The notes under the pieces are model-generated. The model made no database searches and was not told the DNA's origin. It saw only the letters and a program-made list of their open reading frames with translations. From contig NZ_CAHJXL010000001.1 in the NCBI RefSeq assembly GCF_903645315.1, positions 2,284,001-2,348,000 of the forward strand: a DNA stretch of 64,000 nucleotides. The letters run 5' to 3'. The translations under genes were made by a program, and so were the position numbers. Each line of letters opens with the position of its first letter. Position 1 is the first letter of the stretch. Shown piece by piece: positions 1 through 64,000 of the stretch. The stretch comes from Victivallis sp. Marseille-Q1083. Lineage in GTDB: Bacteria > Verrucomicrobiota > Lentisphaeria > Victivallales > Victivallaceae.

Positions 1-1
1 G

Positions 2-196
2 CCCGGCGCCATCCTGCAGCATTTGCGCATCCGGCAGGCCGGCCAGTTGCTGCTGGAAACCGACATGGCGATCGGCCTGATTGCCGAACGGGTCGGCTAC
101 CGTAAGCTGGCGGCCTTTTCGGCGGCGTTCCGCGCCGGCTTCAACTGTTCGCCGCGCGAGTACCGGCGCGCCAATGCCGGCGAGTTCCGCTTTTGA
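2..196 (+). CDS. AraC-family transcriptional regulator, C-terminal fragment (cut by window edge)
   Basis: An open frame runs in from the window edge and stops at TGA 194-196, giving the last 64 residues of a protein. The residues (LRIRQAGQLLLETDMAIGLI, then AERVGYRKLAAFSAAFRAGF and SPREYRR) match the second helix-turn-helix and closing signature of AraC/XylS regulators. The family binds DNA near sugar-use or stress genes. The effector domain lies outside the window, so the target cannot be named. It is convergent with pheT. Confidence 0.85.
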   Translation, partial: PGAILQHLRIRQAGQLLLETDMAIGLIAERVGYRKLAAFSAAFRAGFNCSPREYRRANAGEFRF

Positions 197-366
197 GCGG
201 TGTTTTCTGAAAACAAAACAGTATAATACCCGCGCGGATGGCCTTTGCCGCCTGGTTTTGCCGGAGCCGGAAGGCGGGCGGGCGATTGAGGGAAAAGAAG
301 AGCGCGGGCAGAAAAGATCCTTTGCTGCCAAAGGTTTTTCTGCCCGCGCCTCAGGTTGTCCACCCT

Positions 367-2769
367 CTAGCGCAATTCGACGCCGAGGTCGCCGGCCAGT
401 CGTTTGCGCAATTTTTCGAACGCCGCGTTGACCTCTTCGTCGGTGAGCGTCCTTGCCGCATTGCGGAAGGTCAGCTTGTACGCCATGCTCTTCCGGCCGG
501 GACCGAGGATTTTTTCATCTTCGAAGATATCGAACAACTCGATTTTTTCCAGATTTTTCAGCCCGCTCTGCCGGATGAATTTCAAAATTTCCGCATGGGT
601 CAGATTTTCCCGGGCGATAAACGCGACATCGCGGGTCGTCGCCGGGAATTGCGACAGCGGCTGATAATAAAGCGACCGGATTTTGCCGTTCAGGACGGCG
701 GCGACTTCGAACACGGCGGCGAACACCGGATCGGCGGTCCGCCAGTTTTTGGTGTATTCCGGCGCCAGCTTGCCGAGGTGGCCGATCACCCGGCCGTCCA
801 GTTTGATGGCGGCGCAGCAATGCGGCGCGAAACGGGCATCTTCGGTTGCTTCAAAGCCGTAATCGACCAGCTTGCGCTGTTCAAACAGACTTTCGAGCAG
901 GCCTTTGAGATCATAGAAATCATAGCGCGCTTCCAGCTCGGCCGAATAGCGTTCCGGCGCTTTCCGGCCGGAAATCATGATACAGCATTCGGTGCGTTCT
1001 TCCGGAAACAGGGCGGCGTTGCCGCAGAACACCCGGCCGAATTCGAACAGACGGAACGACAGATTGCGGCGGGAGACGTTCCGCTCCACCGTCTGCAGCA
1101 TCTCGCCCCACAGCGACGGCCGCAGCCAGGCCAGTTCCAGGCTCAGCGGATTGCCGATCCGGATCAGGTCCGACGCGCGGAAGCGTTTGTCGCTCAATGC
1201 CGATTCCTCCGACACCATGCTGTAATGCATGCATTCGTAGAGACCGAAATGGATCAGCTCCTCCCGCAATTGCTGGCTGGCCCAATGGGCGTCTTCCGCC
1301 AGCGTGTTGACCACTTTGGCGGCCACCGGCTTCAGCGGCACCATATCCAGGCCGTTGATCCGGGCCACTTCCTCGGCCAGATCCGCTTCCCGCTCCAGGT
1401 CCGGCCGGAAACGCGGCACCCGGACGCGGCAGGATTCCGCCGAAACATCGAATACCGTCAGGCGCAATTTCCGGAAAATATCCATCATCGCTTCGTTGTC
1501 GACTTCATAGCCGAGCAGCCGGCGGACACGGTCGAAACGGCAGAGGATCTCCTTTTCCGGCGGCACTCTTTCGCACACTTCGGCCAGTTCGGTGACCAGT
1601 TCGCCGCCGGCGGTCGCCAGAATCAATTGCACTGCCCGGTCGCTGGCGGTTTTCACCATGTCGAAATCGACGCCGCGTTCATAGCGGTAGGAAGAATCGC
1701 TGGAAATGCCCAGCTCCCGGCTGGTCGCCCGAATATTGGACGGCTGGAACAGGGCGCTCTCCAGCAGGATTTCGGTCGTCGATTCGGTCACCCCGCTGGA
1801 TTCGCCGCCCATGATGCCGGCCAGCGCCATCGGTTGCCCGGCGTCGGCGATGACCAGATGGCGTTCGGCCAGTTTGACCGTTTTGCCGTCCAGCGTCGTG
1901 ATCGTTTCGCCGTCGCGCGCCCGCCGGGCGACGACCCGGCCGCCGCTCAATTTGCTGCGGTCGAAGGCGTGCAGCGGCTGTCCCAGCTCCATCAGGACGA
2001 AGTTGGTGACGTCGACGACGTTGTTGATCGGCCGCAGGCCGATGCTCTGCAGCCGTTCCTTCAGCCAGTCCGGACTTTCGGCGATTTTGACATTGCGGAT
2101 GACGCGGGCGGTGTACAACGGACACAGGTCCGGCGCTTCCACCGTCACCAGATTGTCGATCGTCTCCGGCCGGGCGGCGGCCGGCGCCGCGATTTCCGGC
2201 AGCCTGGCCGTCGTATTCAACAGGCAGGCGACATCGCGGGCGATTCCCCAGTGCGACAGCCAGTCCGGCCGGTTCGGCGTCACTTCCACTTCAATGCAGG
2301 CATCGCCCGGGTAAAGTCGGCCGAGCGGCGTGCCGGCCGGCAAATCGGTCGACAGCTCAAGCAAACCGTCGTCGTCGTCGTTCAGTCCGAGCTCGGCCCC
2401 GCTGCACATCATGCCGCACGATTCAACGCCGCGCAGTTTCGACTTCTTAATTTTGAATTGCCCTTCCGGCGAGACCATCACCGTGCCGACGGTGGCCAGC
2501 GGCACCCGCTTGCCGGCGTCGCAATTCGGCGCGCCGCAGACGATCTGCAGCGTTTCCCGGCCGATGGAAACCCGGCAGACCGACAACTTTTCCGCGTTCG
2601 GATGCGGCTGCCGCTCCAGGATGTCGGCGATCACCACGCCGTCGGGCACCCGTTTGCTTTCTTCGATTGCTTCCACTTCGATTCCGGCCATCGTCAGTTT
2701 CTCGCACAATTTTTCCAACCCACACGAGATATCGACGAATTCCGCCAGCCATTGATAGGATATTTTCAT
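367..2769 (-). CDS. pheT: Phenylalanine--tRNA ligase beta subunit
   Basis: 800 residues, the usual length of bacterial PheT. It pairs with PheS as an alpha2beta2 enzyme charging tRNA-Phe in the cytoplasm. Visible domains in order: the N-terminal EMAP/OB-fold tRNA-binding domain (about residues 40-150, with ADILERQPHPNAEKLSVCRV), the B3/B4 editing domain (about 210-380), the B5 domain (about 400-470), a class II-like core, and the C-terminal ferredoxin-fold anticodon-binding domain (about 705-800, starting YYQPLSQFPATTRDVAFIA). The ATG lies 15 nt after the pheS stop, so it is co-transcribed as the last gene of the thrS-to-pheT cluster. The SD is weak (GGGG). Confidence 0.97.
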   Translation of the reverse strand: MKISYQWLAEFVDISCGLEKLCEKLTMAGIEVEAIEESKRVPDGVVIADILERQPHPNAEKLSVCRVSIGRETLQIVCGAPNCDAGKRVPLATVGTVMVSPEGQFKIKKSKLRGVESCGMMCSGAELGLNDDDDGLLELSTDLPAGTPLGRLYPGDACIEVEVTPNRPDWLSHWGIARDVACLLNTTARLPEIAAPAAARPETIDNLVTVEAPDLCPLYTARVIRNVKIAESPDWLKERLQSIGLRPINNVVDVTNFVLMELGQPLHAFDRSKLSGGRVVARRARDGETITTLDGKTVKLAERHLVIADAGQPMALAGIMGGESSGVTESTTEILLESALFQPSNIRATSRELGISSDSSYRYERGVDFDMVKTASDRAVQLILATAGGELVTELAEVCERVPPEKEILCRFDRVRRLLGYEVDNEAMMDIFRKLRLTVFDVSAESCRVRVPRFRPDLEREADLAEEVARINGLDMVPLKPVAAKVVNTLAEDAHWASQQLREELIHFGLYECMHYSMVSEESALSDKRFRASDLIRIGNPLSLELAWLRPSLWGEMLQTVERNVSRRNLSFRLFEFGRVFCGNAALFPEERTECCIMISGRKAPERYSAELEARYDFYDLKGLLESLFEQRKLVDYGFEATEDARFAPHCCAAIKLDGRVIGHLGKLAPEYTKNWRTADPVFAAVFEVAAVLNGKIRSLYYQPLSQFPATTRDVAFIARENLTHAEILKFIRQSGLKNLEKIELFDIFEDEKILGPGRKSMAYKLTFRNAARTLTDEEVNAAFEKLRKRLAGDLGVELR

Positions 2770-2784
2770 TGTCCAAAACCCCAG

Positions 2785-3804
2785 TTAGAACTGTTCGAGA
2801 AACCGCACGTCGTTTTCATACAGCAGCCGGATATCGTTGATCCGGTAGCGCATCATCGTCAACCGTTCGATGCCCATGCCGAAGGCATAACCGCTCCAGA
2901 TTTCCGGATCGTAGCCGACGTTGCGCAGCACGTTCGGGTCGACCATGCCGGCGCCGGCGATTTCCAGGTAACCGGACTGTTTACAGACCGAACAACCCTT
3001 GCCGCCGCAGATGATGCAACTGAAATCGTATTCGACGCTTGGTTCGGTGAACGGGAAGAAATGCGGCCGCAAGCGGATTTTCACCCCTTTGCCGAACATT
3101 TCCCAGGCGAAGGTCTGCAGCACGCTCTTCAAATCCGCCATCGAAACGTTCCGGTCGATGGAAAGTCCCTCGATTTGATGGAAGTTCATGCTGTGGGTCG
3201 CGTCCGGCGTGTCCCGCCGGAAGCAGCGGCCCGGCGCGACGATCCGCACCGGCGGTTCCTGGCTTTCCATGACCCGGATCTGAACCGGCGAAGTCTGGGT
3301 GCGCAGCAGCCGGCCGTCCGGGAAATAAAAGGTGTCGCCCGGATCGCGCGACGGATGGTCCGCCGGCGTATTCAGCGCGTCGAAGTTATGATAAACGTCC
3401 TCCACTTCCGGCCCGCTGGCGACGATGAACCCCATCCGCCGGAAAATCGCCACACAGTCGTCGATCATCGCGGCGATCGGATGTTTGCGGCCGCTCGACC
3501 ATTTCCGGCCCGGCAGCGTCAGGTCGGGCGGTTCGATTCCGGTCGTTGCGCAGCCGGCCAGCCGATTTTCCGCCGCTTCGAAGAAATTCTGAAATTCGCT
3601 TTTGGCTTCATTGAATGCCTGTCCGACCGCTTTCCGCTCTTCCGGCGGAACCGTGCTCATTTCCTTGCTCAGGGCCGGAAACAGGCCTTTGCGTCCGAAA
3701 ATTTCGATCCGCAACGCTTCCAGCTCGGCGGCGTCGGCCGCCTGTTCGGCGCGGCGTCCGGCCATGGTCAACGCCGCCTGAATCTTTTCGATGATGGGGT
3801 TCAT
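2785..3804 (-). CDS. pheS: Phenylalanine--tRNA ligase alpha subunit
   Basis: 339 residues from the ATG at 3804 (MNPIIEKIQAAL), the normal PheS length. It carries the catalytic class II core: motif 2 around FRRDTPDATHSMNFHQIEGL and motif 3 GMGIERLTMMRY. A Cys-rich insertion CIICGGKGCSVCKQSG is seen in many PheS proteins and may bind zinc. The frame stays open upstream to 3891, but that part reads through the U-tract of the preceding terminator-like hairpin and is Phe-rich, so it is not taken as coding. It lies between rplT and pheT, as in E. coli. Confidence 0.96.
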   Translation of the reverse strand: MNPIIEKIQAALTMAGRRAEQAADAAELEALRIEIFGRKGLFPALSKEMSTVPPEERKAVGQAFNEAKSEFQNFFEAAENRLAGCATTGIEPPDLTLPGRKWSSGRKHPIAAMIDDCVAIFRRMGFIVASGPEVEDVYHNFDALNTPADHPSRDPGDTFYFPDGRLLRTQTSPVQIRVMESQEPPVRIVAPGRCFRRDTPDATHSMNFHQIEGLSIDRNVSMADLKSVLQTFAWEMFGKGVKIRLRPHFFPFTEPSVEYDFSCIICGGKGCSVCKQSGYLEIAGAGMVDPNVLRNVGYDPEIWSGYAFGMGIERLTMMRYRINDIRLLYENDVRFLEQF

Positions 3805-3852
3805 TTTCCAAACCTGTATGTTATTGAACCAGTTAAAATTTGCTGTAAATAC

Positions 3853-3897
3853 AAAAAAAAGACAGCCTGAAAGGGGCGGGGCCACTTCCAAGCTGTC
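3853..3897 (-). terminator. Rho-independent terminator or attenuator between rplT and pheS
   Basis: On the minus strand a hairpin with outer arms GACAGC and GCTGTC (3861-3897) and a long imperfect inner stem is followed at once by eight T. It sits inside the operon, 24 nt after the rplT stop and about 50 nt before the pheS start. It could separate ribosomal-protein from synthetase transcription or let some read-through pass. E. coli has the pheM-controlled attenuator at the same place. No Phe leader peptide is visible before this hairpin. Confidence 0.8.
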
Positions 3898-3921
3898 GGT
3901 GATTCGGTAAGACGAAACAAG

Positions 3922-4275
3922 TTAGTTGGCTTGGGTGACTTTCGCAACCAAGGCCTTAAACTCCTGAAATTCCGTCACTGCCAAATCCGCCAGAACTTTG
4001 CGGTTCAGCTCGATATTGGCCTTTTTCAGACCATTCATAAACTGACTGTAATTGGTGCCGAGCATCCGGCAGGCGGCGTTGATACGCACCGTCCACAAAC
4101 GGCGGTACTGGCGTTTTTTCTGCTTCCGGCCTTCATAGGCGTGCACCAACGCCTTATCGACGGCATCGTAGGCGGTACGAATGTTTTTGCTGCTGCAGCC
4201 GTAGAATCCTTTGGCCTGCTCCAATACCCGTTTCCGGCGTTTTCTGCTGGCGACCGCACAAGTAACTCTTGCCAT
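3922..4275 (-). CDS. rplT: 50S ribosomal protein L20
   Basis: 117 residues, typical L20 ([26 protein letters not shown], then [20 protein letters not shown] and [10 protein letters not shown]). It is an assembly protein of the large subunit that binds 23S rRNA, and in several bacteria it represses its own operon. A GAGG SD precedes the ATG. It follows rpmI by 23 nt. Confidence 0.98.
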
Positions 4276-4298
4276 AGTTTTACCTCACACTTTCCGAA

Positions 4299-4499
4299 TT
4301 ACAGGCCATACGGCAATGCGACTTTGATCCGGCGCTTTTCGGCGCTGGAAACGGCACCGTCTTCTCTGAGGCGGCGGCGGCGGTTGGCGTTCTTGCCGGT
4401 CATCAGGTGACGGGCTCCCACTTTGTTGTGCCGGTACTTGCCGGTACCGGTCATCTTGAGCCGCTTGGCGGCACATTTTCTGGTCTTCAGCTTCGGCAT
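4299..4499 (-). CDS. rpmI: 50S ribosomal protein L35
   Basis: 66 residues, standard L35: MPKLKTRKCAAKRLKMTGTG, then HNKVGARHLMTGKNANRRRRLR. It is a small basic protein of the large subunit. An AAGGAG SD stands before the ATG. A hairpin lies between infC and this gene (4542-4573), the region where L20 autoregulation acts in E. coli. Confidence 0.98.
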   Translation of the reverse strand: MPKLKTRKCAAKRLKMTGTGKYRHNKVGARHLMTGKNANRRRRLREDGAVSSAEKRRIKVALPYGL

Positions 4500-4541
4500 C
4501 GTTTGTACTCCTTGTATTGTGACAAAGTTTTCGCTTTCGCC

Positions 4542-4573
4542 CCGGATCGGCAGATGCCATCAGCCTGATCCGG
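4542..4573 (-). promoter_or_regulatory. Inverted repeat in the infC-rpmI spacer, candidate L20-responsive leader
   Basis: Arms CCGGATC and GATCCGG enclose an inner GGC/GCC pairing, forming a hairpin in the mRNA just upstream of the rpmI ribosome-binding site. In E. coli and Bacillus, L20 represses rpmI-rplT by binding structures in this neighbourhood. Assigning that role here rests on position only. There is no U-tract, so it is not a terminator. Confidence 0.4.
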
Positions 4574-4587
4574 CGCCGCACCGCAAT

Positions 4588-5112
4588 TCAGGGGCGTTTG
4601 TTCGCCTTCGGTGCGAATCCGACCGTGATGCTGCGTCCGAGCATTTTGGGCTTGCCGTCCGAATCACCGTATTCCGCCAGATCCGCCATCACGCGGTCCA
4701 TCAGTTCGAATGCGATGTCCTTGTGCGCCATTTCACGGCCCCGCAACATCAACGTGAGCTTTAATCTACAGCCTTCCTGCAGAAATTCAATCCCGCGTTT
4801 CAATTTTATGTTATAATCGTTGGTGTCGATATTGACGTGGAACTTGACTTCCTTGACTTTCTGGGCCTGATTGTTCTTGCGCTGCGCCTTGAGATTCTTT
4901 TTCTGTTCAAAGACCAGCTTGCCGTAGTCCATGATACGAACCACCGGCGGCACTGCTTTCTCTGAAACCAGTACCAGATCCAGACCGGCTTCCTGCGCCA
5001 GCTCCCTGGCACGCGCATATGAAACAATGTCCAACTGCTCTCCATCCTGGCCGATCAGTCTGACCTCATCGGCGGTGAAAGTACGATCTCCGGGTTTTAA
5101 CAGCTTAGCGAT
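4588..5112 (-). CDS. infC: Translation initiation factor IF-3, starting on an AUC codon
   Basis: IF-3 keeps ribosomal subunits apart and checks the start codon and initiator tRNA. The full N-domain (RTFTADEVRLIGQDGEQLDI, then VSYARARELAQEAGLDLVLV) is only obtained by reading upstream of the first TTG (5034). No ATG, GTG or TTG lies in that stretch after the SD. A strong AAGGAGG sits 8 nt before ATC at 5112-5110, giving 174 residues (E. coli IF-3 has 180). The C-domain ends in GRSITVGFAPKANKRP. IF-3 genes commonly begin on AUU or a similar rare codon, which gives autoregulation. A hairpin (5167-5197) lies between thrS and infC. Confidence 0.93.
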   Translation of the reverse strand: MAKLLKPGDRTFTADEVRLIGQDGEQLDIVSYARARELAQEAGLDLVLVSEKAVPPVVRIMDYGKLVFEQKKNLKAQRKNNQAQKVKEVKFHVNIDTNDYNIKLKRGIEFLQEGCRLKLTLMLRGREMAHKDIAFELMDRVMADLAEYGDSDGKPKMLGRSITVGFAPKANKRP

Positions 5113-5225
5113 AAGAACATCCTCCTTTTTTGCATTCCGACTGACTTACTGTTCCGCGGTAAAGATGCTCCGGCATTGCTTCTCGCCGTACCGGAGCCAA
5201 AATCCGCTCTTTCAATAATATAGAG

Positions 5226-6956
5226 TCAGCAGATTTTATTATCAACCTCATTTTGCATTTTTTCTGCAACTTGCTCGATGGAAAGAGCGCCGACTTCTCC
5301 TTCACGCCGCGTCCGTACCGCGATCCGCCGTTCCGCCGCTTCCCGCTCGCCGATGACCAGCAGATAAGCGATCCGTTCATTGCGGGCGTCCTTGATGCGG
5401 CCGCCGAGTCCCATCGACCGGTCGTCCACTTCGACGCGCAATCCCTTTCGCTTCAGTTCGCGCGCCGCTTCCCAGGCGAAATCCCGCTGCTTTTCGGTGA
5501 TCGGCAGGATTCTGGCCTGGATCGGCGCCAGCCACAGCGGGAAGGCGCCGGCATACTGTTCGACCAGAATGCCGAAGAAGCGTTCCAGCGAACCGAACAA
5601 CGCCCGGTGGACCATGTAAGGCCGGTGTTTTTTGCCGTCTTCGCCGATATAGGACATGTCGAAACGTTCCGGCAGATTGAAGTCGAACTGAATCGTCGAG
5701 GTCTGCCATTCCCGGCCGATCGCATCCTTGATTTTCAAGTCGATCTTCGGGCCGTAGAAGGCGCCGCCGCCTTCGTCGACTTCGCATTGCAGCCCGGCTT
5801 TGCGCACGGCATTTTCCAATGAGTGCAGTGCTTGTTCCCAGCGTTCCGGTTCGCCGACCGCCTTGGCCGGCCGGGTCGCCAGATACGGCTTGATTTCAGT
5901 GAAGCCGAAGGTCTTCCAGATGTTCAGGCTGAAACGCAGCACCTCGGCGATCTCTTCCTCGATCTGTTCCGGCGTGCAGAAGATGTGCGAATCATCCTGG
6001 GTGAAGCCGCGCACCCGCAGCAGGCCGTGCAGCACGCCGGATTTTTCATAACGGTAAACCGTGCCCAGCTCCGCCCAGCGCAGCGGCAGTTCCCGGTAGG
6101 AACGCAGCCGCGATTTGTAAATTTCGATGTGAAACGGACAGTTCATCGGTTTGACGAAATACTCGGCATCGTCGATCTTGATCGGCGAATACATCGCATC
6201 CTTGTAGCATTCGAGGTGACCGCTGACCCGCCACAGGTCGCTGCGGCCGATGTGCGGCGTGTAGAGCAACTCGTAACCGTTCCGGTAATGTTCGGCCCGC
6301 CAGTAGGTTTCGAAGGCGTTGCGGATGAAGGCGCCCTTCGGATGCCACAAGACCAGGCCGGGCCCGACGTTATCGGAGAAGCTGAACAGGTCCAGCTCCT
6401 TGCCCAGTTTGCGGTGGTCGCGCTTTTTGGCCTCTTCCAGCAGCTGCAGATAGGCGTGCAGTTCCGCTTTGTCGGCAAACGCCGTGCCGTAAATACGCTG
6501 CAGCATCGGGTTCTTTTCGTCGCCGCGGAAATAGGACCCGGCGATCGACATCAGCTTGAACGCGCCGATCTGGCCGGTGTGCTCGACGTGCGGGCCGCGG
6601 CACAGGTCGGTGAAATCGCCGCACCGGTAAAAACTGATTCTTTCGCCTTCCGGAATGTCTTTCAGGCGCTCCAGCTTATAGGGCTGGTTGTTGTCGCGCA
6701 GCAACTTTTCCGCTTCCGCCCGGCTCAGTTCGAAAGATTCGAACGGCAGTTTTTTATTGCAGAGCTTGCGCATCGCCGCTTCGATCGTTTCCAGATCTTC
6801 CGGCGTCAGCCGATGCGCCATGTCGAAATCGTAATAGAAGCCGTCCCCGGTTGCCGGACCGATGTCGAATTTGACGTCGCCGAACAACTCTTTGACCGCC
6901 GCCGCCATCACATGGGAGGCGCTGTGACGAATCGTTTCCAAAGGAAATTTACTCAT
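5226..6956 (-). CDS. thrS: Threonine--tRNA ligase lacking the N-terminal TGS domain
   Basis: 576 residues against about 640 in E. coli. The protein begins directly with the editing domain: MSKFPLETIRHSASHVM carries the HxxxH editing motif at residues 11-15, and CRGPHVEHTG follows later. The class II core is complete, with MNCPFHIEIYK (zinc Cys), RYEKSGVLHGLLRVRGFTQD (motif 2), DDSHIF, and the C-terminal anticodon domain with GERE and RTR. Only the N1/TGS domain is missing. The start ATG overlaps the stop of a 65-codon frame (ATGA), and the 200-nt leader before it is structured. It is first in the thrS-infC-rpmI-rplT-pheST cluster. Confidence 0.96.
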   Translation of the reverse strand: MSKFPLETIRHSASHVMAAAVKELFGDVKFDIGPATGDGFYYDFDMAHRLTPEDLETIEAAMRKLCNKKLPFESFELSRAEAEKLLRDNNQPYKLERLKDIPEGERISFYRCGDFTDLCRGPHVEHTGQIGAFKLMSIAGSYFRGDEKNPMLQRIYGTAFADKAELHAYLQLLEEAKKRDHRKLGKELDLFSFSDNVGPGLVLWHPKGAFIRNAFETYWRAEHYRNGYELLYTPHIGRSDLWRVSGHLECYKDAMYSPIKIDDAEYFVKPMNCPFHIEIYKSRLRSYRELPLRWAELGTVYRYEKSGVLHGLLRVRGFTQDDSHIFCTPEQIEEEIAEVLRFSLNIWKTFGFTEIKPYLATRPAKAVGEPERWEQALHSLENAVRKAGLQCEVDEGGGAFYGPKIDLKIKDAIGREWQTSTIQFDFNLPERFDMSYIGEDGKKHRPYMVHRALFGSLERFFGILVEQYAGAFPLWLAPIQARILPITEKQRDFAWEAARELKRKGLRVEVDDRSMGLGGRIKDARNERIAYLLVIGEREAAERRIAVRTRREGEVGALSIEQVAEKMQNEVDNKIC

Positions 6957-7011
6957 TGTTTATCTCCAAAATAGTATCTGAAATTAAAAAATTCCTGTAT
7001 CGATATGGAAA

Positions 7012-7117
7012 GACAGCCGATCGCTGCCGGAGTTTGCTCATTCAACCCGGAGGATGTCGTCGGCCCGGGGCCGCATCCGGTCACACCCGCGTTGGTAACG
7101 CGGGGCAGCCTCCTGTC
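7012..7117 (-). ncRNA. Structured thrS 5' leader, candidate cis-regulatory RNA
   Basis: The 200-nt rnhB-thrS spacer folds on paper into a multibranch structure. Closing helices pair 7012-7016 with 7113-7117 (GACAG/CTGTC) and 7023-7028 with 7104-7109 (GCTGCC/GGCAGC). Inside are a 5-6 bp hairpin (7086-7104) whose 7-nt loop in the mRNA is UUACCAA, and a hairpin with GGATG/CATCC and GGCC/GGCC stems (7052-7078). The loop contains the Thr codon ACC and is the exact reverse complement of a UUGGUAA tRNA-Thr(GGU) anticodon loop. Regulation of thrS by its enzyme or by tRNA is known in other bacteria. The family here is not recognised. Confidence 0.45.
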
Positions 7118-7156
7118 ATTGGGCAGTAAAAATCGATTGCACATTTTCATCCTCGT

Positions 7157-7807
7157 TCACAGCAACGTCATCTGTTCGGCCGTCGCCAGCAGTTCCCGCA
7201 CCGGCGCAAACGACCGGCGATGAATCGGCGTAACGCCCAGCCTGCGCAGCGCCGCCAGGTGCTGCGCCGTGCCGTACCCCTTGTGTTCCTCAAAACCATA
7301 ACCGGGAAATTCCATCCCGTAACGGACCATCCGTTCATCCCGGTACACCTTCGCCAAAATACTGGCTGCCGCGATCGACGCCGATTTTCGATCGCCTTTG
7401 ACCACCGCCAGCGCCGGGCCGGGCATCTGCCGCACCGGCCGGCCGTCGATCAGCAGAAAATCGGCCCGCCGCAGTTTGCCGACCGCCAGCCGCATCGCCA
7501 GATGGGTCGCCTGCAGGATATTGAGCCGATCGACCTCTTCGACCGAAACCTCGGCTATCCCGTAATCGACGCCGGGCAGTTCCCGGATGGCGGCCGCCAG
7601 TTCCCGCCGCCTGGCTTCCGACAACAATTTGGAGTCGTTGACCGCCGGCAACGGCGTGTCGCGCGGCAGCACCACCGCGGCGGCCACCACCGGTCCGGCC
7701 AGCGGACCGCGCCCCACTTCGTCGATGCCGGCCACAAAAGAAAACCCCTCTGCCCACTTCGATCGCTCGAGGCAGAGGAGTTCCGTTTCTGTCGCCAGAA
7801 ATTTCAT
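7157..7807 (-). CDS. rnhB: Ribonuclease HII
   Basis: 216 residues. RNase HII removes misincorporated ribonucleotides and RNA primers from DNA. The catalytic signature AGIDEVGRGPLAGPVVAAAV contains the Asp29-Glu30 pair. LLIDGRP and KGDRKSASIAAASILAKVYR supply the remaining conserved residues, and the tail (HKGYGTAQHLAALRRLGVTP) is typical. It follows rplS by 28 nt and closes the rpsP operon. The next gene downstream is thrS. Confidence 0.97.
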   Translation of the reverse strand: MKFLATETELLCLERSKWAEGFSFVAGIDEVGRGPLAGPVVAAAVVLPRDTPLPAVNDSKLLSEARRRELAAAIRELPGVDYGIAEVSVEEVDRLNILQATHLAMRLAVGKLRRADFLLIDGRPVRQMPGPALAVVKGDRKSASIAAASILAKVYRDERMVRYGMEFPGYGFEEHKGYGTAQHLAALRRLGVTPIHRRSFAPVRELLATAEQMTLL

Positions 7808-7835
7808 GGCCAGACTGACTGCATGATCGGTCTTG

Positions 7836-8183
7836 TCAGTTGACGCGCAGCTCCTTGACGCGGGCCGCCTTGCCGATCTTGTTGCGCAGATAAAACAGTT
7901 TGGCGCGCCGCACGCTGCCGCGGCGGACTACCTCGATGTGGTCGATGCGCGGGCTGTTGATCGGGAATACCCGTTCGACACCCTGGCCGGAAACCACCCG
8001 GCGCACCGTAAAGGTCGCTTCGATGCCGCTGCCGCGGCGGGCGATGACCGTACCGGCAAACACCTGAATGCGTTCCGTGTTGCCTTCGACGATTTTCACG
8101 AAAACCTTGACGTTGTCGCCGATATTGAAATCCGCGACATTCTCCTTCAAACCTTCGTTGCGGATCTTGTCCAATATGTTCAT
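7836..8183 (-). CDS. rplS: 50S ribosomal protein L19
   Basis: 115 residues with the L19 hallmarks: [35 protein letters not shown], and [21 protein letters not shown]19 sits at the 30S-50S interface. It follows trmD by 18 nt in the conserved rpsP-trmD-rplS order. Confidence 0.98.
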
Positions 8184-8201
8184 TTCAACTTGCCTCCAAG
8201 T

Positions 8202-8936
8202 TTATTTATTTTGTCCATTCCAACTTTCTCCGGAAGAATCCGATTCTTCACTCCGCTGCGCCCGGTAACGTTCCCACAAATCCGGCCGCAATTCCCGTGT
8301 CAGCGTTTCCGAACAGGCCCGCCGCCAGGCGGCTATCCTGCCGTGATCGCCGGACAACAGAATCTCCGGCACTTTCATGCCGCGGTATTCCGGCGGCCGC
8401 GTATACTGCGGATACTCCAGCAGTCCCTGCGAGAAGGATTCCTCCTGACTGGACTCGTCCTTGCCGAGCACCCCCGGCAACAGCCGCGAGATCGCATCCG
8501 CCATCACCATCGCCGCCAGGTTGCCGCTGGTCAGGATGTAATCGCCGATCGAAATTTCCCGGTCGATCACTCCAGTCCGCACCCGCTCGTCGACGCCCTC
8601 ATAATGGCCGCAGACGATCACCAGATGCTCCAGCCCTGCCAGCTCCGCCGCCATTTCCTGGTCGAATTTCCGGCCGCGCGGTGAAGTCATCACCACCAGC
8701 GTTTCCGCTTCGCGCAACGCTTCGACGCATTCGAACAGCGGTTCCACTTTCATCAGCATCCCCGGCCCGCCGCCGTACGGCTTGTCATCCACCGTTCCGC
8801 GCTGGTCGTGGGAGAACTCCCGCAGATCAACCGCTCTGATCTCAAGCAGGCCGTTCTTCACCGCCCGCCCGATGATGCTGCTGCCCAGCGGGCCCGGATA
8901 AATTTCCGGGAAGAGCGTTACCACATCGATGCGCAC
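8202..8936 (-). CDS. trmD: tRNA (guanine-37-N1)-methyltransferase
   Basis: 244 residues. TrmD methylates G37 of tRNAs and so prevents frameshifting. Motifs seen: MRIDVVTLFPEIYPGPLGSS, DDKPYGGGPGMLMK, LVIVCGHYEGVDERV, EISIGDYILTSGNLAA, and RLLPGVLGKDES, which form the trefoil-knot AdoMet site. The start is GTG (8936), 3 nt after the khpA stop, so the two are probably translationally coupled. rimM, usually found between rpsP and trmD, is absent here. Confidence 0.97.
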   Translation of the reverse strand: MRIDVVTLFPEIYPGPLGSSIIGRAVKNGLLEIRAVDLREFSHDQRGTVDDKPYGGGPGMLMKVEPLFECVEALREAETLVVMTSPRGRKFDQEMAAELAGLEHLVIVCGHYEGVDERVRTGVIDREISIGDYILTSGNLAAMVMADAISRLLPGVLGKDESSQEESFSQGLLEYPQYTRPPEYRGMKVPEILLSGDHGRIAAWRRACSETLTRELRPDLWERYRAQRSEESDSSGESWNGQNK

Positions 8937-8939
8937 TTT

Positions 8940-9269
8940 TCAGTCAACAACCTCGACTGTCACCCGTTTCTGCAAGCGTCCGGCCGCACCGCTGACCAGC
9001 GAACGAATCGCCATGATGGTTTTGCCGCGCCGGCCGACAATCTTGCCGATGTCTTCTTTCTTGCAGTCGATTTTAATAACATAAGCTTCTTCCGTCGATT
9101 CCGAACTGATCCGGACCGCATCGGGCGCATCCACCAGCGCGCGCACCACATAGTCGACAAAATGTTCGAGATCCTGCAGGCCGCCTTCGCTTTTGACTTT
9201 GACTGCCGCCGCGCCGTCGGATGACGCGCCATTGTCGCCGATCAGAAGCTTTAAGATTGCTTTTAACAC
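8940..9269 (-). CDS. khpA: KH-domain RNA-binding protein KhpA (YlqC-like)
   Basis: 109 residues with one type II KH domain. KKEDIGKIVGRRGKTIMAIR carries the GxxG loop (GRRG), and the N-terminal part (LEHFVDYVVRALVDAPDAV) is as in KhpA. KhpA binds RNA together with KhpB, and both are in this window (KhpB at 58683-59258). It lies between rpsP and trmD, its usual place in Gram-positives. Confidence 0.92.
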   Translation of the reverse strand: MLKAILKLLIGDNGASSDGAAAVKVKSEGGLQDLEHFVDYVVRALVDAPDAVRISSESTEEAYVIKIDCKKEDIGKIVGRRGKTIMAIRSLVSGAAGRLQKRVTVEVVD

Positions 9270-9315
9270 TTTACTGTTTCCTTATCCGCGGCTAGGCCGC
9301 AAACCGTTCTTATCG

Positions 9316-9678
9316 TCAGGCTTCCGGAGCAGCGGCTGCGGCTGCTTCCGCTTCCGCTTTTGCCTTGGCTTCCGCCTCGGCCTTCGCTTTGGCCTGGGCC
9401 TTCTTGGACAATGCCTGCGGTTTGACCTTGTCTTTCAGGGATTTGCCATTTTTCGCCCGGTCGATGATCGCCGCCACCGTCTCGCTGACCGCCGCGCCGA
9501 CTCCCGTCCAGTATTCCACCCGGTCCAGCGCCACTTTTTCCTGTTTGCCGCGCGGGTCGTAGAAGCCCAACTCTTCGATCGCCCGGCCGTCACGGGCGGA
9601 GCGCACATCCATCACGACGATCCGGAAGCAGCTCTTGTTGCGCGTCCCGGTTCTCTTCAACCTGATTTTTACAGCCAT
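9316..9678 (-). CDS. rpsP: 30S ribosomal protein S16 with Ala/Lys/Glu-rich tail
   Basis: 120 residues from the ATG at 9678 (MAVKIRLKRTGTRNKSCFRI). The S16 core ends near residue 85 (KNGKSLKDKVKPQA). About 35 more residues, almost only Ala, Lys and Glu, follow (KAQAKAKAEAEAKAKAEAEA). Short charged tails on S16 are not rare. It is first in the rpsP operon and is preceded by a hairpin-bearing leader and a promoter-like site. Confidence 0.97.
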   Translation of the reverse strand: MAVKIRLKRTGTRNKSCFRIVVMDVRSARDGRAIEELGFYDPRGKQEKVALDRVEYWTGVGAAVSETVAAIIDRAKNGKSLKDKVKPQALSKKAQAKAKAEAEAKAKAEAEAAAAAAPEA

Positions 9679-9786
9679 TTTCTTTCCTTTTGTTTGAAAC
9701 TGTTCGTTTCTCAACCGGTTCGTCCGACCCAACCGGACCCAAACGAACATTCGCCTGAGTCGATCGAACTACTTCCGATTCTTTGG

Positions 9787-9856
9787 CCGGGCCAGGCATC
9801 CACCTGACGACTGGCCCGGAGAAATCATAATATATCATCACTAAATGATTCTGCAA
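9787..9856 (-). promoter_or_regulatory. Probable rpsP operon promoter and leader hairpin
   Basis: On the minus strand TTGCAG (9851-9856) is followed after 16 nt by TATATT (9829-9834). Downstream of this the leader contains a 9-bp inverted repeat, CCGGGCCAG (9787-9795) with CTGGCCCGG (9811-9819), about 110 nt before rpsP. There is no T-run after it, so it is an RNA structure rather than a terminator. Confidence 0.55.
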
Positions 9857-9945
9857 GAGGATTTTTCGAAAGGCGAAGGAAAATCGGAAAAAATATCCGG
9901 CGCTGTCTCGGGGGCAACGGTGAAAAAATTGCCCGTCGATCCGGG

Positions 9946-10521
9946 TTAAAGGTTCAAATGATTCAGCTCCAGCAGCAGCCGCCCGGTCGGCAGGCCGATG
10001 ACATTTTCGCGGTCGCCGTCGATTTGCTGGATGAGCAGTTCGCCGTGGTCCTGGATGGCGTAGGCGCCCGCTTTGTCCAGCACCGGCACCGCCTGGAGAT
10101 ATTGATCGATCACCGCTGCGGAGACCGCCTTGAACCGGACTCGGGTGGTGACGGCGAATTGCCGCTCCAGCCGCAGTTCGGCACAGCAGATCGCTACCGC
10201 GGTGATCACTTCATGAACGTTGCCGGCCAGTTTGTGCAAGATTGCCGCCGCCTCGGCCAGGTCGCGCGGTTTGCCGATGATTTCATCCCGGTACAGAATA
10301 ACCGTATCGGCGCCGATGACCACGGCCGCCGGGTACAGCTTGCCCACCTGTTCCGCTTTGCGCAACGCATTGATTTCCGGGACCCGGCGTGGTTCCGGGG
10401 CGCTGCTGATTTCCGGCGTCTCTGCCGTCACGACGGTGAAATCGACGCCGTGTTGCCGCAGCAGTTCCTGCCGGCGCGGCGATTTAGAGGCCAGCAGCAG
10501 GCGGCGGTTCATGAAACGCAT
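9946..10521 (-). CDS. maf: Maf-like nucleotide pyrophosphatase
   Basis: About 190 residues with the Maf signature LLLASKSPRRQELLRQHG, then VIGADTVILYRDEIIGKPRD and AYAIQDHGELLIQQIDGD. Maf proteins hydrolyse non-canonical or selected nucleoside triphosphates to monophosphates and can delay septum formation. The start may be ATG 10521 or ATG 10512. Either overlaps the end of the upstream membrane-protein gene, suggesting translational coupling in the aroQ-to-maf cluster. Confidence 0.92.
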   Translation of the reverse strand: MRFMNRRLLLASKSPRRQELLRQHGVDFTVVTAETPEISSAPEPRRVPEINALRKAEQVGKLYPAAVVIGADTVILYRDEIIGKPRDLAEAAAILHKLAGNVHEVITAVAICCAELRLERQFAVTTRVRFKAVSAAVIDQYLQAVPVLDKAGAYAIQDHGELLIQQIDGDRENVIGLPTGRLLLELNHLNL

Positions 10522-11002
10522 GTTCAGTGGTTTTCGGCAATGCTTCGTCGTGGCCGACATTGCCGACTTCCAGGCGGATGTCCCGGATGGCGTCGATGCC
10601 CAGCTGCTGCAGCAGAACTTCCTGGATCCGCTGTTTGAAGGCGGCCGAATAATCCGGCAGCCGGCCGCCCCGGGCGTCGAAATCGAAACCGACCCGCAAT
10701 GAAAAGACGCTGCGGCGTTCGTACAGCCGTACCCGGTTGATGGCGATGTATGGAAATTCGCTCTGCAAGGCGCCGAGCGCCGAGCGGATCGCTGCCCGGG
10801 ATACGAACAGTTCGCCATTTTCCTGCGGCAGCACGATGCCGGGCGTGTTCCGGTAGCGGAAGCTCGACACAATCAAAGTCCGCAACACCAGCAAGCCGAT
10901 CAGACAGAGCACCGTCACCGCCACGCCGGTCAGATAGCCCCGGTTGAATTCGCCGGTCAACAGCGTTCGCCAGTCGGTCAACTGCATCCAAAAATCCGAC
11001 AT
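10484..11002 (-). CDS. AmaP-like membrane protein next to Asp23
   Basis: 172 residues. One hydrophobic segment (about residues 22-44, YLTGVAVTVLCLIGLLVLRT) is followed by a soluble domain in which RLYERRSVFSLRVGFDFDAR resembles a shortened Asp23-type fold. It sits directly after an Asp23 gene. In Firmicutes such proteins (AmaP) anchor Asp23 to the membrane. The family call rests on the topology and neighbourhood more than on strong motifs. Confidence 0.6.
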   Translation of the reverse strand: MSDFWMQLTDWRTLLTGEFNRGYLTGVAVTVLCLIGLLVLRTLIVSSFRYRNTPGIVLPQENGELFVSRAAIRSALGALQSEFPYIAINRVRLYERRSVFSLRVGFDFDARGGRLPDYSAAFKQRIQEVLLQQLGIDAIRDIRLEVGNVGHDEALPKTTEHAFHEPPPAAGL

Positions 11003-11087
11003 CGTTCACCCTCTTAATTTGAAAGATACCCGAAATACAGCTCGTTCCGGCCGGTTTCATGCCGCCGGCCGGAACCTTGCCGCGGCG

Positions 11088-11528
11088 TTATTCCGCTTCC
11101 GTTTCCGGCGTTTCTTCCGGGAGTTCTTCGATTTCCTGCACCAGCACGTTGACTTCCGTCACCGTCGTCCCGGTGGTGGCTTCGACCTGCTCGATGACGG
11201 CGCGCTGCACCGCTTCGGCGACGACCGGAACCTTGAACCCGATTTTGATGTTCAATTTGACTTCGACGGCGACTTTCGGCGCCCCTTCTTCCTGCTTGAT
11301 GATCGTGATGGCGCGGTCCTGGATTTTCCGGCTGCCGACGATTTCGGCGATGTTGTCGACAAAGGTGCTGCCGGCCAGCCGGGAGACACCTTCGACGTTC
11401 AATGCGGCCCGGCGCACCAGCGAAGAAATGACATTGTCATGAATCTGGACACTGCCGAGTTCCGAAGTCTGTTCCACCACTGCGGTCGGACTTTTGGCCG
11501 GACGTTTTGCTTCCTGAGCCTCTTTCAT
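11088..11528 (-). CDS. Asp23/Gls24 family envelope stress protein
   Basis: 146 residues from the ATG at 11528, which has AGGAG 8 nt upstream. The Asp23/DUF322 core is clear: GSVQIHDNVISSLVRRAALN, VEGVSRLAGS, VEVKLNIKIGFKVPVVAEAV, and VNVLVQEIEEL. An acidic tail follows. The family is linked to envelope or alkaline stress. In B. subtilis the homologue YqhY is encoded beside accB-accC, as here, and has been linked to acetyl-CoA carboxylase control. Confidence 0.9.
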   Translation of the reverse strand: MKEAQEAKRPAKSPTAVVEQTSELGSVQIHDNVISSLVRRAALNVEGVSRLAGSTFVDNIAEIVGSRKIQDRAITIIKQEEGAPKVAVEVKLNIKIGFKVPVVAEAVQRAVIEQVEATTGTTVTEVNVLVQEIEELPEETPETEAE

Positions 11529-11561
11529 AGTGCACACTCCTGAATTTGTTTGCGCGTACAA

Positions 11562-12941
11562 TTACGCTTTTTCTTCCTGGTTGATTTCCACTTTTCCGAT
11601 ATCCTGCATCATCCGTTCGATAAAGCCGGTATCGAATTTCCCGGCTTTGAAATCCTTGTTGGCCAGGATTTTCTGGGTGAACGGGATGGTGGTCTTGACT
11701 CCTTCGACGACGAATTCGCTCAACGCCCGCTGGCAGCGGGCCAGCGCCTGCGTCCGGTCCGCGCCGCGAATGATCAGTTTGGCGATCATGCTGTCGTAAT
11801 ACGGCGGTATCCGGTATCCGGCGAAAACATGGGAATCCAGCCGCACGCCGATGCCGCCGGCCGGGATGAATTTTTCCACCAGGCCGGGGGAGGGGGTGAA
11901 ATTGCGGTCGGGGTTTTCGGCGTTGATCCGGCATTCGATGACATGGCCGGTAAATTTGATATCCCGCTGGCGGAACGGGAGCCGTTCGCCGGCGGCGATG
12001 CGGATCTGCTCCTTGATGATGTCGATGCCGGTCAGCTCCTCGGTCACCGGATGTTCCACCTGGACGCGGGTATTCATCTCCATGAAATAAAACTCGCCGC
12101 TGTCGGTCAACAGAAATTCAATGGTGCCGGCATTGGTGTAGTTGGCCGCCTTGGCCGCTTTGACCGCCGCGGTGCCCATCTTCTCCCGCAGGCGCGGATT
12201 CAGCGCCGGCGACGGCGACTCTTCGATCAATTTCTGCTGGCGGCGCTGAATGCTGCAGTCGCGTTCGCCCAGATGAACCACATTGCCGTAGTTGTCGGCC
12301 AGAATCTGAAATTCGATGTGGCGCGGGTTGATCAGGAATTTTTCCATATACATCGCGCCGTCGCCGAAGGCATTTTCCGCTTCGGTTTTGGCGGCGTGGT
12401 AGCCCTGGATCAAACTGGCGTCGTTGTGGGCGATCCGCATGCCGCGTCCGCCGCCGCCGGCCGATGCTTTGATGATGACCGGATACTTCAGCGTGTGCGC
12501 CGTTTTCAACGCGTCGCTTTCGCTCAAAATCAGGCCCTCGCTGCCCGGCGTGGTCGGCACGCCGGCTTTTTTCATCGTATCGCGGGCCACCGCTTTGTCG
12601 CCCAGCGCCCGCATCGCTTCCGGCGTCGGGCCGATGAAAGTGATCTTGTGCTTGCGGCACGCTTCGGCAAAATAGGCGTTCTCAGCCAGAAAACCGTAAC
12701 CGGGATGCACCGCTTCGACGTCGCTGATCGCCGCCACGCTCAGAATACGGTCGATCAACAGGTAACTGGCGCCGGGCGCCGCCGGGCCGATGCAGTAGGC
12801 TTCATCGGCCATTTGAACCGGCAGGCTGTCCCGGTCCGCCTGGGAATAAACCAGGACCGACTGGATGCCCAGCTCCTTGCAGGCGCGGATGATGCGCAGC
12901 GCAATCTCACCCCGGTTGGCAATTAAAATCTTGTTAAACAT
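11562..12941 (-). CDS. accC: Acetyl-CoA carboxylase, biotin carboxylase subunit
   Basis: 459 residues. It carboxylates the biotin on AccB with ATP and bicarbonate, the first step of fatty acid synthesis. The ATP-grasp fold is complete: [56 protein letters not shown], and [20 protein letters not shown]. The ATG is at 12941, with AGGAAAT upstream. It follows accB by 26 nt. Confidence 0.98.
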
Positions 12942-12967
12942 CAAGTAATTTCCTGAACAATATTTAC

Positions 12968-13429
12968 TTATTCGATGACGAACAACGGCTGGCCGTATTC
13001 CACCGCCTGGCCGTTCTCGACCAGGACGTCTTTGATCACACCGGCTTTTTCCGCCTTGATTTCATTCATCACTTTCATCGCCTCGATGATCGCCACCGTC
13101 GTTTCCGCCGTCACCTTGTCGCCGATCTGGATGAACGGCTTGGCATCCGGCGAACCGGCGCGGTAGAAGGTGCCGACCAGCGGCGCATCGATCGTATTCA
13201 AAGGCGCATTGTTCTGCTCCGCAGTTGGAACGGTGACCGGCACCGGGACTGCCGCCGGAGCCGGCAGCGTGGCGGAAACCAGCGGCACGGCTGGTGCCGG
13301 TGCCGAAATGGCGACCTGGGTGCCGCCGCGTTTGATGCAAAGATTGTATTCTTCCGCTTCGATCTTGAATTCGGTCAAATCATTTTCCGACATCAATTTG
13401 ACGATCGTCTTGATTTCTTCGATTTTCAT
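12968..13429 (-). CDS. accB: Acetyl-CoA carboxylase biotin carboxyl carrier protein
   Basis: 153 residues. The N-terminal helix ([20 protein letters not shown]) is followed by an Ala/Pro/Val linker (about residues 40-70) and the biotinyl domain with [17 protein letters not shown]. Lys119 is the expected biotin site. The ATG at 13429 is chosen for its AAGGA SD and family start. It comes 5 nt after the aroQ stop. Confidence 0.97.
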
Positions 13430-13434
13430 AATTA

Positions 13435-13893
13435 TCAATTTCCTTTTTTCTCTGCTTTTTCAATTAGATGATGGTACAACGCCGCAAAGGCCAGTTCGTA
13501 GCTGTAGGCGCCGAAACCGGCAATGATGCCGAGGCATCCCGCGGCGGTAATGGATTGATGGCGAAAGGCCTCGCGGCCGGTGATGTTGCTCAGGTGGATT
13601 TCGACGGCCGGCAGCCGGACCGCTTTCAGCGCATCGAGGATGGCGATGCTGGTGTGGGTGTAGGCCGCCGGATTGAGCAGAATGCCGTCGACGCCTTCCG
13701 CCGGGGCGCGGCCGATGGCGTCGACGATGGCGCCCTCGTGATTGGATTGGAAACAGACGACTTCAACTGATCGGTCCGCACCGAGCCGTTGTAAACGGCC
13801 GTTGATGCCGTCCATCGTCGTATTCCCGTAAATTTCCGGTTCACGACGGCCGAGCAACTGCAAATTAGGTCCGTGTATGACTAAAATTTTCAT
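13435..13893 (-). CDS. aroQ: 3-dehydroquinate dehydratase, type II
   Basis: 152 residues. It dehydrates 3-dehydroquinate in the shikimate pathway. Family motifs: ILVIHGPNLQLLGRREPEIY, FQSNHEGAIVD, LNPAAYTHTSIAI, and EIHLSNITGREAFRHQS. A promoter-like TTGGAA-17-TTATAT ends only a few nucleotides before the ATG, so the transcript could have a very short leader. It is first in the aroQ-accBC-asp23-maf cluster. Confidence 0.97.
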   Translation of the reverse strand: MKILVIHGPNLQLLGRREPEIYGNTTMDGINGRLQRLGADRSVEVVCFQSNHEGAIVDAIGRAPAEGVDGILLNPAAYTHTSIAILDALKAVRLPAVEIHLSNITGREAFRHQSITAAGCLGIIAGFGAYSYELAFAALYHHLIEKAEKKGN

Positions 13894-14004
13894 GAAAGTT
13901 AATATAATACAATTTCAACCGTTTTTCCAATAGCAATCGTTTTTTATGGTTTTTTTTCGAATTATCAATCGGTTACAGCAAGACCGCCCCGGCGGGAATA
14001 CAGG

Positions 14005-14040
14005 CAAAAAATTGCGGAACGGCCCCGGCCGTTCCGCAAT
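14005..14040 (-). terminator. Terminator of the sodium:solute symporter gene
   Basis: A perfect 14-bp inverted repeat, ATTGCGGAACGGCC and GGCCGTTCCGCAAT with a 2-nt centre (14011-14040), is followed on the minus strand by TTTTTG. It lies about 27 nt after the symporter stop. Confidence 0.9.
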
Positions 14041-14066
14041 AACACGTCGCAAAGTTGTTCTGCCGG

Positions 14067-15710
<1,644 letters not shown>

Positions 15711-15855
15711 AATAGCCCCCTGTCGGTTGATTAAAAAATTGTTTGAAAATGAAAAGCCATGATTTTACATTAAAGTAACATACGAATCATAATGTTTACA
15801 AATTTGTTTCCGATCTTTTCCGTAAAAAAATCTTCCTCCGCCGCCGGGCGGCCAT

Positions 15856-15884
15856 TTGCTTAACGGGTCCTGCGGCGTTAAATT
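15856..15884 (+). promoter_or_regulatory. Promoter of the tandem phosphofructokinase gene
   Basis: TTGCTT (15856-15861), a 17-nt spacer and TAAATT (15879-15884) form a sigma70-type site 70 nt before the ATG. The rest of the spacer shows no further element. Confidence 0.6.
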
Positions 15885-15953
15885 ATTTCTTAATATGAAT
15901 ATGGACCAATACCGCGGGATGCGGTAAAAAACCGACGATTGGAGGATCGAATC

Positions 15954-18194
15954 ATGAATGAATTGAACCAGGGCGCCATCGGCGTGCTGACTTCCGGCGG
16001 CGACGCCCAGGGCATGAATGCCGCTATCCGGGCGGTGGTCCGCAGCGCGATTGCGGCCGGATTCGAAGTGTTCGGCGTCTATGAGGGCTATCAGGGCCTG
16101 GTGGATGACCGGATTGAGGCGATGGGATGGGAGTCGGTGAGCGGCGTCATGGAGTTCGGCGGTACTTTTCTCGGCACTGCCCGCAGCATGGAATTCAAAA
16201 CGCATGCCGGGCTTTTGAAAGCGGTGGCCAATCTGCTGAAACACCGGATCGACAAACTGGTGGTCATCGGCGGCGACGGCAGTCTGGCCGGCGCGGATGA
16301 GTTGCGGGCGAAATGGCCGGAACTGGTCCGGGAGCTGGTTCAGGACAACCGGGCGCCGGCCGGCGCCATCGAAGCGTTTCCGCAACTGAAAATCGTCGGC
16401 ATGGTCGGCTCCATCGACAATGACATGGCCGAGACCGAAATGACCATCGGCGCCGATACGGCCCTGCATCGCATCTGCGAGGCAGTCGATGCGTTGAGCA
16501 GCACGGCCTTCAGCCATCAGCGCACCTTCATCGTCGAGGTGATGGGCCGCAACTGCGGTTATCTGGCGCTGATGAGCGCGATCGCCGCCGGCGCCAGCAT
16601 CGTGTTCATCCCGGAAGCGCCGCCGGTGGAAAATTGGGAGCGTTCGATCTGCACGCTGCTCGAGGCCAGCCGCAAAGCCGGCCGCCACGATCACATCATC
16701 ATCGTCGCCGAGGGGGCCCGCGACCGCAGCGGCAAACTGATCACTTCGGCTTATATCCAGGAAGTGCTGGACAAGCGGCTGCACATCGAATCGCGTATCA
16801 CCATCCTCGGTCACGTTCAACGCGGCGGCGCGCCGAGCGCGTTCGACCGTTATATGAGTACCGCTTTCGGTTGTGTCGCGGTCGAATCCTTCACCAAGGA
16901 TACCAGCAACGAATCGCGGCTGGTCGCGCTGCGCGGCAACCGGGTCTGCACCGTTCCGCTGATGGACGCGGTCGCCAAAACCCGGGCGACTGCCGCCGCG
17001 ATTGCCGCCGGTGAATACGCCAGGGCCGATGAATTGCGCGGCAGCGACTGGTGCAAAATGGGCGATATCTACCGGACGCTGGCGCTGGCGGTGCCGTCGC
17101 TGCGTGAACCCGGGTCGGTTCGCCGCCGCCTCAGGATCGGCATGATCACCAGCGGCTGGCCGGCGCCGGGCATGAACAGCGCGCTGCGCACCATCAGCCG
17201 CCTCAGCCAGGAAGCCGGACATCAGGTCATCGGCATCGTCGACGGCGCGGACGGCCTGATCCAGAACCGCACCCGGGAATTTTCCTGGATGGAGGTGGAA
17301 AACTGGAATTCGAAGGGCGGCTCCAAGCTTGGCGCCAACCGCCATCTGCCCGGCGACCGTGATTTCTATGCCGTCGCCCGGACGCTGGAACAGTTGAAGC
17401 TCGACGGACTCGTCATGGTCGGCGGCTGGTCCGGTTACCTGTTGACCGATTTGCTCAACGAGCGCCGCAAGGAATTCCCGTCGTTCCGGCTGCCGATCGT
17501 CTGCGTGCCGGCCAGCATCAACAACAATCTGCCGGGCGCCGAATTGGCGATCGGGCCGGATACCGCCTTGAATACCATCGTCGAAGCGATCGACAAGATC
17601 AAGCATTCCGCCGACAGCGCCCGGAGGGTGTTCATCGTCGAAGTGATGGGGCGTTACTGCGGTTATCTGGCGATGATGAGCGGACTGGCCTGCGGCGGCG
17701 AATATGTCTATTTGCACGAAGACGGTTTGAAGCTGGCGCGGCTGCAGCACGATATCGAAGAACTCAAGCGGCAGTTCAGCAGCGCCGAACGGCACATGGC
17801 GTTGATCATCCGCAACGAACTGGTCAATCCGACCTATACGACGGATTTCATCGAGCAGTTGTTCTCCGAGGAGAGCGACGGCTGGTTCGATGTCCGCAAA
17901 ACGATCCTCGGGCCGATGCAGCAGGGCGGGACGCCGAGTCCGTTCGACCGCATCCAGGGCGTCCGGCTCGGCCATCTCGGCCTGACCGCCTTGATCGACC
18001 GCATCACCCGGGATTCTTCCTGCTGCGCGTTCGTCGGCCAGAGCGAAGGCAAGCTACGGGTGTTCGACTGGCACGAATTGCGGGCGATGGTATCCAGCCG
18101 CCTCCAGCGGCCGCAGGAGCAGTGGTGGCTCGGCCTGAAGCAGATGGCCGAAATGCTGAACCGCCGTCCGATTGCCGCCGGCGAAAAGGCGTAA
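15954..18194 (+). CDS. 6-phosphofructokinase, two fused PFK domains, eukaryote-like
   Basis: 746 residues from the ATG at 15954 (GGAGG 8 nt upstream). It phosphorylates fructose 6-phosphate. Two PFK domains lie in tandem. The N-half (about 1-370) is catalytic: GGDGS (106-110, the ATP type), SIDND (153-157), VEVMGRNCGYLAL, FIPEAPP, GHVQRGGAPSAFDR. The C-half (about 392-746) has lost the catalytic residues: GGWSG (490-494) and SINNN (521-525), while VEVMGRYCGYLAM is kept. The same split, with an active N-half and a degenerate regulatory C-half, is known in animal and fungal PFK, and wording such as VGSIDND and ISNN/INNN is close to the animal enzyme. An SDR gene follows by 6 nt. Confidence 0.93.
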   Translation: MNELNQGAIGVLTSGGDAQGMNAAIRAVVRSAIAAGFEVFGVYEGYQGLVDDRIEAMGWESVSGVMEFGGTFLGTARSMEFKTHAGLLKAVANLLKHRIDKLVVIGGDGSLAGADELRAKWPELVRELVQDNRAPAGAIEAFPQLKIVGMVGSIDNDMAETEMTIGADTALHRICEAVDALSSTAFSHQRTFIVEVMGRNCGYLALMSAIAAGASIVFIPEAPPVENWERSICTLLEASRKAGRHDHIIIVAEGARDRSGKLITSAYIQEVLDKRLHIESRITILGHVQRGGAPSAFDRYMSTAFGCVAVESFTKDTSNESRLVALRGNRVCTVPLMDAVAKTRATAAAIAAGEYARADELRGSDWCKMGDIYRTLALAVPSLREPGSVRRRLRIGMITSGWPAPGMNSALRTISRLSQEAGHQVIGIVDGADGLIQNRTREFSWMEVENWNSKGGSKLGANRHLPGDRDFYAVARTLEQLKLDGLVMVGGWSGYLLTDLLNERRKEFPSFRLPIVCVPASINNNLPGAELAIGPDTALNTIVEAIDKIKHSADSARRVFIVEVMGRYCGYLAMMSGLACGGEYVYLHEDGLKLARLQHDIEELKRQFSSAERHMALIIRNELVNPTYTTDFIEQLFSEESDGWFDVRKTILGPMQQGGTPSPFDRIQGVRLGHLGLTALIDRITRDSSCCAFVGQSEGKLRVFDWHELRAMVSSRLQRPQEQWWLGLKQMAEMLNRRPIAAGEKA

Positions 18195-18200
18195 GCGCCG

Positions 18201-18947
18201 ATGGAGTTGAAGGGCAAACGCATCCTGATCACCGGCGGCGCCGTCCGGGTCGGCGCCGCGATTGCCGGGATGCTGGCCGATGCCGGTGCCCGAGTGGTCA
18301 TCCATTGCCGCCGTTCGCAGCAGGCGGCCGGACAGTTGCTGGCGGCGCTGCCGGGGGAGGGACATGCGCTGGCGGTGGCCGATTGGAACGAACCCGGCGC
18401 CGTCGAGGCGCTGCTGCCGTCGATCGGCCGGGTGGATGGCCTGGTCAACAATGCTTCGGTGTTTCATCCGGGAACGCTGGCGGAAGACAATCCGGAGGCG
18501 GATGCGGATCACTGGCGGGTGAATTACCTGGCGCCGCTGGCGCTGATGCGGGCCTTGAACAACCAGGCCGGTTTGACGGAGGGGGTCATCCTCAATCTGC
18601 TCGATCAGGAGGTGGCGCAGAGTGCCGCCTGGGGCGGGATTTACGGCTTGTCCAAGCGGGCGCTGCGAGACGCGACGCTGGCGGCGGCGCTGGAATGGGC
18701 GCCGCGCATCCGGGTGAACGGTCTGGCGCCCGGTCCGGTACTGGCGCCACCCGGCCTGGAACATCTCAGGATGCGGAAAACGCTGCGGCAGGTGCCGATG
18801 CAACGGCCGGTGGCGATGGCGGACTTGCTGGCCGGCTGCCGTTTCCTGCTGGAAAATGATTCGGTGACCGGCCAGATCCTTTACGTCGATGGCGGCCAGC
18901 ACCTGCGGCAGCGGGCGGCTGCCGCTTCGGTTTTGCCGTGTGATTGA
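18201..18947 (+). CDS. Short-chain dehydrogenase/reductase, pteridine-reductase-like
   Basis: 248 residues. The Rossmann motif ILITGGAVRVGAAIAGMLAD, the LVNNASVFHPG segment and the catalytic YGLSK are present. The TGG..RVG form and the NNAS motif are most like FolM/pteridine reductases, which reduce dihydropterins with NADPH. That subfamily call is tentative. It is probably co-transcribed with the tandem PFK gene. Confidence 0.8.
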   Translation: MELKGKRILITGGAVRVGAAIAGMLADAGARVVIHCRRSQQAAGQLLAALPGEGHALAVADWNEPGAVEALLPSIGRVDGLVNNASVFHPGTLAEDNPEADADHWRVNYLAPLALMRALNNQAGLTEGVILNLLDQEVAQSAAWGGIYGLSKRALRDATLAAALEWAPRIRVNGLAPGPVLAPPGLEHLRMRKTLRQVPMQRPVAMADLLAGCRFLLENDSVTGQILYVDGGQHLRQRAAAASVLPCD

Positions 18948-19031
18948 AGGCCGGCAGCTGCGCGGATGGCCTGACGGCGGGCCGAAAGACTTGTCCCCGG
19001 CGTTTGCTGGTTGTTTTTGTGCGAAATAAGA

Positions 19032-19832
19032 TCAATTCCAATTGTATGGATCGTTTTCTTCGCGATACTGGCCGGGCGTCAGGTTGGTTGCCCGTTTGAA
19101 GGCCCGATAGAACACTTCAAGATTTTCGAAGCCGCAGATGGCGGCGATCTCTTTGATGCTCGCCGTATTGTCGGCCAGCAGTTGGCGGGCCCGGTTCAAA
19201 CGCAGGTCGGACAGATATTTGTAAGGGCTCAGGCCCAGTTGCGTTTTGAACAGTTCGAACAGATACGGCCGGCTGATCCGGACATTGGCCGCCAGGTCGC
19301 CGACCGAGATGTTTTCGGCCAGATGCTGTTCCAGGTAGTTCATCGCCTTGCGCAGTTTCGGTGATAATTCGCCGCTGCCGCCGGGATGATCGAAACGATT
19401 GCTCTGCCACAGGAGCGTATGGTAGCAGTAAGCGGCCAGTTGCTCGACGTCGCAGCGTTCGTGGTGAAAGGCTTTGCCGACTTCATTGGCGAAGCCGTCC
19501 AGCGTGGCGGTGTCCCGCCAGAAACTGACCCGCGGCGCCGGGCGTTCCGCCGATTGATTGACGTTGAAGTGAAAGACCAGGCAGCGGTAAGGGGTCTCCG
19601 GCGGCATCCGGCAGATGGTCGGTTCCCCGGCGACATGCCAGAAAATCGTTCCCCGTTCGTACAGGCGGTCCCTGCCGTCCTGTTCGAACCAGACTTTGCC
19701 GCCGGTTAAAATCTCGATGGTTTCATGGCCCGGCGGCGAAATGAACGGCTTGAGCTCCTTGACGCCGGCCGGCGCGGAGAAAAAGCTGATGATTTCCAGA
19801 GTTTTCAGGTGATTGGCGTAGATTGCGCGCAT
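19032..19832 (-). CDS. AraC-family transcriptional regulator with cupin-like N-domain
   Basis: 266 residues. The N-terminal half resembles a cupin sensor (PPGHETIEILTGGKVWFEQD, then YERGTIFWHVAGEP). The C-terminal 100 residues hold the two AraC helix-turn-helix motifs (VGDLAANVRISRPYLFELFK; IKEIAAICGFENLEVFYRAF) and end with the signature TPGQYRE. It is divergent from ppiB and alone, so its target is unknown. Confidence 0.93.
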   Translation of the reverse strand: MRAIYANHLKTLEIISFFSAPAGVKELKPFISPPGHETIEILTGGKVWFEQDGRDRLYERGTIFWHVAGEPTICRMPPETPYRCLVFHFNVNQSAERPAPRVSFWRDTATLDGFANEVGKAFHHERCDVEQLAAYCYHTLLWQSNRFDHPGGSGELSPKLRKAMNYLEQHLAENISVGDLAANVRISRPYLFELFKTQLGLSPYKYLSDLRLNRARQLLADNTASIKEIAAICGFENLEVFYRAFKRATNLTPGQYREENDPYNWN

Positions 19833-20052
19833 CGTCTCTTACCGGATTGCGATTTTTCATTAACATAGCCCGGTTGGCCGCGTTCGGCAACCGCCGAAGA
19901 ATGTGAAACCGGAATTTTCGGGTAAATAAGTTCCGGCGGTTCCGGAATTTTGGCCGCGCCGGTTGTAAAAACCGTGAAACCGTTGTAAATTCCACTCCGA
20001 ATGGAAAGACCGTACGCAATTATATTATTTCAATGGCAAAGGAGCAATTTTC

Positions 20053-20544
20053 ATGGTTACGATTCACACCAATCTGGGCGATATTCAGTTGGAGTTGTTC
20101 GAAAAGGAAGCGCCGGAGACGGTGAAGAACTTTCTGGCCTATGTCGATGCCGGCCACTACGACAACACGCTGTTCCACCGGGTGATTGACAATTTCATGG
20201 TGCAGGGCGGCGGTTTCGACGCCGATTTCAAACAGAAGCCGACCGGCAAGCCGATTCGCAATGAGGCGGACAACCAGCTCAGCAATAAAATCGGCACCAT
20301 CGCGATGGCGCGGACCAGCGAGCCGCACAGCGCGACCAGCCAGTTCTTCATCAATGTCGCCGACAACGATTTTCTGGATTTCAAGGCGCCGACGGCGCAG
20401 CACTACGGTTATTGCGTGTTCGGCAAGGTCACTTCCGGAATGGACGTGCTCGACAAAATCCGCAAAGTGAAAACCGGCCGTCGCGGCATGCACAGCGATG
20501 TGCCGGTCGAGGATGTCGTCATAACCGCCGTCACCCGCGACTGA
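20053..20544 (+). CDS. ppiB: Peptidyl-prolyl cis-trans isomerase, cyclophilin type
   Basis: 163 residues without signal peptide, so cytoplasmic. Active-site residues are in [15 protein letters not shown] (FHR..FM.QGG), with [14 protein letters not shown] and [13 protein letters not shown] following. AAAGGAG is placed 8 nt before the ATG. Confidence 0.97.
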
Positions 20545-20606
20545 AATTCGCAGGTTAAGCTCGTCGCCGGTTTCGCGGCTGAATGCGGCCGGGGCGGCCG
20601 CCGGGA

Positions 20607-21806
20607 TTATTTTCCGGAAAATTCCGGCGTCATTTTCCGGTCGTAGAGCTGCTGGTATTCCCGTTCGAGGATATCGCCCATGCGATGCCAGTCGAAATAC
20701 TCTTTCACCAGCGCCTGCCCGTTGCTGCCAAGCTCCGCGGCCAGCCTTGGCGAGGCCAGCAGCTCCAGCGTCCGCTCCGTTACTTCGTCGACGCTTTCCG
20801 GCGTGACGCAATAGCCGGTTTGCCCGTCGAGCAGCACTTCCGGCGTTCCGTCCAGCCGGTAGCCGATTGCCGGTTTGCCGGCCGCCAGCGCCTGGACGAC
20901 CGACCGGGGCAGGCCTTCGCGCAGCGACAGGTGCCAGAGAAGGTCCATCTGGGCGATATAGCCGCCCACCTGGTCCGGCGGCACCAGTCCGGCGAAGTGA
21001 AAGCGGCCGGTCAAACCCAGCCGGGCGATCTCCCGGTCCATCCACTCCCGCAGGATACCGTTGCCGACGATCAGAAAATGGACATCCGGCTGAACGGCGG
21101 CCACCTGGGCTGCCGCTTTTAAGAAGTGGTCGTAGCCTTTCAGCGGAAACAACCGGGCGACGGAACCGATGACCCGGGCCGCCGCCGGGATGCCCAGTTG
21201 CTCGCGCCGGGCCGGGTCCCGTTGGGCGTTCAGAAACGCTTCGAGGCGCATGCCGCTGTAGACGACCATATATTTCTCCCGCGGCGCGACGCCGGCGCGG
21301 ACGCAGTCGTCGATCATCGCCTGAGCGACGGCGAAAATTTTATCGCAGCGTCTGGCGGCGAATTTCTCCAATTGGATGTAAAGAGTGTTTTTCCACGGTT
21401 TTTCGTAACGGTGGAATGCCTGGCCGTGAACGGTATGGACGACGACCGGGACCCGGCTGCTCCAGGCGGCGGCCCGGCCGACGACCCCGGCTTTGGAACT
21501 GTGGGTGTGGACGACGTCGAATTGGCGGCGCCGGAACAACTGTTGCAGCTTCCGGCAGGCCTGCCAGTCGGCGAGCGGATTGATGGCGCGGACCAGCGAC
21601 GGTATTTCGATGATTTCGAAGTCGGGCAAATCGACCTCTTTCAGCAATTCTCCTTCGGGCCCGGGGGAGGGACCGGTGACCAGCGTGACCCGGTGGCCTT
21701 TCTGCCGGTGGTCGGCGATGGTCAGCAGGGTATTTTCCTGGGCGCCGCCGACGATCATCCGGGTGATGACATGGCAGATGTTCAACTTCCGTTTCTCAGA
21801 ATTCAT
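20607..21806 (-). CDS. Glycosyltransferase family 4
   Basis: 399 residues. The GT-B fold is visible as an N-domain with VITRMIVGGAQENTLLTIAD, and a C-domain with GSVARLFPLKGYDHFLKAAA and LREGLPRSVVQALAAGKPAI, the Glu pair region of GT4. It probably transfers a sugar in envelope polysaccharide synthesis; donor and acceptor are unknown. The start overlaps the comEC end by 11 nt with a GGAAG SD inside comEC, so the two are coupled. Confidence 0.92.
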   Translation of the reverse strand: MNSEKRKLNICHVITRMIVGGAQENTLLTIADHRQKGHRVTLVTGPSPGPEGELLKEVDLPDFEIIEIPSLVRAINPLADWQACRKLQQLFRRRQFDVVHTHSSKAGVVGRAAAWSSRVPVVVHTVHGQAFHRYEKPWKNTLYIQLEKFAARRCDKIFAVAQAMIDDCVRAGVAPREKYMVVYSGMRLEAFLNAQRDPARREQLGIPAAARVIGSVARLFPLKGYDHFLKAAAQVAAVQPDVHFLIVGNGILREWMDREIARLGLTGRFHFAGLVPPDQVGGYIAQMDLLWHLSLREGLPRSVVQALAAGKPAIGYRLDGTPEVLLDGQTGYCVTPESVDEVTERTLELLASPRLAAELGSNGQALVKEYFDWHRMGDILEREYQQLYDRKMTPEFSGK

Positions 21807-24036
21807 AAGTATAGGCTTCCAAAAGGTTGACGCAGCCGACTTGCCGTTCGAACACCGTGCTGCCGTTCCGTTCTATACGCCACCGGCATTGTCCGTCCGG
21901 ATCGTCGTATAAATACAGCTTAATATTTTCGCCGAAGGGGTGATATGCAAGCGCCAAGCGGCGATTTTCCCGGATTATCTCTCCGTTGGCGATCGACAGG
22001 ACGGTTGCCGTTTCGCCGGCGGGCTGTGCGGTCTGAAGCGGCAGAACGCAGTTGCGCAGCAGTTCTTCCAGCGGTTTGCTGCGGCTTTTGTCCGTATTGA
22101 GCCGGGCGAGCTGTTGCAGCCGGCTGCGCCGCAGCAATTCCGGCAAACCGTCGAGGTTGCCGATCCGGTTGTCGGAAAAGGCCAGCAGTTCCAGGCGGCG
22201 GATGCCCTGCCGGTCCAGCAGAGTGCCGACGCTCCGCGCCGCTTCGTAGCTCGGCAGATTGATGGCGGCGGCGTAATTGCGGGCCGGATCGCACAGCAGC
22301 ACGCCCGGCAACTGGCTGTCGCCGCCGCGGAACACGGTCAACTGAATCGTCTGCCACTCCCGGCCGAGGTGCCAGCCGAGCAGCACGGCGAGCAGCAGCG
22401 CCAGGCCGCAATACAGCCGGTGCAGCCGGCAATGATGGCCGACCAGCAAGGTCAGGCCGAGAAAATAGAGCGCCAGACTCCAGAGCGGCGGCCGGATTGC
22501 CGACGTTGCTTCGGCTTCCGCCGCGCAAAAGCCGACGATCCGGCTGATCAGTCCGGCTAAGAAATCCAGCAGCCTGGCGCTCCATTCCGCCGGCAGGAAT
22601 TGCAGCAATGTCAATTTCAGGCCGACCGCCAGAAACAGCAAATTGACCAGAGGCAGCAATATCAGATTGGCCGGAATGCTGCCCGGCACCAGGTAACCCT
22701 GATGATACAGCGAAATTGCCGCGGCGGCCAGGAAGGCCGTCAGGCAACCGCCGCAACCGCTCCACAATTTCAAGCCGATCGCCTCGTAATCGAGTTGAAA
22801 ACGGTGGCGGACGCCGGGCGGCAGCCAGCGGCGTTTTTCCAGCCACAGTTGCCGCAGCCGGCGGGCGCCGGACGCGCCGAGCAGCAGAAAACCGGTGACG
22901 ATGAACGTGTATTGAAAACCGAGGTCGAACCGGTTGGCTGGCTGCAGCACCAGCAGTACCGCCGCCGTCACCAGGATGATGTTCAGGCCGGGAACCTGCC
23001 GCAGCGAAGCCCGGCAAACGCACCAGATACCGAGCAGCAGCAGTGCCCGGAGGGCCGGAATTTGCATTCCGGTCATCATCACGTACAGGATCAGGGCCAG
23101 CAGCGTCAGCCAGTAACGCCAGCGGTATGGCACCGGACGCAGCAGCAGCAGCGCCAGCATCGCCACGATGCCGACGTGCAAACCGCTGACGGTCAGTAGA
23201 TGGATGGTGCCGCTGACGATATATTCCTGCCTGGTGGCCGGAGGAATGCCTTGGCGGCAGCCGAACAGCATGGCGGCCAGCAGTTGCCGGGTTGCCGGCG
23301 CCGTGCCGGCGATCGTCCGGTTCAGCAGCGCGTCGCGCCAGGTCAGCAGGGTGCCGGTCACACCCGGATGGGGCGGCGCGGTGATTTGCAGAACCGTTTG
23401 AGCCAGGAAAGTGGCGGCGACGTCGCGCGCCGCCAGGTAATCGGCGTAACGGAACCCGGGCAGAGGCGTGACAGTTCCCGCCGGATTGTCCGATGAAAAC
23501 CGGTACCAGCGGGGCGGTGGCGACGGTTGAAAAAAGATCCCCTGCAGAACCAGGCGGTCGCCATAATTGACCGGCGGCGCTTCCGCAGGCAAACGAATGA
23601 GCGTAACGCCGTTGCAGCGGACCGCCGCCGGCATCGCCGTCGCCTGGAAAGAACGGACCGCCGCCCGGCATTGGGCCGGCCGGCCGATGTCCGGCGGCAG
23701 CGCGGCGCTGCAATTGTAATCGATGATTTCGACGGTCAGAATGCCGGCTTGATTGCGGCCGTTCAGCAGTTGCGCATAATTTCCCTGCGGAATGTCACTC
23801 TGGCGCCAAGCGCCGAGCCAGCCGGCCAACAGGCCGATGATAAGCCACGGCAACGGCTGGCGCCGGACCGGCCGGGCGGCCAGGAGCGGCGGAAAAAGAA
23901 AAACTCCCCACCGCAACGGGGTGAAAAATACGGCGATACCGGATAACACGCCGATCAGCAGCATTGCCGGCGCCGCCGCCGGCAGTTGCAACAATCGAGT
24001 CAGTTCCGCCGGCCGGCAATGCCGGCGGTCAGACAT
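21796..24036 (-). CDS. ComEC/Rec2-like membrane protein with degenerate C-terminal domain
   Basis: 746 residues. An N-terminal DUF4131-like part (about 30-170, with an OB-like section at NYGDRLVLQGIFF) is followed by the polytopic Competence domain (about 210-480: LLAAMLFGCRQGIPPATRQE, SGTIHLLTVSGLHVGIVAML). ComEC channels take up single-stranded DNA. The C-terminal metallo-beta-lactamase-like domain (about 560-746) keeps the outline but not the metal site: where HxHxDH is expected it reads LAFSDNRIGNLDGLPELL. DNA uptake may remain without the nuclease step, or the protein may have another role. A GGAG SD precedes the ATG. Confidence 0.9.
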   Translation of the reverse strand: MSDRRHCRPAELTRLLQLPAAAPAMLLIGVLSGIAVFFTPLRWGVFLFPPLLAARPVRRQPLPWLIIGLLAGWLGAWRQSDIPQGNYAQLLNGRNQAGILTVEIIDYNCSAALPPDIGRPAQCRAAVRSFQATAMPAAVRCNGVTLIRLPAEAPPVNYGDRLVLQGIFFQPSPPPRWYRFSSDNPAGTVTPLPGFRYADYLAARDVAATFLAQTVLQITAPPHPGVTGTLLTWRDALLNRTIAGTAPATRQLLAAMLFGCRQGIPPATRQEYIVSGTIHLLTVSGLHVGIVAMLALLLLRPVPYRWRYWLTLLALILYVMMTGMQIPALRALLLLGIWCVCRASLRQVPGLNIILVTAAVLLVLQPANRFDLGFQYTFIVTGFLLLGASGARRLRQLWLEKRRWLPPGVRHRFQLDYEAIGLKLWSGCGGCLTAFLAAAAISLYHQGYLVPGSIPANLILLPLVNLLFLAVGLKLTLLQFLPAEWSARLLDFLAGLISRIVGFCAAEAEATSAIRPPLWSLALYFLGLTLLVGHHCRLHRLYCGLALLLAVLLGWHLGREWQTIQLTVFRGGDSQLPGVLLCDPARNYAAAINLPSYEAARSVGTLLDRQGIRRLELLAFSDNRIGNLDGLPELLRRSRLQQLARLNTDKSRSKPLEELLRNCVLPLQTAQPAGETATVLSIANGEIIRENRRLALAYHPFGENIKLYLYDDPDGQCRWRIERNGSTVFERQVGCVNLLEAYTYEF

Positions 24037-24123
24037 GGCGCGCTCTCCACCGGCCGCCGGTCGACAAAGCGATTCGAAAAGCCTGGCACGACATTTTCAG
24101 CGAAAGATCATGCCGCGGCCGGC

Positions 24124-24522
24124 TCAGGGAAAAATCGGCCTGGCCAGCCGTTTGGCCATCAGAGGCGAACAATTCGGCGGCGGCGAGGTGACCACCTGAA
24201 CGCCCTTCGGCCAGTCCGGCGCTTTCCAGAAAAAAATCAGCATCATCTGATCGGATTTGGTCAGAATTTTCGGCTCTTCGGCCAGAATGAAATCGGCTTC
24301 TTCGTCGCTCAGGATCAGTTGCTCCTGCGCGTAAGAACGCACTTCCGGCAGATGGGCGCGCGGGTCTTTCTTGGCTTCCATTTCGGCCCGCATTTCCTCG
24401 TAGCGCTGCCGGGCCTCCTCGTCGCGTTGCGCCGCTTCCTTGTCCAGGCAGCCGGAAACCAGCAGCGGCAGCAGTCCGGCGGTCAGCACTGCCAGCGAAA
24501 GGTTCAGAAAAGATGTTTTCAT
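24124..24522 (-). CDS. Small lipoprotein, function unknown
   Basis: 132 residues. A signal peptide ends in the lipobox LVSGC, so the mature protein would start at a lipidated Cys. A Glu/Arg-rich helical stretch follows (DEEARQRYEEMRAEMEAKKD), then a compact C-terminus ending KRLARPIFP. No family is recognised. A GGGAG SD precedes the ATG. It lies between the PHP gene and comEC on the same strand. Confidence 0.8.
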   Translation of the reverse strand: MKTSFLNLSLAVLTAGLLPLLVSGCLDKEAAQRDEEARQRYEEMRAEMEAKKDPRAHLPEVRSYAQEQLILSDEEADFILAEEPKILTKSDQMMLIFFWKAPDWPKGVQVVTSPPPNCSPLMAKRLARPIFP

Positions 24523-24541
24523 GGGAATCTCCCTGATTGAG

Positions 24542-25492
24542 TTATGCGCTAATATAACGCGTCTGTTGCCGTTCTACAAGTTTTGCCAGCAGTCCGGCGT
24601 CCACCGCCAGGTTGCCGTACCCGCAGCCGAGCGCGATTTCCGGATGGCGGCTGCCGTGGTAATCGCTGCCGCCGGTTACCGCCAGTTGGAATTCTTCTGC
24701 CAGTTGCAGGAGAATTCGGGTCTGCTCCGGCGCGAACGAAGTGTAATACGCCTCGACCCCGTCCAGACCGGCCGGCACCAGGTGACGCAGCACCCGTCTG
24801 GCCCAGGAGCGCTCCCGCGACTCCCGGTAGATCGGATGGGCCCAGATCGCCATGCCGCCGCAGGCATGAATTTCCTGGATGACTTTCAACGGATCGGGCA
24901 GCCTCCGGGCGACGTAGGCCGGCGCGCCGCGTTTCAACAGCGTGTCGAAAACTTCGGCAACCGTGGTAAATTGATAATTCTCCACCAGCATCGTCGCAAA
25001 ATGCGGCCGGCCGACCGCGTCACCGTTCGGGCCGGAGAACAGGGTTTCGACATCGAGCGGATAACCCAGCGAAGCCAGGCGGACCGCCATCGTCCGGGCC
25101 CGTTCCAGTCTCTCCTGCCGCAACTGATCGAGGAAGGCCAGCAGCCGGGGGGAAGTGTAATTGATGAACAGCCCGAGGATGTGCAGTTCCCGGGCGCCGT
25201 AGCGCGAGGAAATTTCAACGCCCGGCACGGCGGTGAAATTTTCCAGCCCGGCGCTTGCTGCGATGAATTCCGCCAGGCCGTTGATGGTGTCGTGGTCGGT
25301 CAGAGCGAGGGCCGTCAGCCCGGCTTGCCGGGCGAGTTTCACCAGTTCCGCCGGCCGGTCGGTGCCGTCGGAGCAGCAACTGTGAACGTGCAGATCAATT
25401 TTTCCAATGATGCTCAAATTCCTGTTATCCCATTCCCGGTAAACGATCGCCGCCGAGGCAAACGACAGCGAATATTTTTTCTTAAAAAGCAA
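24542..25492 (-). CDS. PHP-domain phosphoesterase (YciV/RNase AM-like)
   Basis: The PHP metal-binding motifs are clear: KIDLHVHSCCSDGTDRP, LALTDHDTINGL, VPGVEISSRYGARELHILG, and GGMAIWAHPIY, with GGSDYHG near the end. Relatives remove nucleotides from short RNAs or 3',5'-bisphosphates. No ATG is available. TTG at 25492 has the best SD (AAAGGAGG, 6 nt away) and gives 316 residues; TTG at 25417, just before SIIGKIDLHVHS, gives 291, nearer the family length. Confidence 0.88.
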   Translation of the reverse strand: MLFKKKYSLSFASAAIVYREWDNRNLSIIGKIDLHVHSCCSDGTDRPAELVKLARQAGLTALALTDHDTINGLAEFIAASAGLENFTAVPGVEISSRYGARELHILGLFINYTSPRLLAFLDQLRQERLERARTMAVRLASLGYPLDVETLFSGPNGDAVGRPHFATMLVENYQFTTVAEVFDTLLKRGAPAYVARRLPDPLKVIQEIHACGGMAIWAHPIYRESRERSWARRVLRHLVPAGLDGVEAYYTSFAPEQTRILLQLAEEFQLAVTGGSDYHGSRHPEIALGCGYGNLAVDAGLLAKLVERQQTRYISA

Positions 25493-25703
25493 ATCTAACC
25501 TCCTTTCAGGGAATTGGCAATTTGATTTCTTGAAAAAAATCGAAATAATGCTATATTTGATATCCGATGTTAAAGCAGTAGACAAAAATTGCGTTTTTTT
25601 TCAACGTTTTGGGTGAGCCGGCACTTCAGGAGAAGCGCAGCGGACCGAACCATCGGAGGCGGCTGGTGAAAAATGCGAACCCATATCACATGAGGTGTGG
25701 ATG

Positions 25704-26117
25704 ATGGCAAACTTGAATTACAAAGACATTCCGAAGTTCGAGGGCAAGCAGAAAGAATATTTCGATGCTCTGATGCAATATCGCGATGCCGTGCTGGGCC
25801 GCATGAAGCAGTATCGCGAAGACGCTTTGGATGCCAACAATGCCGACAAGCGCGGCGTTACCACGCACATGGCCGATCTCGGCAGCGACAATTCCCGCCA
25901 TGAGATGGAGTTGCAGCGGTTGACCGAGGAAGGCGACGTGCTCGAGTTGATCGAAGATGCCATCAAGCGGCTGATTGACGGCGATTTCGGCAAATGTCAG
26001 GACTGCGGCGGCGATATTCCGCCGGCCCGCCTCGCGGTGCGCCCCTATGCCATTTATTGTACCAAATGCAAGAGCATCCGCGAGCAGAACAATGGACACA
26101 ACCCCTTCGTCAAATAG
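25704..26117 (+). CDS. DksA/TraR-type zinc-finger protein
   Basis: 137 residues. An N-terminal coiled-coil region (about 10-85) is followed by the C4 zinc finger CQDCGGDIPPARLAVRPYA with CTKC, as in DksA/TraR proteins that act in the RNA polymerase secondary channel. ATG 25704 (or the adjacent ATG 25701) follows GAGG. The gene overlaps lspA by 26 nt. Confidence 0.9.
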   Translation: MANLNYKDIPKFEGKQKEYFDALMQYRDAVLGRMKQYREDALDANNADKRGVTTHMADLGSDNSRHEMELQRLTEEGDVLELIEDAIKRLIDGDFGKCQDCGGDIPPARLAVRPYAIYCTKCKSIREQNNGHNPFVK

Positions 26118-26667
26118 GCCGCGCGGCCGGGTTGTTTTTCACAGCGCCAGAGAGTACCGGGTGCTCTCCGGCGCTGTCGCGTTATGTATCGGCCTGCTGT
26201 TGCTGGATCAGGCGACCAAACTGCTGGTGGAGCGGTACTTTACGCTCGGCCGCAGTCTGGAGATCATTCCGGGCTTCTTTTCGCTGACCTATGTGACCAA
26301 CCGGGGGGCGGCCTGGGGTATTCTGACCGGACATGGCTGGCTGCTGCTGCTGATCGCCGTGGTGGTGGCGGCGGCGATGCTGTATTTTCTCCGCCATCTG
26401 ACCGAAGGCTGGCCGGAGCGTTATTATGCGCTGTTCGTCGTATTGAGCGGCGTGCTGGGCAATTCGATCGACCGGATCTGGCGTCATGCGGTGGTCGACT
26501 TCTTCGATTTTTATCTGGCGAATTATCATTGGCCGGTGTTCAATATTGCCGATTGCGCGATTACCGTCGGCATTGCGGTCTATCTGATTTCCGTCTTATT
26601 GCGTCCGGCCAAGAAATCTGCCGGCGAGGCATCGCCGGCCGTTGCGGAACATGACGAGGGGGCCTGA
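26092..26667 (+). CDS. lspA: Lipoprotein signal peptidase II
   Basis: 191 residues, four membrane helices. The two catalytic Asp are in GNSIDRIW and FNIADCAIT, and the VTNRGAAWGIL motif is present. It cleaves lipoprotein signal peptides after diacylglyceryl transfer; the window itself encodes two lipoproteins (24124, 36716). ATG 26092 lies within the end of the DksA-like gene, so translation is probably coupled. A Ser/Ala/Glu-rich tail follows the last helix. Confidence 0.95.
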   Translation: MDTTPSSNRPRGRVVFHSAREYRVLSGAVALCIGLLLLDQATKLLVERYFTLGRSLEIIPGFFSLTYVTNRGAAWGILTGHGWLLLLIAVVVAAAMLYFLRHLTEGWPERYYALFVVLSGVLGNSIDRIWRHAVVDFFDFYLANYHWPVFNIADCAITVGIAVYLISVLLRPAKKSAGEASPAVAEHDEGA

Positions 26668-27574
26668 TTCGCCGCTGGTGGTGATCATGGGGCCGACGGC
26701 CAGCGGCAAGAGCGCCCTGGCGCTGGCGGCGGCCCGGCGCTGGCGCGGCGAGATCATTTCCGCCGATTCGATGCAGTTCTACCGCGGGTTGAATATCGGC
26801 ACGGCGAAACCGACTGCGGCGGAACAGGCCGAAATTCCGCATCATCTGATCGACTGCCTGGACTTTGCCGAACGAATGGATGTCTACGAGTTCGTCCGGG
26901 CGGCGGAAACGGCGGTCCGGGCGATCCGCCGCCGCGGCCGCCTGCCGATTGTCGCCGGCGGTTCCGGGATGTATTTGAAAGCGTTGTTGTATGGTTTGGA
27001 TCCGTTGCCGGGCGACGAGAAATTGCGCCGGGAGCTGGATGAAGCATACGATCATGATGCCGGTTTTGATGCGTTGAAAGCGCGGATGGCCGAACTGGAT
27101 CCGGCGGCCCTGGCCCGCTGGCGGCAGCACCGCCGGAAATTGATTCGGGCGTTGGAGGTCCGGTTGCTGACCGGGCGCTCCATCCTGGCGCTTCAATCCG
27201 GACAGCGGTCAACACTGCGTTTCGCGGTGTCGGCCTGGCGGCTGGAATGGGAGCCGGCGGTGCTGAAAGAGCGGATTGCCGCCCGGACGCGTGAAATGCT
27301 GGCGGCCGGTTGGATTCCGGAGGCGGAAGCGGCGATCCGGAACGGTTTGCTGGAGTCGCCGACTGCCCGGCAGGCGTTGGGATACCGGCTGATCGGCGAC
27401 TATTTGGCCGGCAGCTTGAACTACGATGAACTGACCGCGCGGATTGTCACAGCCACCTGGCAACTGGCCCGCCGGCAGCAAACCTGGTTTCGCCATCAGC
27501 ATCCGGAAGCTGCCGTGTTGAACTTGCCGGCCGAAGAACCGCTTTTCTGGGAACGTCGGCCGCCAGACTCTTGA
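26651..27574 (+). CDS. miaA: tRNA dimethylallyltransferase
   Basis: 307 residues. It attaches an isopentenyl group to A37 of tRNAs that read UNN codons. The P-loop GPTASGKSALALAAAR, ISADSMQFYRGLNIGTAKPT, IPHHLIDCLD and IVAGGSGMYLKALLYG are all typical. ATG 26651 overlaps the lspA end by 17 nt. It is last in the dksA-like-lspA-miaA unit. Confidence 0.97.
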   Translation: MTRGPDSPLVVIMGPTASGKSALALAAARRWRGEIISADSMQFYRGLNIGTAKPTAAEQAEIPHHLIDCLDFAERMDVYEFVRAAETAVRAIRRRGRLPIVAGGSGMYLKALLYGLDPLPGDEKLRRELDEAYDHDAGFDALKARMAELDPAALARWRQHRRKLIRALEVRLLTGRSILALQSGQRSTLRFAVSAWRLEWEPAVLKERIAARTREMLAAGWIPEAEAAIRNGLLESPTARQALGYRLIGDYLAGSLNYDELTARIVTATWQLARRQQTWFRHQHPEAAVLNLPAEEPLFWERRPPDS

Positions 27575-28013
27575 AAAATAACCTGAAGTGTACCCGAAAA
27601 ATTGGAGGCGGCCTCTGGGACGCACTTCAGGCTGCTTTCAGCCTTCTCCTCTCGTTTCCGTTCCGCCAGAAACATTTTTCCTTGTGGCCACACTGAACGT
27701 CACGCCTTGGCGTCTGCTCAGCGTCGTTTGAATGATGCAAGCCGGTAACGGTGATAATATATGGATATTTTTCTGTTGTCGTAAGATTGGCAGTCAGACC
27801 AGAAGGCTGCCGGTGATTCAACCGCCCACATGAACGCAAAGACCGGGAAACTTGACGAGATGGCGTTTTCACGCTTTTCATCGGCTGGTTGCCGAATCCA
27901 ACTGTTCTCCCGCGCTGCGCCAGATCTCCGCAACGGTGTCCTTTTCCTCCCCAAAGGACACCGTTGCGGACCAATGCCGGGAATAATAGACAAAAACTTG
28001 CAGATGGTATCTA
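27575..28013 (+). other. Gene-poor spacer of 439 nt at the start of the AT-richer region
   Basis: No convincing gene is seen. The spacer contains an inverted repeat CCTGAAGTG/CACTTCAGG (27582-27631) just after miaA, a long perfect hairpin (27928-27969), and AT-rich arms AATAATAGA/TCTATTATT (27982-28018) at the stop of the GH123-like gene. Base composition falls across it. It may be a remnant of an older insertion. Confidence 0.5.
27928..27969. repeat. 17-bp perfect inverted repeat
   Basis: CCGCAACGGTGTCCTTT (27928-27944) pairs exactly with AAAGGACACCGTTGCGG (27953-27969) around an 8-nt loop. No T-run follows on either strand, so it is not a typical terminator. It could be a dispersed palindromic repeat or the end of a mobile element. 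Confidence 0.85.
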
Positions 28014-30506
28014 TTATTCAATAATGCCATTCACTCCGAAAGCATTTCCCCATGGTTTCACTTCTTGAATTCTCGAGGTGGTAATTAGTTCGATCAACCC
28101 GTCTCGATATGCATTGAAGTCTCGGGGATCGAGTGAATAGGTACGTAAATCTTTTACCAGGGAATCCGGTACTTCAAGCAGGTTGCCGGCTTTGGCAAGC
28201 CATACTTGTTGTTCAACAGTGGGATTATTGAGTTTTTTATGTTCTTCAAACATTGCCTGTGCAATGCAATAATAGGCATAATCATCCAGCCCATCTCGAA
28301 TATTTTCCAACCGTATGCTCGGAACCAACTTTCCATCGGAGGTCGGATAAACCAACAAGCCGTCTCCGTGGTATGCAATCTCATCGTCGGTATGGCCCTG
28401 CCAACTGACACCATTCCAGTCGGTAAACGGCCCATCCGCCAGGTAGGTGTTGCCCCACCATTGGCACATGCTGTAATAAAGGAATCCGTCCGGCTTGAAT
28501 TTGATGGTTTGCGGCCCCATCAGACTTCGCGCTGAAGCCGGAGTATTTTCAAAAAAGAAATTGGCGTAGGGCTCGAAGGGCATACAACAAACATACCACC
28601 ATACTTTTTTGCCGTTTGCCCGGGCCTTTTCCGCCATTGCCGGATCGTACTGCGGAGTCAACGGACACCAGGCGTCAACACTCTTAACAATACTGTCGGT
28701 ACCGAAAGAATGATCGTATGCAGTGGTCATCGTCGTTACTTCGGGAAATTCCTGTTTGAGACGTGCCATAACTTTTTCCAGCTGGGCGAACAATTCCGGG
28801 GGACGTTCGTCAAAACCGTAAATATAGGCATAATCCAGAAGGCCGCGTCTTTTTATCTCTTCATAGCAAGGGCGGATTCGTTCCACCAGGTCTTCCAGAT
28901 CCTGATCCGCTACTTCTGAATTCACGTTGTTGTAAACATTAAAAAGATTAAAGGTAACCAACCTCCCGGCCTCGGCAAGTTCGCTGAGAATATCATATTC
29001 AGGGGCTTCCATTCGGTAAATTGAATCAAAATCGATATAATATTCAGCAAGGAATCTTGCATATTCAAAACTTTGGCTGGCCCAGTTTTTTTCGACTTGT
29101 TGACGCTTTAAGAATGTAAACGCGGTCGGAATTGGCGAATGCGGCGGCATGGTGAACGGTAAAACTGTAACAGAAAGATTGAACTTGTGCAAAATCTGAT
29201 CTCCGGCGCTGACGGTGATCAGGCCGGAATATTCGCCGGGAGTCTGGTCGGATGGGGCTTTCATTCTGACAAAGAAACTCTGGAGGATTCCCGGTTCGAT
29301 TGCGCAACTGGTCATATACTCAAGAATTGGGTCTGCATACCATCCTGTGTAGTCGGTTACAAAGCTGGTACGTTCCTTTACTTCGACAAACCCTATTACC
29401 GGTGTTTGAATATTTTCCGGTGGGAAAATGACTCCATCGGCGGATTTCAGTTCTCCAACTGTAACTTTTACATTTTCAAGTTTACTCTCCAACGGCAGAA
29501 CTGCCACCTGGAATGATTCATATTCCCTTCTGGCGATTTTTACGGAAATATCGTCGGAAACAGTGAGGTTATACGAGGCGGTGTCAGGGCTCAATTGAGA
29601 AGACGCAGGAGCGAATCCGACTGCCGCAACAGGGCTTTCGGCTTGCGATTCATGATAATTGTCAATAAAAGTAATATCGGAAACTAGCCGACGGAGCTTT
29701 GCCGGGAGGTTGTAGAATGCCAGTTGAGCCGCTTTATAATCTTCATAACTGCATTCTGTGTTCATTTTTGCCAGCAATTCGGCATATTCTTCTTTTATTT
29801 TATTAAATTCACCGATAAATTCTTGCGCATATTTGGTCGTTTTGCAGAATTCAATGGTTTTTATTCCGTTCGCAAGTTCCTTTTTAATTTGCGAATCCCG
29901 TTCTTTCATCAATGGCCACAGATTTTTTACATCCTGATTTGAAAGCAAAGGCAATTCCTCGCCTGGTTTCAGCAAGCGAAAACCGGAAAAAAAGACATCG
30001 ACCCCTTCCCGTATTTCAGAGGAATAAAGGTGCATTACGTTGATGTCGCTGAGATCTATTGTTTCAGCGACTTTTTTTAAATCGATGATTCCACGTGTCA
30101 ATGCGGCATTTTCCAAATGCAGAAAGGTCCGGAAACCCTGCCTAACCGGTTTTTTGCTGTCGGAAATGGCAAGTCCCATCACAAAGGAAGTCGCAGGATT
30201 GGGATTTACCGAGTAAACGACCAATCTGTCGTATTCCGACCAATCTCCGAGCGGGCCATTGTATTCAAAAGACGGCCAGCGTTCCATCCCGTCAATAAAT
30301 TCAGGGCTGAGAAAATGAATTGATTTGTCACTATGAACCGCATATTCATTTGAAATGCCCAATATATTACTGCGCTGGTTGTTGCTCCAGTTTTTCAGCG
30401 CATCTTTTGAGGAAAAGTCGAAAAGCTCCTCTGCTGCTCCCATCATCGTTGTACATATTAATGCTCCAGCGAAGAGGCAGAATTTCATGCCCGGCAAACT
30501 TCTCAT
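28014..30506 (-). CDS. Secreted GH123-like protein (DUF4091-type catalytic domain)
   Basis: 830 residues. A signal peptide (GMKFCLFAGALICTTMMGAA) leads to an N-terminal beta-rich carbohydrate-binding-like domain (about 25-190), a helical linker (about 195-275), a beta-sandwich (about 300-450) and a TIM-barrel-like domain (about 455-780). AYIYGFDERPPE holds the Asp566-Glu567 pair that fits the catalytic dyad of GH123 enzymes, which release N-acetylgalactosamine by substrate assistance. RLENIRDGLDDYAYY is the usual end motif. Its codons are AT-richer than the flanking operons. The exact substrate is unknown. Confidence 0.8.
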   Translation of the reverse strand: MRSLPGMKFCLFAGALICTTMMGAAEELFDFSSKDALKNWSNNQRSNILGISNEYAVHSDKSIHFLSPEFIDGMERWPSFEYNGPLGDWSEYDRLVVYSVNPNPATSFVMGLAISDSKKPVRQGFRTFLHLENAALTRGIIDLKKVAETIDLSDINVMHLYSSEIREGVDVFFSGFRLLKPGEELPLLSNQDVKNLWPLMKERDSQIKKELANGIKTIEFCKTTKYAQEFIGEFNKIKEEYAELLAKMNTECSYEDYKAAQLAFYNLPAKLRRLVSDITFIDNYHESQAESPVAAVGFAPASSQLSPDTASYNLTVSDDISVKIARREYESFQVAVLPLESKLENVKVTVGELKSADGVIFPPENIQTPVIGFVEVKERTSFVTDYTGWYADPILEYMTSCAIEPGILQSFFVRMKAPSDQTPGEYSGLITVSAGDQILHKFNLSVTVLPFTMPPHSPIPTAFTFLKRQQVEKNWASQSFEYARFLAEYYIDFDSIYRMEAPEYDILSELAEAGRLVTFNLFNVYNNVNSEVADQDLEDLVERIRPCYEEIKRRGLLDYAYIYGFDERPPELFAQLEKVMARLKQEFPEVTTMTTAYDHSFGTDSIVKSVDAWCPLTPQYDPAMAEKARANGKKVWWYVCCMPFEPYANFFFENTPASARSLMGPQTIKFKPDGFLYYSMCQWWGNTYLADGPFTDWNGVSWQGHTDDEIAYHGDGLLVYPTSDGKLVPSIRLENIRDGLDDYAYYCIAQAMFEEHKKLNNPTVEQQVWLAKAGNLLEVPDSLVKDLRTYSLDPRDFNAYRDGLIELITTSRIQEVKPWGNAFGVNGIIE

Positions 30507-30863
30507 ATTGGATTCATCCTTCTAATTTTCTAATCACAAAACGGTGCGGCCTCGCGTACAAACGCAGGTCTGTGGCCGACACTCTCTGGCGTATTGTAAT
30601 AATTACATCGCCCGCTTGGCAAACGGTAAGTCATCTTCATTTTACAAGTGATATCAATTGCCGATACCATAGGAACAGTTCAGTCAACTGCCACCATTTG
30701 TCAATGGTGGCAGCTCAATCATATTCACGCAGAATCCTGCATCTTTTGGGGCGGAATAACTGTTATGATTATCGGCATTAGGCGTCTCCATGACCGGAAG
30801 TGTTTTGGTATTGACTCCTTCTTGATTTCCGCCATCTTCCACACCGCATGATCCTTCAGCGAA
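30507..30863. other. 357-nt spacer with a strong hairpin
   Basis: No gene is supported. An 11-bp perfect hairpin, CTGCCACCATT and AATGGTGGCAG with a 4-nt loop (30688-30713), lies downstream of the pseudopilin gene without a U-tract. It may act as an mRNA 3' end. AAGGA at 30520 is the SD of the GH123-like gene. Confidence 0.5.
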
Positions 30864-31622
30864 TCATTCCTCGTAATACCACTTATTGTCATTCTGATAT
30901 GGACGAAAATATTTGGTAACATCAATGCGGCACTGCATGCGCTTCAGCCCCAATGCGCTGCCGTCCATGAGCGCCAAATTGGCTGAATTGGAATGCGGAG
31001 TATGCAGCGGATAAGCGGCCATGAGGCCAGAGGACGCGTCGAATAAACCATCTTCATTCTCACTCCTGATGGACGCCCCGCTGATCATATAGCCGTTGGC
31101 GCGCCAATTGTTGGGCGCCATAAGTTCCGACACCGAACAACCGAATACCGCCGGATTCTCCCCGTTCGTGCATAGATTGGCAAGGGTTGTCAATTTAACC
31201 GGTTTCTGGGCTGAACCGTGAGAGTAACCAAATGTAGCCATATTTTGCCCGATCGTTATGCCCCTTTCGAACAGTACCCCGGCGTTACGTCCTTTATATT
31301 GGCCTTCGGCTGCCGCACATAAAAAAACATCTCCCGAAATACCGTACAACAACTCATACATTAACGGCCACGAGGTCCACGCGTTGTTATTCGTACTGTC
31401 CCGTATTTCTGCAGAAGTGGAGTAATCATCATGATCCAGTGCGTACATCGTAAAAACCAGAGCGAGCTGCTTCATATTGCTTCGACATTTTATTGCGAGC
31501 GCTTTTGCCTTCGCTTTACCCAGGGCCGGCAGCAACATGCTGGCAAGAATCGCAATAATAGCGATGACCACGAGCAATTCTATCAGTGTGAATCTTTTAA
31601 CCATTTTTTTTTGAACCTTCAT
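30864..31622 (-). CDS. Type II pseudopilin-like protein (H-X9-DG family)
   Basis: 252 residues from ATG 31622 (ATG 31604 is an alternative). The N-terminus [19 protein letters not shown] is a class III leader plus hydrophobic helix, with Glu at position 5 after the expected cleavage before Phe. The C-terminus has [12 protein letters not shown], the H-X9-DG motif found in the large pseudopilin families of Planctomycetes and Lentisphaerae. No secretion apparatus genes are near, so it is an orphan copy. Its role beside secreted hydrolases is unknown. Confidence 0.88.
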
Positions 31623-31765
31623 TGAAATATTATTTTCTTTGTTGATAACATTTTTGCATACAGTAAAGTAATTTTTACAACGCATCCTGTTCAATTTACA
31701 TATTAAATCTCCTTTGCAATTTTTCAAATTGTCTTGTGTCAAATTTTAACAGTTTTGGTGCGCAT

Positions 31766-31779
31766 TTGCCAATTGGCAA
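31766..31779. promoter_or_regulatory. 14-bp perfect palindrome upstream of the pseudopilin gene
   Basis: TTGCCAATTGGCAA lies between the EEP stop and the pseudopilin gene, about 145 nt before its start. It could be an operator, or a short hairpin ending the EEP message. No U-tract follows. Confidence 0.3.
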
Positions 31780-31782
31780 TCA

Positions 31783-32550
31783 CTAAAAATCCATCGTCAC
31801 GAAATAGTGATCACTGGGAAACATGCCGTTGACACTGTCTTTGATAATCGTCGCATCTTTGGGGCTGATTCCACCTCGATAAAAGATGAAATCCATTTTG
31901 CCGAAAACGGAATTGTCAAACGCCGGTCCGATAAAATCGTGATAGGTAAAGCCGGGTTCTTCCACTTTATGTACCACTTGATAGCTCTCCTTCCAGCCTC
32001 CTCCCACCAGACGCTGCATCGCCGGATTGATGATATCGCAGTTCATATCACCGGAAAGAATATGCGGCAGGGTTGCCGGATATTGAGAGATTTCGCGATT
32101 AATCACTTCCGCCTGCTTCTCGCGGGCCAATTGGCTGATATGATCCAAATGCGTATTGACAAAACGGAAACAATCTCCGGTAATTTGATCTTCCAGCAAT
32201 ATCGCGTTGGCGAACCGAACGCAATCGCTGGCCCAGGATTTACTGCCCAGGACATCAGGTGTTTCCGAAAGCCAGTAACTTTTGCCTTCGACTAAACGGT
32301 AACGGTCATTACGATAAAAAATCTGATTCAGCGGATGACCATTCTCTTCGTCAATCGTTCCAAAGGTGGCATATTCCGGAAAAGCCGTATGCAAATCACG
32401 GAATTGTTCTATTCGCATCTCTTGAAATCCAATCAGGTCAGGCGCATATCGATGAATTACATCAATACAGGCAGCACGGCGATTGTTCCAGCAATAGTGG
32501 GTATCCGGTGCGCTGCACACCCGGATATTAGATGTCATGATTTTGGGCAT
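31783..32550 (-). CDS. Endonuclease/exonuclease/phosphatase (EEP) family protein
   Basis: 255 residues, no signal peptide. The EEP catalytic motifs are all present: TSNIRV, LIGFQEMR, VNTHLDHIS, LSGDMNCD, MDFIFYRG and FPSDHYFV. Members cleave phosphoesters in DNA, inositol phosphates, sphingolipids or nucleotides. The sequence does not show which. In sugar-use loci of this kind the gene stands beside a transporter. The end of a second copy survives at 36450-36623. Codon use is AT-richer than the housekeeping genes. Confidence 0.88.
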   Translation of the reverse strand: MPKIMTSNIRVCSAPDTHYCWNNRRAACIDVIHRYAPDLIGFQEMRIEQFRDLHTAFPEYATFGTIDEENGHPLNQIFYRNDRYRLVEGKSYWLSETPDVLGSKSWASDCVRFANAILLEDQITGDCFRFVNTHLDHISQLAREKQAEVINREISQYPATLPHILSGDMNCDIINPAMQRLVGGGWKESYQVVHKVEEPGFTYHDFIGPAFDNSVFGKMDFIFYRGGISPKDATIIKDSVNGMFPSDHYFVTMDF

Positions 32551-32796
32551 AGCATATCTTCCGTTGAGATGTTGTCCTTATGATTAGTTGATTTGGAATT
32601 TTAAATCGATAAAATATTTGATTTGGCGAGTAATCATCTTCAATATTCCAATCCTTCTTTGCTATGAAACTAAATTACATTCTTTAATTTATTCCGGATT
32701 TAAACAACTTTTATGCAATTTCAATAAGATTTTGTGAGTATCATGCTTTCTGTAAAGACCTTTTCCAGGTAAAATTCATCATGATTCCTGCTCTGC

Positions 32797-32819
32797 TATA
32801 TTCGATTTACCGGTGAATC
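32797..32819 (+). promoter_or_regulatory. Promoter -10 element and LacI-type operator before the regulator gene
   Basis: TATATT (32797-32802) is followed at once by the near-palindrome GATTTACCGGTGAATC (32804-32819). The same arrangement, GCTATATTC then GATTTCCCGGTAAATC, occurs before the transporter gene at 34142-34169. The central CCGG with mirrored AT arms fits a LacI-family site. The -35 is weak (TTCATC). The spacer from 32551 to 33003 holds nothing else that could be supported. Confidence 0.6.
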
Positions 32820-33006
32820 ATCAATAAGTATAGTTAATTTTGACGAGAAAGTCAATAGTCGGGACGGATTTTTTTCAAAAAAAATCGCAAAAAGAAAGAA
32901 AATCACTGAAAAGAAAGATTCCGACATTGCATTTGGGAAAAAAATTGTCACTTTAAAAAAGTGATTCGGAAAGCAGGGTTGTCAAAATTTCAGGAGTTTT
33001 CAAGTG

Positions 33007-34062
33007 ATGGAGAATGGGGATTCGACCAAACGTTCCAGCCGCGGCAAGGTGCGGCTGCAGGATATTGCCGAGCTGGCTGGGGTGAGCCGGATCACCGTTT
33101 CCCATATCCTCAATCCGCGGGCCGGCTCGGTGCGGGTTTCCCGGCAGACCAGGGAGCGGGTGCTGCAGCTTGCCGCCGAGCTGGACTACCATCCGAACCT
33201 GATCGCCCGGCAGTTGACCGGCGGCCGCAGCGGCATTGTCGGTTACATCATCGACAGTTGTGCCTTTCCCAACTGGATTACCTGCATGGCGCATGCCGAG
33301 GAGGTGCTTTCCGCCGCCGACTACCGCATGCAGGTCGGGCTGCTGCACGACCGGGTCGATCTTTTGGAAAAGCATCTGGACGACTTTTACAGCCGCGGCG
33401 TTGAAGGGGTGATCTGCAGCAGCCATACCTACTTGAATTTCAAGCCGGAAACCGCCCGGCTTTTCCGGCGATTCAACAATCTGGTACTGATTCAGGAGCC
33501 GGTGACGCGGGGAGACAGTTCCTTCATCGGCCAGGACCAGGAATACGGCGTCCGGCTGTTGTGCGAACATCTCTTTTCCCGCGGCCGGCGCCGCCCTCTG
33601 CTGGTCAATTTGAAGGTGATCGACTGGACGCAATACAAGCGGATCAGTTCATTCGTCGAGACATTGCGGGAATTCGGCGTGGAATCGCCGGAGGAACTGC
33701 TGGTACTCGACGATATCCCCGCCGAACACCGGCAGTTCCATCGCGGGTTTACCGAAAAATTGCTGCGCCGCGAGCCGGATTCCTTGATCGTTTTCAGCGA
33801 TTACACCGCGTTGTGGCTGATGCGGGAACTGCAAGAGCGCGGCATCCGGGTGCCGGAAGACATTGCCATTGTCAGCAACCGCCATGAGAAATACGGGGAA
33901 GTGACTCGCCCGGCCATTACCGGGTTGGATTATCATTTCGACCGGATCGGCCGCATGGCGGCGGAGTTGCTGGTCAATTATATGCAGCAGCCGGCTGCTC
34001 AAAAGCGGGAGCTGCGGGAAGTGCTGGTTAAGCCCACGCTGATTCAGGGCGAATCATCCTGA
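33007..34062 (+). CDS. LacI-family transcriptional regulator
   Basis: 351 residues from ATG 33007 (GTG 33004 is possible; AGGAG lies at 32992). The N-terminal helix-turn-helix and hinge helix read VRLQDIAELAGVSRITVSHI and RERVLQLAAELDYHPNLIAR. The rest is a periplasmic-binding-protein-like sensor (GIVGYIIDS through GLDYHFDRIGRMAAELLVNY). It probably controls its own gene and the transporter downstream, since both carry the same palindrome near the -10. The inducer is unknown. Confidence 0.95.
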   Translation: MENGDSTKRSSRGKVRLQDIAELAGVSRITVSHILNPRAGSVRVSRQTRERVLQLAAELDYHPNLIARQLTGGRSGIVGYIIDSCAFPNWITCMAHAEEVLSAADYRMQVGLLHDRVDLLEKHLDDFYSRGVEGVICSSHTYLNFKPETARLFRRFNNLVLIQEPVTRGDSSFIGQDQEYGVRLLCEHLFSRGRRRPLLVNLKVIDWTQYKRISSFVETLREFGVESPEELLVLDDIPAEHRQFHRGFTEKLLRREPDSLIVFSDYTALWLMRELQERGIRVPEDIAIVSNRHEKYGEVTRPAITGLDYHFDRIGRMAAELLVNYMQQPAAQKRELREVLVKPTLIQGESS

Positions 34063-34118
34063 GCGGACGGTGTTTACTGAACTTTAAATTTTTTCTCGTT
34101 GTTTTTGATTTTTTCCTC

Positions 34119-34169
34119 TTGCTTTTTCTTCAAAGGTTTGCTATATTCAATTAGATTTCCCGGTAAATC
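34119..34169 (+). promoter_or_regulatory. Promoter and LacI-type operator before the large transporter gene
   Basis: TTGCTT (34119-34124), a 17-nt spacer and TATATT (34142-34147) form a good sigma70 site. GATTTCCCGGTAAATC (34154-34169) overlaps the expected transcription start, where bound repressor would block initiation. The leader to the transporter ATG is about 300 nt and shows no gene. Confidence 0.65.
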
Positions 34170-34470
34170 AAAAAATGGTCTGTTACGGAATGCCGTCCGA
34201 TAACCTCGGCGCCGCCGGAACAGAGGAGTATGAACAGGAGTGAAGCGAATTAATTTTTTTATTGAAAAAGATATTTTCTGAAGGCGATGTAAAGATAAAA
34301 AAATCCGGGAAAATCCTTAATTTTCTTGGATTTTGAGGGTTATAATTTGGAAGTGATTTTGATGTTGGTCGCGCCAAACGTTGCAACATCATTGGCACTT
34401 GTCTTCATTTCAGGGGGCTGGAAATGGCTTGTCAATAGCTCAATTCCTTTTTCAGAAAGCAGCAGAAGAA

Positions 34471-36450
34471 ATGAAAAACAATCAGACAGAGGTGAATTTC
34501 CAGGAGGTGGCTGTTCCCGGCCGTTATACCTGTGGCACGTTGAATTACACTTTGCGCTCCCTGGCGGCGGTATTCATCTGGCTGATGGTTGGCGGAATGA
34601 CGTTGAGCGTATTCACGATGCTTCCCGGCTGCATGTTGCCGGTCAAGCTTCAGGAGCTCGGCGCTTCCGATTTCCAGAATTCGATTATTCTGGCGGTGAT
34701 CGGTGGCACTTTGAACATCATCATCTGCCCGATGGTTGGCTTCAAGAGCGACCGCTACCGTAGCCGGTGGGGACGGCGCATTCCGTTTATTCTGATGTCG
34801 CTGCCGTTCATTTCGCTGTCGTTGATTCTGTTTGGTTTCGGCGATCGGATCGGCAGCTGGCTAGCTGCCGCCACTGCTGGCTGGGTCGATATCGCGCCGG
34901 TCACGATGACCATCGTGGTCATCGCCTTGGTGATGTTCATGTTCCAGTTTGCCAATATGTATGTCAATTCGGTTTTCTGGTACATTTTCAACGATGTCAT
35001 TCCGGCCCAGTTTTTCGGCCGGGTGATGGGAGCGTTTCAGGTGGCGTCGAATGCGGGTATTGCCGCTTTCAATTTCTTCGTCTTCAAATATGCTGCACCG
35101 TGGTATACCGAGATCTTCGTCGTTTCCGGCATTTTATACGCAGTCGGCATGGGACTGATGTGCGTGATGATTAAAGAAGGCGAATATCCGCCGGTGGCCG
35201 GTGAAGAAGCGGAAGGAGAAAAGACCTGGTATCACACTCTGTGGCTGTTCTGCCGAGAGAGCTGCTGTAGCCGTTTCTATCTCCTGCGCTATGTGCTTAC
35301 CACATTGGTGGCAATCAGCGGTGGAGCGTATATTTTCAGTTATTTTTTCAACCGGGAAATGGGATTGGATGACGACCTGATCGGCAAAATGGTCGGCATC
35401 GGCGGCATGGTTTCCTTCGGTGCCACACTCTTGGTCACGTTGGGAGCCGGGGTGCTGATCGACCGCTGGCATCCGATGCGGATTTATATTTACGGCATCC
35501 TGTTCGGCGTATGCGGCAGCGCCTATGCTTGGAAATGGTTGTTCGGCATCCTGCCCGGCGGCTCCTACTGGATAGTCGGGATTTTCATCACTGCCGGCGG
35601 GGCTCTTTTGACGGCGACCTGTTCCATTGCCAGTCTGCCGATGCAAATGCTGACCTTTCCTAAATCCCGCTTCGGGTCTTTCTGTTCGGCGCAGGCTTTG
35701 ATTCGGTCGCTGGTCTGTACGCTTTTCAGCCTCTTTATCGGCGTATTGTTCGACTGGCTGCGGATCTGGTTTCCGGTCAGCCAGACCTACAATTACCGCT
35801 TTGTGCCGATCTGGCAACTGGTCTGGCTGGTTCCGACGGCGGCGGTCGCCTATATCATGTACCGGGAGTGGGGGCGGCTGGGCGGCTACCGGAATTATCA
35901 GGCGCCGGCCAACTGGGTACCAGGCGGCCGGGAGCCGCTTCCCCAGCCGGAAACCCTGCCGCCGAATGCTGGATTGCTGCGGCTGGCAATTTACTGCTTC
36001 GACCTTCTGGTCCTGCTGACGCTGGCGACCGTGATTGTTCTAGGCTGTTGGGCATGGCAACGGGAGCTGACCGTCCTGTCGCGGCAGCTTTTTGCCTGGG
36101 CGTTGCCATGCCAGACCGGCATTCTCATCGTCTGGATCTGGGTCCGCCGGGGAATCCGGCGGGATATCGACCGGGTTCTTGTCGGAGAAATGCCGCGGAA
36201 CGGCATCCCGCATCATGGATTGCTGCTGTTGGTGGCACTGCGGCAATTGGTGCTGGTCGGAGTGGGAATCTATCAGGTAATGCTGTTGGGCGGGAACGGC
36301 GGGTTTGCTTTCATGATGGCGGAAGTTTCCAACAGCGGCGTGATGGTATTGAGCGTTTATATCGTCGCCCGAATGGAACGCGGCATTGTCACCGAAGCAA
36401 TGCCAGGCCGCGGCTTCCGTGACCTGTTTCGCCGTCGGCGGAATGCCTGA
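34471..36450 (+). CDS. Large major-facilitator (GPH-like) sugar transporter
   Basis: 659 residues from ATG 34471, well above the usual 450-500 of GPH/MFS sugar symporters. The N-half has MFS features, with FKSDRYRSRWGRRIPFIL as the loop 2-3 motif. The C-terminal 150 residues add more hydrophobic helices after an amphipathic section (YREWGRLGGYRNYQAP). A second member of the same family is at 42418-44466; both begin Y.CGTL.YTL and share NDVIPAQF. Substrate is unknown but should be the inducer-linked sugar of the LacI locus. Confidence 0.88.
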   Translation: MKNNQTEVNFQEVAVPGRYTCGTLNYTLRSLAAVFIWLMVGGMTLSVFTMLPGCMLPVKLQELGASDFQNSIILAVIGGTLNIIICPMVGFKSDRYRSRWGRRIPFILMSLPFISLSLILFGFGDRIGSWLAAATAGWVDIAPVTMTIVVIALVMFMFQFANMYVNSVFWYIFNDVIPAQFFGRVMGAFQVASNAGIAAFNFFVFKYAAPWYTEIFVVSGILYAVGMGLMCVMIKEGEYPPVAGEEAEGEKTWYHTLWLFCRESCCSRFYLLRYVLTTLVAISGGAYIFSYFFNREMGLDDDLIGKMVGIGGMVSFGATLLVTLGAGVLIDRWHPMRIYIYGILFGVCGSAYAWKWLFGILPGGSYWIVGIFITAGGALLTATCSIASLPMQMLTFPKSRFGSFCSAQALIRSLVCTLFSLFIGVLFDWLRIWFPVSQTYNYRFVPIWQLVWLVPTAAVAYIMYREWGRLGGYRNYQAPANWVPGGREPLPQPETLPPNAGLLRLAIYCFDLLVLLTLATVIVLGCWAWQRELTVLSRQLFAWALPCQTGILIVWIWVRRGIRRDIDRVLVGEMPRNGIPHHGLLLLVALRQLVLVGVGIYQVMLLGGNGGFAFMMAEVSNSGVMVLSVYIVARMERGIVTEAMPGRGFRDLFRRRRNA

Positions 36451-36623
36451 TGCGCGGTCCGCTGCGGGCCGTCGGAGCGATGATGGTCATGGATTCGATC
36501 GACGGCCGTTTTCCCAGCGACCATTATTTCGTCATGTCCGATTTCGATTTGATTCCGTCGGCCGCTTCAACCGGCCAACCGGAGGAAGAAGAACGGCTTG
36601 AGCGGGAAGCAGCCGTCGTTTAA
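36450..36623 (+). pseudogene. C-terminal remnant of an EEP family gene
   Basis: A 57-codon frame starts with ATG overlapping the transporter stop (TGATG). DSIDGRFPSDHYFVMSDFDL matches the end of the EEP protein at 31783-32550, DSVNGMFPSDHYFVTMDF. The five other catalytic motifs are missing, so it is the tail of a lost gene, probably after a deletion that joined it to the transporter. An acidic tail (QPEEEERLEREAAVV) follows. It might still be translated. Confidence 0.8.
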
Positions 36624-36653
36624 AAGGCGGCGCCGGTTGCTTTTCTATTGCCA

Positions 36654-36692
36654 CAAAAAAAACCTCCCCTGGAAAAATTTCCCGGGGAGGTT
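36654..36692 (-). terminator. Terminator of the LysM lipoprotein gene
   Basis: Arms AACCTCCCC and GGGGAGGTT (36661-36692) with a short loop are followed on the minus strand by TTTTTT. It may also stop plus-strand transcripts from the transporter gene. Confidence 0.85.
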
Positions 36693-36715
36693 CGTAATTA
36701 CCGGAACAAGTTCGA

Positions 36716-37870
36716 TCAATTTTCCGGAATCGGAATCAGGATCAGGCTTTTGGCTTTCAACTGGCCGTCGGACGGCAGATCCGGATTGACCCGGTAAAGG
36801 TCTTCCGCCTTGATATTGTAATCTTTCGCCAGCGCTTCAACGGTCGTATCCCGTTCGACATCGACCGGAATGATCGTCTCGTTGGTGATCACCGGATCGG
36901 TCGGGACTTCCGCGCCGGTACTCGGCGTTTCCGTCGTCGGAGTTACCGGTGTCGAAGGCGTGGACACTGCCGGCGCGGCGGTCCCGCCGGTGGCCCCGCC
37001 CAGAATGTCGCCCACATTGGACGAATCGGTCGGCTGAGGCGTTATTTTCGGCGTATTGGCGGTCGTCGTTGTCGTACCGGCCGGCGCGTTCGGCATTTTC
37101 AGTTTCTGGCCGATCTGCAACACCGGATTGGCCGGCAGATTGTTCAATTTGATGATCTCGGCGCTGGAAATCTGGAACCGCTTGGCGATCAGCCACACCG
37201 AATCATTTTTCTTGACGACGTAAACGCCGTCGGCCGGCAACGGTTCGGCTTTGTGGGAAGGAGCGCTGCCGGAGGATTCTTTCTGCGGTTTGGTCGGCTT
37301 CGACGCATCGCCGGTCGGCGCCGCTTGGGTGACGATCTTGGCACCGGCAGCCGGAATCTGCAACGTCTGCCCGACGCGGAGAACCGATTTTTCCGAAAGA
37401 TTGTTGCAGGCGGCCAAATTGGCGACGGTGACGCCGTGCGCCTTGGCGATTTTCCACAACGAATCATTTTTCTTGACAGTATAACTGCCGCCGTTTGACG
37501 ACGCGGCAACCGGCGAAGTCTTGGCCGTCACCGCCGGGGTTGCCGGCGCTTCTTTGATGGTACTGGGGTCGAAGGCCGGATATTTTTTGCCCGCCGGTTT
37601 TTCCTGGGTGGTCACCTCCGCCGGAATCGTGGTATCGGGTTCTTCCGCCGGGAGGGCAGCCGATTGGAACGCCGTTTCGGCCGGCATGTTCGGCGGCGGC
37701 ACGGTGGTGATCGCCGTGTCGTCATACCGGTAGGAGTCGGAAACCGGTTCCGGCACATAACGCCGTTCACCCATGACCGAGGAGCGACAACCGCCGGTCA
37801 AAACGAGACCGGACAGCAGTACCAGTTGCGATACGGTGAAGCCGGTGATGAATTTCAAATTGCGCTGCAC
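36716..37870 (-). CDS. LysM-domain lipoprotein
   Basis: 384 residues. The signal peptide ends at the lipobox LTGGC (Cys28). Two clear LysM repeats, YTVKKNDSLWKIAKAHGVTV and YVVKKNDSVWLIAKRFQISS, and a third weaker one near the C-terminus (RDTTVEALAKDYNIKAEDLY) are joined by Pro/Thr-rich linkers. LysM binds peptidoglycan, so this is probably an envelope protein. The start is GTG 37870 with GGAGG 7 nt upstream. It is downstream of the FtsB-like gene. Confidence 0.93.
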   Translation of the reverse strand: MQRNLKFITGFTVSQLVLLSGLVLTGGCRSSVMGERRYVPEPVSDSYRYDDTAITTVPPPNMPAETAFQSAALPAEEPDTTIPAEVTTQEKPAGKKYPAFDPSTIKEAPATPAVTAKTSPVAASSNGGSYTVKKNDSLWKIAKAHGVTVANLAACNNLSEKSVLRVGQTLQIPAAGAKIVTQAAPTGDASKPTKPQKESSGSAPSHKAEPLPADGVYVVKKNDSVWLIAKRFQISSAEIIKLNNLPANPVLQIGQKLKMPNAPAGTTTTTANTPKITPQPTDSSNVGDILGGATGGTAAPAVSTPSTPVTPTTETPSTGAEVPTDPVITNETIIPVDVERDTTVEALAKDYNIKAEDLYRVNPDLPSDGQLKAKSLILIPIPEN

Positions 37871-38052
37871 GATAGAACCTCCGTTAAGCTGATAAAATTT
37901 TTATGGTTTTGCAACCTGTTCTTTTGAATCGAATACCTGTCTATGAAAATATACGAATTTACCGGAAAAATGCAACGGACAATTAAAAATATCGCGAGGA
38001 AAATTTCCACTTCCCTCCGATACGGTCCCGGAGGCCCGGCCCTTCGGTCATT

Positions 38053-38346
38053 TCAATTCATTCGGCGGTAACGCATGATGATTTCGCCTTCGCGGCACAA
38101 ACCGAATTTTTCGCGGGCCACTTTTTCCACCGCCTGCGGGGAGTTTTCCAGTTCATGCACCTGGCGGTTGAGCTTGATGCATTCGGCGGTGCGCCCGGCC
38201 ACATAGGCCCGGAGGTCATTCAAGGCAGCCTGCTGCTTTTCATATTGCCGGTGAACCGGCCAGATCAGGACGGCGGCGGATACGATCAGAGACAGTGCCA
38301 CCACATAGAAGAAGCACAGCAAAATTTTCTTCTTTTTCTCGTCCAT
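38053..38346 (-). CDS. Septum formation initiator (FtsB/DivIC-like) protein
   Basis: 97 residues from ATG 38346 (ATG 38361 is possible). One membrane helix (ILLCFFYVVALSLIVSAAVL) is followed by a coiled coil (RQYEKQQAALNDLRAYVAGR) and the family ending VEKVAREKFGLCREGEIIMR. FtsB/DivIC joins the divisome complex with FtsL. It follows rho on the same strand. Confidence 0.9.
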   Translation of the reverse strand: MDEKKKKILLCFFYVVALSLIVSAAVLIWPVHRQYEKQQAALNDLRAYVAGRTAECIKLNRQVHELENSPQAVEKVAREKFGLCREGEIIMRYRRMN

Positions 38347-38457
38347 CTGTCCGCCGCCCATATTTTCCGGAATTGTCCCGCCGGCATTTTTTATTGACAA
38401 TGCCGGCGGAAGAGCTATACGCTAATTTTCAACAATATAGACCGGAAACGCCGGTTG

Positions 38458-40380
38458 TCAAACCTGCATGGTCAACAAAAACTCAATATTTGTCGGAATT
38501 TTTTTCAGCTTGCCGATCAGCAGTTCCATCGCCTCATTGGCCGGCACGCCGTTCATCGCCCGGCGCAGTGTCCAGAGTTTCTGCAACTCATCCGGATGCA
38601 GCAGCAACTCTTCCTTGCGGGTGCCGCTCTTTTCGATATTGATGGCCGGATAAATGCGCTTGTCGGCCAGGTTGCGGTCCAGATGCAGTTCCATGTTGCC
38701 GGTGCCCTTGAATTCTTCGAAAATAACTTCATCCATCCGGCTGCCGGTGTCGATCAGCGCGGTGGCGATGATGGTCAGGCTGCCGTGGTTCTCGATATTG
38801 CGGGCCGCGCCGAAGAAACGTTTCGGCTTGTGCAGCGCATTGGCGTCGACGCCGCCGGAAAGAATTTTGCCGCTGTGCGGCTGCAGCGTGTTGTAGGCGC
38901 GGGCCAGGCGGGTGATGCTGTCCAGCAGAATGACGACGTCGTGTTTGTATTCCACCAGCCGCTTGGCTTTTTCGATGACCATTTCGGCGACCTGGACATG
39001 CCGCTCCGGCGGTTCATCGAAGGTGGAGCTGACCACCTCGGCCGCCACCGAACGCTGCATGTCGGTCACTTCTTCCGGGCGCTCGTCGATCAGCAGGATG
39101 ATCAGTTTGACTTCCGGGTTGTTTTTGGAAATGCTGTTGGCCATCTTCTGCAGCAGCACCGTTTTGCCGGTGCGCGGCGGCGCGACGATCAGACCGCGCT
39201 GGCCTTTGCCGATCGGCGTGACCAGATCGACCACCCGGGTGGACAGGTCGGTGGAATCGTGTTCCAGCACCAGCCGCTGGGTCGGAAAGTACGGCGTCAG
39301 GTTGTTGAACGGGATGATCTCCTTCTTGCGCTCCGGCGCGTCGTCGTTGATCGTCTCCACTTTGAGCATGGCGAAGAAGCGCTCCTTCTCCCGCGGCGTC
39401 CGGATCTGGCCGCCGATGAAATCGCCGGTTTTCAGCGCGAAACGCTTGATCTGGGAGGGACTCAAATAAATATCTTCCGAGCAGGGCAGGTAGCTGTAGT
39501 TGGCCGACCGCAGGAAACCGAAGCCGTCCGGCAGAATTTCCAGATAGCCGCTGCCGTACATCTGGCCGCTTTTTTCGGCGTTGGCTTTGAGAATTTCGAA
39601 AACCAGTCGCGGCTTTTCCAGCGCGCCGATGCCTTCGATGCCCAGTTCTTCGGCCATCTTCGACAGCTCGACCATCGATTTTTCGTGCAGTTCGGCGATG
39701 TTCAGGCTCGGCGCAATCCGGTCGCGCTGCTGCTCCTTGTGGCGGTTGTGGCGGTTGTTGTCGCGCCGGTTGTTGATGTATTCTTCGTCGGGATCCGCCG
39801 GCAATCCTTCGATTTGCGGCGTTTCCCGCGGCCGCGCTTCCGGCGGGTAGCCGTACTCCTCCTGATAGGCCGGGCCGGGCTGGACGGAGTCTTCCCGGTA
39901 GCCGTCGGCGTCATAATAGCGGTTTTCTTCGTTGTAGCTGTTGTTGTAGCGGTATTCGTCCGGCTGGTTGCCGCCGTTATTGTTGCGGGACGGTTCGTCG
40001 CCGTTGCCGTTGCCGTTGTAACGGTTGCGCTGCTTGTTGAAGCGGTTCTTGTTGTTATTGTTGTTGTTGCGACGGTCTTTGTTGTTATTGTTGTTGCGGA
40101 AGCCGCCTTCCTGTTGGCGTTTGGCCGGCCGCTCGGCGGCGGGAAGATTTTCTCCGGTCGGCGGCGGTTGAACGGCGGCTTCCGCTTTGGCCGGCGGCGT
40201 TTCCGGCCTGGCCGGCTGCTGCGGCGGTTGAACCAGTAAGTCCGGTGCGGCCATCTGCGTTGCGGCGGGCGCCGCCGCTTCCGTTTCCTCGACTTTTTTC
40301 TTCGGCGGCCGGCCGCGACGTTTCTTTGGCGCTTCGGCGGCCGGTGAACTTTCCAGATTGAATTCTTTTTGTTCGTCCAT
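38458..40380 (-). CDS. rho: Transcription termination factor Rho with long Asn-rich N-terminal extension
   Basis: 640 residues against about 420 in E. coli. Rho is a hexameric RNA helicase that ends transcription. The core (about 222-640) is complete: [15 protein letters not shown] in the RNA-binding domain, Walker A APPRTGKT (400-407), [13 protein letters not shown] and [12 protein letters not shown]. Before it lie about 220 low-complexity residues: a [11 protein letters not shown] patch (19-29), a Pro/Ala part, then [18 protein letters not shown] and more Asn/Tyr/Arg runs to about 215. Disordered insertions in Rho are known in Bacteroides and actinobacteria and have been tied to phase separation or RNA binding. 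Confidence 0.97.
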
Positions 40381-40455
40381 GATTTTTCCTTACAGGTAGT
40401 TTTGATCAAAAATGATTATGAATCAATAATAAGCGGTTGTGATAAATTCAGGCCG

Positions 40456-41025
40456 TCAGCCGATCAGCAGACGGCATTGGCGGAGCAGTTCGTCGCGGGT
40501 TCCGTTGTTGATGATGCCGATGTCGGCCTTTTCCAGTTTGTCGTCCGCGGACAGTTGCGCCTGTTCCCGGCGGGCGGTTTCGTCCGGCGACCAGCCGCGT
40601 TCCGCCAGTCGCGCGTAACGGACCGCCGGCGTGCTCCACACTGCGACCGTGCAGTCGAACATCGCCTCCCAGCCGACCTCGAACAGCAAGGGAACTTCGA
40701 AAATCGCCGGGTAACCGCCCTGTTGCTCCGCGGCCAGCAGTTCCGCCAGCCGCTGTTTCAAATAAGGGTGCAGCAGACCGGTCAGAAATTCCAATTCCAC
40801 GCTTTCCTCGAAGACGATACCGGCGATTCTCCGGCGTTCCGGCCGGCCGTCCTCACCCAAAATGCGCTTTCCCCAGCGTTCCAGCAGCGCATCGACGATG
40901 GCCGTTTCCAGATATGCCTCGTGGCAGATGCTGTCCGCGCTGTAAGCATGGTAGCCGTGCTCGGCAAAAATCTGCAATACCGTGCTTTTGCCGCAGCCGA
41001 TGCCGCCGGTCAGGCCTATTCTCAT
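40456..41025 (-). CDS. coaE: Dephospho-CoA kinase
   Basis: 189 residues. It phosphorylates dephospho-CoA, the last step of CoA synthesis. The P-loop GLTGGIGCGKSTVLQIF, ADSICHEAY and AIFEVPLLFEVGWE are the family marks. It is upstream of rho, separated by 75 nt. Confidence 0.96.
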   Translation of the reverse strand: MRIGLTGGIGCGKSTVLQIFAEHGYHAYSADSICHEAYLETAIVDALLERWGKRILGEDGRPERRRIAGIVFEESVELEFLTGLLHPYLKQRLAELLAAEQQGGYPAIFEVPLLFEVGWEAMFDCTVAVWSTPAVRYARLAERGWSPDETARREQAQLSADDKLEKADIGIINNGTRDELLRQCRLLIG

Positions 41026-41409
41026 TTTTTTGTCCTCATTGAAATCATATCGCTGAAAAAACTTGCCGGAATCGGCCGGATGGCCGCCCGGATGAAAAAA
41101 AGAAAACTCAACTGTGTTGATCGCACCCGTCCGGAATTTTTCTTTTTACATTTGGAAGTATTTTCAGCAAAATCATCGGTTTTCGGGATTGTTTTCCTGC
41201 CGATTGAGGTTATTTTTTCTCAAGCGACGAAATACAATCCATAATTTTTTACAAAAGTCAAAACAACAAACTGGAATTTAAAAGATCGGATATTCTTGAA
41301 AATCAATTGTCACTAACAGAATCATCAGGAAGCCGCTGTGGGTAAAATAGACCATGCGGTACTTTTTTGCAAATATAAATTCAAGAAAAAAATAACTTTT
41401 TTAAAAATC
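41026..41409. other. 384-nt divergent spacer between coaE and the Nudix gene
   Basis: AT-rich in the 41,150-41,410 part. No gene, terminator or clear repeat is seen. It must contain promoters for both divergent genes, but no site with both good -10 and -35 elements could be picked out. Confidence 0.4.
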
Positions 41410-41970
41410 ATGAGCCATAGTCTTCCCCGCATTGTTCGAACCGACACGGTTGCCGAAGGGCGTTTTCTGGCGCTCAAAAATATTCTGTTTCAGGACGAAC
41501 GCGGCCGGGAGCGGCACTGGGAAGGGGTTGACCGGGTCAATTCCGCCGGCGCCGTGCTGATCGTCGCGGTTCTGAAGCCTTCCGAACGGCTGATTCTGGT
41601 CCGGCAGTTCCGGCCTCCGGCCGGCAGATACCTGATCGAGTTTCCGGCCGGTTTGATCGACCCGGGGGAAACTCCGGCCCGGACGGCGGAGCGGGAACTG
41701 TATGAGGAAACCGGTTATTGCGGCAAATTGCTTGCCGTCCTGCCGCCCGGCTACAATTCGCCGGGCATGTCCGGCGAAACGATCGTGACCGCGGTGATCG
41801 AGGTGGCCGACGCCGATTATCCCGAGCCGCCGGTGCCGCATCAGGAGGATTCGGAACAGATTGAAGTCATCCTGCCGCCGAAGGCCGGTCTGGCCGCTTT
41901 TCTCGAGCAGGCGGTGAAAGATGGTTGCGGCATCGATGCCAAATTGACGGCTTATGCGTTGAATTGCTGA
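41410..41970 (+). CDS. Nudix hydrolase, ADP-ribose pyrophosphatase-like
   Basis: 186 residues from ATG 41410. The Nudix box GLIDPGETPARTAERELYEE followed by TGY is complete (GX5EX7REUXEEXGU). LILVRQFRPPAGRYLIEFPA before it and the Pro-Gly-Met-Ser region after it (PGYNSPGMSGE) fit the ADP-ribose/nudF group. A PaaI gene follows 14 nt later. Confidence 0.9.
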   Translation: MSHSLPRIVRTDTVAEGRFLALKNILFQDERGRERHWEGVDRVNSAGAVLIVAVLKPSERLILVRQFRPPAGRYLIEFPAGLIDPGETPARTAERELYEETGYCGKLLAVLPPGYNSPGMSGETIVTAVIEVADADYPEPPVPHQEDSEQIEVILPPKAGLAAFLEQAVKDGCGIDAKLTAYALNC

Positions 41971-41984
41971 ACGGAGAACGAAAA

Positions 41985-42407
41985 ATGTCTGCTGCTCTGG
42001 AAGAATTGAAGAAAATGTTGAATGAACAGGACCGCTTTTGCCGGTCGAACCGGATTCAGGTGGAATGTATTGAGCCGGGGTATGCCGAAGCGGTGCTGAC
42101 GGTGACCGAGGCGAGCCTGAACGGGCTCGGCCATGTCCAGGGCGGCGCAATTTTTACGCTGGCCGATCTGGCGTTGGCCGCCGCCGCCAATTCGCACGGT
42201 TTCAAGGCGGTCACCCAGCATTCCGGCATCACCTACCTGCGGCCCGGGGCCGGGCCGCAACTGCGGGCGGTGGCGACCGAGGTGAACCGCGGCAGACGCA
42301 CCGGGCTGTACAACATCGACGTGCTGAATCAACAGGGCAAACTGGTGGCCAGGGCGACCGCCAACGCGTTCATTTCCGAGGAGCGTTTCGCGTTCTTCTC
42401 CGATTGA
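41985..42407 (+). CDS. PaaI-family hotdog thioesterase
   Basis: 140 residues. LGHVQGGAIFTLADLALAAA is the hotdog active-site helix, with the Asp of LAD acting as the expected catalytic residue. The family hydrolyses acyl-CoA esters, often phenylacetyl-CoA type. GGAGA precedes the ATG by 8 nt. It is co-transcribed with the Nudix gene. Confidence 0.9.
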   Translation: MSAALEELKKMLNEQDRFCRSNRIQVECIEPGYAEAVLTVTEASLNGLGHVQGGAIFTLADLALAAAANSHGFKAVTQHSGITYLRPGAGPQLRAVATEVNRGRRTGLYNIDVLNQQGKLVARATANAFISEERFAFFSD

Positions 42408-42417
42408 CCGGCCGGAG

Positions 42418-44466
42418 TCAGGCTTCCGGCCGGGCCGCCTTGTTCCGATTGACGATCAGTTCGACGGTTCTGGTCCGGCAGTTCCGCATCGCGGTGCGCA
42501 GGTAATTTTCGTCCGGATTTTCCGGCTGAAGCTGGCTGTTGCCGCGTTCCATGCGCCGCAGCACCCAGAACGCTAGGTAGGTGCAGATCCCGCCGATGGC
42601 CGTTCCCAGGTAATAGATCCAGACCAGTTGATCGTCATAGACCCGGAACACCAGCGCCCAGATCCAGACGAAGCCGATCAGCGTGCTGCCGATATTCTGC
42701 AACGCGAAAATCAACGGAATGCCGTGATGCGGGATGCCGAGCTTGAGCTCACCGCCGCGCTGGGCGATTTTCAGGTCGCGCCGGATGCCCCTGACAATCG
42801 CCAGCCACCAGAACATGCCCAGCGCCGCGACCGGCAGCACGGTGAACACGAATTTCCAGCCCAGCGACACCCGGCCGGCCGCAAAGAAATAAACCGTCAA
42901 CCCGGCGTACTGGATGACGCCCCAGATGACCAGGACATTCCAGATTTTCAGCGCGAACCGCAGCCAGTACGGCGAAATGTAGGTCACTTGGGGATTGGGC
43001 ATCGTTTCATATCGGTCCTTGCTCCACGGCGCCGGCGCCCGGTAGTGTTCCAGTCCGCCGAGCCGGAGCCATTCCCGGTAGATGTAAAAACCGATGACGC
43101 CGGAAAGAGCGGTGAAGACGCCGGCCCAGATGAAGATATAGCGGTAGGCGAAATCGGGATTGTCCGGATAGAAGCCTTTGATTTGGGTGATGAACAGCCC
43201 GGCCAGCACGCCGGTGACGGTGGCGCCGATGCTGCGCAGCATCGCCTGCGCCGAGCAGATCTGTCCGAAGCGGGAACCGGCGAACACCCGCATCTCTTTC
43301 GGGAAGCCGCTGCAATTGAAGAGGATGGTGCCGAAGCAGCCGATTTGCCCTGCCAGGTTCATCCAGAAGAAATAATTGTCCGGCGGGGTGACGAACAACC
43401 AGGTCCAGGCGCCGAACGCGCCGACGGCGTTGAAGATGACGAAATAGGCGTTGACCCGCATCGGATGCCAGCGGTCGGCCAGGTAGGCGGCGAAATAAGT
43501 CAGCAGCACCACCAGAATTTGCGCCACCGCATTGATGACGCCGAGTTCCGCCAGCGAAATGTTGAGCTCCCGGTTGAAGAAGATGGCGAAAGTCCAGATG
43601 GTGCCGCCGATCGCGCCGAGCGTGGTCTGCAGGTAGATCAGCCAGTAGAGTTTGACCGAGAAACTCTCCAGAAAAAATTCGATGACCAGTTTGGTCTGCT
43701 TGCCCAGGCTGCGGATTTCCTGGTTTGACAGCTCGCTCTCTTCGACCGGCGGATAATGGCCTTCTTTGACCCGCCAGCAGAGTAAGCCAAATCCGGTCAG
43801 GAAGGCGACGGCGGCCAGCAGGAAGATTTCCCGGGCGTGTGTTTCGGCGTATTCGAATAGAAAGTAATTGAATACGGTGGCGCCGGCCGCCTGGCTGATG
43901 GTGAACAAACCGGCGAAGCGGGTCAGAAACTGCGCCGGAATCACATCGTTGAAAAGATACCAGAAGACGGAACCGGTGAACATGTAGAAAAATTGGTAAA
44001 AAACCACCGTGCAGCCCAGTACCGCGATGGTCAGCGTCGTCGCCGAATAGTTCGAAAAAGCGGCGATGCCGTGCAGGAAGCTGCCGATTTCCGGGCCGAA
44101 GGCGAACAGCACCAGCCCGCCGACCATACACGGCAGCGTGTAGAGAATGTAGGGAATCCGGCGGCCGAACCGGCCGCGGTGACGGTCGCTGGAAGCGCTG
44201 ACCCAGGGGCAGACCGTCATGTTCCAGATGCCGGGCAGCGTGGTGAGAATCAAGCCGATCAGCCAGTCCGGCGTTTCATACAGCTTCAATTGGATCGGCA
44301 GGACGTTGCTGGTGATATTGTTGACCAGGCTGTAACAGAAGCCGGCCAACAGCAGCCAGCCGGAGACGACGATCAGACTGAACAGCGTGTAGGTAAGCGT
44401 GCCGCAGCGGTAGACGGCCGCTTTCGGAGTGGGAGCAAGGGTATCTGCCATCATTCTTGACACCAT
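42418..44466 (-). CDS. Large major-facilitator (GPH-like) transporter, paralogue of 34471-36450
   Basis: 682 residues. It shares architecture with the other large transporter: Y.CGTL.YTL start, SASSDRHRGRFGRRIPYILY as the loop 2-3 motif, FWYLFNDVIPAQFLTRFAGL, ADRWHPMR and a C-terminal hydrophobic extension after IYREWLRLGGLEHYRAP. No LacI gene stands beside it. The start may be ATG 44466 or the ATGs at 44454/44451. It is convergent with PaaI. Confidence 0.88.
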   Translation of the reverse strand: MVSRMMADTLAPTPKAAVYRCGTLTYTLFSLIVVSGWLLLAGFCYSLVNNITSNVLPIQLKLYETPDWLIGLILTTLPGIWNMTVCPWVSASSDRHRGRFGRRIPYILYTLPCMVGGLVLFAFGPEIGSFLHGIAAFSNYSATTLTIAVLGCTVVFYQFFYMFTGSVFWYLFNDVIPAQFLTRFAGLFTISQAAGATVFNYFLFEYAETHAREIFLLAAVAFLTGFGLLCWRVKEGHYPPVEESELSNQEIRSLGKQTKLVIEFFLESFSVKLYWLIYLQTTLGAIGGTIWTFAIFFNRELNISLAELGVINAVAQILVVLLTYFAAYLADRWHPMRVNAYFVIFNAVGAFGAWTWLFVTPPDNYFFWMNLAGQIGCFGTILFNCSGFPKEMRVFAGSRFGQICSAQAMLRSIGATVTGVLAGLFITQIKGFYPDNPDFAYRYIFIWAGVFTALSGVIGFYIYREWLRLGGLEHYRAPAPWSKDRYETMPNPQVTYISPYWLRFALKIWNVLVIWGVIQYAGLTVYFFAAGRVSLGWKFVFTVLPVAALGMFWWLAIVRGIRRDLKIAQRGGELKLGIPHHGIPLIFALQNIGSTLIGFVWIWALVFRVYDDQLVWIYYLGTAIGGICTYLAFWVLRRMERGNSQLQPENPDENYLRTAMRNCRTRTVELIVNRNKAARPEA

Positions 44467-44544
44467 TGGTTGATTGTTCCGAAAACAATGAAACGTCTAA
44501 TTCCGATAAGTCGAAACACTCCTGCACGGGTGTGGGCATGGGGA

Positions 44545-44566
44545 TTTCAACTTTATTAAGTTGAAA
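44545..44566. promoter_or_regulatory. Inverted repeat upstream of the second large transporter
   Basis: TTTCAACTT, 4 nt, AAGTTGAAA lies about 80 nt before the transporter start. A related half (TTTTTCAACTAAAAAA) occurs near 44617. A regulator site is a reasonable reading. The motif differs from the CCGG palindromes of the LacI locus. Confidence 0.4.
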
Positions 44567-44684
44567 GTTTAGCATAATTGAGCGGGAAAGTCAACCATCA
44601 AGCCCGGTGCAAATCGAATTTTTCAACTAAAAAATCGGACGCGGTCGTTTTGGCGGTTTGCGGACACAATTGCGGCTCGATTCA

Positions 44685-44729
44685 GGTAAAAAAATAAACA
44701 CCGCATTCAGTTTTACTCGAATGCGGTGT
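44685..44729 (-). terminator. Terminator after gatA
   Basis: An 11-bp stem, ACACCGCATTC (44698-44708) with GAATGCGGTGT (44719-44729), is followed on the minus strand by TTTATTTTTTT. Confidence 0.9.
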
Positions 44730-44758
44730 CCGGGGCTGAAAACCGGTTTCGGAAAAGC

Positions 44759-46234
44759 TTATCGTGACGGAATGAATTCCGCCGGACCGTTTTTTTCGAA
44801 AATCCGGCCGATTTCGAACAGCCGTCCTTCCGCCAGCGCCGGCGCGATGAACTGCATGCCGATCGGCAGGCCGGTTCCCGGCTCCAGGGCGCTCGGAATG
44901 CTGATGCCGCAATTGCCGGACAGATTCAGCGCAATCGTGAAAATATCCGACAGGTACATCTGCAACGGGTCCGATTTCTCGCCGAAACGGAACGCGGTCG
45001 TCGGCGTTACCGGCGTCAGCAGGATATCGCAACGCCGGAACGCTGCTTCAAAGTCGCGCCGGATCAGCGTGCGGACTTTCTGGGCCCGCAGATAATAGGC
45101 GTCGTAATAACCGCTGCTCAGCACGTAAGTGCCCAGCAGGATTCGCCGCTTGACCTCTTCGCCGAACCCCTGGCCGCGGCTCTTGAAATAGCTGTCGACC
45201 AGATCCTTCGATTCGACCCGCGCTCCGTAGCGGATGCCGTCGAAACGGGCCAGGTTGGCGCTGGCTTCCGCCGTGGCGATGATGTAATAAACCGCCACCG
45301 CGTATTTGGTATGCGGCAGGGAAACTTCAACCGGTTCCGCGCCGAGCTGTTTCAGACGCTCAATCGCTTCGTCGAGCGCCTGTTTGACGCTGCCGCTCAA
45401 ACCGGCGGCTTGGCAGTATTCCCGGGGCAGACCGACTTTGACGCCGCGCAGATCCTTGGTTTCCGCCGCTTGCACCGCCGCCAGGAAGCCGCCGCAGTCG
45501 AGCGGCAGCGACGTGGAGTCCTTGGGATCGTGGCCGCCGATGACATCGAGCAGCCGCGCGGCGTCCTCCACCGACAGCGTCATCGGCCCGATCTGATCCA
45601 GCGACGAAGCGAACGCCACCAAACCGTAGCGGGAAACCCGGCCGTAAGTCGGTTTGACGCCGACGACGCCGCAAAAGGCCGCCGGCTGGCGGATCGAACC
45701 GCCGGTGTCGGAACCCAGCGCCGCCGGCACCAGCCGGGCGCCGACCGCGGCGGCGCTGCCGCCGCTGGAACCGCCCGGCACCCGGTCCAAAGCCCACGGA
45801 TTGCAGGTCTTTTGAAAGGCGCTGTTCTCGCAGGAGGAGCCCATCGCGAATTCGTCCATATTCAACCGGCCGGCCGGAATGAAGCCTCGGGCTTTCAACC
45901 GGGCGACGACGGTGGAATCGTAAGGGGAAACGACCGGCTCCAGCAGTTTCGACGCGCAACTGCAGCTTTCGCCGGCGGTGACGATGCAGTCTTTGATGCC
46001 GATCGGAATGCCGTCGTATTCGCTCAGCGCCCGGCCGTCGGCCCGGCGCTGATCCGCCGCCTGTGCGGCGTCGAGAATCCGGTCGGCGTCGATTTTCAGG
46101 AACGCTTTGACCTGGCCGTCCTGGGCCTGAATGCGGTCCAGGTATCCCCGGCACAGCTCAACGGCGGAACAATGCTTCTCCGCCAGCAGCTTGGCGGCCC
46201 GACCGACGGTCAGACGGGTGAAATCGATGCTCAT
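44759..46234 (-). CDS. gatA: Aspartyl/glutamyl-tRNA amidotransferase subunit A
   Basis: 491 residues, standard GatA. The amidase signature (GGSSGGSAAAVGARLVPAAL, then GSDTGGSIRQPAAFCGVVGV) holds the Ser-Ser-Lys triad with Lys in GIPIGIKDCI. It supplies ammonia for converting Glu-tRNA-Gln (and Asp-tRNA-Asn) together with GatB and GatC. gatB is not in the window. It begins 3 nt after gatC. Confidence 0.97.
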   Translation of the reverse strand: MSIDFTRLTVGRAAKLLAEKHCSAVELCRGYLDRIQAQDGQVKAFLKIDADRILDAAQAADQRRADGRALSEYDGIPIGIKDCIVTAGESCSCASKLLEPVVSPYDSTVVARLKARGFIPAGRLNMDEFAMGSSCENSAFQKTCNPWALDRVPGGSSGGSAAAVGARLVPAALGSDTGGSIRQPAAFCGVVGVKPTYGRVSRYGLVAFASSLDQIGPMTLSVEDAARLLDVIGGHDPKDSTSLPLDCGGFLAAVQAAETKDLRGVKVGLPREYCQAAGLSGSVKQALDEAIERLKQLGAEPVEVSLPHTKYAVAVYYIIATAEASANLARFDGIRYGARVESKDLVDSYFKSRGQGFGEEVKRRILLGTYVLSSGYYDAYYLRAQKVRTLIRRDFEAAFRRCDILLTPVTPTTAFRFGEKSDPLQMYLSDIFTIALNLSGNCGISIPSALEPGTGLPIGMQFIAPALAEGRLFEIGRIFEKNGPAEFIPSR

Positions 46235-46237
46235 ATA

Positions 46238-46549
46238 TCAATTCATCCCTTCTCCGGGCAGCACCTGGGGTACCCGGATCAATTCATCGTTCAGCAGCGC
46301 CGGAGCATTTTTGAGCATGGCCTCGCGGTCGAACGGCTGTCCGGCGACATCTTCGCGCCCCACATTGGTCAATTCGACCGCATGGGCGGTCGGTTCGATG
46401 CCGTCGACGTCCAGCTCGCTCAACAGTTCGATATAATCGACGATCGCTTCCATGTCGTGCTGGAGACGTTCGCGCGCCTCCGGGGCGATTTCAAGCCGGG
46501 CCAGCGCTGCGACATAGCCGACGTCAATGGATTTGCCGGTATTGGTCAT
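46238..46549 (-). CDS. gatC: Aspartyl/glutamyl-tRNA amidotransferase subunit C
   Basis: 103 residues. VGYVAALARLEIAPEARERL, IVDYIELLSELDVDGIEPTA and LTNVGREDVAG are the GatC landmarks. GatC bridges GatA and GatB. It lies 13 nt after the PPi-phosphofructokinase stop and is probably in the same transcript. Confidence 0.95.
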   Translation of the reverse strand: MTNTGKSIDVGYVAALARLEIAPEARERLQHDMEAIVDYIELLSELDVDGIEPTAHAVELTNVGREDVAGQPFDREAMLKNAPALLNDELIRVPQVLPGEGMN

Positions 46550-46562
46550 TTTGCCGTCCGGA

Positions 46563-48227
46563 TTATTTGGATTGTTCCAACAGTAACGTCTTGGTCACCA
46601 GGTCGCAGACTTCGCTCGGTCCGAAATACTGGATCGGCCCCGGATAAACATAGCCGGTCTCCACCGCCCAGGCGTCGCGGTTGGCGGCGAAGAACTGGAA
46701 CGGCTTGCCGTCGAGTTCGACCAGCGCCTTGCGAATTACCGGTTTGTCTTCACCGTGGCGGCGTTCGATGTTCATCATCATCGTGATCGGAATGCCGCCG
46801 GCGACCCATTCCGAAGCCGGGCGGGTCGTGTTGCGGACCGAGGACATATAACCGGTTTTGCCGGCGCCGATCAGGGCGGCGGCCGTGTAACCGAGGCTGT
46901 AGCAGTAGTCGGCATCGTAGTTGGACGGCGCCGCGCAGCGGCCTTCATAGCCGAAGAAATGAACCTGCGGGCTGAATTTGCCGTTGTATTTGCCGGCGGC
47001 GGCCAGTTCCTGCAACCGGGTGCGGACCATTTCGGCCAGCATCTTTTCGGTTTCGATCAGCGACACCTGGACGTTGCCGTGCGGGTCGCGGTCGAGGCAG
47101 AGCTGCAGCTGAATGCCGCGCGGCAGCGTATTGAACACCGCCGCTTCGGCAGCATTGAGCTTGCCCTGGACGAAGGCGATTTTGCTGTCGGCGTCATTGA
47201 GTTTGCCGAACGCTTCCGCTTCGCGGGCCAGCAGGTCGTTGAGTTCGGCGATCAGCGCTTTCACTTCCGGTACGAATTCGATCAATCCTTCCGGGATCAG
47301 GGCGACGCCGAAATTGTCGCCGTTGGCGGCGCGTTTGGCGATGACTGCCGCCATCTGGTCGACGATGGCGCCGAGCGTCATCTTTTTGGCGGCGACCTCT
47401 TCGGAGATGATCGCGATGTTCGGTTGGGTCTGCAGCGCGCACTCCAGCGCGATGTGGGAGGCGGAACGGCCCATCAATTTGATGAAATGCCAGTATTTCT
47501 TGGCGGAATTGGCGTCACGGCCGATGTTGCCGATCAGTTCACTGTAAACCCGGCAGGCGGTATCGAAGCCGAAAGAGGTTTCGATCTGGTCGTTCTTGAG
47601 GTCGCCGTCGATGGTTTTCGGGCAGCCGATGACATTGATCGGCAGGTGGTTCTTTTTGAAATATTCCGCCAGCAGACAGGCGTTGGTATTGGAATCGTCG
47701 CCGCCGATGATGACCAGCGCCTGGATGCCGAGCGCCTGGCAGTTGGCAAAACCCTGCTTGAACTGTTCTTCCTTTTCCAGCTTGGTCCGGCCGGAACCGA
47801 TCATGTCGAAGCCGCCGGTATTGCGGTAATCGGCGATCAATTCCGAAGTCAGCTCCATATATTTGTTCTTGACCAGGCCGTCCGGACCGTTGAGGAAGCC
47901 GTACAGCTTGTTGGCCGGATTGAGCGATTTCAACCCATCGAACAAACCGGCGATGACGTTGTGTCCGCCGGGTGCCTGGCCGCCGGAAAGAATGACGCCG
48001 ACATTCATCGCCGGATATGCCTGGCTGTCGCCGCTGCCGGCCTCGAAAGTCAGGACCGGGCTGCCGAAGGTGGCGCTGAACAGCTTCTGAATTTTTTCCG
48101 CGTCGGCTACCGCCGTGGTCGGAGCGCCTTCCGCAACTTTCACTTTGGCGCCGTTGACCAGCGCCGGCGGCAGCTTCGGCGCGTAAGCGGCACGGGCTTT
48201 CTGCAGCGGGGAAATTTTGCTCATCAT
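46563..48227 (-). CDS. pfp: Diphosphate--fructose-6-phosphate 1-phosphotransferase (PPi-PFK)
   Basis: 554 residues from ATG 48227 (ATG 48224 next to it; AAGGA upstream). It phosphorylates fructose 6-phosphate with pyrophosphate, reversibly. The GGDDS motif (175-179) has Asp where ATP enzymes have Gly, and PKTIDGD (203-209) is the PPi form. The length and [20 protein letters not shown] match the long PFP clade also found in plants and spirochaetes. It is divergent from aldolase and upstream of gatC. Confidence 0.95.
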
Positions 48228-48290
48228 CAAATCCTTTCCTGAATTTACCATACAATTGCTGTCTGAATGAAGTTGTCTTTTCAAATCAAT

Positions 48291-48319
48291 AAAATAGTTG
48301 TTTTGCGGAGTTTTATCAA
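48291..48319 (-). promoter_or_regulatory. Promoter of the PPi-PFK gene
   Basis: On the minus strand TTGATA (48314-48319), a 17-nt spacer and TATTTT (48291-48296) lie about 65 nt before the ATG. Confidence 0.65.
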
Positions 48320-48379
48320 GTTTAAAACTGTTTTTTCCCGGAAAACGCCGAAAAAAAAGGGCGCCCGCGGCTTTGAAAT

Positions 48380-48408
48380 TTGCAATTCGGCCGAAAAGCA
48401 AGTAAATT
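48380..48408 (+). promoter_or_regulatory. Promoter of the aldolase gene
   Basis: TTGCAA (48380-48385), a 17-nt spacer and TAAATT (48403-48408) stand about 70 nt before the ATG, back to back with the PPi-PFK promoter. Confidence 0.6.
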
Positions 48409-48479
48409 CTGTTATTTCACTATTCAAGTAGTTTGAATTGAGTCTTTCATAACCCAAACTTTTTCAAAGGAGTCGAAAA

Positions 48480-49466
48480 ATGGCTGTGAGCTATAAAGAT
48501 CTCGGTTTGGTCAACACGCGCGAGCTGTTCGCCAAAGCCGTGAAGGGCGGGTACGCGATCCCGGCCTACAACTTCAACAATATGGAGCAGCTCCAGGCGA
48601 TTATCCAGGCCTGTACCGAAACCCAGTCGCCGCTGATTCTGCAGGTTTCCAAGGGCGCCCGCGAATACGCCAACCAGACGCTGCTGCGTTACATGGCGCA
48701 GGGGGCGGTCGCTTATGCCAAGGAATTGGCCGACGCCGCCGGCCAGAAGCCGATTCCGATCGTGCTGCATCTCGACCACGGCCCGGACTTCGAAACCTGC
48801 AAGAGCTGTATTGATTTCGGTTTCTCCTCGGTGATGATCGACGGTTCCCATCTGCCGTACGAAGAGAACGTCAAGTTGACCAGGCGCGTCGTCGAGTATG
48901 CTCATCAGCATGACGTCACCGTTGAAGGCGAACTCGGCGTGCTCGCCGGCGTCGAAGACGACGTCAAGGCGGAAAAACATACCTATACCCAGCCGGAAGA
49001 GGTCGAAGACTTCGTCAAGCGCACCGGCGTGGACAGTCTGGCGATCGCCATCGGCACCTCCCACGGCGCTTACAAATTCAAGCCGGGCGACGATCCGAAA
49101 ATCCGTCTCGACATCCTCCATGAAATTGAAAAGCGCATTCCGGGTTTCCCGATCGTGCTGCATGGTTCTTCTTCGGTTCCGCAGGAGCTGGTCAAGATCA
49201 TCAATGAAAACGGCGGCAAGCTGAAAGATGCGATCGGCATCGGCGAAGATCAGTTGCGCGAAGCGGCCAAATCGGCGGTCTGCAAGATCAACATCGATTC
49301 CGACGGCCGTCTGGCGATGACGGCGGCGATCCGCAAAGTCTTCAACGAGAAGCCGGAAGAGTTCGACCCCCGCAAATATCTCGGCCCGGCCCGTACGGCG
49401 CTGAAGGAACTTTACAAGCACAAAAACATTGCGGTGCTCGGTTCGGCCGGCCACGCGCAGGATTGA
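48480..49466 (+). CDS. fba: Class II fructose-1,6-bisphosphate aldolase
   Basis: 328 residues. It splits fructose bisphosphate with Zn2+. Metal and active-site motifs: PIVLHLDHGPDFETCKSCID (HxDH), SVMIDGSHLPYEENV, VEGELGVLAGVEDD, AIAIGTSHGAYKF, and IVLHGSSSVP. AAAGGAG is 7 nt upstream. A strong terminator follows. It shares the divergent promoter region with the PPi-PFK. Confidence 0.97.
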   Translation: MAVSYKDLGLVNTRELFAKAVKGGYAIPAYNFNNMEQLQAIIQACTETQSPLILQVSKGAREYANQTLLRYMAQGAVAYAKELADAAGQKPIPIVLHLDHGPDFETCKSCIDFGFSSVMIDGSHLPYEENVKLTRRVVEYAHQHDVTVEGELGVLAGVEDDVKAEKHTYTQPEEVEDFVKRTGVDSLAIAIGTSHGAYKFKPGDDPKIRLDILHEIEKRIPGFPIVLHGSSSVPQELVKIINENGGKLKDAIGIGEDQLREAAKSAVCKINIDSDGRLAMTAAIRKVFNEKPEEFDPRKYLGPARTALKELYKHKNIAVLGSAGHAQD

Positions 49467-49481
49467 TGATTCTGTAAAGTG

Positions 49482-49513
49482 AAGCGCCCGTCATTGGCGG
49501 GCGCTTTTTTTTT
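49482..49513 (+). terminator. Terminator of the aldolase gene
   Basis: Stem AAGCGCCCG and CGGGCGCTT with a 7-nt loop, followed by a run of nine T (49505-49513). Confidence 0.93.
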
Positions 49514-49515
49514 AT

Positions 49516-49692
49516 TTACAGGTAAAATTCGGCCTGGCTGGAACTCTTGCCGAGTTTCCGCAACCGTTCCAGTTCCGGGCGCTTTTTATGCCGCTTCAAG
49601 TAAAAATAGAGTTTTTCCAGAATCCGGCCGGGATTGCCCGGCAGAACCGACATCAGCAGGCCGGCGGAAATCATCTGCCATCGTTTCTCCAT
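49516..49692 (-). CDS. Small basic protein of 58 residues, function unknown
   Basis: Read on the minus strand from ATG 49692 to TAA 49516. The product begins MEKRWQMISAGLLMSVLPGN and continues ILEKLYFYLKRHKKRPELER, ending AEFYL. It looks like an ordered protein: a short hydrophobic helix, a Pro-Gly-Asn-Pro turn, then a basic amphipathic helix. The upstream SD is moderate (AAGAAGCGGG). It fills the gap between the aldolase terminator and the GH20 gene. No family is recognised. Confidence 0.55.
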   Translation of the reverse strand: MEKRWQMISAGLLMSVLPGNPGRILEKLYFYLKRHKKRPELERLRKLGKSSSQAEFYL

Positions 49693-49775
49693 CCCGCTTC
49701 TTGAGTTTGGGGCGTTCGGAAAGATTGCCCCGGTCCCGGACTGAGCTGGGGGCGGGGCATTTTCAACCGTTGTAA

Positions 49776-52022
49776 TTATTTAGCGGCTTCGGTCGTTTCG
49801 ATTTCCTTGATGATCAGCCAATGTTCGTCCGGGGCGGTCACCCGGATGCGGATGGCTTTGACCGGTTGGTCGATCCGGTTTGCCGCCGCTTCGCCGTCGA
49901 CGAAGTCGGCGGCTTTGGTGAACGTCCTGCCGTCGGCGGACACTTCCAGCACCCCTTGGTGAAGGATGTCCCGGCCGTGGTCGCCGGTCGCGACCCGGAT
50001 GTTGTCCAGTTTTTTGGGCGTGTGCAGGACCGCCGTCAAATATTGACCGTCCTGCTGCGGTTCGCCGCTCCAGAAATAGGTGGCTTCATCGTAATCCCAG
50101 GCCGCTTCCGGTCCGTGATCCATGCCGTAAGGCTGAGTCATATTGGTCTCGAAATGGATTTGCGGCCGGTAAAGTTTTTTGCTGCTGACCGGAAACAGCG
50201 CGCCGTGGTTGCCGGTCAGACGGGCCTGCAGCGTTTTGCCGTCCTGCCAGGGAATCAGTTGGCCGTCCCGGGCCTGCAGCGAGGTCCAGCCCGGTTCTTC
50301 ATCGTTCAGCGTATAACGGATGGAGGCGCCGGGCAGTTCGGAGTGCAGGCGCACGCCCTCTTCGGCCGCTTCGAAAAAGACACGCGGCTGACGGGCCGGG
50401 AATTTCATCGCGCTGTAGCGTTCCAGCTGCGTGAGCATCCGGCGGGCGAAATCCGGCCAGTCGCGCACTTCCGCCGGACTCCAGACCGCTTCCGCCACTG
50501 CGGCGATCCGCGGGGCCAGCATATAGGCGGCATGGGCCGGCGTCGGCAGATTTTCCGCCCACAGGTTGCCTTGGCCGCCGAGCACGTAGTGCTGCTGTTC
50601 CGGCGTCAATTCCGGCGGCGTCGGCTGGAACTGATAAGTCTTCGACATCGGCAGCAGCGCGCCGCCGAACGGTTCGTTGCCGCTCTGGCGGTAGTCCAGG
50701 TAGACGTAACCGGTCGGCGACATCACCGTGTAGTGCCCGAGTTTGGCCGCTTCCACGCCGCCGTCCTGGCTGCGCCAGCTCATCACCACCGCTTTCGGCG
50801 GCAGGCCGCCTTCGAGAATTTCGTCCCAGCCGATCAGGGTGCGGCCTTTGGACTGCAGATAGTCGTTCATATGACGCGTCACGTAACTCTGCAGCGCTTC
50901 CCCGCTGGCCAGATTTTCCTGTTTCATCAGAGCCTGGCACTTCGGACAGTTCAGCCAGGCATCTTTCGGGCACTCGTCCCCGCCGATATGGACGTATCGG
51001 GAGGGAAAAATCTCCAGGACTTCATCGAAAACCTTTTCGAGAAACGGGAAGGTTTCCGGATTGCCGATGCAGTAGACGCCGCTCGACGGATTGCAGTTCA
51101 AATGCATCACCCGGGTCACCGCCGTCGAATGGCCGGGCAGGTCGATTTCCGGGACGATGGTGATATGGCGTTCCGCCGCATAAGCGACCAGCTCCCGGAG
51201 CTCCTGCTGGCTGTAGAAGCCGCCCGGCGCGCCGGAATAGGAGCCGCTGCTGCCTTCCTTGACCAGTTGCGGGAATGCCTTGATTTCCAGCCGCCAGGCC
51301 TGGTCATCGACCAGATGCAGTTGCAGAGTGTTGAGCTTGTGCGCCGCCATGAGGTCGATGAGCTGATAGAGATATTCCATCGGCATATAGTGACGGGCGA
51401 CATCCGCCATGCTGCCGCGCCATGGATAACGCGGCCGGTCGTCGATGGTCAGTTTCGGCAGGGCGACGGTTTCCGGCAGGGCCGGCGGCACGGAGTAAAG
51501 GCTGCGGCTCAAATCGCGGTGTTCCCAATTGTCGTCGAAACGCGGGCCGTCAAAGGAGCCGTAGGCCAGCCGCGGCGGCAGCAACTGCAGCAGTGTCTGC
51601 AGACCGTAGAACAATCCGGCCTCGTCGCCGGCAGTCACGCAAACGAGGTTCGGCTCAATCGTCAGTTGATAGCTTTCCCTGTCCAGTTGGTCGGCATCGG
51701 GCGGCAGCTCGGCCAGGCGGAATAGAATGCCGTCGGCCGATTCGGCCTTTACAGCCGCCTCGACCGGCAATGTCCAGTCGGCGGTTTCCTTCAGCCGCTC
51801 GGCGAACAGACGGGCGCATTTTTCCGCTGCCGCTCCGCCGGTGTAGTAGACAGTACAGTGGCTGCTCAGGTAAAATGGCCGGGCCTCAGCGTCGATCGCC
51901 AATTGGGCCGGCTGCGGAATCAGCGCCGGCGGGACCGGAGAGACGTTGCGGGCTTCGGCGGCGGAGACGGTCAGGAAGGCCGCCAACAGCAACAGTGAGG
52001 AGAAACGGCGATGGAAATTCAT
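49776..52022 (-). CDS. Secreted beta-N-acetylhexosaminidase, GH20
   Basis: 748 residues from ATG 52022 (AGGA 10 nt upstream), with a signal peptide ending around AEA (residue 24). A GH20b-like N-domain (about 30-170) precedes the catalytic barrel (about 195-545), with HLVDDQAWRLEIKAFPQL and the catalytic Asp349-Glu350 in YVHIGGDECPKDAW. A C-terminal discoidin-type sugar-binding domain (about 600-748) follows. It removes terminal GlcNAc or GalNAc from glycans, so mucin or glycosaminoglycan use is likely. Confidence 0.94.
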   Translation of the reverse strand: MNFHRRFSSLLLLAAFLTVSAAEARNVSPVPPALIPQPAQLAIDAEARPFYLSSHCTVYYTGGAAAEKCARLFAERLKETADWTLPVEAAVKAESADGILFRLAELPPDADQLDRESYQLTIEPNLVCVTAGDEAGLFYGLQTLLQLLPPRLAYGSFDGPRFDDNWEHRDLSRSLYSVPPALPETVALPKLTIDDRPRYPWRGSMADVARHYMPMEYLYQLIDLMAAHKLNTLQLHLVDDQAWRLEIKAFPQLVKEGSSGSYSGAPGGFYSQQELRELVAYAAERHITIVPEIDLPGHSTAVTRVMHLNCNPSSGVYCIGNPETFPFLEKVFDEVLEIFPSRYVHIGGDECPKDAWLNCPKCQALMKQENLASGEALQSYVTRHMNDYLQSKGRTLIGWDEILEGGLPPKAVVMSWRSQDGGVEAAKLGHYTVMSPTGYVYLDYRQSGNEPFGGALLPMSKTYQFQPTPPELTPEQQHYVLGGQGNLWAENLPTPAHAAYMLAPRIAAVAEAVWSPAEVRDWPDFARRMLTQLERYSAMKFPARQPRVFFEAAEEGVRLHSELPGASIRYTLNDEEPGWTSLQARDGQLIPWQDGKTLQARLTGNHGALFPVSSKKLYRPQIHFETNMTQPYGMDHGPEAAWDYDEATYFWSGEPQQDGQYLTAVLHTPKKLDNIRVATGDHGRDILHQGVLEVSADGRTFTKAADFVDGEAAANRIDQPVKAIRIRVTAPDEHWLIIKEIETTEAAK

Positions 52023-52098
52023 AATTTCGCTTTCCTGGTTTGGTGGTTGCCAATGATCTCGATGCGGGACCGACGATTCAATTTGGAACTCAATGTTT

Positions 52099-52127
52099 AT
52101 TATAGAATAAATTGTTGAAAAAGTCAA
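52099..52127 (-). promoter_or_regulatory. Consensus promoter of the GH20 gene
   Basis: On the minus strand TTGACT (52122-52127), exactly 17 nt, and TATAAT (52099-52104) lie about 75 nt before the ATG: one of the best sigma70 sites in the window. Confidence 0.85.
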
Positions 52128-52209
52128 CCCGTCGCCGATCGGAAAAAGCGAAATTGCCGGCCGGCAGCCGGCGACGCCAAGAAAATCGCAAAAAAAGTGT
52201 CTTTGGATT

Positions 52210-52238
52210 TTGACTAACGGCAGATTCGGCGTTAACTT
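52210..52238 (+). promoter_or_regulatory. Promoter of the hisS-adk-map-infA operon
   Basis: TTGACT (52210-52215), a 17-nt spacer and TAACTT (52233-52238), about 150 nt before hisS. The 364-nt hisS-GH20 spacer shows only these two divergent promoters. Confidence 0.7.
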
Positions 52239-52386
52239 ATTTATCTAATTGGATTTAAATTGTTCATCGGCTGTTGAAAGAGGATTGCGCCGGCAAAGTG
52301 CGGTGGCGATCGCCCTGATTCATTGCGCCAGGCGGCGCAATTTTGTTTTTAAAACGGCCGTTGCGGAAATGATTTGAGGTAATGAG

Positions 52387-53646
52387 ATGGCAAAATTTTC
52401 TCCGCCGCCGGGAACTGCGGATATCTTTCCGGCCGAGACCGTTCAATGGCTGGAACTGGAAAATACCGCCCGGAAAGTGTTCGCTTCCTATGGGTATGGC
52501 GAACTGCGGACGCCGGTTTTCGAATATACCGAAGTTTTCCAGCGCGGGCTCGGCAACGAGACCGAAGTGGTGCGCAAGGAGATGTATACTTTCGAGGACC
52601 GCGGCGGCCGCAGCCTGACCTTGCGGCCGGAAGGAACCGCCGGGGTGATGCGCGCTTTGCTGAACACCGATGTGCTCAATGGCACTGAGCAGCGGGTTTT
52701 TTATATGGGGCCGATGTTCCGCGGCGAACGTCCGGCCGCCGGCCGCCGCCGGCAGTTCCATCAAGTCGGCGTGGAAAATGTCGGGCGGGTGGCGCCGGAG
52801 TTGGATGCCGAAAACATCGCCATGCTGATGGATTATCTGGCGCGGATCAAAATCACCGGCGCTGAACTGCGGATCAATACGCGCGGCATCCAAAGCGATC
52901 GCGGCCCGGCCGGCGAGGCGCTGCGGCGGTATTTTTCACAGCATATCGATTCGATGTGCGAGGATTGCAGGCAGCGGCTCCACAACAATATCTGGCGGAT
53001 TCTCGACTGCAAACAGGAAAATTGCCGCCGGATCATTGCCGGGGCGCCGAGTTATCTGGAATTTTTCAGCGCCGATTCGCGGCGCTATTTCGATACCGTC
53101 TGCCGGACGCTGGACGCATTGCAGGTCGCCTATGTGATCGATCCGTTGCTGGTGCGCGGTTTGGATTACTATGTGCATACCGTCTTTGAAATCGTCCATT
53201 CCGGTCTCGGCGCCCAGACGGCGATCGCCGGCGGCGGCCGCTATGAACTGTTGCTGCCGGAGCAGTCGCGGCCGATGGTCGGCGTCGGTTTTGCCGCCGG
53301 GATGGAACGGCTGCTGCTGGTGCGGGAAGCTCTGGCGGTGGCGCCGGCGGCACCGCCGGCCGCGGCGATCTACCTGGTCGGTCTTGGCGAAGCGCCGCGG
53401 CTGGCGAACATGAAATTGGCGGCGGAGCTGCGCCGGGCCGGTTTCACCGTACTGACCGAAGTGGAGAATAAATCGATGAAATCGCAGATGCGGACCGCCA
53501 ACCGGCTCAACGCCGCCTTCGCGGTCATCCGCGGCGAAGACGAGCTGTCCCGCGGGGCGGTGATTTGCCGCGACCTGGCTTCTTCCGAACAGCGGGAACT
53601 GCCGGAAGCGGAAGTGGCGGCCTATCTGCGACAGGCAGCAAAATGA
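52387..53646 (+). CDS. hisS: Histidine--tRNA ligase
   Basis: 419 residues. Class II motifs: PPPGTADIFPAETVQWLELE, LRPEGTAGVMRALLN (motif 2 region), the HisA motif LVRGLDYYVHTVFEIV, and GGGRYELLL with VGFAAGMERLLLV as motif 3. The C-terminal anticodon domain ends the protein. GAGG is 7 nt upstream. It is first in an operon with adk. Confidence 0.97.
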   Translation: MAKFSPPPGTADIFPAETVQWLELENTARKVFASYGYGELRTPVFEYTEVFQRGLGNETEVVRKEMYTFEDRGGRSLTLRPEGTAGVMRALLNTDVLNGTEQRVFYMGPMFRGERPAAGRRRQFHQVGVENVGRVAPELDAENIAMLMDYLARIKITGAELRINTRGIQSDRGPAGEALRRYFSQHIDSMCEDCRQRLHNNIWRILDCKQENCRRIIAGAPSYLEFFSADSRRYFDTVCRTLDALQVAYVIDPLLVRGLDYYVHTVFEIVHSGLGAQTAIAGGGRYELLLPEQSRPMVGVGFAAGMERLLLVREALAVAPAAPPAAAIYLVGLGEAPRLANMKLAAELRRAGFTVLTEVENKSMKSQMRTANRLNAAFAVIRGEDELSRGAVICRDLASSEQRELPEAEVAAYLRQAAK

Positions 53647-53692
53647 CAATACAACGTTACCGTTTTGTGGAACAATGGAAGGAAACAATGGT

Positions 53693-54343
53693 ATGATCAG
53701 TAAACGGAATTTGATTTTCATCGGCGCGCCGGGCGCCGGCAAAGGCACCTTTTCGGCGCTGCTGACCAGGGAGTATCCGCTGGCGCATATTTCCACCGGC
53801 GATATTTTGCGCGGGGAAATCAAACGCGATACCGAATTGGGCCGCCAGGCCGCCGGGCTGATGAAGGAAGGCAAGCTGGTGCCCGATCAGGTTGTCGCCG
53901 GCATGGTCCGCAACCGCCTGACTGAGAAGGATTGCGAATACGGTTTCATTCTCGACGGTTTCCCGCGGACGATCGGCCAGGCTGAACTGCTGGAAGAGGC
54001 GTTGAAATCGCTGGCGCGGAAATTGGATGCGGTAGTCTACTTCAAAGTGGATGACGACATTATCCTGCAGCGGCTGACCGCGCGGATTTCCTGCAAGAAT
54101 TGCGGGGAAATCTACAACAAACTGTTCCTGCCGCCGAAACAGGACGGCGTGTGCGACAAGTGCGGCGGCGAACTGTTCCAGCGGCCGGATGACTCGCTGG
54201 AAACCGCCACGGAGCGTTTGAAGGTGTTCTATGCCAATACGCAGCCGCTGATCGATTATTATGCCGCCAAAGGTCTGTTGCTCACCATCACCGAGTTGGA
54301 AATGAACGCGGCGCTGGCCCAGCTCAAAGCGGGACTGGCCTGA
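53693..54343 (+). CDS. adk: Adenylate kinase with zinc-type LID
   Basis: 216 residues from ATG 53693 (AAGGA 9 nt upstream). The P-loop GAPGAGKGTFSALL, STGDILRGEI and ILDGFPRTIGQAE are as expected. The LID domain carries four Cys (CKNCGEIYNK and CDKCGGELFQR), a structural zinc site as in Gram-positive enzymes. It balances AMP, ADP and ATP. map follows 2 nt later. Confidence 0.97.
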   Translation: MISKRNLIFIGAPGAGKGTFSALLTREYPLAHISTGDILRGEIKRDTELGRQAAGLMKEGKLVPDQVVAGMVRNRLTEKDCEYGFILDGFPRTIGQAELLEEALKSLARKLDAVVYFKVDDDIILQRLTARISCKNCGEIYNKLFLPPKQDGVCDKCGGELFQRPDDSLETATERLKVFYANTQPLIDYYAAKGLLLTITELEMNAALAQLKAGLA

Positions 54344-54345
54344 TT

Positions 54346-55122
54346 ATGCCCCCGCGCAAGGATTACATCATCCATACTCCGGAGGAAATTGTCCGCATCC
54401 GCCGTGCGGCGGCGCTGACGGCCGGAGTGCGGGACGAATTGGCCAGGCTGACTCGTCCCGGGATGTCCACGTTGGAATTGGATGAACTGGCCGGTTCGCT
54501 GATCGCCCAAACCGGCGGCCGCAGCGCCTTTCTCGGCTATCACGGTTTTCCGGGGAATATCTGCATCTCCGTCAACGATGTCGTCGTTCACGGCATCGGC
54601 CGGGCAGACCTGATTTTGTCCGAGCAGGATATTGTCAGCATCGATATCGGCGTCGAAATCGACGGCGCCTGCGGGGATACCGCGCTTACCTTTGCTCTCA
54701 ACGACAAACCGCCGGCCGATACGGTCCGGCTGTTGGAAAATACCCGTGCCGCTTTGATGAGCGGCATCAGGGCGGCAGTGTCCGGCAATTGCATCCGGGA
54801 CATCAGCCGCGCGGTTGCCCAGGTGGCCAGACATGCCAGGCTCGGCGTGGTCGAAGATTACGTCGGCCACGGCTGCGGGATCAGGCTGCACGAACCGCCG
54901 GAAGTGCCGAATTTCGACAACGGCTACCGCGGCCCGCGGCTGGTGCCGGGGATGGTGCTGGCGATTGAGCCGATGTTCAACCTCGGTTCCCGCCGGGTCT
55001 ACACCGAACCGGATCAGTGGACGGTGCGTACCGTCGACCGGAGTTTGTCGGCCCATTTCGAGCATCAGGTATTAATTACAGAACAAGAACCGGAGATTCT
55101 AACGTGGCCAAAGACGATGTAA
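54346..55122 (+). CDS. map: Methionine aminopeptidase, type I
   Basis: 258 residues. It removes the first Met of new proteins. The metal ligands are in [20 protein letters not shown] (two Asp), [19 protein letters not shown] (His), AIEPMF (Glu) and FEHQVLITE (Glu). adk-map-infA is a widespread order. It overlaps infA by 19 nt. Confidence 0.97.
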
Positions 55123-55322
55123 TCAGAGTGGATGGGGTGGTCAAGGAGCTGCTGCCCAATACCATGTTCAAAGTGGCGTTGCCCAGCGGACATGTGATCA
55201 ATGCTCATATCAGTGGAAAAATGCGGTTGAATTTCATCCGCATCCTTCCGGGAGACAATGTAACTTTGGAGATGTCGCCTTACGACTTGACCAAGGGGCG
55301 CATTGTGTTTCGCAAGAAGTGA
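55104..55322 (+). CDS. infA: Translation initiation factor IF-1
   Basis: 72 residues, exactly the family length, from GTG 55104 (GGAG 8 nt upstream). [20 protein letters not shown] and [20 protein letters not shown] form the S1-like OB fold. IF-1 blocks the A site during initiation. It starts inside map and ends before a terminator. Confidence 0.96.
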
Positions 55323-55373
55323 CCGGCTCAAAATAACGTCTGCCGGGTCGAACCGGGTGGCGTTTCTGGATGG

Positions 55374-55415
55374 CACCGGCCTCTTCTTGAACGAAGAGGC
55401 CGGGTGCTGTTTTTT
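55374..55415 (+). terminator. Terminator of the hisS-infA operon
   Basis: Arms CACCGGCCTCTTC and GAAGAGGCCGGGTG around a 6-nt loop, followed by CTG and TTTTTT. Confidence 0.9.
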
Positions 55416-55461
55416 GAAAGACAATCCAAATAGAAAGTTTAAGGAAAACAGGAAGCGGAAA

Positions 55462-56685
55462 ATGAAGATTCTCGTATTGAATGCGGGCAGTTCCTCGATG
55501 AAGTTCACATTGTTCAGCATGGAAAACGAACAGGTGCTTGCCAAGGGACAAGTGGAGCGGCTCGGTTCCGACAAGCCGAATATGATTTACAAGCGGTCTG
55601 ACGGTTATGTCGAAGAGGGATTGATCAAGGAAAATACACCGGTCGGCGCACTGCGGAAGATTTGTGAGAAACTCATCGATCCGGAGCACGGCGTTTTGAA
55701 AAGTCTCTGTGAGATCGATGCGATCGGCCACCGCGTGCTGCACGGCGGCGAAAAGATTACCGCGCCGATCCGGATCGACGCGCAGGCCAAGGAGATCATC
55801 CGCGAATGTTTTCCGCTCGGACCGTTGCACAATCCGGCCAATCTCGCCGGCATCGAAGCGTGTGAAAAGGAGATGCCGGGCGTGCCGAACGTCGGCGTTT
55901 TCGATACGCAGTTCCATATGACCATGCCGCCGGAAGCCTATCTTTACGCGCTGCCCTATGAATACTACCGTAAATTCGGTATCCGCAAATACGGATTTCA
56001 CGGCACCAGCCACCATTATGTGACGCTGGCGACCGCCAAATTCCTCGGCCGCTGCCCGGAAGAACTCAATTTGATCACCTGCCATCTCGGCAACGGCTGC
56101 AGCATGGCCGCCGTCCGGAAGGGCAAAGTGATCGATACGTCGATGGGCCTGACGCCGCTGGAAGGCCTGGTGATGGGCACCCGCTGCGGCGATCTCGACC
56201 CGGCCGCCGTCCTGCGGCTGCTCGAACTCGGCCACAGCCGGGAAGAGGTCGATCAGATTTTGAACAAGCAGAGCGGCTTGCTCGGAGTGGCCGGCATCGG
56301 TTCGTCCGACATGCGCGACATCATCGCTGCCGAACAGGCCGGCAATGAACAGGCGCTGCAGGCCAGGAAGATGTTCATCCGCCGGGTCGTCAAGTACATC
56401 GGCGCCTATTACGCTTTGCTGGACGGCGCCGACGCGCTGGTCTTTACCGGCGGCATCGGCGAATGGAGCGCCTATACCCGGGAACATGTGTTGTCGGCGC
56501 TCGGCTGCCTCGGCATCCGGTTCGATTCGGCCAAAAACAATGAAACGCTCGGCAAACGCGGCGTCATTTCGACTCCCGACAGCAAATTGACCGTGGTGGT
56601 GATGCCGACCGATGAGGAATTGATGATTGCCCGCAGCGTCGTGAAGACGCTCTATCCGGAGAAGTCGGCGGACTGCAATCGATAA
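55462..56685 (+). CDS. ackA: Acetate kinase
   Basis: 407 residues from ATG 55462 (AGGAAG upstream). NAGSSSMKFTLFS, GHRVLHGGE, FDTQFHMTMP, YGFHGTSHHYV, CHLGNGCSMAA and FTGGIGEWS are the ASKHA-fold signatures. It makes ATP and acetate from acetyl phosphate. It pairs with pta 24 nt downstream. Confidence 0.98.
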   Translation: MKILVLNAGSSSMKFTLFSMENEQVLAKGQVERLGSDKPNMIYKRSDGYVEEGLIKENTPVGALRKICEKLIDPEHGVLKSLCEIDAIGHRVLHGGEKITAPIRIDAQAKEIIRECFPLGPLHNPANLAGIEACEKEMPGVPNVGVFDTQFHMTMPPEAYLYALPYEYYRKFGIRKYGFHGTSHHYVTLATAKFLGRCPEELNLITCHLGNGCSMAAVRKGKVIDTSMGLTPLEGLVMGTRCGDLDPAAVLRLLELGHSREEVDQILNKQSGLLGVAGIGSSDMRDIIAAEQAGNEQALQARKMFIRRVVKYIGAYYALLDGADALVFTGGIGEWSAYTREHVLSALGCLGIRFDSAKNNETLGKRGVISTPDSKLTVVVMPTDEELMIARSVVKTLYPEKSADCNR

Positions 56686-56709
56686 TAAATTTGGGGAGAA
56701 TACCATAAA

Positions 56710-57723
56710 ATGTCAGCAATTGATCTGTTTGTCGCCAAGGCCCAGCAGGCCGGCAAAGCCCTTGTATTGCCGGAAGGACACGATCCCAGGGTCGTCGCCG
56801 CCGCCAATATGATTCTGGAAAATCGGGTGGCTAAAAAAGTGATCGTCCTCGGCAGCGAGGAGGAAATTGCCAAGGCTTGCGCCGACGCGAAGCTTACCGG
56901 ACGCAAGTTTGACGCGCTGGATTATTTGAACAGCGACCTTTTCGAGGGGTTCGCCCAGCAGTATTGCCAGATGCGCCAGAAAAAGGGCATGACGCTGGAA
57001 CTGGCCCGCGAAGTGATGAAGGTGCGGATCTATTTCGGCGGCATGATGGCGCGCAGCGGCATGGTGGACGGCCTGATTGCCGGCAGTATCGCCTCGACGG
57101 CGGATATGCTGCGCGCGGCGTTTCACTGCATCGGCACGGCGCCGGGCATGAAGATCGCCAGCAGTTGTTTTATCATGGATCTGGCCAGGCCGACCGCTTC
57201 CGGCGATAGTGTGCTGTTGTTCGCCGATTGTGCGGTCAATCCGAATCCGACTGCCGAACAGTTGGTCGATATCGCGATGGCGACCAGCAATACCTATCGC
57301 GCCCTGATCGGCAAGACGCCGAAAGTGGCGTTCCTGTCGTTTTCGAGCTACGGCAGCGCCAAGCATGAAATTCTCGAAAAGGTGGTGGCGGCGACGGCGA
57401 TGTTCAAAGCGAAAATCGATGTGGAAAATCTCGATATCATCGCCGACGGCGAACTGCAGGCCGATGCGGCGCTGGTGCCGTCGGTGGCGAAGAGCAAAGC
57501 GCCCGGCAGCGCGATTGCCGGCGATGCCAATGTGCTGATTTTCCCGGATCTGAATGCCGGCAATATCGCTTACAAGCTGGTGCAGCGTTTGGCCGGCGCC
57601 GGCGCCTATGGGCCGATTCTGCAGGGATTGGGGCGGCCGCTGAACGATCTGTCGCGCGGCTGCACGGCGGAAGACATCTACGGTGTGGCGGCGATTACCG
57701 TCTGCCAGGCGATCGGCCACTAA
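56710..57723 (+). CDS. pta: Phosphate acetyltransferase
   Basis: 337 residues, the short single-domain form without the DRTGG or BioD-like N-terminal part. It converts acetyl-CoA to acetyl phosphate. GLIAGSIASTADMLRAAF, ADCAVNPNPTAEQLVDIA and VLIFPDLNAGNIAYKLVQRL are typical of the PTA_PTB family. With ackA it completes acetate fermentation. Confidence 0.96.
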   Translation: MSAIDLFVAKAQQAGKALVLPEGHDPRVVAAANMILENRVAKKVIVLGSEEEIAKACADAKLTGRKFDALDYLNSDLFEGFAQQYCQMRQKKGMTLELAREVMKVRIYFGGMMARSGMVDGLIAGSIASTADMLRAAFHCIGTAPGMKIASSCFIMDLARPTASGDSVLLFADCAVNPNPTAEQLVDIAMATSNTYRALIGKTPKVAFLSFSSYGSAKHEILEKVVAATAMFKAKIDVENLDIIADGELQADAALVPSVAKSKAPGSAIAGDANVLIFPDLNAGNIAYKLVQRLAGAGAYGPILQGLGRPLNDLSRGCTAEDIYGVAAITVCQAIGH

Positions 57724-57744
57724 AAAAAAATTTTTGGCGATCAT

Positions 57745-57793
57745 CGGCGCTCCGGTTCTGATAAATAAACTCAGAACCGGAGCGCCGTTGTTT
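57745..57793 (+). terminator. Terminator after pta
   Basis: A 16-bp perfect stem, CGGCGCTCCGGTTCTG (57745-57760) with CAGAACCGGAGCGCCG (57772-57787), then TTGTTTTG. Confidence 0.85.
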
Positions 57794-57876
57794 TGCAAGC
57801 GAGGAGGAGAAAGGGCGGCGAGTGTAAAAACAGGGAAAAACAAGTTCGGAAATCCGCCGCCGATGTGGTCCGGCGA

Positions 57877-58323
57877 TTATTTTCGTCGTTGTAAAAAACG
57901 GTTCAACGCGTTGATGAAATGAATGCGTTGCCGGTCCGAAAAGGGGGCCGGACCGCCGGTGACCTCACCGGCGACGCGGAGTTCGTCCAGGAGTCCGCGC
58001 ATCGCCATCGCGTTTTTGATGTTCGCCGGCGTAAAGAATTCTCCCCGGGTATTCAGTACTGCCGCATTCCTGGCAATGGCGCGGTCCGCCAGTGGGATGT
58101 CGGCGGTAATCACCAGATCGCCGGGTTCAAGATGTTCGACAATCCAGTCATCCGCGCCGTCGAAGGCCTTTCCCGCGCCGATCGCTTGGAGGAATGCCGA
58201 TTCCGGCAGTCGCGGCGCCTGGGCGGCAACGAAGACCGCCGTGATTTTTTCCCGCCCGGCCGCTTTGCAGAGCGCTTCCTTCAACGGACGCGGCATCGCG
58301 TCGCAATCAACCAGAATTTTCAA
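57877..58323 (-). CDS. YaiI/YqxD family protein (DUF188)
   Basis: 148 residues. MKILVDCDAMPRPLKEALCK, then PGDLVITADIPLADRAI and AVLNTRGEFFTPANI match the family, a PIN-like fold of unknown function. It stands alone between the pta terminator and the tRNA-Pro pair. Confidence 0.9.
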   Translation of the reverse strand: MKILVDCDAMPRPLKEALCKAAGREKITAVFVAAQAPRLPESAFLQAIGAGKAFDGADDWIVEHLEPGDLVITADIPLADRAIARNAAVLNTRGEFFTPANIKNAMAMRGLLDELRVAGEVTGGPAPFSDRQRIHFINALNRFLQRRK

Positions 58324-58445
58324 AGTGTCTCCTTCCCGCCGATATGGTTTTCACCGGCTCGGTCAACGAGCGGTACAGAGGGTAAAACGCCGGAAAAAAA
58401 CGAACGAAAGATATGACTTTCACGGAGCTTTCACATACAAAAGAA

Positions 58446-58523
58446 TGGTCGGGGTGAGAGGATTTGAACCTCCGGCCTCTGCGTCCCGAACGCAGCGCTC
58501 TAGCCAGGCTGAGCCACACCCCG
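58446..58523 (-). tRNA. tRNA-Pro (anticodon CGG), copy 1
   Basis: 78 nt with encoded CCA. It folds fully: acceptor CGGGGTG/CACCCCG, D-arm GCTC/GAGC, anticodon stem CTGCG/CGCAG with loop TTCGGGA (anticodon CGG, codon CCG), 5-nt variable loop, T-arm with TTCAAAT. The unpaired base before CCA is A. Confidence 0.97.
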
Positions 58524-58531
58524 AAAAAGAA

Positions 58532-58609
58532 TGGTCGGGGTGAGAGGATTTGAACCTCCGGCCTCTGCGTCCCGAACGCAGCGCTCTAGCCAGGCTGAGC
58601 CACACCCCG
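58532..58609 (-). tRNA. tRNA-Pro (anticodon CGG), copy 2
   Basis: Identical in sequence to the copy at 58446-58523, 86 nt away, including the spacer. It is therefore a recent tandem duplication. Confidence 0.97.
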
Positions 58610-58682
58610 AAAAACCATGCGCCCTTGGAGCAGGCGCATGTCTATTAAAATAACTCGGCTTTGAAAATTTTCAAACCGGCAA

Positions 58683-59258
58683 TTAGTCTTTTTTGAGATT
58701 AATCACCACTTTCTTCAGCGAACCTTCTCCTTCGCTCTGAGTGGTGATTTCCGGGTCATCCTGCAGCGTGATATGGATGATCCGCCGGTCGTGCGCATTC
58801 ATTTTCGGCAGGGTGACCGGCTGCCCCCAGCGCTTGACTTCCTTGGCGGCATCCTGCGCCTGGGAGATCAACTGTTCCTCCGGAACGCTGTTGCGGTCGC
58901 GGCGGTCGCGCCGTTCCCGGCGTTCCCTGGGTTCGCCGCGGCCTTCCGGCGCGCTGCCGTCGTCGTCACGGCGGTCTTTGCCGCCTTTGCGGGCATAACC
59001 GTCGATGTCCAGCATGATGCGCGGGCACTCTTCGTCGCCTTTGAACATGATACGGTTCAGCAGCAGTTGCAGACTTTCCAGCGTTTGACCCTTGCGGCCG
59101 ATGATCCGACCGGCATCTTCCGAGGCCACTTTGATGGCCAGTTTCGAACCTTTTTCTTCCACGTTGAGCGTGGCGTCCAGCCCCAGGTAATCGAGCATGA
59201 CCGCGAGGGTCTTCTGGGCTTTGGCTTTCTGATCTTCGATTTTACTGATGTCCGACAT
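58683..59258 (-). CDS. khpB: KH/R3H RNA-binding protein KhpB (Jag)
   Basis: 191 residues. The KH domain (GRIIGRKGQTLESLQLLLNR) is followed by an Arg/Asp-rich linker (about 85-118) and an R3H domain with DRRIIHITLQDDPEI. It partners with KhpA (8940-9269) in RNA binding. AAGGAG is 8 nt upstream. It is last in the rpmH-rnpA-yidD-yidC cluster, its usual place. Confidence 0.94.
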   Translation of the reverse strand: MSDISKIEDQKAKAQKTLAVMLDYLGLDATLNVEEKGSKLAIKVASEDAGRIIGRKGQTLESLQLLLNRIMFKGDEECPRIMLDIDGYARKGGKDRRDDDGSAPEGRGEPRERRERRDRRDRNSVPEEQLISQAQDAAKEVKRWGQPVTLPKMNAHDRRIIHITLQDDPEITTQSEGEGSLKKVVINLKKD

Positions 59259-59335
59259 CTTTTTTGCTCCTTGACAATGCCCGAAGGCATATTCATTGGA
59301 TGGGCGCCCCGCACGGGCGCCGGATTAAGGTTTTG

Positions 59336-61045
59336 TTACGCTTTGGCGGCAGCCGCCTTGTTGACCGAATGGCGCTGCCAATACAATTGAATGATACTGA
59401 AAATCTGGCTGACCGTCCAATACAACGTCAGGCCGCTGGGCAGATCGTAGAAGAAGAAAACCATCACCAGCGGCATGATCATCATCATCTTCTGTTGCGT
59501 CGGGTCCATGGCGCTCGGCGTGATGCGCTGCTGGAAGATCATCAGGCCGGTCATCATCAGAACCAGCGGGTTGATCGACAGATTCATGAAGCCCAGCGGC
59601 AGGACCGCCACCGTGTCCGGAGAAGCCAGATCCTTGGCCCAGAGGAAGGAAACCTGGCGCAGTTGCACCGCCGAGTTCAACGCCGAATACAAGGCCAGAA
59701 ACACCGGAATCTGCAGCAGGATCGGCAGGCAGCCGCCGAGCGGATTGATCCCTTCCTCCTTGTACAGCGCCATCATCTTGGCGTTGAGAATCTGCGGCTC
59801 GTTTTTGTATTTTTCCCGCAATTCCTTGACTTTCGGCTGCACGGCGGCCATCTTTTTCATCGACGCGTTGGCCTTCTGGGTGATCGGCCAGAAGAGCAGC
59901 CGCACCAACAGCGTCAGGATGATGATGCTGCAGCCGTAAGAACCGCACAGACCTTTGAGGAAGATGAGGAAATAGAGCAGCCATTCGGCCAGAAAGCTGA
60001 TCGGCCCCCAACTGGACAGGTGCATCAGCTTGGTGGTCGAGCCGTCGAACGATTTCAGTTGGGAAAGAATTTTCGGTCCGGCATAATACTTGAAATCGAA
60101 ACTCTGCTGCTGGCCGGCTTCCAGCTTGACGTCGTAATAATCGGCGCCGACCATCGCCAGAAAATATTTCCGGCCGGCGTCGGTCACTTCCGCCCGCTTT
60201 TTCAACAAACCGTACGGCGTATTGCCGACCAGGATGGTCGTAAAATATTTGTTGCTCATGCTGGCCCAGCGGACGGCGGCATCCGGCATGACCGCGAAGT
60301 CTTCCGGATCGTCGTCGATGGCGATCGACTTGGTGGAATCCTTGACCGTCAGCACATCGATGGTATTGGTGTCGCTGCGGCTTTTGCGGTCGCCGGACAG
60401 AATGTGCCACGGCTGCAGATCGCCGCCACTGATAGAAAGCCGGCTGAAAACCAGCGGCCGGTCGGAGAGGTTGGTCAGGGAAAAACGGTAAACGATGGCG
60501 TAATCGCCGCTCAGAGTCCACTCCTGGGTCAGGATGAATTCGGAGCCGTCGGCCGTCGCCAGCTTGCGCTGGAGGTGATAGGTGCTGTCGTCGATTTTGC
60601 TGTTGTCGATGATCTCGACCAGTTGCCACGGCGTCGCGCCGAAAACCGACAACGCGCCGGGATGCAGCGGACTGGACATCCGGCCGTTCAGGTTGTTGTC
60701 CAGTACGATATGCTGTTCGTGGTCGGCAGTCAGATAATCCAGCAGCTCGATGGAACGGATCGCCCCGGCCGCCGGTGAAAATTCCACTTTGATCGAAGCG
60801 TTGCTGAGCGTCTGCGGCGGCAGCGCCGGCAGATTTTCCGGCACGACCGCCGGCGTTGCCGGCGACGGGGCCGCCGCTGGCGTGACCGGTTGCGGAGCGG
60901 ACGGCGGGGAGGGCGGTACGGTCTGCTGCCGCGTTTCAACAGGCGGCGGCGCCATCCAGCCCATCCAGCGGCAGAACGGCGTCCATCCCAGGATGATCAC
61001 TGCGCCGACGATCATTATCAATATCGTTTCACGATCAAACTTCAC
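59336..61045 (-). CDS. yidC: Membrane protein insertase YidC
   Basis: 569 residues, the Gram-negative form: N-terminal helix ([15 protein letters not shown]), a large periplasmic domain (about 60-345), and the conserved insertase core (about 355-560: [40 protein letters not shown]). It inserts and folds membrane proteins. The start is GTG 61045, overlapping the yidD stop (GTGA). Confidence 0.97.
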
Positions 61046-61284
61046 TGTATATTTTCCTTATGATTCGGTTCTTCAGGGTTGCCGGCCCGCTTTTTCGGCG
61101 GCACCGGATCGTAACCGCCGCGGCAAAACGGCTGGCAGCGCAACAGTCGCCAGAGGGTCAGCAGACTGCCGCGCCAGAACCCGTGCTGCTTCAGGGCTTC
61201 GGCGCCGTAATGGGAACACGTCGGCGTAAAACGGCAGCAACCGGGCAACCAGGGGGAAACGATTCGCTGGTAAAGATAGATCAA
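61042..61284 (-). CDS. yidD: Membrane protein insertion efficiency factor YidD
   Basis: The core [34 protein letters not shown] and GGYDPVP is unmistakable. There is no ATG near the right place. TTG 61284 shares TTGA with the rnpA stop and gives 80 residues. A CTG at 61332 would give 96 and keep a few more residues of the N-terminal helix. It is coupled at both ends with rnpA and yidC. Confidence 0.88.
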
Positions 61285-61670
61285 TCCGAGCAGGTAGTTG
61301 GTCGGATTGCAGCATGCCTTCCATCGTGCCAGAGGCCCGCTTGCCGCAACAAATCTTGCAGTTCCCGCTGCACTTCCGGCTGTTTCCGGGCGATGATCCG
61401 CTTGCGCGGAATCATCACCAGACGCCCGGCGCAGACCGCCGGTTTCAACAGGCGGAAACTTTCCCACAGCAACCGGCGCGCCCGGTTGCGCACTACCGCC
61501 CGATGATTGAATTTCTTTCCGCATATTACGCCACAACGCAACGCTTCGTCCGGCGGCGGCGCCACCACCAGCACCAGGCAGGAGCCGACATATTTGACGC
61601 CGTTTTGCCGAACATAGTCGAAATCCGATTTGAAACGCAGTTTATCCGTTTTTTTCAGTAAATATTGCAA
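61281..61670 (-). CDS. rnpA: Ribonuclease P protein component
   Basis: 129 residues. It assists RNase P RNA in cutting tRNA precursors. [20 protein letters not shown] is the RNR signature. The start is TTG 61670 ([18 protein letters not shown]). It lies between rpmH and yidD, as usual. Confidence 0.93.
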
Positions 61671-61834
61671 AACTCGGATTCCGTATTTATTTTCTTTGCC
61701 TTAACCGCCTGTTTTTTCAAAAAATGAAATCCAGCCGGAACTTCTTGCAGCAAGCGCCGGCTGGTCATATTTTCGAAAATCCGCTTCGCGGCCGGTTACG
61801 GCAGGCGACTGTTCGCTTCCAGGAAAATATGCCG

Positions 61835-61969
61835 TCAGGCGCTCAGAACCGCACGACCTTTTTGACGACGGCGCTTCAGCACCAGGCGGCCGCTTTTGGT
61901 TCTCATTCGGGCCATGAAGCCGATTCTGCGTTTTCTTCTTCGGTTGGACGGCTGAAACGTTCTTTTCAT
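61835..61969 (-). CDS. rpmH: 50S ribosomal protein L34
   Basis: 44 residues, normal L34: [20 protein letters not shown], then [22 protein letters not shown] is 8 nt before ATG 61969. The spacer to rnpA is about 165 nt. No dnaA gene or clear DnaA-box cluster is visible on its far side. Confidence 0.97.
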
Positions 61970-62341
61970 CTTTCAATCCTTCAATGGTTTAGAGTTTCTT
62001 CATTTCACACTTATCGTCCGCCGGCAGCCAAACAATTTCCGCCGGGAAGTCGTTCAATTAAAGAACTTGAGCCCATTAACTTAATTCAACATCGCCGATT
62101 ATTCAAGCCGTCCGGGCACTTTTTTTGCGAGAATCGCGGTCCGGGGACGAAGAGAGAGGCTAAAAATTCGCCTTCCCGGCGCTTTTTTGTTGCCTTTCCG
62201 GATTGACAGCCGCCCGGCCGGCGGTATATTGCTGACGAAGCCGGCTTGTCCGGCCGGGCTGCGTCCGGGTTGGCTGGGACCGGATGCCGAGTTGCCGGGG
62301 AGCGCAGGAGGCGATTGCAACGCAGGAAAGGAAGGTGGCCT
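61970..62341. other. 372-nt divergent spacer between rpmH and a hypothetical gene
   Basis: It holds the rpmH leader on one side and an AAGGAAGG SD for the plus-strand gene on the other. No gene, strong hairpin or convincing replication-origin motif was found. Confidence 0.4.
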
Positions 62342-62680
62342 ATGACCGATGAACAAGGTGAAGTCAAAGAAATTGCGGTGGAATACCGGATGAGCAGCAC
62401 CTCCGACGGCCGCGGCTGGATCATTACGCCGGTACTGCATGCTTTGTCCTCGGTTCCGCGGCTGCTGATCGCTTCGCTGGAAATCGACGGGCATGAATTG
62501 GTGCCGAGTTGCCGGATCGATTTGAAGGAGGGCGATAACCGGGTGGAATTGCCGGTGATGCGGGTGCTCAGTCCGCCCGGCTGTGAACTGGAAAACGGCC
62601 GGATTTACCAATTTGTCCTGAAAATTCATTCGCGTTTCGGCGTCGAACTGATTCTCGAACAGCATTTGCCGTTGGGCTGA
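62342..62680 (+). CDS. Hypothetical protein of 112 residues
   Basis: ATG 62342 follows AAGGAAGG. The product is a beta-rich soluble protein (IAVEYRMSSTSDGRGWIITP, LLIASLEIDGHELVPSCRID, FVLKIHSRFGVELILEQHLP), with no signal peptide and no known family recognised. Codon use is normal for the genome. It is followed 52 nt later by the IMPase-like gene. Confidence 0.7.
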   Translation: MTDEQGEVKEIAVEYRMSSTSDGRGWIITPVLHALSSVPRLLIASLEIDGHELVPSCRIDLKEGDNRVELPVMRVLSPPGCELENGRIYQFVLKIHSRFGVELILEQHLPLG

Positions 62681-62732
62681 TTTGTAAAACCTTTGGAAAA
62701 CTGTATATTGAATCCGCAACGGAAGGAATGAT

Positions 62733-63584
62733 ATGACAGGCTATGAAGTAACTTCTCTGGTGGAGTTGTGTCGGGCGGCCGGCGAGATTGCTTATCGCTA
62801 TTACGACGACCCGCCGCAGGAATTGAAGCAGGACCTTTCGGTGGTCACCGCGGCGGACCGGGCGATCGAACAATTTCTGGCAGCGGAATTCGACCGGCCG
62901 GAAAATGGCAGTTATCTGATCGGGGAAGAAACGGTCGGCTTGCGCGATGAAGCGTATCTGGCGGCGGCTTTGGAGGCGGAATACTGCTGGATTGTCGATC
63001 CGATCGACGGCACGGCGCCTTATGCGACCCATTTCCCGGCCTGGGGGATTTCGATCGGCCTGATGCGGCGCGGCGTGCTGAGCGACGGCGCGATTTATCT
63101 GCCGGAGCAGGACCGGCTGCTGATTACCGAAAATGAGCTGGTCTGGGAATATCGCGGGATCAGGGCCGGGCAGCCGGAGCGCCGGCCGTTCGAGTTCGTC
63201 ACCCCGCCGCTGGAATCCGGCCGGCCGGTCGGAATTCCGCAGCGCTACGCCAAACACGGTGAAATTTCGTTCAGCAACCAGGTTTACGTCTGGTCCTGCT
63301 GTGTGGCCTCCTTTTACTACTTGTTCCAGGGCAAGTTGCTGGGATATTTGGTGTTTGCCAAACTCTGGGACATCGCCGCCGCGATGGCGATGCTGGCGCG
63401 CAGCAACTGGTGCATCCGCTCGACGGCCGGCCGGCCGTATGCCCTGGATTGGCGGCGCGGCGACTTCCGGCTGCAGCCGGGTGATGCGCACCGTTGGGAA
63501 TTGACCAGTCCGCTGGCGATCGGGGCGACGGAGGAGATCGTTTCCTATCTTTTGGCAAATGTGAATTTGCCGGAAAAACAATAA
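62733..63584 (+). CDS. Inositol monophosphatase family protein
   Basis: 283 residues. The metal-site motifs are present: GEETVG (Glu), WIVDPIDGTAPYA (DPIDGT) and, near the C-terminus, WDIAAAMAML (WD.AA). The family removes phosphate from inositol phosphate, histidinol phosphate, PAP or sugar phosphates. The substrate cannot be told here. GGAATG SD-like bases precede the ATG. rimO follows 18 nt later. Confidence 0.9.
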   Translation: MTGYEVTSLVELCRAAGEIAYRYYDDPPQELKQDLSVVTAADRAIEQFLAAEFDRPENGSYLIGEETVGLRDEAYLAAALEAEYCWIVDPIDGTAPYATHFPAWGISIGLMRRGVLSDGAIYLPEQDRLLITENELVWEYRGIRAGQPERRPFEFVTPPLESGRPVGIPQRYAKHGEISFSNQVYVWSCCVASFYYLFQGKLLGYLVFAKLWDIAAAMAMLARSNWCIRSTAGRPYALDWRRGDFRLQPGDAHRWELTSPLAIGATEEIVSYLLANVNLPEKQ

Positions 63585-63602
63585 GTTTTGGATCAGTGAT
63601 TT

Positions 63603-64000
63603 ATGGCAAAGCGAAAAGGAGCATCCCAAAGCGCCGCCGGCGGAGTATTTCTGGTCAGCCTGGGCTGTCCGAAGAATTTTGTTGATACCGAGGTGATGGC
63701 CGGCGGTCTGGTGAGCAGCGGTATCCGGTTGACTTTCGATCAGGAGGAGGCGGATACCGTCTTGATCAATACCTGTGCGTTTATCCCGGAAGCGCGGGAC
63801 GAAACGGTCGATGCGATCATGGAGGCGATCGATTGGAAAGCGGCTGGAAGCGGCCGCCGGGTCGTCGTCACCGGCTGCCTGATTCAATGGGACAAGGATC
63901 AGGAGTTCCGCAGTGAGTTTCCGGAGGTCGATCTGTGGTGCGGTGTGGACGAGGTGCCGCATCTGGCCGAACGGCTGCGGGAGTTGCGGCGGTCGCCGGC
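63603..64000 (+). CDS. rimO: Ribosomal protein S12 methylthiotransferase (N-terminal part)
   Basis: The start of a radical-SAM methylthiotransferase, cut by the window edge after 132 residues. GGVFLVSLGCPKNFVDTEVM, LINTCAFIPEARDETVDAI and VVVTGCLIQ carry the three Cys of the UPF0004 domain that bind the auxiliary [4Fe-4S] cluster. The SLGCPKN..D form favours RimO over MiaB. The radical-SAM domain lies outside. Confidence 0.92.
   Translation, partial: MAKRKGASQSAAGGVFLVSLGCPKNFVDTEVMAGGLVSSGIRLTFDQEEADTVLINTCAFIPEARDETVDAIMEAIDWKAAGSGRRVVVTGCLIQWDKDQEFRSEFPEVDLWCGVDEVPHLAERLRELRRSP

What the first reader, a model, noticed from the sequence alone, without database searches (positions are those of the whole stretch)
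15954..18194. Eukaryote-type tandem phosphofructokinase in a bacterium
One 746-residue protein holds two PFK domains. The N-half keeps GGDGS and SIDND. The C-half replaces them with GGWSG and SINNN but keeps the fold motifs. Animal and fungal PFK has the same active N-half and degenerate regulatory C-half, arising by duplication. The text of the N-half (VVIGGDGSLAGAD, VGSIDND, SHQRTF, GHVQRGG) is strikingly close to the animal enzyme. Either a bacterial lineage made the same fusion, or it lies near the source of, or received, the eukaryotic gene. The degenerate half could be an allosteric sensor.
Basis: partly seen in the sequence, partly recalled or inferred. Interest (0 to 1): 0.7.

Follow-up and report, generated by a model that had tools for sequence, protein, structure and literature searches.

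The report
Animal-type double phosphofructokinase in bacteria
This bacterium carries the same double phosphofructokinase (a working half joined to a dead, probably sensing half) that animals and fungi use to control sugar burning; the joining is shared with eukaryotes and trees suggest, without settling it, that it happened first in bacteria.

Summary
Window 15954-18194 (+) encodes 746 aa with two collinear PFK domains, 891.7 bits against TIGR02478 '6PF1K_euk' (cut-off 708.4), 44% identical to human PFKP. Independent fusion is rejected: its N-half groups with eukaryotic N-halves and its C-half with eukaryotic C-halves (AU p 3e-23 against a separate eukaryotic fusion, 2e-113 against one in the window's order), and the halves share insertions. 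But the lineage is not special: the tandem enzyme is scattered over bacteria (seeds included: 22 of 387 genomes in its phylum, 21 of 221 and 13 of 217 in two others), and others are nearer to human PFK. Rooted trees place animal and fungal PFK inside the bacterial family (bootstrap 99-100; 'eukaryotes first' p 0.03-0.04 in rooted concatenations, but 0.10-0.28 in three other tests). Likely mechanism: ATP-PFK chemistry in the N-half; a dead C-half site that kept its sugar-phosphate pocket and senses F1,6BP or F6P. Eukaryotes use this pocket for F2,6BP, yet 0 of 28 tandem-bearing genomes show a PFK-2 over cut-off. The textbook 'eukaryotic' duplication may be bacterial, and its F2,6BP pocket older than F2,6BP signalling.

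The parts
15954..18194 (+). tandem two-domain ATP-type 6-phosphofructokinase, 746 aa
   Evidence: TIGR02478 891.7 bits over cut-off 708.4, residues 8-738; PF00365 twice
15972..16991 (+). N-terminal catalytic PFK domain (about residues 7-346)
   Evidence: the catalytic and F6P-binding residues checked are present in the window; D103, D127, R162, R171, E222, R243, H249, R252 equivalents are kept in 80 of 80 bacterial tandem proteins
16269..16283 (+). GGDGS (residues 106-110), ATP/Mg site
   Evidence: D in 80 of 80
16320..16409 (+). N-half insertion region between GGDGS and SIDND (about residues 123-152): 42-residue spacing in most tandem N-halves against 19-21 in most single-domain PFKs
16410..16424 (+). 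SIDND (residues 153-157), catalytic base D155
   Evidence: D in 80 of 80
17124..18029 (+). C-terminal degenerate, probably regulatory PFK domain (about residues 391-692)
   Evidence: D103, D127 and D129 equivalents replaced by W, N, N; sugar-phosphate residues R463, R558, E622, R648, Q656, Q657 present
17421..17435 (+). GGWSG (residues 490-494), lost Mg/ATP motif
   Evidence: D103 equivalent lost in 80 of 80 C-halves
17514..17528 (+). SINNN (residues 521-525), lost catalytic base
18201..18947 (+). adjacent SDR-family oxidoreductase (pteridine-reductase-like), 6 bases downstream; perhaps co-transcribed, not part of the enzyme
   Evidence: among the 23 loci L006-L028 (flanks of 1.5 kb or less) a homologue was found only in L008 and L012 besides the window's own copy L022

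Best explanation
The gene encodes a bacterial member of the tandem (eukaryote-type) ATP-dependent 6-phosphofructokinase family. Shown by sequence: the N-half keeps the catalytic residues checked; the C-half lost the Mg/ATP aspartate and, in the window, the catalytic base, but kept nearly all residues that hold the sugar phosphate; the fusion is the same event as in animals and fungi. Inferred: the N-half phosphorylates F6P with ATP, and the C-half is an allosteric module whose former active site binds F1,6BP or F6P (no F2,6BP-making enzyme was found), passing the signal through the shared interfaces as in PFKP/PFKL. Inferred from rooted trees, moderate support: the fusion arose in bacteria, and eukaryotes took over the finished tandem gene, later using the old sugar pocket for F2,6BP.
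For: Split-domain trees: all N-halves one clade and all C-halves one clade, eukaryotes included (SH-aLRT 100 and 100, 94 rows; 99/95 and 99/95, 82 rows). AU tests: eukaryotic N+C as one clade dlnL 192.9, p 3e-23; window-order N+C as one clade dlnL 266.9, p 2e-113. Shared insertions: GGDGS-to-SIDND spacing is 42 in 69 of 80 bacterial and 6 of 6 eukaryotic N-halves, 26 in 78 of 80 and 6 of 6 C-halves, 19-21 in 30 of 32 single-domain PFKs measured and 25 in the other two, L004 and L005. N-half catalytic residues kept 80 of 80; C-half D103 equivalent lost 80 of 80. C-half pocket: R471eq 76/80, R566eq 79/80, E629eq 79/80, R655eq 78/80, Q663eq 79/80. PFK-2 (PF01591) over cut-off in 0 of 28 tandem-bearing genomes. 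Bacterial rooting: a deep bacterial clade lies outside eukaryotes plus other bacteria in both halves (99/99 and 100/95); eukaryotes-first p 0.031 and 0.0375.
Against: Eukaryotes-first is not rejected in the single-half or joint tests (p 0.279, 0.273, 0.102). The place of eukaryotes inside the main clade shifts between trees (beside L163 in the C-halves, early, beside the window's order). Only six eukaryotic chains (two human, four yeast) were in the trees; no amoebozoan or other protist. In the window's order the pocket histidine (PFKM H661) is proline in 21 of 21 and R735 is Q in the window, so ligand binding may differ there. No structure model could be made. No activity or ligand was measured. 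The PFK-2 search gave two weak matches under cut-off (G025, G388) and no control genome over cut-off.
Confidence: 0.78

Rival explanations
1. A bacterial lineage made its own tandem fusion, convergent with the eukaryotic one.
For: Tandem fusion of PFK could recur; the divergent L161/L165/L166 group may be a separate fusion, since its place is unstable (its N-halves stood next to the C clade).
Against: AU p 2e-113 for the window's order, 3e-23 for eukaryotes; shared insertions and near-equal linker length (115 in the window, 112-115 in six eukaryotic chains).
Confidence: 0.01
2. The bacterial genes came from eukaryotes by one or more horizontal transfers, and spread among bacteria.
For: Patchy distribution: one hit (the seed itself) of 299 genomes drawn from Accumulibacter's phylum and one (the seed) of 194 from that of Planktothricoides. 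Eukaryotes-first not rejected in three tests. The window's order beside eukaryotes at 60/80.
Against: Paralogue-rooted and outgroup-rooted trees put a deep bacterial clade outside eukaryotes (99/99 and 100/95, p 0.031 and 0.0375). The deep-clade loci L153-L156 lie on contigs that reach at least 541, 15, 129 and 306 kb, so they are not stray fragments.
Confidence: 0.2
3. The C-half is only a structural partner that completes the tetramer and binds no effector.
For: Some pocket residues changed in the window's order (H661eq to P, 21 of 21).
Against: Purifying pattern: in the C-half first and second codon positions are 62-75% identical against 39-53% at third positions, in five pairwise comparisons; sugar-phosphate residues R471, R566, E629, R655, Q663 equivalents in 76-79 of 80.
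Confidence: 0.2
4. The C-half is a second active site with altered chemistry (for example PPi- or ADP-dependent).
For: 31 of 80 C-halves keep the catalytic base equivalent (D127) and 62 of 80 keep R171.
Against: D103 equivalent lost 80 of 80; the window's own C-half lost D127 and D129 as well.
Confidence: 0.04
5. Contamination or misassembly with eukaryotic DNA.
For: None found for the window; some other loci are short MAG contigs.
Against: Gene on a 3.88-Mb contig, intron-free, host-like GC3; 22 of 387 genomes of the phylum (own one included) carry it, all in the window's own family or order.
Confidence: 0.01

Closest known systems
Eukaryotic PFK-1 (human PFKP/PFKM/PFKL; yeast and Komagataella alpha/beta), TIGR02478 6PF1K_euk
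   Same: Tandem domains, collinear over about 730 aa, same insertions, active N-half, dead C-half, conserved sugar-phosphate pocket in the C-half
   Different: Bacterial host without a PFK-2 over cut-off; C-half keeps R at the PFKM G575 position (62 of 80 bacteria, 0 of 6 eukaryotes); H661 equivalent is P in the window's order; no yeast-type extra N-terminal domain
Single-domain bacterial PFK-A (E. coli PfkA, Geobacillus PFK)
   Same: Catalytic residues of the N-half; effector-site residues R21 and R25 present in both halves of the window protein
   Different: Half the length; lacks the insertions
Tandem PFKs of other bacteria (Accumulibacter, Competibacteraceae, Planktothricoides, Actinomyces, Arsenicicoccus, Mycolicibacterium agri, Chloroflexota MAGs)
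   Same: Same family by tree and motifs
   Different: 31 of 80 bacterial C-halves keep D at the base position (SIDNN, TIDNN and the like), none of the window's order; 57 of 59 outside that order keep H at the H661 position

Membership tests
Eukaryote-type tandem ATP-PFK (TIGR02478) | Whole-length match over the curated cut-off | tested here: met
   891.7 bits against 708.4, residues 8-738
Eukaryote-type tandem ATP-PFK (TIGR02478) | N-half and C-half group with the matching eukaryotic halves (one shared fusion) | tested here: met
Eukaryote-type tandem ATP-PFK (TIGR02478) | Catalytic residues in the N-half, lost in the C-half | tested here: met
Eukaryote-type tandem ATP-PFK (TIGR02478) | F2,6BP pocket residues in the C-half (positions of PFKM recalled) | tested here: inconclusive
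   R463, R558, E622, R648, Q656, Q657 present; H661 equivalent is P654 and R735 equivalent is Q718 in the window
Eukaryote-type tandem ATP-PFK (TIGR02478) | N1/N2 nucleotide effector sites | tested here: inconclusive
   Only a recalled N2 list of eight residues was tried, two of which did not fit the chain; positions D543, N341, F308, F671 are largely kept, 246, 315 and 538 not
Eukaryote-type tandem ATP-PFK (TIGR02478) | ATP-dependent PFK activity, F2,6BP/ATP/citrate response, tetramer assembly | not testable with these tools
   needs purified protein
PPi-dependent PFK | GGDD in place of GGDG (recalled rule) | tested here: not met
   GGDGS at 106-110; the PPi-type models listed are below their cut-offs
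Single-domain bacterial PFK-A | One PFK domain of about 320 residues with the short 19-21-residue spacing | tested here: not met
   Two domains; spacing 42 in 69 of 80 tandem N-halves and 26 in 78 of 80 C-halves. The single-domain models TIGR02482 (516.3 against 371.35) and NF002872 (547.2 against 253) also pass their cut-offs, as sums over several stretches.

The most novel reading that the evidence does not exclude
The duplication and tandem fusion that made animal and fungal phosphofructokinase-1 took place in bacteria; eukaryotes received the finished two-domain gene. The allosteric pocket that eukaryotes use for fructose 2,6-bisphosphate was inherited as a working sugar-phosphate sensor and existed before F2,6BP signalling, which later captured it.
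Probability: 0.5. Interest if true: 0.78.

Novelty: new variant of a known kind. Interest (0 to 1): 0.62.

Why it matters
The tandem PFK is a textbook case of a gene duplication that created new regulation in eukaryotes. A 2025 review (PMC12203962, sections 5 and 7 in full, other passages by term) and a 2024 paper (PMC11609450, passages) describe it, in the parts I saw, only for eukaryotes. If bacteria made the fusion, the origin of a main control point of animal glycolysis moves to bacteria, and bacterial tandem PFKs without PFK-2 become natural test cases for what the C-half sensed before F2,6BP.

Tried and rejected
Adjacent but separate PFK genes in L054, L056, L059 and L063 were considered as unfused precursors; each pair is an ATP-type PFK beside a GGED-type (L054) or GGDD-type (the other three) one, so I rejected them by motif, not by a tree of the second genes. 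L161/L165/L166 (divergent tandem proteins) were considered as stem members: L161 fell outside the other N-halves, with its C-half on a very long branch next to the midpoint root; with L165, L166 and 15 singles added, their N-halves stood beside the C clade (C-halves on a 2.9-change branch), so their place is left open. Plasmid-borne relatives: none at 1e-80. Literature: the listings (one search found nothing) showed no report of tandem PFK in bacteria, in that library only, with those terms; one search returned mostly unrelated papers. I saw titles and abstract starts, plus parts of three papers (PMC12203962, PMC2990764, PMC11609450). Structure comparison was not possible.

Rows dropped before counts. 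One search used 32 tandem proteins (26 bacterial, 6 eukaryotic) and 30 of 33 single-domain PFKs (L004, L005, L111 left out). The 80 bacterial tandem proteins are the 83 less L045, L046, L050 (same genes as L164, L137, L160); L149 could not be extracted; the partial loci L023, L028, L049, L051 and the duplicate loci L001, L003, L022, L141, L151, L152 were not used. One search used 35 of the 80; searches used 34 (without L161); searches used all 80 with 6 eukaryotic and 20 of 33 single-domain rows; one search used 27 bacterial, 6 eukaryotic and 10 outgroup rows; one search used 16 bacterial and 4 eukaryotic tandem proteins, L161/L165/L166 and 15 singles. The spacing was first measured in 20 of 33 singles and, on checking, in 32 of 33 (L111 had no motif): 30 have 19-21, L004 and L005 have 25. 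In the constraint L161 was left free.

Full report
What is there. Window 15954-18194 (+) encodes 746 residues without a stop, with GGAGG upstream of the ATG. Pfam sees PF00365 twice. NCBIfam's 'eukaryotic' PFK model TIGR02478 matches residues 8-738 in one piece at 891.7 bits, cut-off 708.4. The best solved relatives are animal PFKs over nearly the full length, then yeast ones, with single-domain bacterial PFKs far behind. The gene sits on a 3.88-Mb contig of a nearly complete bacterial genome with host-like GC3. The genome holds three more PFK genes: L002, best match the ATP-PFK subfamily model NF002872 over its cut-off; L004, NF005301 over cut-off; and L005, PPi-type NF005482 over cut-off, which lies in the window near 47211-48005 (-).

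Where else it occurs. With TIGR02478 over its cut-off, seed genomes included: 22 of 387 genomes of the window's phylum, all in the window's own family or order (one further genome there has a fragment under cut-off); 21 of 221 in the phylum of a Chloroflexota MAG; 13 of 217 in the phylum of Mycolicibacterium agri; 1 of 299 and 1 of 194 in the phyla of Accumulibacter and Planktothricoides, each the seed itself; 8 of 247 in the phylum of the 'Deltaproteobacteria' MAG; 3 of 199 in that of an Aminicenantes MAG.

One fusion, not two. I split each protein into halves and built trees with single-domain PFKs. All N-halves form one clade and all C-halves another, eukaryotes included: SH-aLRT 100 and 100 on 94 rows; bootstrap/SH-aLRT 99/95 each on 82 rows without singles. 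Forcing eukaryotic halves together costs 192.9 log units (AU p 3e-23); forcing the window's order's halves together costs 266.9 (p 2e-113). Independent of trees, the spacing between GGDGS and SIDND is 42 residues in 69 of 80 bacterial and 6 of 6 eukaryotic N-halves and 26 in 78 of 80 and 6 of 6 C-halves, but 19-21 in 30 of 32 single-domain PFKs; the other two, L004 and L005 of distant PFK groups, have 25.

Which way it went. Because both halves descend from one duplication, each roots the other. In both halves a deep bacterial group (L136, L137, L153-L156, L158, L160) lies outside a clade of eukaryotes plus the remaining bacteria (99/99 in N, 100/95 in C; 100/99 and 100/99 with fewer rows and outgroup singles). 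The deep group itself is a clade at 98/86 in the C-halves but only 92/19 in the N-halves. Concatenating the halves with single-domain outgroups, a tree with eukaryotes branching first is disfavoured: dlnL 77.6, p 0.031 (LG+F+R5, fast search, 106 rows); dlnL 37.45, p 0.0375 (C20 mixture, 43 rows). Other tests do not reject it: N alone p 0.279, C alone 0.273, both jointly under a simple model 0.102. I therefore hold 'bacterial origin' at about one half, not as shown. The window's order stands next to eukaryotes with only 60/80 support in one tree and elsewhere among bacteria in others; it is not singled out as donor or recipient. Identity to human PFKP is 44.4% for the window, 51.4% for Accumulibacter, and up to 51.1% in the Chloroflexota-phylum set.

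How it probably works. Mapping recalled active-site positions, the N-half keeps the Mg aspartate, the catalytic base, and the R162, R171, E222, R243, H249 and R252 equivalents in 80 of 80 bacterial proteins. The C-half lost the D103 equivalent in 80 of 80 (W in 52), yet kept the sugar-phosphate residues: PFKM R471 (76 of 80), R566 (79), E629 (79), R655 (78), Q663 (79), Q664 (62) and H661 (57; P in 21 of 21 of the window's order). In human PFK this pocket binds F2,6BP, and held F1,6BP in a PFKP crystal (PMC12203962 section 7). None of 28 tandem-bearing genomes has a 6PF2K domain over cut-off; two have short weak matches under it, and no control genome was over cut-off either, so the null is only moderately controlled. 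I infer that the bacterial C-half senses F1,6BP or F6P. The C-half evolves under constraint, with first and second codon positions well above third, so it is not decaying. Effector-site residues are divided between the halves: the C-half keeps R154 as K or R (79 of 80) and E187 as E (77 of 80), the N-half mostly not. These two columns are the C-half citrate-site positions PFKM K557 and D591 (PMC2990764, passages).

What is known. PMC12203962 and PMC11609450, in the parts I read, speak of the tandem duplication for animals, fungi and other eukaryotes. My searches listed no paper on bacterial tandem PFK; older subscription papers (for example Bapteste 2003, known to me from the review's text and reference list) were not available, so priority is not certain.

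Verdict. A real, conserved, eukaryote-type tandem PFK. The wider point, that the 'eukaryotic' fusion and its F2,6BP pocket may be bacterial inventions, is the interesting one and is directly testable.

Noticed in passing
window 47211-48005 (-), part of a longer ORF: A PPi-type PFK gene (GGDDS; NCBIfam NF005482 over cut-off) lies about 29 kb from the tandem PFK; the genome has four PFK genes in all.
   Followed up: partly
Could be a stem lineage or a second, independent fusion.
   Followed up: partly
L137 and L135 (genome G387): One Chloroflexota MAG holds two tandem PFKs, one from the deep group and one from the main clade.
   Followed up: no
L054, L056, L059, L063: An ATP-type PFK gene sits beside a GGED-type (L054) or GGDD-type PFK gene on the same strand, with 0 to about 36 bases between them in L054, L056 and L063 and some 380 in L059; perhaps a two-enzyme unit.
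   Followed up: no
L038, ORF 2024-6247: The Arsenicicoccus bolidensis tandem PFK lies in a 1408-residue open frame that reaches about 650 residues upstream; a fused domain or only an open high-GC frame.
   Followed up: no
window 58446-58523 and 58532-58609 (-): Two tRNA-Pro(CGG) genes stand head to tail and look identical.
   Followed up: no
window 28001-34000: GC falls to 0.45-0.50 against mostly 0.55-0.65 elsewhere in the window (0.517 in 34001-36000); it holds a prepilin-like protein, a LacI-like regulator and an endonuclease/phosphatase-like protein (names recalled from sequence, not searched). Possibly acquired.
   Followed up: no
window 15954-18194, residue 654 and equivalents: The C-half pocket histidine of tandem PFKs is proline in 21 of 21 members of the window's order; among the other 59 bacterial proteins only L140 (Q) and L161 (T) lack the histidine.
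   Followed up: partly
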